NCBI GenBank assembly: GCA_027491035.1
Contig: JAIXWZ010000037.1
Span: forward strand, 1-37,948
Direction: 5' to 3'
Length of the DNA: 37,948 nt
DNA from: Comamonadaceae bacterium
GTDB lineage: Bacteria > Pseudomonadota > Gammaproteobacteria > Burkholderiales > Burkholderiaceae_C
Positions within the stretch are counted from its first letter, which is position 1. Every line of letters begins with the position of its first letter. The position numbers and the translations under genes are program-made. The notes under the pieces were generated by a model that had not been told where the DNA came from, did no database searches, and worked only from the letters and a program-made list of their open reading frames with translations. Positions 1-37,948 of this stretch are shown piece by piece.

Positions 1-1653
1 GCGCGTCAAGCTGGCGTAATTACTGAAGGGGATTTCCCGATCCTGGGCGAACTTTTCGACATTGTCCTGGTCGATCATCACAATGGCCACCAAATAAGGC
101 CGCTTGTCGCCGATGACCACCGCATCGGTGATGTAGGGCGAGAACTTGAGCTCGTTTTCGAGCTCGGTGGGGGTGATGTTCTTGCCGCCGGCGGTGATGA
201 TGATGTCCTTCATCCGGTCGGTGATGCGAAAGTAGCCGTCCTCGTCCATCACGCCCACATCGCCGGTGTGCAGCCAGCCCTCGGCGTCGAGCGCCTCCGC
301 GCTTTTGTCGGGCAAATTGAGGTAGCCCTTGAACACATTGGGGCCTTTGACCAGGATCTCGCCGGTGGCCGGATCGATGCGCACCTGGTTAAAGGACGCG
401 GCCGGCCCGATCGAGCCAGGCTTGATGCGTCCGGGCGGCGTTCCGGTGGAGGCGCCGCAGGTCTCGGTCATGCCCCAAACCTCGAGCATGGGCACGCCCA
501 GCGCCATGTACCAGCGCACGAGTTCGGGCGAAATCGGCGCCGCACCCGTGACGCAGTAGCGGGCGCGGTGGATGCCGATGAGCTTGCGCGTGTTGTCCAG
601 GGCCAGCAGCCGCGCCAGCCAAAACTGCAGCCGCAGGCCGGCGCCCACGGCCTGCCCGGCAATGACCGCATCGGCCACCTTGTAGCCCACCGAGATCGCC
701 CAGCCGTAGGCCAGCTGCTGCAGTCGGCTCGATTCCTTGAGCGCAATCATCACGCCCGAGTAGAACTTTTCCCAGACCCGGGGCACGGCGGTGAACACGG
801 TGGGGGCAATCTCGCGCACGTTCTCGGGCACGGTTTCCGGGTTTTCGACAAAGTTGAGCTTGCAGCCGGTGTACAGAGCGAAATACTCGCCGCCGACCCG
901 CTCGGCAATGTGGCACAGGGGCAAAAAGCACATGGCCTCGTCGGCTTCGGTGCGCGAGATCAGGGTGTTGTAGCCGCGCACGGTGTGGACCAGCGCCTCG
1001 TGGGTGTGCATCGCGCCTTTGGGCTTGCCGGTGGTGCCCGAGGTGTAGACCAAAATCGCCAGATCGCCCGGCTGCACCTGTGCCGCGCGCCGCTCGAGGG
1101 CCTGCGCATCGGCGGCCAGATGGGCGCGCCCTTGCTCGCGCAATTGCGCCAGGCCCATCACCATGGGGTCGTTGAGGCCGCGCAGGCCTTCGGTGTCAAA
1201 CACCACGATCTGGCGCAGCAGCGGCAGGCGATCGCGCACCTCCAGCACCTTGTCGAGCTGCTCGTCGTCTTCGACGAACAGCACCACCGTGCGCGAGTCT
1301 TCGCACAGGTAGTGCACCTGGGCGGCGGCGTCCGTCGGGTAGATGCCGTTGGCCACGGCGCCGCAGCTGAGCACGGCCAGGTCGGTCATCAGCCAGTCGC
1401 GGTTGGTGTTGGCCAGGATAGACACCACCTCGCCGTGCTGCAGCCCCAGCTGCAGCAGACCGCCGGCGATTTCGCCCACCGCCTGCCCCACCTGCTGCCA
1501 GGTCTGAGACTGCCAGATGCCCAGCTCCTTTTGCCGCAGCCACACCTGTGGGCCGCGCTCGCGCACGGCATTGAAGAACAGCTCGCACAGCGTCGAGCCT
1601 TCGAGCACCACGCGCGTCTCGGGCTTGATCTGATCGGCTTGCCAGAGGTTCAT
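1..1653 (-). CDS. AMP-dependent acyl-CoA synthetase/ligase (C-terminus cut by window edge)
   Basis: Activates a carboxylic acid, probably a long-chain fatty or aromatic acid, to its CoA thioester through an acyl-adenylate. The frame runs open from ATG at 1651-1653 to the window edge (551 codons), so the C-terminus is missing. Visible ANL-superfamily motifs are the phosphate-binding loop YTSGTTGKPKGA near residues 205-216, the adenine motif region WGMTETCG, and the hinge motif with TGDVG followed by DRMKDIIITAGGKNI. The domain layout resembles long-chain fatty-acid CoA ligases of about 600 residues (FadD15/FAA1-like). It lies 4 bp after the livF stop and is the last visible gene of the liv operon, which suggests the transporter's substrate is CoA-activated on entry. 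Substrate specificity cannot be read from sequence. Confidence 0.9.
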   Translation of the reverse strand, partial: MNLWQADQIKPETRVVLEGSTLCELFFNAVRERGPQVWLRQKELGIWQSQTWQQVGQAVGEIAGGLLQLGLQHGEVVSILANTNRDWLMTDLAVLSCGAVANGIYPTDAAAQVHYLCEDSRTVVLFVEDDEQLDKVLEVRDRLPLLRQIVVFDTEGLRGLNDPMVMGLAQLREQGRAHLAADAQALERRAAQVQPGDLAILVYTSGTTGKPKGAMHTHEALVHTVRGYNTLISRTEADEAMCFLPLCHIAERVGGEYFALYTGCKLNFVENPETVPENVREIAPTVFTAVPRVWEKFYSGVMIALKESSRLQQLAYGWAISVGYKVADAVIAGQAVGAGLRLQFWLARLLALDNTRKLIGIHRARYCVTGAAPISPELVRWYMALGVPMLEVWGMTETCGASTGTPPGRIKPGSIGPAASFNQVRIDPATGEILVKGPNVFKGYLNLPDKSAEALDAEGWLHTGDVGVMDEDGYFRITDRMKDIIITAGGKNITPTELENELKFSPYITDAVVIGDKRPYLVAIVMIDQDNVEKFAQDREIPFSNYASLTR

Positions 1654-1657
1654 GCCA

Positions 1658-2443
1658 TCACCGCCAGTTCTTCTTTTTCTTCCAGCGCCGCTCGCCGCGC
1701 ACGCCAGCGTCCTTGAGCCCGAGGTAGAACTCTCGGATGTCGTCCTTCTCGCGCAGGCGATCGCAGCTGTCTTCCATCACGATGCGGCCGTTTTCCAGCA
1801 CATAGCCGTAGTCGGCGGCGTTGAGCGCCATGTTGGCGTTTTGCTCGACCAGCAAGATGGTGGTGCCCTGCTCGCGGTTGATGCGCACCACGATCTCGAA
1901 GATCTCCTTGGTCAGCTTCGGAGACAGGCCCAGGCTGGGCTCGTCGAGCAAGATCAGCTCGGGCCGGGCCATCAGCGCGCGTGAGATGGCCAGCATCTGC
2001 TGCTGCCCGCCCGACAGCAGGCCCGCATCCTGGCTGGCGCGCTCGCGCAGGATGGGAAAGTAGTCGAAGACGGTCTGCAGGTCGCGCGCCACGCCGTCGC
2101 GGTCGCTGCGGGTGTAGGCGCCCATGAGCAGGTTGTCGCGCACGCTCAGCAGTGCAAACACCTCGCGGCCCTCGGGCACATGCGACAGCCCCTGCTGCAC
2201 GATCAGCGCCGGATCGCGGGCGGTGATGTCCTGCCCGCGAAAGTGCACCTGGCCTTTGCGCGGATCGATGATGCCCGAGATGGTTTTCAAGATGGTGGTC
2301 TTGCCCGCGCCGTTGGAGCCCAGCACCGTGGCGATCTGGCCGCGGCGCACCTTCAGGCTCACGCCGCGGATGGCGCGGATCGGCCCGTAGGCGCTCTCTA
2401 CGTTGGCCAGCTCGAGCAGGACTTCGTCGGGTGCGCCGCTCAT
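1658..2443 (-). CDS. livF: Branched-chain amino acid-type ABC transporter ATP-binding protein LivF
   Basis: ATPase subunit (261 aa) of a HAAT-family importer. Walker A is GSNGAGKTT near residues 41-49, the ABC signature is LSGGQQQML, and Walker B is LILLDEPSLGL. The size and the LivF-type C-terminus (LVEQNANMAL) separate it from LivG. The start overlaps the livG stop by 4 bp (ATGA), indicating translational coupling. The C-terminus ends in an unusual basic run (RRWKKKKNWR). It works with LivG on the cytoplasmic face of the LivH/LivM channel. The linked acyl-CoA ligase suggests the cargo may be a carboxylic acid rather than leucine. Confidence 0.93.
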   Translation of the reverse strand: MSGAPDEVLLELANVESAYGPIRAIRGVSLKVRRGQIATVLGSNGAGKTTILKTISGIIDPRKGQVHFRGQDITARDPALIVQQGLSHVPEGREVFALLSVRDNLLMGAYTRSDRDGVARDLQTVFDYFPILRERASQDAGLLSGGQQQMLAISRALMARPELILLDEPSLGLSPKLTKEIFEIVVRINREQGTTILLVEQNANMALNAADYGYVLENGRIVMEDSCDRLREKDDIREFYLGLKDAGVRGERRWKKKKNWR

Positions 2444-3330
2444 GCCTTGCCTTCTTTCTCCCTCTCCCCCTGGGAGAGGGCTGGGGTGAGGGCTGGGGTG
2501 AGGGCGTCACGCGCCACGGTCCCCACCGGCCGGCGCAGGCTGGCCACATCATCGACCGATCCCAGGTAGGCTTCAATCACCGCGGGATCGCTTTGCACCT
2601 GCGCTGGCGTGCCCAGGGCCAGCACCTGGCCCTGGTTCATGGCCAGCACGCGGTCGGAGACGCGCGAGACCAGCGACATGTCGTGCTCGACCATCAGCAC
2701 CGTGATACCCAGCTCGTGGCGGATGTCCTGGATCCAAAAGGCCATGTCGTCCGTTTCTTCGACATTGAGTCCGGACGAGGGTTCGTCGAGCAGCAGCAAG
2801 CGCGGTTCGGTGCACAGCGCCCGGCCGAGCTCAACGACTTTGCGCACGCCGTAGGGCAGGCCCGCTACCAAGCTGTCGCGGTGGTGCTGCAGATCGAGAA
2901 ACTCGATCACTTTTTCAGCCTGCTCGCGCGAGCGCAGCTCGGCCTGGCGCACGCGGCCAGTGAACAGCAGATCCTGCCAAGGCGAGCTGCTCCTGTGGGC
3001 GTGGCAGCCAATCAGCAGGTTGTGCAGCACGGTCGCGTGCTCGAACAGCTCAATGTTCTGGAAGGTGCGCGCGATGCCCAATCCGGCGATGCGGTGCGGC
3101 GGCTGCTCGGTCAGCGTCACCGGGCCGGCCGGCCCGGTGTAGCTGATGGCGCCTTGGGTCGGGGTGTAGATGCGGCTGATCAGGTTGAACACCGTGGTCT
3201 TGCCCGCACCGTTGGGCCCGATCAGGGTGAACACCTCGCCGCTTTGCACGTCAAAACTGACGTTGTTGACGGCCAGCACCCCACCGAAGCGCACGCTCAG
3301 GCCGGCCGCTTGCAGCAATGGGCCGCTCAT
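2440..3330 (-). CDS. livG: Branched-chain amino acid-type ABC transporter ATP-binding protein LivG
   Basis: ATPase subunit of the importer (296 aa from ATG at 3330). Walker A is GPNGAGKTT, Walker B is LLLLDEPSSGL, and the LivG-type VEHDMSLV H-loop is present. A longer open frame reaches 3555, but its extra N-terminus is not ABC-like and overlaps livM, so the start at MSGPLLQAAG was chosen. The ABC domain ends around VIEAYLGS. The last ~35 residues (reading ALTPALTPALSQGERE) are encoded by a palindromic repeat at 2455-2504 and look like a late addition. The 4-bp overlap with livF lies just beyond the repeat. The gap to livM is 37 bp. Confidence 0.92.
   Translation of the reverse strand: MSGPLLQAAGLSVRFGGVLAVNNVSFDVQSGEVFTLIGPNGAGKTTVFNLISRIYTPTQGAISYTGPAGPVTLTEQPPHRIAGLGIARTFQNIELFEHATVLHNLLIGCHAHRSSSPWQDLLFTGRVRQAELRSREQAEKVIEFLDLQHHRDSLVAGLPYGVRKVVELGRALCTEPRLLLLDEPSSGLNVEETDDMAFWIQDIRHELGITVLMVEHDMSLVSRVSDRVLAMNQGQVLALGTPAQVQSDPAVIEAYLGSVDDVASLRRPVGTVARDALTPALTPALSQGEREKEGKA
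2455..2504. repeat. Palindromic repeat inside the 3' end of livG
   Basis: The core is a perfect inverted repeat: CCCTCTCCC at 2460-2468 and GGGAGAGGG at 2472-2480. It is followed by two tandem copies of CTGGGGTGAGGG (2481-2492 and 2493-2504). It resembles the elements at 32958-33090 in the formate dehydrogenase gene in both core sequence and encoded peptide (LTPALS). It is read through as the LivG C-terminal tail. This is a REP-like dispersed repeat; the family name is not known to me. Confidence 0.8.
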
Positions 3331-3367
3331 GCGCCGACTCCGGGCCTGGCAGGGCAGACGAGCGTTT

Positions 3368-4444
3368 TCATTTGAGCCGGTCCGATTTCTGGAAAGACTT
3401 CTGCCGCTTGAACATACCTTTGCGGTAGAAGGGGAACAGTTGCAAATAGGTGCGGATCTTGAGCCAGCGACCGTACAGGCCCATGGGCTCAAACAGCACG
3501 AAGGCCACCAGCACCGCGCCGTAGACCACTGCCTTGAGCCCGGGCGCGTTGCCAATGGCCTCGGGCAGGAAGTCCTTGACCACCGAGATGGCCTGCGGCA
3601 GCCCGATCAGGAAGGTCGCGCCCAAAAACACCCCATGGATAAAGCCCAGCCCGCCAATGACCACCATCAGCAGCAGGTCAATCGATTGGATGATGTTGAA
3701 CTGGTCGGGCGTGAGAAAGCGGATCTGGTGGGCATACAGGGCCCCGCCGATACCGGCCAGCGCTGCCGAGATCGCAAAGCTCAGCGTCTTGTAGTAGGCC
3801 AGATGGATGCCCATGCTTTGCGCTGAAATTTCAGAGTCGCGGATGGCCACAAAGGCCCGGCCGGTGGGCGAGCGCAGCAGGTTCAGGCAGGCCAGCGTGG
3901 CCAGCACGGTGACGACCAGGCAAACGAAGTAAAACGAGGCGCCCGTGTCTGCGGCCCAGCCGAACATCTGCGGCGCGCCCACGGTCTTGCCGGTGTTGCC
4001 GCCGGTCACACTCTCCCAGCGAGCAAAGATTTCCTCGACGATGAAACCGAAGGACAAGGTGGCGATGCCCAGGTAAATGCCCTTGACCCGCAAGGCCGGC
4101 AGCCCGACCACCACCCCCACCGCTGCCGACAGCAAGCCGGCCATGGCCATGGCCAGCGGAAAGGGCCAGCCCATCTGGGTCAGCACCGCCTGGGTGTAGG
4201 CGCCCACGCCCAAGAAAGCCGCGTGGCCGATGGAAAACAGCCCGGTAAAGCCGGCCAGCATCATCAGGCCCAGGCCCACGACCGAATAGATCAGGATGAA
4301 GGTCAGCTGCGCGAGCAGGTACTCCGACACCAGCCAGGGCGCCGCCAGCAGCAGCAGGCCCAGCAGCCCATACCAGAAGCGATGGCCGTCGTGCTTGGCC
4401 AGGCGCAGGTCTTGCTCGTAACCGGTCTTGAACAGAAAGCGCAT
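3368..4444 (-). CDS. livM: Branched-chain amino acid-type ABC transporter permease LivM
   Basis: Inner-membrane permease of 358 aa. Hydrophobic segments run through the protein, and the LivM family pattern is visible: GLMMLAGFTGLFSIGHAAF near the N-terminus, GIYLGIATLSFGFIVEE mid-protein, and the cytoplasmic coupling region GRAFVAIRDSEISAQSMG. The ATG at 4444 shares its A with the livH stop (TGATG), so translation is coupled. An in-frame extension to 4864 runs inside livH and was rejected. The C-terminal tail is basic (FYRKGMFKRQKSFQKSDRLK). It pairs with LivH to form the substrate channel. Confidence 0.92.
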   Translation of the reverse strand: MRFLFKTGYEQDLRLAKHDGHRFWYGLLGLLLLAAPWLVSEYLLAQLTFILIYSVVGLGLMMLAGFTGLFSIGHAAFLGVGAYTQAVLTQMGWPFPLAMAMAGLLSAAVGVVVGLPALRVKGIYLGIATLSFGFIVEEIFARWESVTGGNTGKTVGAPQMFGWAADTGASFYFVCLVVTVLATLACLNLLRSPTGRAFVAIRDSEISAQSMGIHLAYYKTLSFAISAALAGIGGALYAHQIRFLTPDQFNIIQSIDLLLMVVIGGLGFIHGVFLGATFLIGLPQAISVVKDFLPEAIGNAPGLKAVVYGAVLVAFVLFEPMGLYGRWLKIRTYLQLFPFYRKGMFKRQKSFQKSDRLK

Positions 4445-5319
4445 CAGACTTTCTTTCTCAGGCGCTCGCCGAACAGCCCGTTGGGCTTGACCATGAGCAT
4501 GATGAGCACCACCACATAGGCGGCAATGTCCTTGAAGCCTTCGGGCAGGTAAAAGCCGGCCAGCGACTCGACCACGCCGATGATGATGCCGCCCACAATG
4601 GCCCCCGGCAGGCTGGTAAAGCCGCCCACCACCGCCGCCGGAAACGCCTTCAGGCCAATGAAGCCCATGTTGGCGTGCACAAAGGTGATGGGTGCCAGCA
4701 GCAAGCCGGCCAGGGCCGCCACCACCGCTGCCAGAGCCCAGACCAGGCCGTTGAGCCGTTTGACCGGAATGCCCATGTAGTAGGCCGCGAGCTGGTTTTG
4801 CGACGACGCCTGCATCGCAAGGCCCAGCTTGGTGTAGCGAAACAGCGCAAACAGGGCGCCGCACAGGGCGGCGGTGAACAGCATCACCACCAACTGCTCC
4901 ATGGGCACGATCAGGCCGCCGACCTGCCAGAGCTGGTCTTTGTAGGGCACGTTGAGCACGTGGGTGTCAGTGCCCATGCCCGGCACCATGGTGATCAGGC
5001 CGCGGGCCATATAGCCCACGCCGATGGTCAGCATGACGATGGAAAAAGCCGGCTGCCCCAGGATGGGCCGGATGAGCGCGCGCTCGACCAGCAGGCCAAA
5101 CAGCCCCATGCCCGCAATGGTTGCCAGCACCGACAGCCAGAAGGGAAAGCCCAGCACCGTCATGCACACCAGCGCGCCAAAGGCACCGAGCATCATCAGC
5201 TCGCCCTGGGCAAAGCTCACGGTTTCGGTGGCCTTGTAGATCAGCACGAAGCCCAGGGCGATGAGTCCGTAGATGCAGCCCAGAGCAACGCCGCTGATAA
5301 CCAGCTGGACAAATTGCAC
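4444..5319 (-). CDS. livH: Branched-chain amino acid-type ABC transporter permease LivH
   Basis: Inner-membrane permease of 291 aa with the LivH hallmark N-terminus (GLIALGFVLIYKATETVSFAQGE split over two helices) and the coupling region near TKLGLAMQASSQN. The start is GTG at 5317-5319, supported by a strong Shine-Dalgarno AGGAG 9 nt upstream. It is the first gene of the minus-strand operon livH-livM-livG-livF-ligase. No periplasmic binding protein gene is visible within this operon; it may lie left of the window or elsewhere. Confidence 0.92.
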   Translation of the reverse strand: MQFVQLVISGVALGCIYGLIALGFVLIYKATETVSFAQGELMMLGAFGALVCMTVLGFPFWLSVLATIAGMGLFGLLVERALIRPILGQPAFSIVMLTIGVGYMARGLITMVPGMGTDTHVLNVPYKDQLWQVGGLIVPMEQLVVMLFTAALCGALFALFRYTKLGLAMQASSQNQLAAYYMGIPVKRLNGLVWALAAVVAALAGLLLAPITFVHANMGFIGLKAFPAAVVGGFTSLPGAIVGGIIIGVVESLAGFYLPEGFKDIAAYVVVLIMLMVKPNGLFGERLRKKV

Positions 5320-5328
5320 GAAACGAGT

Positions 5329-5375
5329 CTCCTAGAAAACCCGGATTTATATCCTTTGGGGCCATTCCCTGTCTT
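5329..5375 (-). promoter_or_regulatory. livH ribosome binding site and candidate promoter
   Basis: AGGAG (complement of 5329-5333) lies 9 nt before the GTG start of livH and decides that start. Upstream, TATAAA (complement of 5346-5351) and AAGACA (complement of 5370-5375) are separated by 18 bp and make a plausible sigma-70 promoter for the liv operon. The ribosome site is convincing; the promoter is only a match to consensus. Confidence 0.45.
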
Positions 5376-5481
5376 TAGGGATTGATCCGGACAGGGTAGA
5401 CCCGCGATCGCCCTGAAATTCACGTTCTTTTACGGTTGCGCGGGGTGGGATGCGCCATTCCAATGTCACCGCGCCCTCGTC

Positions 5482-5800
5482 CGTCATGGTGCCCCCGCCC
5501 CGTCATTGCGAGGCACGAAGCAATCCATCGGCCGTCGCACAACAGCCTGGATTGCCACGGCGCTGCGCGCCTCGCAATGACGGGCTGTACGTCATGGCGC
5601 CCCCGCTCCGTCATTGCGAGGCACGAAGCAATCCATTGCGGCCGTCGCACAACAGCCTGGATTGCCACGGCCCGCCACGTCGCTTTGCTCCTCGCGGCTA
5701 AAGGCTGCGCCTCGCAATGACGGGCTGTACGTCATGGCGCCCCCGCCCCGTCATGGCGCCTCCGCCCCGTCATTGCGAGGCACGAAGCAATCCATCGGCC
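5482..5800. repeat. Mosaic of palindromic repeats filling the livH-panC gap
   Basis: This gene-free stretch contains two complete palindromic units with arms CGTCATTGCGAGG and CCTCGCAATGACG: 5501-5583 (about 83 bp) and 5609-5723 (115 bp, with an extra internal segment). A left-arm-only copy at 5768-5797 runs up to the panC stop. Each unit is preceded by a 19-bp module close to CGTCATGGCGCCCCCGCCC: 5482-5500, 5590-5608, 5730-5748 and 5749-5767. The units could fold into long hairpins and may end transcription of panC. Short open frames here are repeat-derived and were not annotated. Bases 5376-5481 show nothing else recognisable. Confidence 0.85.
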
Positions 5801-5803
5801 TGC

Positions 5804-6652
5804 TCAGAACTCCAGGTTGTCGATCAGCCGGGTGCGGCCCAGGCGCGCTGCGCCCAGGGCGACCAAGGCCTGACCGCTCAATGGCCCCTGCGGTTCGAGC
5901 AGATCGCTGCGGCGTCGCACCGTCAGGTAGTCCGGTTGCCAGCCCTGCGCGGCCAAGGCTTGTTCGGCCTGCTGCTGCAGCGCCGGCAGGGCGCTGGCAT
6001 CGGCGGCTCGGGCCTGGGTGGCCAGTTGGCGCAGCGCCTGATAGAGCGCCGGTGCCTGCGCCCGCTCGGCGGGGCTGAGGTAGCCGTTGCGCGAAGACAG
6101 GGCCAGACCGTCGGGTGCGCGCCGGGTCTGGCCGGTGACGATTTCGATGGGCAAGGCGAACTGCCTGACCATCTGCCCGATGATGAGTTGCTGCTGGTAG
6201 TCCTTCATGCCAAACAGCGCGACGCCTTGGCTGTGGCCTGCAAAGACCGCCTGAAACAGCTTCATCACCACGGTGCACACGCCGGTGAAGAAGCCGGGGC
6301 GGAAATGGCCCTCCAGGATGTCGGCCAAGGCCGCATCCGGGACCACTTTGAAGGTCTGCGGCTGCGGATAGAGCTCGGTCTCGCTGGGGGCAAACAGCAG
6401 ATCGCAGCCGGCCTCTTGCAGTTGCTGGGCATCGGCTTGCAGCGTGCGCGGATAGCTGTCAAAGTCTTCGTGGGGTGCGAACTGCAGTCGGTTGACAAAA
6501 ATGCTGGCCACGGTGATGTCGCCCAGAGTGCGTGCCTGACGCACCAGCTCCAGGTGGCCCTGGTGCAAATTGCCCATGGTCGCCACGAAAGCCGGGCGCT
6601 GGCTCGGCGCCAGGGCGGCGCGCAATTGGGCGAGGGTGTGAACGGTCTTCAT
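5804..6652 (-). CDS. panC: Pantoate--beta-alanine ligase (pantothenate synthetase)
   Basis: Cytoplasmic enzyme joining pantoate and beta-alanine with ATP, the last step of vitamin B5 synthesis. It has 282 aa, the normal family length. The class-I-synthetase-like nucleotide site is [10 protein letters not shown] (residues 24-33), with GMKDYQQ near 148-154 and the KMSKS-equivalent LSSRN at 185-189. The start at ATG 6652 puts the ATP loop at the expected distance. It lies 81 bp downstream of panB, and the two genes are probably co-transcribed. The stop codon sits only a few bases from a truncated palindromic repeat. Confidence 0.96.
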
Positions 6653-6733
6653 CGTCTGGCTTGCGTGGGGACGCTGACAGGTTGCGCGGGCGGCCTGCGG
6701 TGTGTTGAGTGGGCGTATTCGGTGGCCCGGCCT

Positions 6734-7684
6734 TTACCAGGCGTGGAGCTCGTCGATCGGAAAGCTGCCGTCTTTGACCGCACGCACATAGGCTGCCATC
6801 GCCTCACGCACGCTGCCGGCGCCGTCCATGAAGTTGCGCACGAAGCGGGGGTTTTTGCCCAGGTTGATGCCGAGCATGTCGTGCATGACCAGCACCTGTC
6901 CGGACGTGGCACAGCCAGCGCCGATGCCGATGGTGGCGCAGCCCTTGCGCTCGGTCCGCAGCTCAGCTGTGAGCTCAGCTGCCAGGCCGGCTGGCACCAT
7001 CTCCAGCACCATCATGGCCGCGCCAGCCTGCTCGAGTTCGAGCGCGTGGCGCCGCAGCGTGGCCGCCGCCTCATCGCCCTTGCCCTGGACCCGGTAGCCG
7101 CCCAAGGCGTGCACGGTCTGCGGTGTCAAGCCCAAATGGGCGCACACCGGAATGCCGCGCTCGACCAGAAAGTGCACCACCTCTGCCGTCCAGCCGCCGC
7201 CTTCGAGCTTGACCATGTGCGCACCGGCTTGCATCAGCACCGTGGCGCTGCGCAGGGCCTGCTCGCGTGACTCGTGGTAGCTGCCAAAAGGCAGATCACC
7301 GATGACCCATGCCGTGCCTTGCACCCGGCGCAGCCCGCGCACCACGCTCTCGGTGTGGTAGCGCATGGTCTCGAGCGTCACGCCCACGGTGCTGCTCAGT
7401 CCCTGGCAGACCATGCCCAGCGAGTCGCCGACCAAGATGGTCTCGACGCCGGCCGCGTCGGCCACCGCGGCAAAGGTGGCGTCGTAGGCGGTGAGCATGG
7501 TGATTTTTTCGCCGCTCAGATGCATTTCGCGCAGGCGGGGCAGGCTGATCGGTCGGCGTGAGGCCGGCACGCTGGCGGGAGGCAAGGTGCCGTAGGGCGA
7601 CGCGGGGTTGGCGGGTGCTGGGTTCACGGTGTGCAGAGCGTCAAAGCAGGGCAGGTGTTTATACACGCGGCGGCGGCGCCGCAT
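6734..7684 (-). CDS. panB: 3-methyl-2-oxobutanoate hydroxymethyltransferase (ketopantoate synthase)
   Basis: Transfers a hydroxymethyl group from 5,10-methylene-THF to alpha-ketoisovalerate, the first committed step to pantothenate. Family motifs are [20 protein letters not shown] (metal-binding Asp), [17 protein letters not shown], and [17 protein letters not shown] with DMLG. The open frame gives 316 aa, about 50 more than typical. The conserved fold starts near [11 protein letters not shown], so the N-terminal ~45 residues may be untranslated or a variable extension. ATG at 7684 has AGGG 9 nt upstream; GTG at 7627 is an alternative. It lies downstream of scpA by 49 bp. Confidence 0.94.
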
Positions 7685-7733
7685 CGGTCACAACCCTGAC
7701 AGCTTCAAGGGTCTTGAGGCTTCTGGAGGGTCT

Positions 7734-8582
7734 TCAGGCCGGGGTGAAGGCGAGCCGAACGTAAATAGGTGCAAACGCCTCGGCCTGGGTGACATCGATC
7801 AGCCCCTCTTTGGCCAATTCGAGCAGCGCCACAAAGGTCACCACCAGCACCGGCATGCCACGGCTGACGTCGAACAGGCCTTCAAATTCAACAAAGCGGC
7901 GGCCCTGCAAAGTCCGCAGCACGATGCTCATGTGCTCGCGCACACTGAGCTGCTCGCGGCTGATCACATGGTGCTGCACCAGCCTGGCCCGCTTGACAAT
8001 GTCGGCCCAGGCTTCGCGCAGATCGACCGTGCTGACATCGGGAAAGCGCGGCTGCAAGGCCTGCTCGACGTACACCTGCGCGCGCAAGATGTCGCGACCG
8101 AGTTGGGGCACATCGCTCAGGCGCTGGGCGGCCAGCTTCATTTGCTCGTACTCCAGCAGCCGGCGCACGAGTTCGGCGCGCGGATCCTGGGGCTCTTGCC
8201 CTTCGGCCGTCTTCTTGGGCGGCAGCAGCATGCGCGACTTGATCTCGATCAGCATGGCGGCCATCAGCAGGTACTCGGCCGCCAGCTCCAGATTGGTCGA
8301 GCGGATCTCGTCGACATAGCTCAGGTACTGGCGGGTGACCGCCGCCATCGGGATGTCGAGGATGTTGAAGTTCTGCTTGCGAATCAGGTAGAGCAGCAGG
8401 TCCAGCGGGCCTTCAAAGGCTTCAAGGAAAATCTTCAGGGCGTCGGGCGGGATGTACAGGTCTTGCGGCAGCGCAAACAGCGGCTCGCCATACAGTCGCG
8501 CCAGCGCCACCTGGTCGACGACCTGCGGCATGGGTGGAATCACCGCCGCCTCGTCGTCATCTGCCGCTGTCGGGGCGAGCAT
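7734..8582 (-). CDS. scpA: Segregation and condensation protein A
   Basis: Kleisin subunit bridging the two heads of the SMC condensin dimer in chromosome segregation. The kleisin N-terminal block LEAFEGPLDLLLYLIRKQN is clear, followed by LAAEYLLMAAMLIEIKSRMLLP and the C-terminal winged-helix region ending IYVRLAF. I used ATG at 8582 (282 aa). The frame stays open to a GTG at 8783, but that extension overlaps the DUF3460 gene and has no recognisable domain. The start is therefore uncertain by up to 67 codons. No scpB is in the window. Confidence 0.93.
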   Translation of the reverse strand: MLAPTAADDDEAAVIPPMPQVVDQVALARLYGEPLFALPQDLYIPPDALKIFLEAFEGPLDLLLYLIRKQNFNILDIPMAAVTRQYLSYVDEIRSTNLELAAEYLLMAAMLIEIKSRMLLPPKKTAEGQEPQDPRAELVRRLLEYEQMKLAAQRLSDVPQLGRDILRAQVYVEQALQPRFPDVSTVDLREAWADIVKRARLVQHHVISREQLSVREHMSIVLRTLQGRRFVEFEGLFDVSRGMPVLVVTFVALLELAKEGLIDVTQAEAFAPIYVRLAFTPA

Positions 8583-8677
8583 GGGCAGGCGGGCTTGGCC
8601 CTCGGGCAGGTCAGCGTTCAAGGTCGGGCCTATCGCTTGCAGTGGGGCAGCGCAAATTGCAGCGAGCCAGCGGCGCG

Positions 8678-8896
8678 TCAGCGGCTGTTGGGGTGGCCGC
8701 TGGTTTGGTAGACGTAGCCCTTTTGCGTGACCCGACCTTGCTGCATGTCGGCCTGCTCGGTGCGGTCGACCGGCTGCTCCCACCAGATCGAGCGACCCTG
8801 GCGCTGCCGCTCTTCCAAGCCGGGCTTGCTGCTCCTGAGCTGGCCGATGAAATCGGTGATGCCGGAGGTGTAGTCGGGGCGGCGAAAAATGGGCAT
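8678..8896 (-). CDS. DUF3460 family small protein
   Basis: A 72-residue protein of unknown function, recognised from its N-terminus (MPIFRRPDYTSGITDFIGQL) and from its usual position next to scpA/panBC in Burkholderiales. It has no signal peptide or membrane segment, is rich in Gln and Arg, and ends VTQKGYVYQTSGHPNSR. ATG at 8896 was chosen over an upstream TTG at 8908 because family members begin at MPIF. The gap to the scpA start used here is 95 bp. The function is unknown. Confidence 0.82.
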   Translation of the reverse strand: MPIFRRPDYTSGITDFIGQLRSSKPGLEERQRQGRSIWWEQPVDRTEQADMQQGRVTQKGYVYQTSGHPNSR

Positions 8897-8971
8897 GGCG
8901 CGGTGCAAGGTCGTAAAGGCCTCATTCTAGGCCTTGGCCGGTCCTGGCCTGCGGCGCCGGCGCACGGAGCT

Positions 8972-9056
8972 ATCGGGCCGAGGGCGGCCCTCCTACAGCA
9001 CGGCGGCCAGCTGGCAAGGGCTGTAGGAGCCGCGCCCTCGCGGCGATGGGCCCGAT
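8972..9056. repeat. Inverted pair of REP-like elements between metG and the DUF3460 gene
   Basis: Two copies of a short element face each other. 8972-8999 starts ATCGGGCCGAGGGCGG and ends CCTCCTACAGC. 9020-9056 starts GCTGTAGGAGCCGCGCCCTC and ends GATGGGCCCGAT. Such TGTAGGAGC...GCGGCGAT elements resemble REP sequences of pseudomonads and Burkholderiales. Together they can fold into a long hairpin just after the metG stop and may end metG transcription. Confidence 0.75.
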
Positions 9057-9069
9057 TTCGCAGCGCCGG

Positions 9070-11157
9070 TCAATGAATCCGCATGCCCGGCTGCGCGCCG
9101 GGCCAGGGCTCGAGCACATAGATGCCGGGCTGGGCTTTCTCGTCGGCGTGGCTGGCGGCCAGCACCATGCCCTCGGACAGGCCAAACTTCATCTTGCGCG
9201 GCGCCAGGTTGGCCACCATCACGGTGAGCTTGCCCTGCAAGTCGGCGGGCTTGTACATGGAGGCAATGCCCGAGAAGACATTGCGCATCCGGCCTTCGCC
9301 CACATCGAGCGTCAGGCGCAGCAGCTTGGTCGACCCTTCAACGGCCTCACACTGCACGATGCGCGCAATGCGCAGGTCGATCTTGGCAAAGTCGTCGATG
9401 GTGATGGCCGGCGCAATCGCCTCGCCTCCAGGCAGTAAATCGGGCAGTAAATTGGGGTCAGAGTCCAATTTCTCGGCGGCCTGTGCCGGCTGCTCGGCCG
9501 GAGGGGCCTCAAACAGGGCCTCGAGCTGCTCGGGCGTGACCCGCTGCATGAGGTGCTGGTAGGGCGCGATCGCCCGAACCGGGCCTGTGTCATGCCAGCT
9601 CGCCAGGCTCAGCCCCGTGAGCTTTTCCACCTCGCGCGCCAGCGTCGGCAGCACGGGCGCGAGGTAGCGGCTGAGGACTGCAAACGCGTTGATGAGCACC
9701 GAGCAGACCTGTTGCAGCCGCTCGTTGTGGGCGGCGTCCTTGGCCAGCTCCCAGGGTTTGTTCTGGTCCACATAGGCGTTGACCTGATCGGCCAGCGCCA
9801 TGATCTCGCGCGTGGCCTTGCCGTATTCGCGCTGGTCGTACAGGCCCGCCAGGGGCTCGCTGGCTGCGGTCAGCGTCTGCAGCAGGGCGGCGCCGGCCGG
9901 ATCAAAGTGGTGCGTGAGCTGGCCGCCAAAGCGCTTGGTGATGAAGCCGGCCGAGCGCGAGACGATATTGACAAACTTGCCCACCAGATCGGCATTGACG
10001 CGCAGCATGAAATCATCGGCGTTGAAGTCGACGTCCTCATTCTTGGCGTTGAGCTTGGCCGCCAGGTAGTAGCGCAACCACTCGGGGTTCATCCCCAGGC
10101 TCAGGTATTTGAGTGGGTCCAGGCCGGTGCCCCGGCTTTTGCTCATCTTCTCGCCGTTGTTGACCGTCAGAAACCCGTGCACATGCACCGCGCTGGGCAC
10201 CTTGCGGCCCGAAAAATGCAGCATGGCCGGCCAGAACAGGGTGTGGAAGGTGATGATGTCCTTGCCGATGAAGTGAATCTGCTCGACCGCCGGGTCGGCC
10301 ATGAAGGTCTCGTAGTTGCGGCCGGTCTTGGCAAACAGATTCTTGAGCGAGGCCAGATAGCCGATCGGCGCGTCGAGCCAGACGTAAAAGTACTTGCCCG
10401 GCGCATCTGGAATCTCGATCCCAAAGTAGGGCGCGTCACGAGAGATGTCCCAGTCGCCCATCTTGGGCTTGCCGTCTTCGCCCGGAGCAATCCACTCGGT
10501 GATCTTGTTGAGCACCTCGGGCTGCACCGCGCCGCTGGTGGTCCACTGCTTGAGGAAGTCGATGCAGCGCGGATCGGAGAGCTTGAAGAAGAAGTGTTCG
10601 GAGCTCTTGAGCACCGGCGTGGCGCCCGAGAGCGCCGAATAGGGCTCCTTGAGTTCGGTGGGTGCATACACCGCGCCGCAGCTTTCGCAGTTGTCGCCGT
10701 ACTGGTCCTTGGCGCCGCACTTGGGGCATTGCCCCTTGATGAAGCGGTCGGGCAGGAACATGGCCTTGTCCGGGTCAAAAAACTGCTCGATCGTGCGCGT
10801 CTCGATCAGGCCGGCCTGCTTGAGATCCCGGTAAATCTGCCCGGCCAGTTCGTGGTTTTCGGGCCCGTCGGTTGAGTGCCAGTTGTCAAAGCCGATGTGA
10901 AAGCCGTCCAGGTAGGGCTTGCGACCGGCGGCAATGTCAGCCACAAACTGCTGCGGCGTTTGGCCCGCCTTTTCGGCGGCGATCATGATGGGCGCGCCGT
11001 GGGCGTCGTCGGCGCAGACGAAGTTCACCTCGTGGCCGCGCATTTTCTGAAAGCGCACCCAGATGTCAGCCTGGATGTACTCCATGATGTGGCCGATGTG
11101 GAACTTGCCGTTGGCATAGGGCAAGGCGGTGGTCACGAACAGGCGGCGCTGGGTCAT
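9070..11157 (-). CDS. metG: Methionyl-tRNA synthetase
   Basis: Charges tRNA-Met in the cytoplasm. It has 695 aa from ATG at 11157; an upstream frame extension to 11199 was rejected because [17 protein letters not shown] is the canonical start. Visible features are the HIGH motif at 20-23, a zinc knuckle with Cys144, Cys147, Cys157 and Cys160, and KMSKS at 337-341. The C-terminal OB-fold tRNA-binding domain runs from about 585 to 695 ([15 protein letters not shown] to the end). This is the long, dimerising, E. coli-like type. The linker before the OB domain carries an in-frame dispersed repeat (see 9448-9471). It is divergent from apbC. Confidence 0.97.
9448..9471. repeat. Short palindromic repeat inserted in the metG linker
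   Basis: Arms AAATTGG and CCAATTT flank a core GGTCAGAGT. Sequences of this kind recur in proteobacterial genomes, often near IS200-like REP-associated transposases. Here it is read in frame as KLDSDPNLL (about residues 563-571 of MetG) between the catalytic/anticodon part and the C-terminal tRNA-binding domain. Next to it, the near-duplicate CGGGCAGTAAAT / GGCAGTAAAT at 9431-9450 suggests a small local duplication. Confidence 0.65.
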
Positions 11158-11361
11158 GGGCGGGCGATCGAGCAAAGGGGAGGGGCCCACGCGGGCCAAA
11201 GCGGCGCGCAGGCGAAGGGCCGATTTTATGCGGCGCAGCGGTCAGGTCTTGCCCTTGCCCGAGCGCAGCCCTGGGGCCGGCGTTAGACTGCGGACCCCGC
11301 TGCCCAGCCGCTGGCCTGCAGTGGTGCCGCCCCAACCCGACATTTGGAAAGCCTTGCCGTC
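11158..11361. other. Divergent metG/apbC intergenic region
   Basis: 204 bp between the divergent starts, expected to hold both promoters. On the metG side, TAAAAT (complement of 11223-11228) is a possible -10 without a convincing -35. Before apbC, GGAAAG at 11346-11351 lies 10 nt from the ATG and can serve as ribosome binding site. Nothing else was recognised. Confidence 0.4.
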
Positions 11362-12465
11362 ATGGCCGCATCCCACCCCCCCACCGTCCAAGACCTGATG
11401 AGCGCGCTCGAGCCGCTCACCGACCCCCTGACCGGCACCGGCTGGGTGGCCGACAAGGCGATCCGCAATGTGCAGGTCCAGGGCGATGTGGTGTCGCTGG
11501 AGCTCGAGCTGGGCTACCCCGCGCAGAGCCGCCACGAGGCCTTGCGCCAGATCTTGCGCCAGGCGGCCCTGGCGGTGCCGGGCGTGGCGCGGGTGGACGT
11601 GCAAATCAGCACGCGGGTGGTCGCGCATGCGGTGCAAGGTGGTGTGCAATTGCTGCCCCAGGTGCGCAACATCGTGGCGGTGGCCTCGGGCAAGGGCGGG
11701 GTGGGCAAGAGCACCACAGCGGCCAATCTGGCGCTGGCTCTGGTGGCCGAGGGCGCCCGGGTCGGTCTGCTCGATGCCGACATCTATGGCCCGAGCCAGC
11801 CCATGATGATGGGCATCAGTGGCCGGCCTGAAACCGAAGATGGCAAGACCATGGAGCCCCTGATCAACCACGGGGTGCAGGTGATGTCGATCGGGTTTTT
11901 GGTCAACCCCGACGACGCCATGATCTGGCGCGGCCCCATGGCCACGCAGGCGCTCGAGCAGCTGCTGCGCCAGACCCGCTGGCAAGACCTCGACTACCTG
12001 ATCGTCGACATGCCGCCGGGCACGGGCGATATTGCGCTGACGCTGAGCCAGCGCGTGCCGCTGACCGGCGCCGTCATCGTTACCACGCCGCAAGACATTG
12101 CGCTGCTCGATGCCCGCAAGGGCATCAAGATGTTTCAGAAGGTGGGCGTGCCGATTTTGGGCGTGGTGGAAAACATGGCGGTGCATGTGTGCACAAACTG
12201 CGGCCATGCCGAGCCGATTTTCGGTGAGGGGGGCGGGCGCAAGCTGGCCGAGCAGTACCAGGCCGATTACCTGGGCGCCTTGCCGCTGGACATGCAGATT
12301 CGCTTGCAGGCCGACGGCGGACGGCCCTCGGTGGTGGCCGATCCCGAGGGCGAGGTGGCGCGGCTCTACAAGGCCGTGGCCCAGCAGGTGGCGGTGCGCG
12401 TGGCGGCCAAGGCCAAGGACTTTTCGGCCAAGTTCCCCAAAATCACGGTTTCCAAGGACACCTGA
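11362..12465 (+). CDS. apbC: Iron-sulfur cluster carrier protein ApbC (Mrp/NBP35 family)
   Basis: Cytoplasmic P-loop ATPase that carries and delivers [4Fe-4S] clusters. It has 367 aa from ATG at 11362; a TTG at 11344 would add six residues but is less likely. The N-terminal MIP18/DUF59 domain covers about residues 5-95. The deviant Walker A GKGGVGKST is at 111-119, the switch region is DMPPGTGD near 216-223, and the cluster-binding pair is Cys277-x-x-Cys280. In this window it is a plausible supplier for the cluster-rich formate dehydrogenase, but it is a general housekeeping gene conserved next to metG. Confidence 0.95.
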   Translation: MAASHPPTVQDLMSALEPLTDPLTGTGWVADKAIRNVQVQGDVVSLELELGYPAQSRHEALRQILRQAALAVPGVARVDVQISTRVVAHAVQGGVQLLPQVRNIVAVASGKGGVGKSTTAANLALALVAEGARVGLLDADIYGPSQPMMMGISGRPETEDGKTMEPLINHGVQVMSIGFLVNPDDAMIWRGPMATQALEQLLRQTRWQDLDYLIVDMPPGTGDIALTLSQRVPLTGAVIVTTPQDIALLDARKGIKMFQKVGVPILGVVENMAVHVCTNCGHAEPIFGEGGGRKLAEQYQADYLGALPLDMQIRLQADGGRPSVVADPEGEVARLYKAVAQQVAVRVAAKAKDFSAKFPKITVSKDT

Positions 12466-12495
12466 GCCAGGCGCCCCGCGCACTCGTTTCTGCAC

Positions 12496-13317
12496 ATGCC
12501 CTTCACTCTGGACTCCATTGCCAATCTTGATGCGGTGATGCAGCGGCGTGCCCGGGCGGCGCAGGCGGCCAGTGTCCGTTACGCGTGCGAGCGTTCGATG
12601 GCCTACGGCCCGGACCCCGATCACACCTTGGATTTTTATCCGGCCGCGGGTGGGGTGGGCCAGGCGCCGCTGCTGATCTTTATTCATGGCGGCTTTTGGC
12701 GCAGCCTGCGCGCGGCTGATTTTTCGTTTCTGGCCGCCGGCTTTGTCGAGCAGGCGATTTCGGTGGCGGTGATCGACTACCCCTTGATCCCCCGGGTGCG
12801 GATGGAGCAGGTGGTCCAGGCCTGTCGCCTGGCGGTCAAGCATCTTCATTCGCAGGCCGGGGCGCTGGGCGTCGATGCTGCGCGCATCGTGGTCGCCGGC
12901 AACTCCGCCGGCGGCCATTTGGTGGCCGAGTTGATGGACACCGGCTGGATGGCGCCCATGGGGCTGCCCGAGCACTGCTTGCGCGCAGGCGTGGCCGTCA
13001 GCGGCCTGTATGACCTGGAGCCGGTCGCCCGTTCGTTTCAAAACGACAGCTTGCAATTGACCCCGCAGGAGATTGCACGCTACAGCCCCTTGATGCGGCC
13101 CCTGGCGCTGCGCGCGCCCCTGGTGGTGGCGGTAGGAGCCGACGAGACGGGCGAATTTTTGCGCCAGAGCGCCGAATTTGCGGCGCATGCCAGGCGTTGC
13201 GGGGTCGAGGTGCAGCACATGCAAGTGCCCCACACCCATCACATTTCGGTGGTGCTCGATGCCCTGGCCAGCCCGGGGCATGCGCTGAACCGGGCTGCCT
13301 GCGATTTGCTGGCCTGA
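12496..13317 (+). CDS. Alpha/beta hydrolase, arylformamidase-like
   Basis: A 273-residue alpha/beta hydrolase. HGGFW (64-68) is the oxyanion loop typical of kynurenine formamidase-like esterases. Ser137 sits in GNSAGGH, and Asp216 (GADE) and His249 (HTHH) complete a plausible triad. The family includes arylformamidases and short-chain carboxylesterases. It starts 30 bp after apbC and may be co-transcribed with it. It ends directly before the operator-like repeat at 13318. With a kynureninase-family gene 5 kb downstream, an acyl- or formyl-anilide hydrolase role is attractive but inferred. No signal peptide is seen. Confidence 0.8.
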   Translation: MPFTLDSIANLDAVMQRRARAAQAASVRYACERSMAYGPDPDHTLDFYPAAGGVGQAPLLIFIHGGFWRSLRAADFSFLAAGFVEQAISVAVIDYPLIPRVRMEQVVQACRLAVKHLHSQAGALGVDAARIVVAGNSAGGHLVAELMDTGWMAPMGLPEHCLRAGVAVSGLYDLEPVARSFQNDSLQLTPQEIARYSPLMRPLALRAPLVVAVGADETGEFLRQSAEFAAHARRCGVEVQHMQVPHTHHISVVLDALASPGHALNRAACDLLA

Positions 13318-13333
13318 TGTAAAGCGCTTGACA
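13318..13333 (+). promoter_or_regulatory. Candidate Crp/Fnr-type operator upstream of the transporter-kynureninase operon
   Basis: TGTAAAGCGCTTGACA is an inverted repeat with 7 of 8 base pairs symmetric, in Crp/Fnr layout (two 5-bp half sites, 6-bp spacer). The right half contains TTGACA (13328-13333), a perfect -35 hexamer, with a weak -10 (TACGCA, 13352-13357) 18 bp later. The repeat begins at the base after the hydrolase stop and lies about 70 bp before the first ATPase gene. The same sequence with 2 of 22 changes recurs upstream of hyuA on the other strand (25754-25769). Confidence 0.6.
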
Positions 13334-13396
13334 CGGCGGCCCTAGGACAAATACGCATGAACTGGGGGCACCCACTGGGTATGCTCTAGCGCTTGC

Positions 13397-14227
13397 ATGC
13401 TGACCCACGGCCCGGGTGTTTGCCCGGCCTTTGTTTTGTTGACTTCAACCCCCGTGTCACCCGCGATTTTGCAGTTGCAGGGCCTGCGCAAGGCCTATGG
13501 TCAGCTGCGAGCGGTCGATGGCGTCGACCTGTCGGTGGCCGCTGGCAGCCTGACGGGCTTGATCGGGCCCAACGGTGCGGGCAAGACCACCACCTTCGAC
13601 CTGATTGCAGGCGCGCAGCGCTGTGACAGTGGGCGCATCTTGTTTCAGGGGCAGCCGATCGAGAACCTGGCGCCCAACGCGATTTTTCGTCGCGGCCTGG
13701 CGCGCACGTTTCAGGTGCCGCGGCCCTTTGCACAGATGACGGTGCTCGAAAACGTCCTCATCGCCCCCCTCAACCAGCTCGGCGAGCGGCTGTATGCCAA
13801 TTGGTGGTGGGCGGGCCGGGTCAGTGCCCAGGAGCGGGCGCTGCAAGAGCGCGCCCGCGAAGTGTTGGAGCTGTGCGCCCTGTCCGACAAGGCCGGTTTG
13901 CTGGCCGGCCAGCTCTCGGGCGGTCAGCAAAAGCTGCTCGAGCTGGCGCGCGTGCTCATGATTGATCCGAAGATGATCTTGCTCGACGAGCCCGCAGCCG
14001 GCGTCAACCCGAGCTTGCTCGAGACCCTGATGGAGCGGGTGCAGTTGCTGCACCGCCGAGGCATCACCTTTTTGCTGATCGAGCACAACATGGACCTGGT
14101 CATGCGGGTGTGCCAGCATGTCATCGTGATGGCCCAGGGGCAGGTGCTGGCTCAGGGAACGCCGCAAGAGGTTCAAGACAACCCTCAGGTGCTCGACGCC
14201 TACCTCGGTCAGGTGCCCCAGTCATGA
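13397..14227 (+). CDS. LivG-type ABC transporter ATP-binding protein (second transporter)
   Basis: ATPase subunit (276 aa as drawn) of a second branched-chain-type importer. Walker A is GPNGAGKTT, the signature is LSGGQQKLLEL, Walker B is MILLDEPAAGV, and LIEHNMDLV contains the H-loop. The ABC domain begins at ILQLQGLRKAYG, so the first ~20 residues are extra. GTG at 13454 is an alternative start to ATG at 13397, and neither has a strong ribosome site. Its stop overlaps the next ATPase gene by 4 bp. It is the first gene of a plus-strand operon that probably runs to the kynureninase gene. Confidence 0.9.
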   Translation: MLTHGPGVCPAFVLLTSTPVSPAILQLQGLRKAYGQLRAVDGVDLSVAAGSLTGLIGPNGAGKTTTFDLIAGAQRCDSGRILFQGQPIENLAPNAIFRRGLARTFQVPRPFAQMTVLENVLIAPLNQLGERLYANWWWAGRVSAQERALQERAREVLELCALSDKAGLLAGQLSGGQQKLLELARVLMIDPKMILLDEPAAGVNPSLLETLMERVQLLHRRGITFLLIEHNMDLVMRVCQHVIVMAQGQVLAQGTPQEVQDNPQVLDAYLGQVPQS

Positions 14228-14991
14228 ACTCGCCGGCCTCGTCCATCCCAAGCCCGCAGGACGCGGCAGTGCTGCGCGTGCAGGATCTGGTTGCCGGCTA
14301 CTTCAAGGGCATGCCGATCGTCAAAGGGGCGAGCTTGCAGGTCGCCGCCGGCGAGCTGGTGGCCATCCTCGGTCCCAACGGTGCGGGCAAAAGCACGCTC
14401 ATGAAGGCCATCGCCGGCCTGGTGACGGCCGAGTCCGGGCAGATTGCCTTGCGCTCGGCCTCGCTGCTGGGTCTGAGCCCCGATCAGATCATGAGGGCCG
14501 GTCTGGGTTTTGTGCCGCAAACCGGCAATGTCTTTGCCACGCTGACCATTCATGAGAATTTGCGCGTCGGTGGCTATTTGCTCGGCGCCGAATTGGCGCA
14601 GCGGCTGGAGCGGGCCTACACCATGTTTCCTGCGCTGGCGGCCAAGCGGCGCGACAAGGCCCGAACCTTGTCGGGCGGACAGCGGCAGATGCTGGCCATT
14701 GCCCGGGCGCTCATGACCGACCCCAGTGTGCTCATGCTCGACGAGCCCTCGGCCGGTTTGGCGCCGATGATGGTGCAAGAGGTGTTTGAGAGCCTGCAAC
14801 GCCTCAGCCGCCAGGGGGTCAGCGTGCTGATGGTGGAGCAAAACGCCAAGGGTGCTTTGCGGCACAGCGACCGCGCATACATCTTGGTCGAGGGGGGCAA
14901 CCACTTGGAGGGGCCGGCCCAAGCCCTGCTCCATGATCCGGCCGTGGGGGCTGCATTTTTGGGCCAGGGCCGTCGTCGGGAGGCCGCATGA
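14224..14991 (+). CDS. LivF-type ABC transporter ATP-binding protein (second transporter)
   Basis: Second ATPase subunit, 255 aa from ATG at 14224, overlapping the previous stop by 4 bp. Walker A is GPNGAGKST, the signature LSGGQRQML, Walker B VLMLDEPSAGL, with the LivF-type MVEQNAKGAL. A longer frame from 14110 lies inside the previous gene and was rejected. The stop overlaps the permease start by 4 bp. The tight coupling supports equal production of all transporter subunits. Confidence 0.92.
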   Translation: MNSPASSIPSPQDAAVLRVQDLVAGYFKGMPIVKGASLQVAAGELVAILGPNGAGKSTLMKAIAGLVTAESGQIALRSASLLGLSPDQIMRAGLGFVPQTGNVFATLTIHENLRVGGYLLGAELAQRLERAYTMFPALAAKRRDKARTLSGGQRQMLAIARALMTDPSVLMLDEPSAGLAPMMVQEVFESLQRLSRQGVSVLMVEQNAKGALRHSDRAYILVEGGNHLEGPAQALLHDPAVGAAFLGQGRRREAA

Positions 14992-15887
14992 TCTTGCAGG
15001 CACTGGCCGACGGCGTGTTCACGGGCGCCATCATTTCCCTGGGGGCCATCGGGCTGTCGCTGACTCTGCAAATCATGCGGTTTGCCAATTTCGCGCATGC
15101 CGAATTCATGACGCTCGGCGGCTATCTTGCGCTGGCCGTCGTGTGGCTGATCGGGCCGGGCTCGCCGACCCTGGGCTTGACGTTTGGCTGGCAGTTGCTG
15201 GTGGCCGCTTTGCTGGCCTCGGCCCTGGCCGGCTTGATGGCCTGGGGCTTGGATTTGTTGGTGTTTCGACCGCTGCGCCGCCAGGGCGCAGCGTCTTTGG
15301 TGCTGGTGTTTGCGGCTTTTGGTGCGGCGCTGGTGCTGCGCCATGTGCTGGTCCTGATCTGGGGGCACGAGTCTTACTTTTATACCCGCGAGCTGCAGAT
15401 GGGCGTGATGATCGTGCCCGGCATCCGCGTGATGCCCGATCAGGTCTTCATCCTCGCGCTGGCCGTTGTGCTCATGCTGGTGCTGCATTTGTTTTTGACG
15501 TTTCACCGCACCGGCATCGCCATGCGGGCGATGGCCGAAAGCCCGGCGCTGTCGCAGGTCTGCGGCATCCGGGTCGACAGCGTGATGCGCACCACCTGGA
15601 TCATCTCGGGCTTCATGGCGGCCATGGCCGGCGTGTTTTCTGCGCTGACGCCCCAGTTGCATCCGGAATTGGGCTCCAACATGCTGCTGTCGGTGTTTGC
15701 CGCGGCAATTTTTGGTGGCGTCGGCAGCCTGCCCGGTGCGGTACTCGGGGGTCTGCTGGTGGGTATTTCGGAGAATCTCTTTTTGCTGGTGGCCGACCCG
15801 GGCTACAAACCGGCCATGCCCTTCTTGCTGCTGCTGGCCGTGCTGTGCTTGCGTCCGCAGGGCTTGCTTGGGGAGCGTTCATCGTGA
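14988..15887 (+). CDS. LivH-type ABC transporter permease (second transporter)
   Basis: Inner-membrane permease of 299 aa with the LivH pattern: an N-terminal GAIISLGAIGLSLTLQIMRF, then FAHAEFMTLGGYLAL, and the coupling segment TGIAMRAMAESPALSQVCG. Multiple hydrophobic helices span the protein. The start overlaps the preceding ATPase stop by 4 bp. It differs clearly from the LivH at 4444-5319, so this is not a recent duplicate of the first transporter. Confidence 0.92.
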   Translation: MILQALADGVFTGAIISLGAIGLSLTLQIMRFANFAHAEFMTLGGYLALAVVWLIGPGSPTLGLTFGWQLLVAALLASALAGLMAWGLDLLVFRPLRRQGAASLVLVFAAFGAALVLRHVLVLIWGHESYFYTRELQMGVMIVPGIRVMPDQVFILALAVVLMLVLHLFLTFHRTGIAMRAMAESPALSQVCGIRVDSVMRTTWIISGFMAAMAGVFSALTPQLHPELGSNMLLSVFAAAIFGGVGSLPGAVLGGLLVGISENLFLLVADPGYKPAMPFLLLLAVLCLRPQGLLGERSS

Positions 15888-15900
15888 GCGGGGTGGACTG

Positions 15901-16848
15901 ATGGCCGGCGTGTTGTCCTACCTGGTGTTCTTTTTGTGCGTGGTGCTGGTGCTGTGCATCCTGACCATGGGCCTGAACCTGCAATGGGGCTTTACCGGCC
16001 TGTTCAACGCCGGGGTGGCCGGCTTTTATGCGATCGGCGGCTACACCCACGCCATCTTGACGGCCGCGCCCAACCCGCAGTTGATGGGCAACTATGGTTT
16101 GCCCTGGATCGTCGGCATCGTGGGCGCTGTGCTGCTGACCGCCTTGGCCGCTGCCGTGATCGGTCTGATCACGATCCGCCTGCGCGGTGACTATCTGGCT
16201 ATCGCCACCTTCGGCATTGGCATCATGATTCAACTGGTCGCGCTCAATCTGGAGCGCTGGACCGGCGGCTCTCAGGGCATCACCCGGATCGCCAAGCCCA
16301 TGGGCGCAGTGTTTGACACGCCCATGGCCTACAACTTGTTTTACCTGGCCTTCCTGATCGCGGTGGTGGCCCTGGTGTATTGGGCGCTCGAGCGGGTTTT
16401 GTCCTCGCCCTGGGGTCGGGTGCTGCGGGCCATCCGTGAAGACGAGGTGGCCGCTGCCTCGCTGGGCAAAAGTGCGGTGTGGTTTCGGCTTCAATCGTTC
16501 GTTTTGGGTTCGAGCCTAATGGGCCTGGCCGGCGCCCTGTACGTGAGCTTTATTGGTTTCGTCAGCCCTTTTGACTTCCTGCCCATCCTGACGTTTCAGG
16601 TCTGGGCCATGCTGATCGTCGGCGGCAGCGGCAACAACCGCGGCGCCCTACTCGGCGCCCTGGTGGTCTGGGGGGTCTGGGCCAGCAGCGGCGTGTTGGT
16701 CTCCAAATGGATTGCGCCGGCCTATGCGGCCCAAGGCGCCGCAATTCAGGTGATTCTGATCGGCCTGGTGCTGGTGCTGATGCTGCTGTTCAAACCGCGG
16801 GGCCTCATAGGGGAGCGTGCGGTTGTGTCAAGACATTTGGTTTGGTAA
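15901..16848 (+). CDS. LivM-type ABC transporter permease (second transporter)
   Basis: Inner-membrane permease of 315 aa from ATG at 15901, 13 bp after the LivH stop. LivM family features are LNLQWGFTGLFNAGVAGFYA, IRLRGDYLAIATFGIG, and the coupling region GRVLRAIREDEVAAASLG. The C-terminus reads FKPRGLIGERAV. A longer upstream frame overlaps livH and was rejected. It forms the channel with the preceding permease. Confidence 0.91.
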   Translation: MAGVLSYLVFFLCVVLVLCILTMGLNLQWGFTGLFNAGVAGFYAIGGYTHAILTAAPNPQLMGNYGLPWIVGIVGAVLLTALAAAVIGLITIRLRGDYLAIATFGIGIMIQLVALNLERWTGGSQGITRIAKPMGAVFDTPMAYNLFYLAFLIAVVALVYWALERVLSSPWGRVLRAIREDEVAAASLGKSAVWFRLQSFVLGSSLMGLAGALYVSFIGFVSPFDFLPILTFQVWAMLIVGGSGNNRGALLGALVVWGVWASSGVLVSKWIAPAYAAQGAAIQVILIGLVLVLMLLFKPRGLIGERAVVSRHLVW

Positions 16849-16883
16849 GCTGATTTTTCAACTCAACGAGAAAAGGACTGTCC

Positions 16884-18146
16884 ATGACTGCCAGAGAATT
16901 TCGAACCTGCTTGGCCGCGCTGTTGCTGTCGGCCGCGTCGCTTCCGGCCGCCTGGGCCCAGGCCACGGCCTGTCCCGTCAAGGTCGGCGGCATCTTGCCC
17001 CTGACCGGCTCCATGGCCCCGATCACCAAGAAAATTGCGCAGGCTGCCGAACTGGCGTTCGAGCATGTCAACCAGGGCGGTGGGGTCAAGGGCTGTCCGG
17101 TGCAATTTATCTTGCGTGATGACCAGGGGCAACCCAGTGTGGGCGTCGATGCCGCCAAATACCTGGTCGAGGTCGAGCGCGTGCAGGCTTTCACCGGCAC
17201 CATCTCCTCGGGTGTGACGGGCCCCATCATTTCTGCCGTGACTGCGCCTTCGAAAGTGGTGCAGATTTCCTGCTGCTCCTCGGCCAGCAACTTCACCGAC
17301 GGTCGCAGCGGCGGGTATTTCTTTCGAACCCTGCCCACCAGCAAGACCCAGGCTTACGCCACGGCCTCCGAGGTCAACCGCCGGGGCATGAAGCGCTTGG
17401 CCATCATTTACGTCAACACCGATTTCGGCACCGACATGCTGCGGTTTTACCGGGGTGCCCACAACAAGCTCGGCGGCGACATCGTGGCCGAGGTGGCCTA
17501 CAACGACAACCAGCCGAGCTACCGCGCCGAAGTCAGCCGGGCGCTGGCTGCCAAACCCGAGTCCTTGCTGCTCATTGGCTTTCCCAAGGACGCGGTGACC
17601 ATCGTTCGCGAGTGGCTGTCTCAGGGCGGCTCCAGAAAGGTGGCGCTCAACAACTCCATGCGCACCATGGACTTCGTCAACGGTGTGGGTGCCCAGTTTG
17701 TTGAGGACTTCTTTGGCATGGACAACGCCCAGGAACCCGGCCCTAGCGTCGATGCGTTCAACGACGCGTTCCAGAAGAAATGGAACGCCGACTCCAAGGG
17801 ACCTGGCGTTCACACGCAGTACGACGCGGTCATGGTGATGGCTTTGGCGATGAACATTGCCAAAGACCTCACCGGCCCGTCGATTCGTGACGCCGTGCGG
17901 CGCGTGCACACCCCCGGCGGCACGCCCGTTGGAACCGGCCCGGCCGAGTTCAAGAAAGCGCTCGAGCTGATCCGTGCGGGCCGCCCGATCAAGTACTCTG
18001 GCGCCACCGGGCCGATCGAGTTCGATGCCAATGGCGATGTCAGCGGCCCTGCGCTGGTCTGGAAGATCAATAACGGCCAGATCGTCACCGATCGCACCAT
18101 CGGCCTGACCGAGATGCAGGCGCTGACCCGTCGGATTGAGAACTGA
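16884..18146 (+). CDS. Periplasmic substrate-binding protein of the second liv-type transporter
   Basis: LivK-like (periplasmic binding protein type I fold) of 420 aa. A signal peptide is visible: basic start, hydrophobic LAALLLSAASL, and probable cleavage after AWA near residue 25. The mature protein starts with KVGGILPLTGSMAPITKKIA, typical of family 5/6 amino acid- and amide-binding proteins. It contains a Cys pair (SCCSS) near residue 132. It lies 35 bp after the LivM gene. The ligand is unknown; the clustered kynureninase, hydantoinase and Rid genes point to a nitrogen-containing aromatic or cyclic amide (inference). Confidence 0.91.
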   Translation: MTAREFRTCLAALLLSAASLPAAWAQATACPVKVGGILPLTGSMAPITKKIAQAAELAFEHVNQGGGVKGCPVQFILRDDQGQPSVGVDAAKYLVEVERVQAFTGTISSGVTGPIISAVTAPSKVVQISCCSSASNFTDGRSGGYFFRTLPTSKTQAYATASEVNRRGMKRLAIIYVNTDFGTDMLRFYRGAHNKLGGDIVAEVAYNDNQPSYRAEVSRALAAKPESLLLIGFPKDAVTIVREWLSQGGSRKVALNNSMRTMDFVNGVGAQFVEDFFGMDNAQEPGPSVDAFNDAFQKKWNADSKGPGVHTQYDAVMVMALAMNIAKDLTGPSIRDAVRRVHTPGGTPVGTGPAEFKKALELIRAGRPIKYSGATGPIEFDANGDVSGPALVWKINNGQIVTDRTIGLTEMQALTRRIEN

Positions 18147-18181
18147 TGGGTTCGTGGGCGAGCGTGCCGGTCATCTGCTGA

Positions 18182-18637
18182 TTGCGCAATGTGACTGAGG
18201 CTGCGCGGGCTCCCGTTCATGTCGCCAGCCTGGTCTGCGCGGTCGAGCCGGCCCGGGCCCTGCGCTTTATGGCCGATGGCCTGGCGCTCGGACGCTGGGC
18301 CCTCGGGTCGATGGAGACGGTGCGCGTGGCACCGGGGCTTTACCGAGGGCGCTCGCTGTTTGACGGCTCGAGCGTTCTGGTGCGGCCCGTCCTTGACCCC
18401 CAGCGGGCCCAGGTGGACTATTGGGTCGGCCACGATCGCGAGCATCTGAGCGCGCGCATCATGGCCAAGGTGCTGCCCCATGCGCAAGGCTGCGTGGTGT
18501 GCCTGATGGCCTGGCGCAGTCCGGACATGTCTGACGCCCGCTGGGCGCGCCTGATCGCCTGCCATGAAGCAGAGATCCACCTCATTCAATCGATCCTCGA
18601 AACACCGCGCCGCTCGCTGCGGCGCTCATCCCAATGA
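18182..18637 (+). CDS. Small SRPBCC-like protein coupled to the kynureninase gene
   Basis: About 150 residues. The arrangement ARALRFMADGLALGRWALG, then PGLYRGRSLFDG, VDYWVG and RWARLIACHEAEI resembles START/SRPBCC (polyketide-cyclase-like) small-molecule-binding proteins, but this is a fold-level impression only. No ATG starts it. TTG at 18182 directly follows an in-frame stop, and GTG at 18191 is an alternative. The stop overlaps the kynureninase ATG by 4 bp, so the two are translationally coupled and may act on the same compound. It lacks a signal peptide. Confidence 0.6.
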   Translation: MRNVTEAARAPVHVASLVCAVEPARALRFMADGLALGRWALGSMETVRVAPGLYRGRSLFDGSSVLVRPVLDPQRAQVDYWVGHDREHLSARIMAKVLPHAQGCVVCLMAWRSPDMSDARWARLIACHEAEIHLIQSILETPRRSLRRSSQ

Positions 18638-19869
18638 TCACTCTGTCCGACTGCCAGGCGCTCGATGCGCAGGACCCCCTGCGCCAGTTGCGGCTCAAAT
18701 TTGCCCAGCCCACCGAGGACACGATTTACCTCGATGGCAATTCGGTCGGCGCCATGCCCGCCGATGCGCCGCAGCGGGTGCAGGAGCTGATGACGCGGGG
18801 CTGGCGCGACGCCCGTCGGCGCGGCTGGAGCCATTTCGACTGGATGGAAAAGCCCTGGCTGCTCGGCGAGGCGGTTGCGCACCTGCTTGGCGCGGGGCCG
18901 CAGGATGTGGTCTTTAGCGACAACACCTCGGTCAATTTGTTCAAGCTGCTGGCCTATGCCTGCAAGCTTGAGCCCAAGCGACCCGTTATCGTGACCGAGC
19001 GTCACAACTTTCCAACCGATGTCTACATCGCGCAGGGCCTGGCCCATCTGCTCGATGGCCGTGTGAGCGTGCGCTTCATTGACCACCCCGATGAGCTGCC
19101 CGCGGCCCTCGGGCCCGATGTCGGCGTGGTCTACCTCAGTCATGTGGACTACCGATCGAGCTACCGCTGGCCGATGCGCCAGACCAATGAGGCCATCCAC
19201 CGCTGCGGCGCGCTGGCGTTCTGGGATCTTTCGCACGCGGCCGGCGCCATCGCGGTCAATCTTGAGGACGATGGCGCCGATTTTGCCGTGGGCTGTGGTT
19301 ACAAATACCTCTGCGGTGGCCCGGGCGCGCCTGCGTGGCTGTATGTTCATCCGCAGCACCAGGAAAAGGATTGGCCGGCCATCGCGGGCTGGATGGGTCA
19401 CCAGGATGTGTTTGCTTTTGCGCCGGACTATGAGCCCTTAACAGGGGTGCGCCGCCACCTGACCGGATCGCCCTCCATCCTGGCCAATCAGGCCATGTCG
19501 GCGGCAGCCGACCTCTGGAAGACCATCGAGCCGGCCGATCTGAACTGGAAGCACCAGTCGCTGTCTGAGTTGTTGGTGCGGCTGCTGCAGCAGCGCTGCA
19601 CCGATCTGGGCGTGGTGGTCACTTCGCCCCTCGATTACGCCCAGCGCGGCGGACATTTGACGTTCAGCCACCCCGGCGCTGGCAGCGTGACCGAGGCCTT
19701 GCTCGCCCACGGCGTGGTGTCCTCGTTTCGCAAACCCGATTCGATCCGCTTTGGACTCTCGCCCATGGCCCTGAGCCATGTCGATTTGTGGAACGCGGTC
19801 GATCGGCTGGTTCATGTGCTGCAAAGCGGTGTCTGGCAAGACAGCCGCTTTGCCAAGGTCTCGGTCTGA
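18634..19869 (+). CDS. kynU: Kynureninase-family PLP enzyme
   Basis: 411 aa, normal kynureninase length. Kynureninase (EC 3.7.1.3) cleaves kynurenine to anthranilate and alanine with PLP. Signature elements are IYLDGNSVG (31-39), HNFPTD (124-129), WDLSHAAGA with Asp198 and His201, and the PLP lysine Lys224 in GYKYLCGGPG, as in authentic kynureninases. The context is not a usual tryptophan operon: there is no kynA, kynB or anthranilate gene in the window. Instead it ends a transporter operon. It may act on kynurenine or on a related gamma-oxo amino acid. It is convergent with the AKR-Rid gene. Confidence 0.87.
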   Translation: MITLSDCQALDAQDPLRQLRLKFAQPTEDTIYLDGNSVGAMPADAPQRVQELMTRGWRDARRRGWSHFDWMEKPWLLGEAVAHLLGAGPQDVVFSDNTSVNLFKLLAYACKLEPKRPVIVTERHNFPTDVYIAQGLAHLLDGRVSVRFIDHPDELPAALGPDVGVVYLSHVDYRSSYRWPMRQTNEAIHRCGALAFWDLSHAAGAIAVNLEDDGADFAVGCGYKYLCGGPGAPAWLYVHPQHQEKDWPAIAGWMGHQDVFAFAPDYEPLTGVRRHLTGSPSILANQAMSAAADLWKTIEPADLNWKHQSLSELLVRLLQQRCTDLGVVVTSPLDYAQRGGHLTFSHPGAGSVTEALLAHGVVSSFRKPDSIRFGLSPMALSHVDLWNAVDRLVHVLQSGVWQDSRFAKVSV

Positions 19870-19875
19870 GCTTGT

Positions 19876-19891
19876 GCGGCCGGCGGGCCGC
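19876..19891. terminator. Hairpin between convergent genes
   Basis: GCGGCC (19876-19881) and GGCCGC (19886-19891) form a 6-bp GC-only stem with a 4-nt loop in the 29-bp gap between the convergent kynureninase and AKR-Rid stops. It could stop transcription from both sides. No T-run follows, so it is not a classical intrinsic terminator. Confidence 0.3.
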
Positions 19892-19898
19892 GGCGGGC

Positions 19899-21746
19899 TC
19901 AGCGCCGGCGCGCAGTGACCTCGATTTCCACCAGGCACTGGGCCAAGGCCAGCGGCGTGCACAAGGTGGTGTTGCTCGGTCGGGCCGGACCGAAGCGCTC
20001 GCGGATCACCTGGCTGACCGCCTCCACATCGTCTCGGTGGGCCAGGTGCACCACCACCCGGACCACATCGAGCAAGCTCATCTGCGCTTGCTGCAGCGCC
20101 GCTTCGATGGTGTCGATCGCGCGCTGCGCCTGCCCCAGAGCAGTCGAGGGCCACAGGCCGGTTGCAAAGTCGACGCCCACCGTGCCCGAGACGAAGGCCC
20201 AGTCGCCCTCGACGACCGCGCGTGAGTAGCCTGCCATCGCCTCATACGGTGAGCCGCTGCTGACAAACTGCCGGGGCGCCGGCTCGACTTCGGCCTCGGC
20301 TTCGATTTCGACTTCGTAGTCCCCGACCAGGTTGGCCACGGCCAGCAAGGTGTTGGCCGGGCGGACGTCGGCAAACACCCGGCCGTGGACTTCGGTCGGG
20401 CCTTGCCAGGCGGCCACATCTTTCAGATAGACCCGGGTGCGCACCACATCGCTCAGGCCCGCGCCGAGCGCTTGCAGGCTGGCCGCGATCTTGTCGAGGA
20501 TGTAGACCGTCTGCGCCTGCGCGTTGCCGGGGGCCATCACGGTGCCGTCGCCATGGGTGGCAGTGGTGCCGCTGACCAGCACGCGCGAGCCCTGCCGGAC
20601 AGCCCTTGAGTAGCCACCAATGCCTTCCCAGCGACTGCCGGTGGACACCTGGCTGCGTGAAGGCCGTGTGCTCACTGCCTGAGCCTGGTAGGGCCGCTTG
20701 AGTTGGTCGAGGTGGTGGCTGAGGTCCCCCGAGGCCGTCAGGAAGGGGGGCTTGCGGTATTCGTCCCCACAGTCGCCGGGCGGATGCCGCGTCTGTGCAA
20801 AGGCCGCCTCCAGGCGTTCATGGTCTTGCGCATCGAGCGCAAAGCCAAACACGCTCAGGTTGCTGCTGCGGTGCTCGCTTTGCCCCAGACGCGCACCGAC
20901 GATGGCCGCGCCCACCGCAGGCTGCTCGAGCACCCAGCGCAATGAGACTGCTGCGATCGACACCCGGTGTTTAGTGGCGATCGCGTGGGCCGCCTGCAAG
21001 ACCCCTTGGAAGGCCTGCCAGCCGCCAATGGCACCGATGAAGCGGTGGTACTTGGACTTGCTCCAGTCGGCAACGGCGGCCGGCTCGCTCTGGCCCAGCC
21101 AGCGCTCGCTCAAAAAGCCGCCGGCCAGCGTGCCATAGGCCAGCAGCTTGATGCCTTCGGCCTGGCACAGCTGGCTCATGCGCCCGGCCGCGCGCCGGTC
21201 GAGCAGCGAGAACGACACCTGGTTGGTTGCAATCGAGATGCCGTGGCGGCACAGCAGGTGCAAGTGATCGGTGTCAAAGTTGGTCAAGCCCAGATGATGG
21301 ATCTGGCCGCGCTCGCGCAGCTCCATCAGGTGTGCCATGGCATCGAGATAGCCCGGGTGGGTGTAATCCCACCAATGGAACTGCATCAGGTCGATGCGCT
21401 CGACACCGAGTCGGCTGCGCCGCTCATCGATCCCCGCCTGCACGCGCGCGGCCGTCATCTCATCGGGCTCGGGGCACCATTTGGTGAAGGCGTGTGCGGA
21501 GCTGGCGCGCCATTGGCGCAGAAACTGGCCCGTGATCAGCTCGGCGCTGCCGTAGTGGTCGGCCATGTCGAAGGCATCGAAGCCGGCCTGGGCATAGTCG
21601 GCCAGGTTTTGGGCCGCTGGCCCGATCTCGAGCAGGCGCCCATCGCGCTCCATGTCTGCCACCTGCCAAAGGCCAGTGACCAGTCTGGGGACGTTCAGTC
21701 CTGGGGCCAGATCGATGCGGTGGGGGCGTTGGGTTGACTCAGGCAT
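19899..21746 (-). CDS. Aldo/keto reductase fused to two RidA (YjgF/YER057c/UK114) domains
   Basis: A 615-residue three-part protein. Residues 1-340 are an aldo/keto reductase with the catalytic tetrad Asp60, Tyr65, Lys89 and His124. Residues ~365-487 and ~495-613 are two Rid domains, each beginning with a GYSRAV...VSGT block and ending in an EIE strand. At the position of E. coli RidA Arg105 both have Asn (RPAN465, RPSN592), so the imine-deaminase arginine is absent, as in the Rid4-Rid7 groups. One continuous frame without a stop links the parts. It lies 36 bp after hyuB and ends the minus-strand operon. It is paralogous to the AKR at 26574-27605 (both have LLDRR-AG and YGTLAGGFL). The substrate is unknown. 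Confidence 0.88.
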   Translation of the reverse strand: MPESTQRPHRIDLAPGLNVPRLVTGLWQVADMERDGRLLEIGPAAQNLADYAQAGFDAFDMADHYGSAELITGQFLRQWRASSAHAFTKWCPEPDEMTAARVQAGIDERRSRLGVERIDLMQFHWWDYTHPGYLDAMAHLMELRERGQIHHLGLTNFDTDHLHLLCRHGISIATNQVSFSLLDRRAAGRMSQLCQAEGIKLLAYGTLAGGFLSERWLGQSEPAAVADWSKSKYHRFIGAIGGWQAFQGVLQAAHAIATKHRVSIAAVSLRWVLEQPAVGAAIVGARLGQSEHRSSNLSVFGFALDAQDHERLEAAFAQTRHPPGDCGDEYRKPPFLTASGDLSHHLDQLKRPYQAQAVSTRPSRSQVSTGSRWEGIGGYSRAVRQGSRVLVSGTTATHGDGTVMAPGNAQAQTVYILDKIAASLQALGAGLSDVVRTRVYLKDVAAWQGPTEVHGRVFADVRPANTLLAVANLVGDYEVEIEAEAEVEPAPRQFVSSGSPYEAMAGYSRAVVEGDWAFVSGTVGVDFATGLWPSTALGQAQRAIDTIEAALQQAQMSLLDVVRVVVHLAHRDDVEAVSQVIRERFGPARPSNTTLCTPLALAQCLVEIEVTARRR

Positions 21747-21782
21747 GGAAGGGGTGGTCAGGTCGGTTCATCGATTGTGCCC

Positions 21783-23453
21783 TCAGCGCGTCTCCAGGCC
21801 TTCGGCCCGGTCGAGCGCCAGGGCCTGGGGATCGCGATCTTCGGCCTTGCCATAGCCGCCGCCGCCGGGCAATTGGAGCAACAGGCGGCAACCGGGTGGC
21901 ACCTCATGCAGGCCCTTGTCGAGAATCACGGTGCCGTTGGAGAGGTGACAAGAGCCGGGCCTGCCGTCCTGGCCGCCGGCCCGGCCGCGAGCCGGATGGA
22001 TGCGCCGATCAAAGGTGGCCGCTGAAATGCGAAAGCTCTCGCCCTCGCGGTGACCGATTTCAATCACGCTGCCCAGCCCACCGCGAAACTGGCCTTGCCC
22101 CGCGCTGGCCGGCAGGTATTCGCGCCGATGAAACAAAAGCGGTGATTCGGCCTCGGTCACCTCGATCGGAATGGTTCCCACGCCGCTGGGGAAGGCCGTG
22201 CAGGACAGCCCATCCTTGCTGGGCCGCGCGCCCATACCGCCGATGCCCAGGCTCATGGTTTGGTAGGGCCCCTGGGCCTGCTCGCCCGACAGGGCCAGCA
22301 CCCAGATGCTGCCGGCCCCCTCGGCGCTGACCAGACCTTTGCAGGGCTGCTGCAGACAGCCAAACATCAGGTCGGGCAGCATTTGCCCGACCACGTGCCG
22401 GGCGGTGACCGGGGCCGGTGGCAAGGGATGGACGATAGAGCCAGGCTCTGCCCTGACCTCAATGGCCGACAGCGAGCCAGCGTTGTTCGGGATGTCCGGC
22501 GCGATGACGCATTTGATGCCGAAGACCGTGTAGGCATCGGTGTAGCACTTGGGTGAATTGATGCCCGAACGCGACGCGGGCGATGAGCCGGCGTAGTCGA
22601 TGCACATCAGCTCGCCGGCCACCTGCAGCGTGGCCACCAGATCGACCGCCGGGCCGTTGCCATCGATGCGCATCTCGTGGCGCCATTGCCCATCGGGCAA
22701 GGCCGCAATCACCTCGCGCATGGCCTTGGCCGAGGTGTCGATGATGTAATCGGACAGCCGCTCCATGTCATCCAGGCCAAACTCCTGCAGCAAGGCCTGC
22801 AAGCGCTGCATGGCCGCCGCGTTGCACGACACCAGCGACATCAGATCCCCGCGCGCTTGCAGAGGCTCTCGCACATTGCGCTCGAGCAGGGCAAAAAACG
22901 TGGCGTTGGGCTGACCGGCCTCAAACAGCTTGAGATGGGGCACCCACAGCCCCTCCTCAAACACCGAGCGCGCCTCCGCGGTAAAGCCACGCCCGCCGAT
23001 GTCGATCACGTGGCAGGTTGATGCCATCAGGGCCACCGAGCGGCCCTGGTGAAAAACCGGCGAGACGACGACAAAGTCGAACAGGTGACCGGTGCCCATC
23101 CAGGGGTCGTTGGTCACCAGCACATCGCCAGGCTTCAAGTCATCGAGCGCAAAACGCTCAAGAAAGTGCCCGACGGCCAAGGCCATGGTGTTGACGTGGC
23201 CCGGCGTGCCGGTCACAGCCTGCGCCATCATGCGTCCGCGGCGGTCGTAGACGCCCACCGACAAATCCCCCGCCTCTCGGGTGACCGCGCCAAAAGCCGT
23301 CTTGAGCAAGACCTGGGCACCCTCTTCAACCACCGAGATCAAGCGGTTCCACATCACCTGCTGCATCACCCGCTCGCGCATGGTCGGCTCGGCTGGGCTT
23401 GGGCCTGGTGGGGCCGCGCGATTGCTTTGGGGGGAGGCGGTGGGTGTGTGCAT
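21783..23453 (-). CDS. hyuB: Hydantoinase B/oxoprolinase family protein
   Basis: 556 aa, matching the HyuB subunit of ATP-dependent N-methylhydantoinase, 5-oxoprolinase-type and acetophenone-carboxylase-type enzymes. Recognisable blocks are EGAQVLLKTAFGAVTREAGD, TPGHVNTM, PGDVLVTNDPWMGTGHLFDF, the mid-protein YAGSSPAS and NSPKCYTDAY, and a C-terminal PGGGGYG. It starts 32 bp after the hyuA stop and should form a complex with HyuA. Together they would use ATP to open a cyclic amide or to carboxylate a ketone; which one cannot be told from the sequence. Confidence 0.92.
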   Translation of the reverse strand: MHTPTASPQSNRAAPPGPSPAEPTMRERVMQQVMWNRLISVVEEGAQVLLKTAFGAVTREAGDLSVGVYDRRGRMMAQAVTGTPGHVNTMALAVGHFLERFALDDLKPGDVLVTNDPWMGTGHLFDFVVVSPVFHQGRSVALMASTCHVIDIGGRGFTAEARSVFEEGLWVPHLKLFEAGQPNATFFALLERNVREPLQARGDLMSLVSCNAAAMQRLQALLQEFGLDDMERLSDYIIDTSAKAMREVIAALPDGQWRHEMRIDGNGPAVDLVATLQVAGELMCIDYAGSSPASRSGINSPKCYTDAYTVFGIKCVIAPDIPNNAGSLSAIEVRAEPGSIVHPLPPAPVTARHVVGQMLPDLMFGCLQQPCKGLVSAEGAGSIWVLALSGEQAQGPYQTMSLGIGGMGARPSKDGLSCTAFPSGVGTIPIEVTEAESPLLFHRREYLPASAGQGQFRGGLGSVIEIGHREGESFRISAATFDRRIHPARGRAGGQDGRPGSCHLSNGTVILDKGLHEVPPGCRLLLQLPGGGGYGKAEDRDPQALALDRAEGLETR

Positions 23454-23485
23454 GGACAGATGGACGCCGTGGTCGAGGTTTCAGG

Positions 23486-25582
23486 TCAAGCCGCTGGCGG
23501 GGCGGTGGAGTCGATCAGGTGCAGGTGGCCCAGCCCGTCGAGACTGGCCCGCCAGCCTTGCGGCACCACGGTGGTGGTCTGCTCTTCGGCCACGAGCGCT
23601 GGCCCATCGAGCCAGGCGCCGGCGGCAAGCGCTGTGCGCAGATACACCGGGTGCATCAGCCACTGGCCGGTGTGCGCATCGAAGACCTGGCGCTGCGCCT
23701 GCGCTTGTGCCGGCGTGGGCTCGGGCGCATGGGGCCGTGCAGGCAGCGCCGGCGCCTGGGCGCTGGCCGAGACCGTCCAGGTGAGGAACTCCAGCGCAAC
23801 CCCTGCAATGCGCATCCCGTATTGGCGCTCGTACCGGCTCTCGAAGGCCTCACGCAATTGCTCGATCGCCCGTTCATCGAGCGGGCCTTCGGGCAAGGCA
23901 ATCGCCAATTCATGGCCCTGCCCCACGTAACGCACATCGACCCAGCGCCGCACCTCGATGCGCGCTGCGGGATCGCCCTGGCGCACGATCTGGGTGGACT
24001 GCTGCTCCAAGTCTGCGAGCATGCCATTGAGCCGGGGCAAGTCCAGCGCAGCCTCCTGCATGCGCAGGCTGCGAACCATCTCGAAGGCCACGGGCGAAAG
24101 CAGAAAACCCACCGCCGAGCCCACGCCCGCGTCCTTGGGCACGACCACCTCACGGATGTCGAGCCGGCGGGCCATGGCTGCGGCGTGCAGCGGCGCCGCG
24201 CCGCCGAAGGCGATCAGCGTACATTGGGCCAGGGTCTTGCCGCGCTCGATCGCATGCACCCGTGCGGCGTTGGCCATGTTTTCCTCGACGATCTCGAGGA
24301 TGCCGCCGGCCGCCCAGGTCAGGTCGAGCGATTGCACCTGGGCCACTTGCTCGGCAATGGCTTGCTGGGCAGCGGGCAGATCGAGCTGGAAGCGACCGGC
24401 GGCAAAGCGCTCGGGGTCGAGCCGTCCGAGCACCAGTTGTGCGTCGGTGACGGTGGCGAGCTGGCCGCCGCGGCCAAAGCACACCGGGCCGGGCAGGGCG
24501 GCGGCACTGTCTGGGCCCACCACAATCCGACCGATGCGGTCAACGCGCCCAATGGAGCCGCCGCCTGCGCCGATTTCGACCATTTCAGTGACGGGAATGC
24601 GCACCGGCCAGCCGCTGCCTTTGAGGTTTTTCCAGGCCCGCGCCACTTCAAATCGGCGCGACTGTTCGACCTGGCCGTCGGTGATGAAGCAAATCTTGGC
24701 GGTGGTGCCGCCCATGTCAAACGACAGGGCCTGCTTGAGCCCGAGCTGATTTGAAAGCGATGCCGACAAGGTGGCACCGCCGGCCGGCCCCGATTCGACC
24801 AGCCGGATGGGAAAGCGCATGGCCGTCTGCAGCGTGGTCAGCCCGCCGCCCGAGGTCACAAGAAAGAGCGGACAGCGCAGGCCCAGGGCTTGCAGGCGCT
24901 CTTGCAGGGCCTGCAGGTAGCGCGACATCAGCGGCTGCACATAGGCATTGGCCACGGTGGTCGAAAAGCGCTCAAACTCGCGGATCTCCGGGCAAACCTC
25001 GCTGGAGTTGCACACCGATGCCGCAGGCCACAGCGCCCGCACCCGATCGGCAACGGCGCGCTCGTGCTCAGGGTTGGCATAGGCGTGGAGCAGGCCCACG
25101 GCCACGGCTTCTATCGCCTGGCTTTGCAGGCTGGCAATGGCGCGGTCGACGTCGTCCATGCACAGCGGCTCGTAGATCTTGCCCTGGGCGGTCATCCGGC
25201 CCTTGACACCGATGCGGGCCTGCCGGGGCACCAGGGAAGCGGGCTTTTCAAGGTCCAGGTCGTAGTGGTCAAAGCGTTTTTCGTCCCCCATGGCCAGCAC
25301 ATCGCGAAAACCGGCGTTGGTGATAAAGCCCGTGCGCGCGCCCTTGCGCTCGATCAAGGCGTTGGTTGCCAAGGTGGTGCCGTGGACCAGCAGATCCACG
25401 TCCTGGGGCGCTGCACCGACTTGCGCCAGCACCTGCAAAATGCCCTCGACCATGGCTTGCTCAGGCGCTTGGGGCGTCGTCAGCAGCTTGGTGCTGCTTT
25501 GCTGGCTGCCGCGCTGCAGCACCACGTCGGTGAAGGTGCCGCCGATATCGACCGCAATGCGCAAGGCGTTTGACGGGTTCAT
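23486..25582 (-). CDS. hyuA: Hydantoinase A/oxoprolinase family protein
   Basis: 698 aa from ATG at 25582; a 10-residue upstream extension was rejected because MNPSNALRIAVDIGGTF is the canonical start. It is the ATPase subunit: DIGGTFTDVVL (12-22) is the first phosphate-binding loop of the hydantoinase A N-terminal region, and later SFDMGGTTAKICFI and IGAGGGSIGRVD are the second ASKHA-type nucleotide site. GGAAPLHAAAMAR is also typical. It lies directly upstream of hyuB. A 221-bp gap separates it from the Crp/Fnr gene, and the inverted repeat at 25754-25769 lies in that gap, giving hyuA its own control region. Confidence 0.93.
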   Translation of the reverse strand: MNPSNALRIAVDIGGTFTDVVLQRGSQQSSTKLLTTPQAPEQAMVEGILQVLAQVGAAPQDVDLLVHGTTLATNALIERKGARTGFITNAGFRDVLAMGDEKRFDHYDLDLEKPASLVPRQARIGVKGRMTAQGKIYEPLCMDDVDRAIASLQSQAIEAVAVGLLHAYANPEHERAVADRVRALWPAASVCNSSEVCPEIREFERFSTTVANAYVQPLMSRYLQALQERLQALGLRCPLFLVTSGGGLTTLQTAMRFPIRLVESGPAGGATLSASLSNQLGLKQALSFDMGGTTAKICFITDGQVEQSRRFEVARAWKNLKGSGWPVRIPVTEMVEIGAGGGSIGRVDRIGRIVVGPDSAAALPGPVCFGRGGQLATVTDAQLVLGRLDPERFAAGRFQLDLPAAQQAIAEQVAQVQSLDLTWAAGGILEIVEENMANAARVHAIERGKTLAQCTLIAFGGAAPLHAAAMARRLDIREVVVPKDAGVGSAVGFLLSPVAFEMVRSLRMQEAALDLPRLNGMLADLEQQSTQIVRQGDPAARIEVRRWVDVRYVGQGHELAIALPEGPLDERAIEQLREAFESRYERQYGMRIAGVALEFLTWTVSASAQAPALPARPHAPEPTPAQAQAQRQVFDAHTGQWLMHPVYLRTALAAGAWLDGPALVAEEQTTTVVPQGWRASLDGLGHLHLIDSTAPPAA

Positions 25583-25753
25583 CGAACTGCTCCGGCTGCC
25601 ATCGGATCGCACGCAGGGCCCGGGCGCAAATTCTGGCGCTGCCTGGCCTCTGGCCGGGCAGGCCTACAGCAAAACAGGGGTCGGCGGGGCGTCATGGTGC
25701 CGGTGTTCAAGCAGTCAATGGCCACAGCTTAGTGACCGCCTGGCCGACTGCCG

Positions 25754-25769
25754 TGTCAATCGCTTTACA
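25754..25769 (-). promoter_or_regulatory. Candidate Crp/Fnr-type operator upstream of hyuA
   Basis: Read on the minus strand this is TGTAAAGCGATTGACA, followed by CGGCAG. It matches the site at 13318 in 20 of 22 bases over the longer stretch. It again embeds TTGACA, a perfect -35 hexamer, but no good -10 follows at 17-18 bp, which suggests an activated promoter. The distance to the hyuA start is about 170 bp. The adjacent upstream gene is a Crp/Fnr regulator, the natural candidate to bind it. Confidence 0.6.
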
Positions 25770-25803
25770 ACCTGATGAAAACCCGGGGCACCGACTCGCC
25801 AAG

Positions 25804-26559
25804 TCAGGGCAATCCCGACCCAATGCCTTGGGCCTCCAGGGCCAGCAAGTCGGGCCTGCAGATGACCACATGGCGCTGGTGGCGGGCAATCACCCCTTGG
25901 CGCTCGAGGCGCGAAAAAATATGCGACACGCTCACCCGCGACAGGCCGCAGATATTGCCCATTTCCTGCTGTGTGAAGCTGATGTTGATGCGGCTGCCCA
26001 GCGGTGTTGGCGTGCCGTGTGCGTGCAGCAATCCCAGCAGGTGATGGCACACGCGCCGACCGGCCGAGTTGTGGGCTTGCAATTGGATGTGTTGCAGCAA
26101 GACGCCAAAGCGCCGGCTGCTCAGTAGCCGGTGCTGGTGGGCCAACTCAGGCTGTGCCTGCAGCGCCTCCAGAAAGTGGCTGGCAGGCATGGCCCGCAAT
26201 CGAACCTCTGAGGAGGCCAGGGCACTGACCCCGTAATGGGCCGATGCGGGCAAGCTGCAGTCGCCCAGCAGACCGTTGGCGCCCAAAATCATCAGGTGCC
26301 GCTCGCGGCCGTCGATGCCAAAGGACGACAGGCGAACCCGGCCTTCCACGATCACGTACACGGTCTGCGCCGGCTGCCCCTCGTGGAACAGGGTCTGGTC
26401 TTTTTGCAGGCTCAGCGCCCGCGCATCTTCGAGCAAGGGCTGCCACGAAAACTCCAGGTCGGTCAGCCAGGCCGAGACCCGCTCGGCGCCGCCTGGCGTG
26501 GTCCATTGGGCTGCCTGCCCCGGTGTGGCCGCCAGCGGCGCGCCGTCCTTGCGCATCAT
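25804..26559 (-). CDS. Crp/Fnr family transcriptional regulator
   Basis: 251 aa. Residues ~35-150 form a cyclic-nucleotide-binding-like beta roll (LFHEGQPAQTVYVIVEGRVRL). The HTH lies at ~195-217 (FTQQEMGNICGLSRVSVSHI). There is no N-terminal cysteine cluster as in FNR, so an oxygen-sensing Fe-S centre is unlikely, and the effector is unknown. In the recognition helix Ser207 and Arg208 match CRP, but CRP's Glu181 and Arg185 are replaced by Val209 and His213, so its site should differ from TGTGA. It is 14 bp downstream of the AKR gene, probably co-transcribed with it, and likely controls hyuAB and the transporter operon (inference). Confidence 0.88.
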   Translation of the reverse strand: MMRKDGAPLAATPGQAAQWTTPGGAERVSAWLTDLEFSWQPLLEDARALSLQKDQTLFHEGQPAQTVYVIVEGRVRLSSFGIDGRERHLMILGANGLLGDCSLPASAHYGVSALASSEVRLRAMPASHFLEALQAQPELAHQHRLLSSRRFGVLLQHIQLQAHNSAGRRVCHHLLGLLHAHGTPTPLGSRINISFTQQEMGNICGLSRVSVSHIFSRLERQGVIARHQRHVVICRPDLLALEAQGIGSGLP

Positions 26560-26573
26560 GCGGGCTGGCCCAC

Positions 26574-27605
26574 TCAGGCCTTGCCTTCGTTGAGGTTGTA
26601 TTTCATGATGCGGCCGTGCCGGCCTTGGCGATCTCGCTCGAGATCAAACACATCGCCTTCGAGCAGGGTGCTGCGGCGCAGCACGTCGGCCAGGCGATCG
26701 TGATCCTGCGGCTCGAGCTTGAACGCGAACACCTCGAGCATCTGTGGCAGGTGTACGGCATAGCGCGCCCCGACGATGGCCGCTGCAACATGCTGCTGCT
26801 CAAGCACCCAGCGGGTGGCCACGCTTGAGAGCGCAACGCCGTGGCGCTGGGCAATGTGCTGCAAGGCACCGAGCAACTGCTGAAACAAGTCCCAGCCGCC
26901 AAAGTCGTCGATCACCAATTTGTACTTGATCAGCGAGCGGTTGCTCAGGCTGCCCAAGGCGGGCTCGGGCGCGCCCAACCAGGCCTGAGTGAGAAAGCCT
27001 CCGGCAAGGGTGCCGTAGCACAGCAGTTGCAGGCCCGAGCGCTCGCACAGCCGAGACATCGCACCGGCAGGTCGCCGGTCGAGCAGCGAGTACTGCACCT
27101 GCATGCTCACCAGGTCAACACCGGCGTCAAGCAGTTGCTGCGTCTGCTCGGTGTTGAAATTGGTGGCGCCAATCAAACGCAGCGTGCCTTCGCGCTGCAG
27201 GGCCGTCAGATGCGTGGCCGTTTGCACCATTCCCGCCACGCCATAGTCCCACCAGTGGTATTGAACCAGGTCCAGAACGCTGGCATGGAGTCGCTGACGC
27301 GAGCGCTCATGGATCTCACGCACATAGCCCTCATTGACCCGATGCAGGTGGGCCAGATCGGGCACGAATTTGGTGTGGACCTGCAAGCCCGGGTCGCGCT
27401 GGCGGTAGCGCCCGATCAACTCTTCAACGCCGGTGTAGATGTCGGCGCAGTCAAAGGTATTTAAGCCCGCCTTCGCGAAGTGGGCCATGTCGTCGATCGC
27501 GCGCTCGGCCTGCACCTCGCCATGGTCGCCGGCGAGCTGCCAGCCGCCCCGGATCAGGCGCGCAATCTTGTAGCCTGGGGCCAGGTTGATGGTCTCGACG
27601 CTCAT
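26574..27605 (-). CDS. Aldo/keto reductase (paralogue of the AKR-Rid fusion's reductase part)
   Basis: 343 aa from ATG at 27605. An NAD(P)H-dependent reductase of TIM-barrel fold with the tetrad Asp52, Tyr57, Lys79 and His117. It shares LAPG, QYSLLDRRPAG, LLCYGTLAGGFL and the VQYHWWDY active-site region with residues 1-340 of the 615-aa fusion, so the two arose from a common ancestor, but this copy has no Rid domains. The start overlaps the upstream TIGR04076-type gene by 4 bp, and the Crp/Fnr gene follows 14 bp after. The substrate is unknown. Confidence 0.87.
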   Translation of the reverse strand: MSVETINLAPGYKIARLIRGGWQLAGDHGEVQAERAIDDMAHFAKAGLNTFDCADIYTGVEELIGRYRQRDPGLQVHTKFVPDLAHLHRVNEGYVREIHERSRQRLHASVLDLVQYHWWDYGVAGMVQTATHLTALQREGTLRLIGATNFNTEQTQQLLDAGVDLVSMQVQYSLLDRRPAGAMSRLCERSGLQLLCYGTLAGGFLTQAWLGAPEPALGSLSNRSLIKYKLVIDDFGGWDLFQQLLGALQHIAQRHGVALSSVATRWVLEQQHVAAAIVGARYAVHLPQMLEVFAFKLEPQDHDRLADVLRRSTLLEGDVFDLERDRQGRHGRIMKYNLNEGKA

Positions 27606-27949
27606 GGCTGGCCCGCGGTCAAGGGCACGGCCGTCGTCTGGCTGTGAAGAAACCGGCGCGGCTGCAGCCGCGTGATGCGAAAGCGGGTGGGGCAATTGGG
27701 GTCCGGGCAGGCCACCTCGCTGTCGGTGCTCATCCAGTCATGGGCGTGGCTGGCACGCTGCTTGGCAGGCAAGAGCGGCAGCAGCGCTGCCAGCGAATAC
27801 ATGGAAAAGCCTTGGCCCGGCGGGAAGTGCAGCATTTCGCCGCGCACTTCAAATGAATCGCCCAGCCGCGCGCCACAGTAAATGGCGGCATCGGCCGGGC
27901 CCACCACCTCAACGCGCAGATCGAAAATCTCGAAGCTCTCGTCGCTCAT
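27602..27949 (-). CDS. TIGR04076-type small protein
   Basis: 115 aa from ATG at 27949. The pattern of a Cys followed by GDSFEV (Cys25, 30-35), then a PPGQGFSMYSLAALLPLLPAK block, DWMSTD and CPDPNCPTRFRITR (Cys81, Cys86) fits the TIGR04076 family of small proteins of unknown function. The conserved cysteines could bind metal, but this is a guess. The 4-bp overlap with the aldo/keto reductase gene suggests translational coupling and a shared role. It is first in the minus-strand operon. A 145-bp gap upstream, to the tctC stop, should hold the promoter; nothing convincing was seen there. Confidence 0.7.
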   Translation of the reverse strand: MSDESFEIFDLRVEVVGPADAAIYCGARLGDSFEVRGEMLHFPPGQGFSMYSLAALLPLLPAKQRASHAHDWMSTDSEVACPDPNCPTRFRITRLQPRRFLHSQTTAVPLTAGQP

Positions 27950-28094
27950 CGCAGCACTCCACCAGGCCGGTCGAACATGGGCCTTCAAGGCTGCATTTTG
28001 ACCCGAGAAGCCAGGGCAGCCGGTTACGGGCCCGGGCGAGGCGGTTTGACGTTGGGCTCAAGGGCAATTGCAGGGCGCCCCGCTTGCGCCCCGC

Positions 28095-29090
28095 TCATTC
28101 AGCCTTGATGCCAGCTGCCTTGATGATCATCGCGTTGGTGGCCAGCTCTTCTTTGATCATGGCATCGAACTGTTCTGGGCTGAGCGGCAGTGGGTCGGCC
28201 CCCAGGCTGGCCAGGCGCTCGCGCACATCGGGCGCTTGCAGGGCCTTGAGTGTGACCTGGTTGATTTTCTGCACCACATCGCGTGGGGTCTTGGACAGCA
28301 CCAGCATGCCGATCCAGAACACGTAGTCGGCCTTGGCGATGCCCGCTTCGGTCAGCGTGGGCACATCGGGCAGCAAGGACGAGCGTTTTTGGGTGCCCAC
28401 CGCCAGCGGCAGCAGCCGGCCGGCCTTGATCATGGGAATGGCCGAAACCAGCGGCGCAAAGAAATAGTCGATGCGTCCGGCGATGGTTTCATTGATCGCC
28501 TCCGGTGAGCCCTTGAAGGGCACGTGCATCACATCGATGCCGGCGGCGGCCTTGAATTTCTCGGCGCTCATGTGGGTGGCGCTGCCTGCGCCCACCGAGG
28601 CGTAGTTGAGCGAGCCAGGCTTGGCCTTGGCGGCATCGACCACGTCCTTGACGCTCTTGAAGCCCTTGGAGGGGGCCACCACCATCACGTTGGGCACCAC
28701 CGCCAAAGGCGTGACGCCCGAAAAGTCGCGCACCGGGTCGTAGTTGACCTTGGAGATCAGCGGCACCACGGTGTGGGCGGCCGTGTAGACGAAGATCGTG
28801 TGCCCGTCGGCAGGCGCTGCCTGCAGCGCCTGGATGGCCACCGCACCGCCGGCGCCGACACGGTTTTCCAGCACGACGCTCTGGCCCAGCTCGGCCTGCA
28901 GTTTCTCGCCGATGGCCCGGCCGATGATGTCCGAGGCGCTGCCGGCTGACGCGCCCGAGATAAGGCGCACCCCTCGGCTGGGAAAGGCCTGTGCCCAGGC
29001 TTGCGGCAGCAGGCCGGCGGCGCTCAGAGCGGCCAGCGTTTGCAACAGATCGCGGCGCGACAGGCCGTCTTGTTCGATGGCGTAGGTCAT
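28095..29090 (-). CDS. Tripartite tricarboxylate transporter (Bug/TctC) substrate-binding protein
   Basis: 331 aa periplasmic binding protein of the Bug family, very abundant in Burkholderiales. The N-terminus SRRDLLQTLAALSAAGLLP looks like a Tat-type signal (SRRDLL), with cleavage near AWA. The mature part shows VRLISGASAGSASDIIGR, ENRVGAGGAVA, and MHVPFKGSPEAINETIAGRI. ATG at 29090 has AGGAG 9 nt upstream. No tctA/tctB membrane genes are nearby, so it is an orphan binding protein as is common for the family. The ligand is not predictable. It follows the alpha/beta hydrolase gene by 29 bp. Confidence 0.93.
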   Translation of the reverse strand: MTYAIEQDGLSRRDLLQTLAALSAAGLLPQAWAQAFPSRGVRLISGASAGSASDIIGRAIGEKLQAELGQSVVLENRVGAGGAVAIQALQAAPADGHTIFVYTAAHTVVPLISKVNYDPVRDFSGVTPLAVVPNVMVVAPSKGFKSVKDVVDAAKAKPGSLNYASVGAGSATHMSAEKFKAAAGIDVMHVPFKGSPEAINETIAGRIDYFFAPLVSAIPMIKAGRLLPLAVGTQKRSSLLPDVPTLTEAGIAKADYVFWIGMLVLSKTPRDVVQKINQVTLKALQAPDVRERLASLGADPLPLSPEQFDAMIKEELATNAMIIKAAGIKAE

Positions 29091-29119
29091 GGGATCGTTC
29101 TCCTGGTTGGGGTGAGGGG

Positions 29120-30196
29120 TTACAGGCGCATCAGGCCCAATTGTTCGGCCATCCAGTCGGCCGTGCGATAGCGGTAGCGGTAGGGGCGGTTGTTGGCGAT
29201 GTGATTGCCGTCTTCGACGATCATCAGCTCCACCGGCCCGCTGGCCTCGTCGGCCATGCGCTGCGTGTCGGTCCAGGGCACCAGGCGGTCTTGTTTGCCG
29301 GTGACCAGGAACAGCGGGCAGCTGATCTGCTGGGCCACGCCGTTTTTCAGCGTGAGCGTGCTGGCATAGCGGCGCGCTTCGTCCTGTGTTTTGCAGTGAG
29401 CGCGCACGCGGAAGGCCTCGCGGGTGAGTTCAGGCACCCGGTCCCAGTTGTCGCCAAAGTCGTAGGGCCCGGCCAGGCCGATGCAGGCCTTGATGCGCTT
29501 TTCAAAGGCCACCGCCCTGGGCGCGTAGTAGCCGCCCAGGCTTACGCCCCACAGGCCGATGCGGCTGGTGTCGACATGATCGAGCGTCAGCACATAGTCG
29601 ACCATGGCGCTGACGGCGACCTCGTAGTCGCCGCGAATGGGAAAGTCGTACTCGGCTTCGCCCTGACCGGGGCCGTCGACCATGAGCGTGGCGATGCCGC
29701 GCTCCAGAAAGGGAATCTCGTAGGCCTCAAGCTCCTCCTTGGCCGAATCGAGGCCGGGCACCATGATCATGATCGGCGGGCGCACGGCCCCGGCCGGCAG
29801 TCTGAGAAAGCCCGCCAGGTGCTTGCTCTGGTAGGGGATGTGCACGCGCTGGATGGGCGGGCGCTGGTGCGGCAGTGCCAGCTGGCGGCATTGCACTGCT
29901 TTCATATGGGCTGCACGCATCTGATCGAGGTCGTGCACGTAGACGAACTTGGCAAAGTGGTAGTAGACCGCTGCGCGCGCCAGGTGCTCGGCACCGGTGA
30001 GCTTGTAGTTCTCGCTCAATGCTTCCATGCCCAGCGCTTCGTGGACGGCGGCGCGCTTGCACCAGGCTGCGCACCAGTCGTGCCAGCGCTCGATCGAGGC
30101 GGTGACCTCCTGGAAGTCGGTCAGCATCACGCCGTTGGAGACCATGCGTGGCGCCCAGTGCGAGATGGCCGATTCGATCAGTGCGTCCTTGCCCAT
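29120..30196 (-). CDS. Alpha/beta hydrolase with helical N-terminal domain (dihydroxypseudooxynicotine hydrolase-like)
   Basis: 358 aa from ATG at 30196; the longer frame to 30322 overlaps the upstream AKR and was rejected. The N-terminal ~115 residues are helical (ERWHDWCAAWCKRAA, HLARAAVYYHFAKF). They are followed by an alpha/beta hydrolase domain with Ser219 in GVSLGG, Asp303 in GKQDRLVP and His332 in DGNHIANN. This arrangement resembles 2,6-dihydroxypseudooxynicotine hydrolase and FrsA-like enzymes, which cleave C-C bonds or esters. The substrate here is unknown. It lies 38 bp after the AKR gene and before tctC, as part of a three-gene operon. Confidence 0.82.
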   Translation of the reverse strand: MGKDALIESAISHWAPRMVSNGVMLTDFQEVTASIERWHDWCAAWCKRAAVHEALGMEALSENYKLTGAEHLARAAVYYHFAKFVYVHDLDQMRAAHMKAVQCRQLALPHQRPPIQRVHIPYQSKHLAGFLRLPAGAVRPPIMIMVPGLDSAKEELEAYEIPFLERGIATLMVDGPGQGEAEYDFPIRGDYEVAVSAMVDYVLTLDHVDTSRIGLWGVSLGGYYAPRAVAFEKRIKACIGLAGPYDFGDNWDRVPELTREAFRVRAHCKTQDEARRYASTLTLKNGVAQQISCPLFLVTGKQDRLVPWTDTQRMADEASGPVELMIVEDGNHIANNRPYRYRYRTADWMAEQLGLMRL

Positions 30197-30234
30197 ATTG
30201 CAGTTCCTTGGTGTCGTTGCGGGGGTGTTCGGCT

Positions 30235-31218
30235 TCAGATGCCCAGGTCCTTGAGCATTTGCGTGGGGTAGCGCTCGCCGGCGCAGGCTTGCGGGCTGAA
30301 GATCGCCTCCAGCTGCGCGCATTGCGCGGCGCCCAAGTGCACGCCGGCCCCGGCCACGCTGCCCTGGAGCTTGGCCAGTTGCTGGGTTCCGGTCAGCGCG
30401 AAGATGTCCTGGCCCTGGGCCAGCACCCAGGCCAGTGCCAGTTGCGCCGCGCTCAGGCCCAGGCTCTGCGCCATGGCCTGCATCTGCTCGACCAGTTGCA
30501 AGTTGCGCTCGAGGTTGTCGCCTTTGAAGCGCGGATGAATGCGGCGCCGGTCGCCGGCGGCCAGGTCTTCGTAGCGGCGAATGTCCCCGGTCAGCAGGCC
30601 CCGCCCCAGCGGCGAGTAGCCCACAAAGGCGATGCCCAGGCGCCGGCAGGTGTCAATGATGGCCTGCTGCGGCTGGCGGCACCACAGCGAATACTCGGTT
30701 TGCAGCGCGGTCAGTCGGTGCGTGCGGTGTGCCTTCTCCACCGTCTCGACGCCGGCCTCGCAGATGCCGATGTGGCGGACCTTGCCTTGCTGCACCAGTC
30801 GGCCCATGGCCCCGATGGTGTCTTCAATCGGTACCTTGGGATCGACCCGGTGCAGGTAATACAGATCGATCACGTCGGTGCCCAGGCGCTGCAGACTCGC
30901 TTCGCAGCAGGCGATCGCATAGTCGGGCTGCCCGTTGGTGGCTTTGCTGCCGTCGGGCAGGGTCAGGTTGCCGAACTTGGAGGTGATGACCGCCTCAGAG
31001 CGGCGCCGGCCCAGAGCGCGGCCAAGCCAGCGCTCGTGCAGGCCGTCCCAGTAGGCGTTCGAGCTGTCCAGAAAATTCAGGCCCAGGTCCAGCGCGCGAC
31101 CGATCAGTCGGTCGAAATCGGCCTGTGCCTGCGGGCCAAAGTCCAGGGCTGCCATGCTGTGACCCAGGCACAGCGAGGAGACTCGAAGGTCCGATGCGCC
31201 CAGTTGTCTCGTGTCCAT
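30235..31218 (-). CDS. Aldo/keto reductase (third AKR, different subfamily)
   Basis: 327 aa. The tetrad is Asp51, Tyr56, Lys81 and His123, with the family pattern GLNFLDSSNAY, SLQRLGTDVIDLYYLHRVD, and the NADP site region FALTGTQQLAKL near the C-terminus. It is closer to the general oxidoreductases of the YajO/Tas/pyridoxal-reductase-like group than to the two AKRs at 19899 and 26574. It is the first gene of the minus-strand operon AKR-hydrolase-tctC and is divergent from a LysR regulator that probably controls it. Confidence 0.9.
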   Translation of the reverse strand: MDTRQLGASDLRVSSLCLGHSMAALDFGPQAQADFDRLIGRALDLGLNFLDSSNAYWDGLHERWLGRALGRRRSEAVITSKFGNLTLPDGSKATNGQPDYAIACCEASLQRLGTDVIDLYYLHRVDPKVPIEDTIGAMGRLVQQGKVRHIGICEAGVETVEKAHRTHRLTALQTEYSLWCRQPQQAIIDTCRRLGIAFVGYSPLGRGLLTGDIRRYEDLAAGDRRRIHPRFKGDNLERNLQLVEQMQAMAQSLGLSAAQLALAWVLAQGQDIFALTGTQQLAKLQGSVAGAGVHLGAAQCAQLEAIFSPQACAGERYPTQMLKDLGI

Positions 31219-31280
31219 GGTGGTGTGAGTTGCCCTTGGCGGCGCAGTGTAAAAACGGATCTTCAGTCCGAACAGGAATT

Positions 31281-31300
31281 GTTTGTTAGATTTGCCAAAC
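31281..31300. promoter_or_regulatory. Candidate LysR operator in the divergent AKR/lysR promoter region
   Basis: GTTTG (31281-31285) and CAAAC (31296-31300) form an inverted repeat with a 10-bp spacer, AT-rich compared with its surroundings, between the divergent AKR and LysR genes. It lies just upstream of TATAGT (31308-31313), a possible -10 for the lysR gene. The short distance from that -10 to the ATG at 31323 would give an almost leaderless message. Confidence 0.4.
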
Positions 31301-31322
31301 TTTTGGCTATAGTGAGTCCGCC

Positions 31323-32291
31323 ATGAACTTGCAGCAGCTGCGCTACCTGACCGAGGTCGCCGACCGGGGGCTCAACCTGTCGCGTGCAGCCGAGGCGCTG
31401 CACACCTCGCAGCCTGGCATCAGCAAGCAGATCCGCTTGCTCGAAGAGGACATTGGCGCCGACTTGCTGGTGCGACGGGGCAATCGCATCACCGCCCTGA
31501 CCGAGGCGGGCCAGCAGGCCTTGACCATTGCGCGGCGCATGCTGCGGGACGTGGACAACCTGCGCCGCGTGGGCGACCAAGCCGGGGGCGAACCGCGCGG
31601 CTCGCTGGTCATCGCCACCACCCATGCCCACGCCCGCTACGTGCTCATCCCGGTGGTGCAAGCGTTCCAGCAGCGCTTTGCTGGGGTCAACCTGAGCCTG
31701 CGCCAGGGCAACCCGGACCAGATCGTCGATCTGATCCGCAGCGGCGCTGCCGACCTGGGCCTGTGCACCAAGCCGACCCTGAGCACCCCCGAGTTGCGTG
31801 CCTTGCCCTGCTACCTCATCCACCGCTGCGTGCTGGTGACCCAGCGCCACCCGCTGCTGCGCAAAAAGCAGATCACCCACGCCGACCTGGCCGACTGGCC
31901 CATGATCACGCTCGATGCGTCGTTTGCCGGCGGTGTGACCGTGCTCAGCGCCTTTGCGCAGAAAAACATCGAGCCCAAGGTGGTGCTCAGCGCCACCGAT
32001 GCCGACGTGATCAAGGCCTTCGTGGCCTCGGGCATGGGTATCGCCACCTTGCCAGAGTGGGCCTACAGCGCCAAGCGCGATCTGGGCCTCAAAAGCATTC
32101 CCGCCCGCCACCTGTTTGCGCCGGCGGTCAGCTACCTGTGGCTGCAGCGCCACCAGACCCTGCGCGGCTATGCGCTGCAGTTCATCGAGATGCTTTCGCA
32201 GGTTTGGAGCCCTGCGCGGGTGCGCCAGGCCCTCGATGGCCAAGACGAGCTTGACGATGCGCTGGCGGTGGACCTGAGCGTGCGCGCCTGA
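31323..32291 (+). CDS. LysR family transcriptional regulator, CysB-like
   Basis: 322 aa. The N-terminal winged HTH has the CysB/Cbl-type signature (MNLQQLRYLTEVADRGLNLS and LHTSQPGISKQIRLLEEDIG). The effector domain begins with LVIATTHAHARYVLIPVV, the conserved CysB/Cbl opening, which in that family senses N-acetylserine, sulfate or thiosulfate-like small molecules. It is divergent from the AKR-hydrolase-tctC operon with a 104-bp shared promoter region. It could regulate sulfur-related genes or the adjacent catabolic operon; the sequence does not decide. Confidence 0.91.
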   Translation: MNLQQLRYLTEVADRGLNLSRAAEALHTSQPGISKQIRLLEEDIGADLLVRRGNRITALTEAGQQALTIARRMLRDVDNLRRVGDQAGGEPRGSLVIATTHAHARYVLIPVVQAFQQRFAGVNLSLRQGNPDQIVDLIRSGAADLGLCTKPTLSTPELRALPCYLIHRCVLVTQRHPLLRKKQITHADLADWPMITLDASFAGGVTVLSAFAQKNIEPKVVLSATDADVIKAFVASGMGIATLPEWAYSAKRDLGLKSIPARHLFAPAVSYLWLQRHQTLRGYALQFIEMLSQVWSPARVRQALDGQDELDDALAVDLSVRA

Positions 32292-32401
32292 GGGTTGCAA
32301 CCGATGGGCCGGCTCGGCGCATTACCATCGGCACCTGGCAGACTGGTCAGGCCCTAGATGGGCTCGGCCGGTGCGATCGAACCACAACAACCGCAGCAGG
32401 C

Positions 32402-34252
32402 ATGTCCAACTATGACGCTTTGAGGGCCCCAGCGGCCCACGCCACCGTCAGTCTCGATTCGCTGCGCCGCAGCGGCAAGCGCCACGCCCGGCTCAAGGGT
32501 CGCCAAAGCGATGAGCTGTCCGTGCAGGAGGTGCGCGCACTCATTGGGGTGCGACCCGAGGGCGGGCACCGGCGCGATCTTCTGATCGAGCACCTGCATC
32601 GGCTCAACGACCACTACCGTGGCCTGCACGATCGGCACCTGGTGGCGCTGGCGCAGGAGATGAACCTGCCGATGGCCGAGGTCTACGAGGTCGCCAGTTT
32701 CTACCATCACTTCGAGATTCTGCGCGAGGGCCAATCGGCCCCGGCGCTGACGGTACGGGTGTGCGAAGGGCTTTCGTGCGAGATGCAGGGTGCGCGCACC
32801 CTGCTTGAGAAACTGCCGGCCGTTTTGGGTGCTGAGGTGCGGGTGATTGCTGCGCCTTGCATCGGCCGCTGCGAGCAGGCGCCGGCGGCGCTGGTGGCGC
32901 AGCAGGCGGTGCCGTGGGCCAACCTTGAGAGCATTGCGCAGGTTTGTGGGGGTGGGGTGCCCCTCACCCCCGCCCTCTCCCCAGAGGGGAGAGGGGGCAA
33001 CTCGGGCCCTGATTCAACGCAGGGGAAAGGGGGCCATGCGGGTCCCCTTGACTTACTCCCTCTGCCTTTGGGAGAGGGCAGGGGGGAGGGTGCGGCCGTC
33101 GATTTCGCGCAGTACCAGGCCCAGGGCGGCTACGCCCTGGCCCGGCGCATCGTCTCGGGCGAGTTGGCCGCAGAGGACGTGATCGGCGCCCTGGAAGACT
33201 CCGGCCTGCGCGGGCTTGGCGGTGCCGGTTTTCCGGCCGGGCGCAAGTGGCGCATCGTGCGCGAACAACCCGCGCCCCGGCTGATGGCGGTCAACATCGA
33301 CGAGGGCGAGCCCGGCACCTTCAAGGACCGCACCTACCTCGAGCGCGACCCCCACCGCTTCTTAGAGGGCATGCTCATTGCCGCCCATGTGGTGGGCACC
33401 GAGGCTTGCTACATCTACCTGCGCGACGAATACCACGACTGCCGCGCGCTGCTGCAGACCGAGCTGGCCAAGCTGCAGGCCTCGCCGCCTTGCCCCTTGC
33501 CGCGCATCGAACTGCGCCGCGGTGCGGGCGCCTACATCTGCGGCGAAGAGTCGGCCATGATCGAGAGCATCGAGGGCAAGCGCGGCGAGCCCCGCATGCG
33601 CCCGCCCTACATCGCCCAAGTGGGCTTGTTTGGCCGGCCGACGCTTGAGCACAACTTTGAAACGCTCTACTGGGTGCGCGACATCGTCGAGCGCGGGCCG
33701 CAGTGGTTCACCGGTTTTGGGGCCAACGGCCGCCGGGGCTTGCGCTCCTTTAGCGTGAGCGGACGGGTGCGCCAGCCGGGCGTGAAGTTGGCGCCGGCGG
33801 GCATCACGCTGCGCCAATTGGTGGCCGACTACTGCGGCGGCATGGCCGATGGCCATGAGCTGTACGCCTATTTGCCCGGCGGCGCCTCCGGCGGCATCTT
33901 GCCCGCATCGATGGCCGATATCGCGCTTGATTTCGACACGCTGCAGCCCTACGGCTGCTTCATCGGATCGGCGGCCGTGATCGTGCTCAGCCTGCACGAC
34001 CGCGCCCGCGATGCGGCGCTCAACATGATGCGCTTTTTCGAGCATGAAAGCTGCGGCCAGTGCACCCCCTGCCGGGTGGGCACCGCCAAAGCCGCGCAAC
34101 TGATGGCTCAGCCGGCGTGGGATGCAGACACCTTGCGCGATCTGAGCGAGGTCATGGTTGACGCGTCCATCTGCGGGCTCGGGCAGGCAGCGCCCAATCC
34201 GCTGCGCAGCGTGCTTGCCCATTTCTCGCATGAAGTGGGAGCCCAGGCATGA
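32402..34252 (+). CDS. NAD-dependent formate dehydrogenase diaphorase subunit: fused NuoE-like (FdsG) and NuoF-like (FdsB)
   Basis: 616 aa combining what are two genes (fdsG, fdsB) in Rhodobacter- or Cupriavidus-type formate dehydrogenases. Residues ~40-180 are a NuoE-like thioredoxin fold with [2Fe-2S] ligands Cys121, Cys126, Cys153 and Cys157. Residues ~235-610 are NuoF-like, with FMN/NADH elements GLRGLGGAGFPAGRKW (269-284) and GAYICGEESAMIESIEGKR. The [4Fe-4S] ligands are Cys551, Cys554 and Cys557 plus Cys592. It passes electrons from the molybdenum subunit to NAD+. The linker (about 186-230) is encoded by a palindromic repeat. The stop overlaps fdsA by 4 bp. Confidence 0.93.
   Translation: MSNYDALRAPAAHATVSLDSLRRSGKRHARLKGRQSDELSVQEVRALIGVRPEGGHRRDLLIEHLHRLNDHYRGLHDRHLVALAQEMNLPMAEVYEVASFYHHFEILREGQSAPALTVRVCEGLSCEMQGARTLLEKLPAVLGAEVRVIAAPCIGRCEQAPAALVAQQAVPWANLESIAQVCGGGVPLTPALSPEGRGGNSGPDSTQGKGGHAGPLDLLPLPLGEGRGEGAAVDFAQYQAQGGYALARRIVSGELAAEDVIGALEDSGLRGLGGAGFPAGRKWRIVREQPAPRLMAVNIDEGEPGTFKDRTYLERDPHRFLEGMLIAAHVVGTEACYIYLRDEYHDCRALLQTELAKLQASPPCPLPRIELRRGAGAYICGEESAMIESIEGKRGEPRMRPPYIAQVGLFGRPTLEHNFETLYWVRDIVERGPQWFTGFGANGRRGLRSFSVSGRVRQPGVKLAPAGITLRQLVADYCGGMADGHELYAYLPGGASGGILPASMADIALDFDTLQPYGCFIGSAAVIVLSLHDRARDAALNMMRFFEHESCGQCTPCRVGTAKAAQLMAQPAWDADTLRDLSEVMVDASICGLGQAAPNPLRSVLAHFSHEVGAQA
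32958..33090. repeat. Palindromic repeat pair forming the NuoE/NuoF linker
   Basis: Two related GC-rich palindromic elements in opposite orientation. The first has CCCTCTCCCC (32973-32982) and GGGGAGAGGG (32986-32995) preceded by CCCTCACCCCCG. The second is CTCCCTCTGCCTTTGGGAG followed by AGGGCAGGGGGGAGGG (33056-33090). The whole is in frame and encodes about 45 residues of low-complexity linker. It is the same family as 2455-2504. The layout resembles a BIME (REP-spacer-inverted REP). Confidence 0.8.
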
Positions 34253-37125
34253 ACGCCCCGCTCCACGCCGCATCGCTCTTGCCACCGGCCACCGTCGAGT
34301 TCGAGCTCGACGGCCAGCCGGTGCAGGCCCCTGAAGGCCAAACCGTCTTGCAAGCGGCCCGCCAACAGGGCATCGACATTCCCCATCTGTGCTTCAAGGA
34401 AGGCCTGCGACCGGACGGCAACTGCCGCGCCTGCGTGGTCGAGATTGCCGGCGAGCGCACCCTGGCGCCCAGCTGCTGCCGGGCGGTGGCGCCGGGCATG
34501 AAGGTGCAGTCGCGCAGCGAGCGTGCGCTCAAGAGCCAGAAGATGGTGCTTGAAATGCTGCTGGCCGATCTGCCCGAGCAGGGCTACAAATGGGACGAGC
34601 ACAACGAGTCGCTGCAGCATGGCGAGCTCAGCGTGTGGGCCGACCGCCTGGGCGTGCAGGTGCGCCCCGAGCTGCGTGCGCTCGCGCGGCCCCAGCCGCC
34701 GGCCGACTTGTCCCATCCGGCGATGGCGGTCAACCTGGAGGCCTGCATCCAGTGCACACGCTGCGTGCGCGCTTGCCGCGAGGAGCAGGTCAACGACGTC
34801 ATTGGCTATGCCCGGCGCGGTGCGCACAGCCAGATCGTGTTTGATCTGGACGATGCCATGGGCCACAGCAGCTGCGTGGCCTGCGGCGAATGCGTGCAGG
34901 CCTGCCCAACCGGTGCGCTCATGCCCAAGAGCCAGGTCGGCTCGCAGCAGGTCGATGCCAAGGTCGACTCGGTCTGCCCGTTTTGCGGTGTGGGTTGCCA
35001 GCTCACCTACAAGGTCAAGGACCAGCGCATCGTCAGCGTGGAAGGCCGCGACGGGCCGGCCAACCATGCGCGCCTGTGCGTCAAGGGCCGCTTCGGCTTT
35101 GACTACGTGCACAGCCCCCAGCGTTTGACCCGGCCGCTGATCCGCCGCGAAGGCGTGGCCAAGGACCCGGCTTCCCTGGAGCGGCTCAACCGGGGCAGCG
35201 CCGACTGGTCCCAGGTGTTTCGCGAGGCCAGCTGGGATGAGGCGCTGGCCCTGGCCGCTGGCGGCCTGCGGCGCTTGCGCGATGCGCACGGTGCGAAGTC
35301 GCTGGCCGGCTTCGGTTCGGCCAAGGGCAGCAACGAAGAGGCCTACCTGTTTCAAAAGCTGGTGCGCACCGGCTTTGGCAGCAACAACGTCGACCATTGC
35401 ACCCGCCTGTGCCATGCCTCGAGCGTGGCGGCCTTGCTCGAAGGGGTGGGATCGGGGGCGGTGAGCAACCCCGTCAGCGATGTGGCGCACGCCGAGCTGA
35501 TCTTCATCATCGGCTCGAACCCGACGGCCAACCATCCGGTGGCCGCTACCTGGATGAAAAACGCCGCCAAGGCCGGCAAGAAACTGGTGCTGGCCGACCC
35601 GCGCATCACCGAGATCGGCAAGCACGCCTGGCGCACGCTGCAGTTCAAGCCCGACACCGATGTGGCCATGCTCAATGCCATGATCCACACCATCGTCGAA
35701 GAAGGCCTGGTCGATGCCGACTTTATCGCCCAGCGCGTGAGCGACTACCAAGCCCTCTGCGAGCGGGTGCGGCCCTACAGCCCCGAGGCCATGGCAAGCA
35801 TTTGCGGCATCGATGCCGCCACTTTGCGCGAAATCGCCCGCGCTTTTGCCCAGGCCAAAAGCGCGATGATCTTGTGGGGCATGGGCGTGAGCCAGCACAT
35901 CCACGGCACCGACAACGTGCGCTGCCTCATTGCCCTGTCGACCATCACCGGGCAGATCGGCCGGCCCGGCACGGGGCTGCATCCGCTGCGCGGCCAGAAC
36001 AATGTGCAAGGCGCCAGCGACGCTGGGCTCATCCCCATGATGTTTCCCAACTACCAGCGCGTCAGTGACCCTGCGGCGCACGCCTGGTTTGAGCAGTTCT
36101 GGGGCACGCCGCTGGACCCGGCCCCCGGCTACACCGTCACCGAGATCATGGACAAGGCGCTGGCCGCAGACGCCGACCCGCACAAGGTGCGCGGCCTGTA
36201 CATCATGGGCGAGAACCCAGCCATGAGCGACCCCGACTTGCACCATGCGCGCGCCGCCCTGGCCGCACTCGAGCATCTGGTGGTGCAGGACATCTTCATG
36301 ACCGAGACCGCCTGGCTGGCCGATGTGGTGCTGCCGGCCTCGGCCTGGCCCGAGAAAACCGGTACCGTCACCAACACCGACCGCATGGTGCAGCTGGGCC
36401 GTCAGGCCATCGAGGCGCCCGGCGATGCCCGCGCCGATCTGTGGATCATCGAGCAACTGGCCCAGCGCATGGGCCTGGACTGGCGCTACGAGGGCGAGCA
36501 CCACGGCGTGGCCCAGGTCTATGAGGAGATGCGGCGCGCCATGCACGCCAGCATTGCAGGCATCAGCTGGCAGCGCCTTGAGCGCGAGTCCAGCGTGATC
36601 TACCCCTGCCTGAGCGAGGACGATCCCGGCCAGTCCACCGTCTTCATCGAGCACTTTGACACGCCCGACGGGCGCGTCAAGCTCGTGCCGGCCGATCTGA
36701 TCCATGCCGACGAGCTGCCCGATGCGCAATACCCTCTGGTGCTGATCACTGGTCGCCAGCTCGAGCACTGGCACACCGGCTCGATGACGCGGCGTGCCAG
36801 CGTGCTCGATGCGATTGAGCCGGTGGCCACCGCATCGCTGTGCGGCGCCGATTTGGCGGCCATGGGTTTGCAGGCCGGGGACGTGGTCACGCTGCGCTCG
36901 CGCCGTGGCCAGGTGGTGGTGCAGGTGCGCCGCGACGACGGCACGCCGCGCGGTGCCGTGTTCATGCCCTTTGCCTACCATGAGGCGGCGGCCAACCTGC
37001 TGACCAATGGCGCGATCGACCCCTTTGGCAAGATTCCCGAGTTCAAGTACTGCGCGGTGCAGCTGACGGTCGGCGGCACCTTGGTGGCGCAGCGCGGCTA
37101 CTCGGACCCGGCAGGCCCAGCATGA
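34249..37125 (+). CDS. fdsA: NAD-dependent formate dehydrogenase catalytic (alpha) subunit
   Basis: 958 aa, oxidises formate to CO2 at a bis-MGD molybdenum (or tungsten) centre in the cytoplasm. Order of parts: [2Fe-2S] domain (Cys48, Cys59, Cys62, Cys76/77); two [4Fe-4S] clusters (Cys166-169-172-176 and Cys209-212-215-219); a MopB [4Fe-4S] (Cys243, Cys246, Cys250 and the Cys in ARLCVKG); the MopB catalytic domain with metal ligand Cys388 and His389 (RLCHASSVAAL); and a C-terminal molydopterin dinucleotide-binding domain (LITGRQLEHWHTGSMTRR). The NuoG-like His-Cys3 cluster motif expected between the first two cluster domains is absent (no Cys from 78 to 165). There is no Sec codon. It overlaps both neighbours by 4 bp. 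Confidence 0.95.
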   Translation: MNAPLHAASLLPPATVEFELDGQPVQAPEGQTVLQAARQQGIDIPHLCFKEGLRPDGNCRACVVEIAGERTLAPSCCRAVAPGMKVQSRSERALKSQKMVLEMLLADLPEQGYKWDEHNESLQHGELSVWADRLGVQVRPELRALARPQPPADLSHPAMAVNLEACIQCTRCVRACREEQVNDVIGYARRGAHSQIVFDLDDAMGHSSCVACGECVQACPTGALMPKSQVGSQQVDAKVDSVCPFCGVGCQLTYKVKDQRIVSVEGRDGPANHARLCVKGRFGFDYVHSPQRLTRPLIRREGVAKDPASLERLNRGSADWSQVFREASWDEALALAAGGLRRLRDAHGAKSLAGFGSAKGSNEEAYLFQKLVRTGFGSNNVDHCTRLCHASSVAALLEGVGSGAVSNPVSDVAHAELIFIIGSNPTANHPVAATWMKNAAKAGKKLVLADPRITEIGKHAWRTLQFKPDTDVAMLNAMIHTIVEEGLVDADFIAQRVSDYQALCERVRPYSPEAMASICGIDAATLREIARAFAQAKSAMILWGMGVSQHIHGTDNVRCLIALSTITGQIGRPGTGLHPLRGQNNVQGASDAGLIPMMFPNYQRVSDPAAHAWFEQFWGTPLDPAPGYTVTEIMDKALAADADPHKVRGLYIMGENPAMSDPDLHHARAALAALEHLVVQDIFMTETAWLADVVLPASAWPEKTGTVTNTDRMVQLGRQAIEAPGDARADLWIIEQLAQRMGLDWRYEGEHHGVAQVYEEMRRAMHASIAGISWQRLERESSVIYPCLSEDDPGQSTVFIEHFDTPDGRVKLVPADLIHADELPDAQYPLVLITGRQLEHWHTGSMTRRASVLDAIEPVATASLCGADLAAMGLQAGDVVTLRSRRGQVVVQVRRDDGTPRGAVFMPFAYHEAAANLLTNGAIDPFGKIPEFKYCAVQLTVGGTLVAQRGYSDPAGPA

Positions 37126-37948
37126 TGCACGAACAGGCGCGGCTTGCGCCAGTCGCTTGCCAGCCGCGGCTGAGCCAGGCGCAGCTGCCGCTGACCTGCG
37201 AGATCACCGCCATCGATGAGCAGGGCCAGCCGCGCGAGCTGGCCATCCCGGTGGAGCGGGCCCTGACGGTCTATGTCGACAAGCAAGAGCTGGTCACGCT
37301 CATGACGCTGGGCGCGCGGCCCGAATGGCTGACCCTCGGTTATCTGCTCAACCAGGCACTGATCGCCTCGCTCGAAGAGATCGAGTCGGTCACGGTCGAC
37401 TGGGAGGTGGGCGCGGCGGCGGTCAAAACGGTGCGGGGCATTGCGGGCCTGCAAGAGCGCAGCGCCCGCCGCGTGGTCACCACGGGCTGCGGCCAAGGCA
37501 GCGTCTTTGCCGGCCTGATGGACGATCTGGCGGCCTTGCAGCTGCCGGCGCAGGCGAGCATCGGGCGCCAGCAGATCCACAGCCTGGTCAACACCATCCG
37601 GCTGACCGAGAGCACCTACAAGTCGGCCGGCTCGGTGCACGCCTGCGCCTTGTTCAGCCTGGCCCCCAGCGAGCCGCAGATGCTGCTGTTTGTGGAGGAC
37701 GTGGGCCGTCACAATGCGCTCGACACGATTGCCGGCTGGAGCGCCTTGCACGCCATTGATGCGCCCTTGGCGCTCTACACGACGGGCCGCTTGACCAGCG
37801 AGATGATCATCAAGTCGGCGCAGATGGGCGTGCCCTTTGCCATTTCACGCAGCGGCATCACGCAGATGGGCCACCAGGTGGCCCAGCAGGTGGGCCTGTG
37901 CGCCATCGGACGCGCCACCGCCCAGCGCTTCCTGTGCTTTAGCCAGCC
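37122..37948 (+). CDS. fdhD: Formate dehydrogenase accessory sulfurtransferase FdhD (C-terminus cut by window edge)
   Basis: Transfers sulfur from a cysteine desulfurase to the molybdenum cofactor of formate dehydrogenase, which is needed for activity. The frame is open to the window end (275 codons). FdhD family motifs are TLGYLLNQALI, ESTYKSAGSVHACALF, EDVGRHNALDTIAG and TTGRLTSEMIIKSAQMGVPFAISRSG. The catalytic loop is TTGCGQGS with Cys123; the second Cys of the CxxC motif known from E. coli FdhD (Cys121-x-x-Cys124) is Gly here. Two adjacent ATGs (37122, 37125) are possible starts; the first overlaps fdsA by 4 bp. It is the third gene of the operon. Confidence 0.95.
   Translation, partial: MMHEQARLAPVACQPRLSQAQLPLTCEITAIDEQGQPRELAIPVERALTVYVDKQELVTLMTLGARPEWLTLGYLLNQALIASLEEIESVTVDWEVGAAAVKTVRGIAGLQERSARRVVTTGCGQGSVFAGLMDDLAALQLPAQASIGRQQIHSLVNTIRLTESTYKSAGSVHACALFSLAPSEPQMLLFVEDVGRHNALDTIAGWSALHAIDAPLALYTTGRLTSEMIIKSAQMGVPFAISRSGITQMGHQVAQQVGLCAIGRATAQRFLCFSQ

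What the first reader, a model, noticed from the sequence alone, without database searches (positions are those of the whole stretch)
13318..25769. Near-identical inverted-repeat operator before both opposed operons, with a Crp/Fnr regulator gene beside one copy
13318-13339 (plus) and the complement of 25748-25769 share 20 of 22 bases. The first 16 form an inverted repeat of Crp/Fnr geometry (TGTAAAGC/GCTTGACA at the first site) that overlaps a TTGACA hexamer. One copy starts the transporter-SRPBCC-kynureninase operon; the other precedes hyuA-hyuB-AKR/Rid. The regulator at 25804-26559 lies beside the second copy. This predicts one regulon with a non-canonical site, in line with the altered recognition helix (Val209, His213). 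The palindrome also resembles LacI-type operators, but no LacI regulator is in the window.
Basis: partly seen in the sequence, partly recalled or inferred. Interest (0 to 1): 0.75.

Follow-up and report, generated by a model that had tools for sequence, protein, structure and literature searches.

The report
Crp-type regulator with paired operators
Two matching DNA switches sit in front of two neighbouring gene groups that probably break down an unknown compound, and comparison with related bacteria shows that both switches very probably belong to the regulator gene beside one of them, a little-known cousin of the well-studied Crp family.

Summary
In detail: 20 of 22 bases agree. The conserved core is a 16-mer, TGTAAA-N4-TTGACA, found exactly at only these two places in the 3.67 Mb genome. 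Three relatives in which both promoters can be seen keep both sites (0-2 mismatches). Of 15 distinct homologues of the Crp/Fnr gene (38-100% identity), 14 have a site with at most 3 mismatches within 450 bp; the fifteenth has an exact copy 1.6 kb away, before hyuA. At 17 of 19 non-transporter sites TANGNT lies 21-22 nt downstream, class II activator geometry. A site-plus-box pattern hits 4 of 349 family genomes, all four with the regulator (partly circular). A LacI reading is disfavoured. The site resembles that of cyanobacterial NtcA (GTAN8TAC near -41.5; passages). Against: one relative has sites but no regulator found, two have the transporter cluster without a site. Best reading: a Crp/Fnr subfamily not found described in our searches, activating hyuA; its mode at the transporter promoter (about -66.5) is unsettled. 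Binding, effector and substrate are untested.

The parts
13318..13333 (+). Operator copy 1 (TGTAAAGCGCTTGACA) before the transporter operon
   Evidence: conserved in L018, L019, L020 with 0, 1 and 2 mismatches
13341..13360 (+). Second conserved block CCTAGGAyAAAyACGCATGA between operator and -10 box, centred near -41.5; meaning unknown
   Evidence: 18 of 20 columns identical in the 4 sequences aligned
13380..13385 (+). Probable -10 box TATGCT of the transporter operon, 46 nt after the operator
   Evidence: spacing 46 in 4 of 4; TATGCTC invariant
13397..14227 (+). livG-like ABC ATPase, first gene of the transporter operon (the true start may lie downstream)
14260..18146 (+). livF-, livH-, livM-like genes and periplasmic binding protein
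18634..19869 (+). kynureninase homologue
   Evidence: TIGR01814 225.5 bits, below its cut-off of 246.4; 1qz9 E 3e-106
19899..21746 (-). aldo-keto reductase / Rid fusion, last gene of the hyu operon
21783..23453 (-). hyuB (hydantoinase B; nearest NCBIfam model caprolactamase beta, far below its cut-off)
23486..25612 (-). hyuA (hydantoinase A; nearest NCBIfam model caprolactamase alpha, below its cut-off); likely ATG at 25582
   Evidence: start from sequence and the alignment
25726..25731 (-). -10 box TAAGCT of the hyuA promoter, 22 nt after the operator
   Evidence: TAnGCT invariant in 8 of 8; spacing
25754..25769 (-). Operator copy 2 (TGTAAAGCGATTGACA), centred about -42 of the predicted hyuA start
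   Evidence: conserved in 7 related loci from 5 genomes
25804..26559 (-). Crp/Fnr-family regulator (251 aa), recognition helix SRVSVSHIF
26574..27695 (-). aldo-keto reductase upstream of the regulator, 14 bp apart, probably co-transcribed
   Evidence: order kept in L017, L133, L134, L019, L135, L020

Best explanation
The two repeats are operators of the Crp/Fnr-family protein encoded at 25804-26559. On sensing an unknown cue (probably a pathway compound, not cAMP), its dimer binds TGTAAA-N4-TTGACA. At the hyuA promoter it sits about 42 bp upstream of the predicted start and activates by class II contact with RNA polymerase, in place of a -35 element. At the transporter promoter it binds near -66.5 and helps to turn on import and the first catabolic steps, perhaps with a second factor at the conserved block 13341-13360. 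The result is a small local regulon. Shown computationally: the sites, their conservation, their tie to the regulator gene, and the spacing to the -10 box. Inferred: binding, activation, effector.
For: (1) 14 of 15 distinct homologue loci carry a <=3-mismatch site within 450 bp of the regulator (6 exact, 8 <=1, 12 <=2). For 500 half-shuffled palindromes the mean was 0.22 loci at <=3 and 0.03 at <=2 (maxima 10 and 4). (2) hyuA promoters: in 8 aligned sequences (6 genomes) nearly all invariant columns belong to the 16-mer, TAnGCT and a GGxTTxC stretch. (3) TANGNT lies 21-22 nt after the site in 17 of 19 non-transporter sites; L119 has TAGACT at 21, L120 has none. For the eight sites beside distant homologues both orientations were looked at before one was chosen. 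(4) Site-plus-box pattern: 4 of 349 family genomes, all regulator-positive (4 of 6 positive, 0 of 343 negative; Fisher 2.5e-8, partly circular). The one place not seen before, in G261, lies before a two-cupin gene 77% identical to the one downstream of the L115 site; that hit alone gives p 0.009. (5) Recognition helix: Val at the Glu181 position goes with A instead of G at half-site position 4, as in CprK (passages read, PMC2610375); NtcA also has Val there (alignment) and reads GTAN8TAC at about -41.5 with a TAN3T box (passages read, PMC3898017). (6) Sites stand in front of hyuA, two-cupin, kynureninase-like, transporter, M20-type and DUF2817 genes, mostly beside this regulator.
Against: No binding or expression data. 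G787 (L018) keeps both sites but no homologue was found in that genome at E<=1e-15 (its completeness is not given). In G324 and G382 (and L021, apparently the same contig as in G324) the transporter promoter lacks any <=3-mismatch site although a 56% homologue exists elsewhere in the genome. L022 and L023 likewise have the transporter genes without a site while their genomes hold a 60-61% homologue. G162, G177, G791 and G792 have the regulator but no exact site-plus-box match. The proximal half-site is TGTCAA when read outward, whose C does not fit the CprK pyrimidine rule. The transporter spacing (-66.5) is not a usual class I position (recalled: -61.5, -71.5). L119's site points away from any obvious target, and L120's has no -10 box.
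Confidence: 0.86

Rival explanations
1. The palindromes are operators of a LacI-family repressor encoded elsewhere; the Crp/Fnr gene is a bystander.
For: AAGCGCTT cores are typical of LacI-family operators (recalled); the own genome has 3 LacI-family matches over the cut-off on other contigs.
Against: No listed LacI match lies on a contig carrying the cluster or the regulator in the fragmented genomes, nor within 100 kb of the regulator in G174, G162 and G177. G789 has no LacI match over the cut-off yet carries exact sites at three hyuA promoters (assembly may be incomplete). Sites follow the Crp/Fnr gene into different gene contexts, and the 21-22 nt spacing is that of an activator.
Confidence: 0.04
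2. A different Crp/Fnr paralogue of the cell (a global Crp or Fnr) uses the sites.
For: Crp/Fnr proteins share site geometry; the first look in the own genome listed 14 candidates, of which 6 were scored.
Against: The site lacks the G of TGTGA/TTGAT that goes with Glu181/Arg185 proteins (in part recalled). The site-plus-box pattern is absent from 343 of 343 family genomes that lack this homologue; that such genomes keep other Crp/Fnr proteins is general knowledge, not tested here.
Confidence: 0.06
3. The protein binds the sites but represses, leaving when a substrate appears.
For: Catabolic operons are often repressed; TTGACA overlaps the place where a -35 element could lie; NtcA itself represses some genes (passage).
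Against: A repressed promoter would be expected to keep a -35 box 16-18 nt before the -10; none is found for hyuA, and the centre at about -42 is the class II activation position.
Confidence: 0.1
4. Chance similarity or a repeat without function.
For: 58 places in the genome match with up to 3 mismatches, against 19 for the reversed pattern.
Against: Only 2 exact places, both before operons, conserved in relatives while the spacers diverge; shuffled-pattern control.
Confidence: 0.01

Closest known systems
NtcA (cyanobacterial nitrogen regulator, Crp/Fnr family)
   Same: Best PDB and NCBIfam sequence match; Val at the Glu181 position; site GTAN8TAC centred about -41.5 with a TAN3T -10 box (passages read, PMC3898017); 18 of 19 non-transporter sites here have TAN3T at 21-22 nt.
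   Different: Scores 58.3 bits against the NtcA cut-off of 244.95; lacks the second Arg of the NtcA recognition helix; 20 of 23 sites have TTGACA-type (G at position 13), not TTTACA-type, proximal halves; local catabolic regulon in betaproteobacteria, not global nitrogen control.
CprK (halorespiration regulator)
   Same: Crp/Fnr protein tied to use of organic compounds, Val in the recognition helix reading A in place of G (passages read, PMC2610375).
   Different: Site TTAAT-N4-ATTAA; weak sequence similarity (2h6b E 6.9e-5); effector here unknown.
E. coli CRP
   Same: Same two domains by Pfam, 16-bp dyad, class II geometry.
   Different: Base-contact residues Glu181 and Arg185 replaced; of the cAMP-contact residues 71, 72, 82, 83, 127, 128 only Gly71 is kept (72 is a Glu-to-Asp change) (residue list from passages of PMC6603298); 49.3 bits against a cut-off of 266.

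Membership tests
Crp/Fnr superfamily | cNMP-binding-like domain plus Crp-type HTH | tested here: met
   PF00027 56.9 bits, PF13545 59.1 bits, PF00325 30.1 bits, all over cut-off
CRP (cAMP-dependent) | cAMP-contact residues and NCBIfam equivalog cut-off | tested here: not met
   5 of 6 listed residues replaced, one conservatively; 49.3 of 266 bits
FNR | NCBIfam cut-off; cysteine cluster for the Fe-S centre | tested here: not met
   33.6 of 228 bits; no Cys in the first 100 residues
NtcA | NCBIfam TIGR03697 equivalog cut-off | tested here: not met
   58.3 of 244.95 bits
NtcA-type promoter (works like) | GTAN8TAC-like box centred near -41.5 with a TAN3T -10 box | tested here: inconclusive
   hyuA promoter: GTAN8GAC (one half GAC, not TAC), TAAGCT at 22 nt; geometry fits, but start sites were not measured
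Class II Crp-dependent promoter at the transporter operon | operator centred near -41.5 | tested here: not met
   46 nt to TATGCT in 4 of 4, about -66.5
LacI-operator system | LacI-family gene linked to the sites | tested here: not met
Regulon of the protein at 25804-26559 | direct binding | not testable with these tools
   needs gel shift or footprint

The most novel reading that the evidence does not exclude
A previously unnamed Crp/Fnr subfamily of Comamonadaceae-like betaproteobacteria, with recognition helix SRVSV[SA]x and a substrate-sensing (non-cAMP) N-domain, has independently arrived at an NtcA-like operator and class II promoter. It travels with a variable catabolic module (kynureninase-like, Rid/AKR, HyuAB or two-cupin genes, transporter), so that one regulator and its 16-bp code define a family of still unassigned degradation pathways.
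Probability: 0.55. Interest if true: 0.6.

Novelty: new member of a known kind. Interest (0 to 1): 0.45.

Why it matters
It gives an unassigned regulator a DNA code precise enough to look for its targets in other genomes (site plus spacing hit only regulator-bearing genomes among 349). It links several uncharacterised catabolic genes into one regulon, which is a handle for finding the substrate. It also adds a natural case for how changes at the Glu181/Arg185 positions re-tune Crp/Fnr specificity.

Tried and rejected
LacI reading: rejected. TTGACA as a real -35 box: rejected on spacing. The full 22-bp identity as the functional unit: rejected, because bases 17-22 vary in relatives. Regulator on plasmids: no tblastn match at E<=1e-20 in 72,556 plasmid records. 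Regulator across the order: only the own genome among 399 at E<=1e-25. AlphaFold model of the regulator (alignment of 4): mean pLDDT 57.8, most of the HTH below 50, not used and not searched. Substrate from the binding protein: PDB relatives are generic branched-chain amino-acid-type binding proteins, not informative. The two-cupin protein matches only a hypothetical protein and, weakly, quercetin dioxygenase.

Papers: searches found none; 28 and 29 used 'Crp Fnr' with a space, which may miss the form with a slash. One search (FNR family + kynureninase) listed 3; of the RedB paper 12 of 21 passages were shown, the kynureninase one not among them, and none bore on this subfamily. One search listed 8; PMC6449761 (aromatic regulation in betaproteobacteria) holds no term beginning with Crp, Fnr or kynuren. 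Searches gave listings; passages of PMC3898017, PMC2633013, PMC6603298 and PMC2610375 were seen. No paper was read whole. So 'not described' means not found in these searches of an open-access library.

Rows dropped or not examined: L130 (G790) has the same position and score as L098 (G324) and was counted once; L021 likewise repeats the G324 contig. Of the 80 loci, only L017-L025 (9 of 80) were scanned for sites; L026-L096 were only compared for gene content. In the own-genome scan the 52 three-mismatch places were not examined.
Full report
OBSERVATION. The two stretches are as described: 20 of 22 bases agree. The window lies in an unnamed 3.67 Mb, 242-contig genome; the best hit of its fusion protein among named records is a Comamonadaceae metagenome-assembled genome (92%). 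TGTMAAKCGMTTKACA without mismatch occurs at 2 places in that genome, both in this window. No place has 1 mismatch; four have 2, and all four overlap mechanical open reading frames. With up to 3 mismatches there are 58 places against 19 for the reversed control pattern; the three-mismatch places were not inspected. A 20/22 inverted match is not rare in itself in this window: one search counted 70 overlapping start-pairs, and most of the 40 printed lie between paralogous transporter genes. The strength of the finding therefore rests on place and conservation, not on the identity figure.

GENES. Copy 1 begins directly after the stop codon of an alpha/beta-hydrolase gene and precedes a branched-chain-type ABC transporter, a small protein and a kynureninase homologue. 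Copy 2 precedes hyuA, hyuB and an aldo-keto reductase/Rid fusion on the other strand. Between copy 2 and a further aldo-keto reductase gene lies the Crp/Fnr gene, transcribed towards hyuA.

CONSERVATION. The fusion protein brought in 80 loci from the genome collection. The first nine (L017-L025) were scanned for sites, the other 71 were not. Of the nine, L017, L018, L019 and L020 keep an exact site before hyuA, and L018, L019 and L020 a site before the transporter, with 0, 1 and 2 mismatches. In L017 the contig ends before the transporter. The other five (L021-L025) show none with <=3 mismatches. L024 is a 4-kb contig that starts inside hyuA; its genome G793 has an exact site beside the regulator on another contig (L133). 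In the aligned hyuA promoters of 8 sequences from 6 genomes the invariant columns are essentially TGTAAA-CG-TTGACA, TA-GCT and a short GGxTTxC stretch upstream, while the spacer diverges.

THE SITE FOLLOWS THE REGULATOR. Homologues of the regulator were found in 7 of 399 family genomes (own included, E<=1e-25), in 1 of 399 order genomes (the own one) and in 7 of 9 genomes of the cluster loci (E<=1e-15). One is seen twice, which leaves 15 distinct genes of 38-100% identity. 14 of 15 have a site with <=3 mismatches within 450 bp of the gene (6 exact, 8 <=1, 12 <=2). With 500 artificial palindromes made by shuffling the half-site, the mean was 0.22 loci at <=3 mismatches and the maximum 10; at <=2 the mean was 0.03 and the maximum 4. 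The fifteenth (L134) has an exact site directly before hyuA, separated from the regulator by 1.6 kb. In the more distant homologues the genes behind the site differ: a two-cupin protein (L115, L116, L136, L137), a DUF2817 protein (L115), an M20 peptidase-type protein (L116), a transporter binding protein (L117) and a kynureninase-like protein (L118). The site and its spacing persist all the same.

PROMOTER GEOMETRY. Of 23 collected sites, 19 lie outside the transporter promoter. 17 of these 19 have TANGNT 21 or 22 nt after the site; L119 has TAGACT at 21 nt and L120 has none. For the eight sites beside distant homologues both orientations were inspected first. The operator centre thus lies at about -41.5 or -42.5 of the predicted start, the class II activator position. 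The pattern TGTAARNNNNYTKACAN{20,22}TANGNT was then run over 349 family genomes without regard to place: 5 places in 4 genomes (G000, G174, G261, G324), every one a regulator-bearing genome (6 of the 349 bear it; G162 and G177 gave no hit), and 0 of 343 others. The reversed pattern gave 3 places. Fisher's test gives 2.5e-8, but the pattern was written from loci that include sites of three of these genomes; leaving them out, the one unseen place gives p 0.009. That place, in G261 (whose other, box-less site L120 had been seen), lies before a two-cupin gene 77% identical to the target in L115. Among 14 genomes with the regulator or the cluster, 10 hold the pattern. The four transporter sites differ: 46 nt to TATGCT in 4 of 4, centre about -66.5, with a strongly conserved non-palindromic block between, itself centred near -41.5. 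A second factor there is possible; this is unexplained.

THE PROTEIN. It passes the Crp/Fnr domain models but fails the cut-offs of NtcA, CRP, FNR and FixK. In 15 homologues the position of CRP Arg180 is always Arg, the position of Glu181 is Val (14) or Met (1), and the position of Arg185 is His, Tyr, Gln, Asn or Thr, never Arg. The contact roles of these residues in CRP are recalled; passages read on CprK say that Val at the FNR Glu209 position goes with a pyrimidine opposite, that is A in place of G in the half-site (PMC2610375). The distal half-site TGTAAA fits; the proximal one (TGTCAA read outward) does not fit that rule. NtcA is the nearest solved relative, and its promoters have GTAN8TAC near -41.5 with TAN3T (PMC3898017, passages). 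Five of six cAMP-contact residues listed in PMC6603298 (passage) are replaced, one of them conservatively, so cAMP is an unlikely effector. A pathway compound is my guess, by analogy with CprK.

AGAINST. G787 keeps both sites without a detectable regulator (an incomplete assembly is possible). G324 and G382 have the transporter-hydrolase-fusion cluster without a site, although a 56% homologue sits elsewhere in the genome; L022 and L023 have transporter genes without a site, with a 60-61% homologue elsewhere. Single exact sites occur in three genomes without the regulator: two lie just behind a malic-enzyme gene in one genus, one lies before a ferritin-like gene (gene names from reading the translations, recalled). 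No experiment was possible.

LACI. All 17 genomes searched have some LacI-family match (16 over the cut-off), but no listed match lies on a cluster or regulator contig of the fragmented genomes or within 100 kb of the regulator on the large contigs, and G789, with three regulator copies and exact sites at three hyuA promoters, has none over the cut-off.

VERDICT. The kind of system (a local Crp/Fnr regulon with class II architecture) is known. The subfamily, its operator and its targets were not found described in the papers searched.

Noticed in passing
13341-13360: Block CCTAGGAyAAAyACGCATGA in the transporter promoter, 18 of 20 columns identical in the 4 sequences aligned, not palindromic, centred near -41.5: perhaps the site of a second regulator.
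   Followed up: partly
19899-21746: Aldo-keto reductase joined to Rid domain sequence (two Rid stretches by HMMER) in one 615-aa protein; relatives at 57% identity or more occur in many Rhizobiales records with a different gene neighbourhood.
   Followed up: partly
L134:9577-11187: About 1.6 kb between regulator and operator in one of three cluster copies of genome G789, where other copies have under 100 bp; the operator stays with hyuA, not with the regulator. One 208-aa ORF there has no Pfam match.
   Followed up: partly
L115:5769-6893, L116:9101-10240, L136:9626-10732, L138:4611-5735: A two-cupin protein of about 370 aa is the most common target behind this operator beside more distant homologues; function unassigned.
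   Followed up: partly
5482-5640 and 5729-5760: Direct repeats in the window (108 bp apart, and a 19-bp period) among the first 40 of 183 direct pairs printed.
   Followed up: no
1718-5310: A second set of branched-chain-type transporter genes on the minus strand, paralogous to the one at 13397-16848 (tblastn).
   Followed up: no
L122:5137-5152 and L123:4861-4876: Exact 16-mer sites just behind a malic-enzyme-like gene in two genomes of one genus that lack the regulator.
   Followed up: partly
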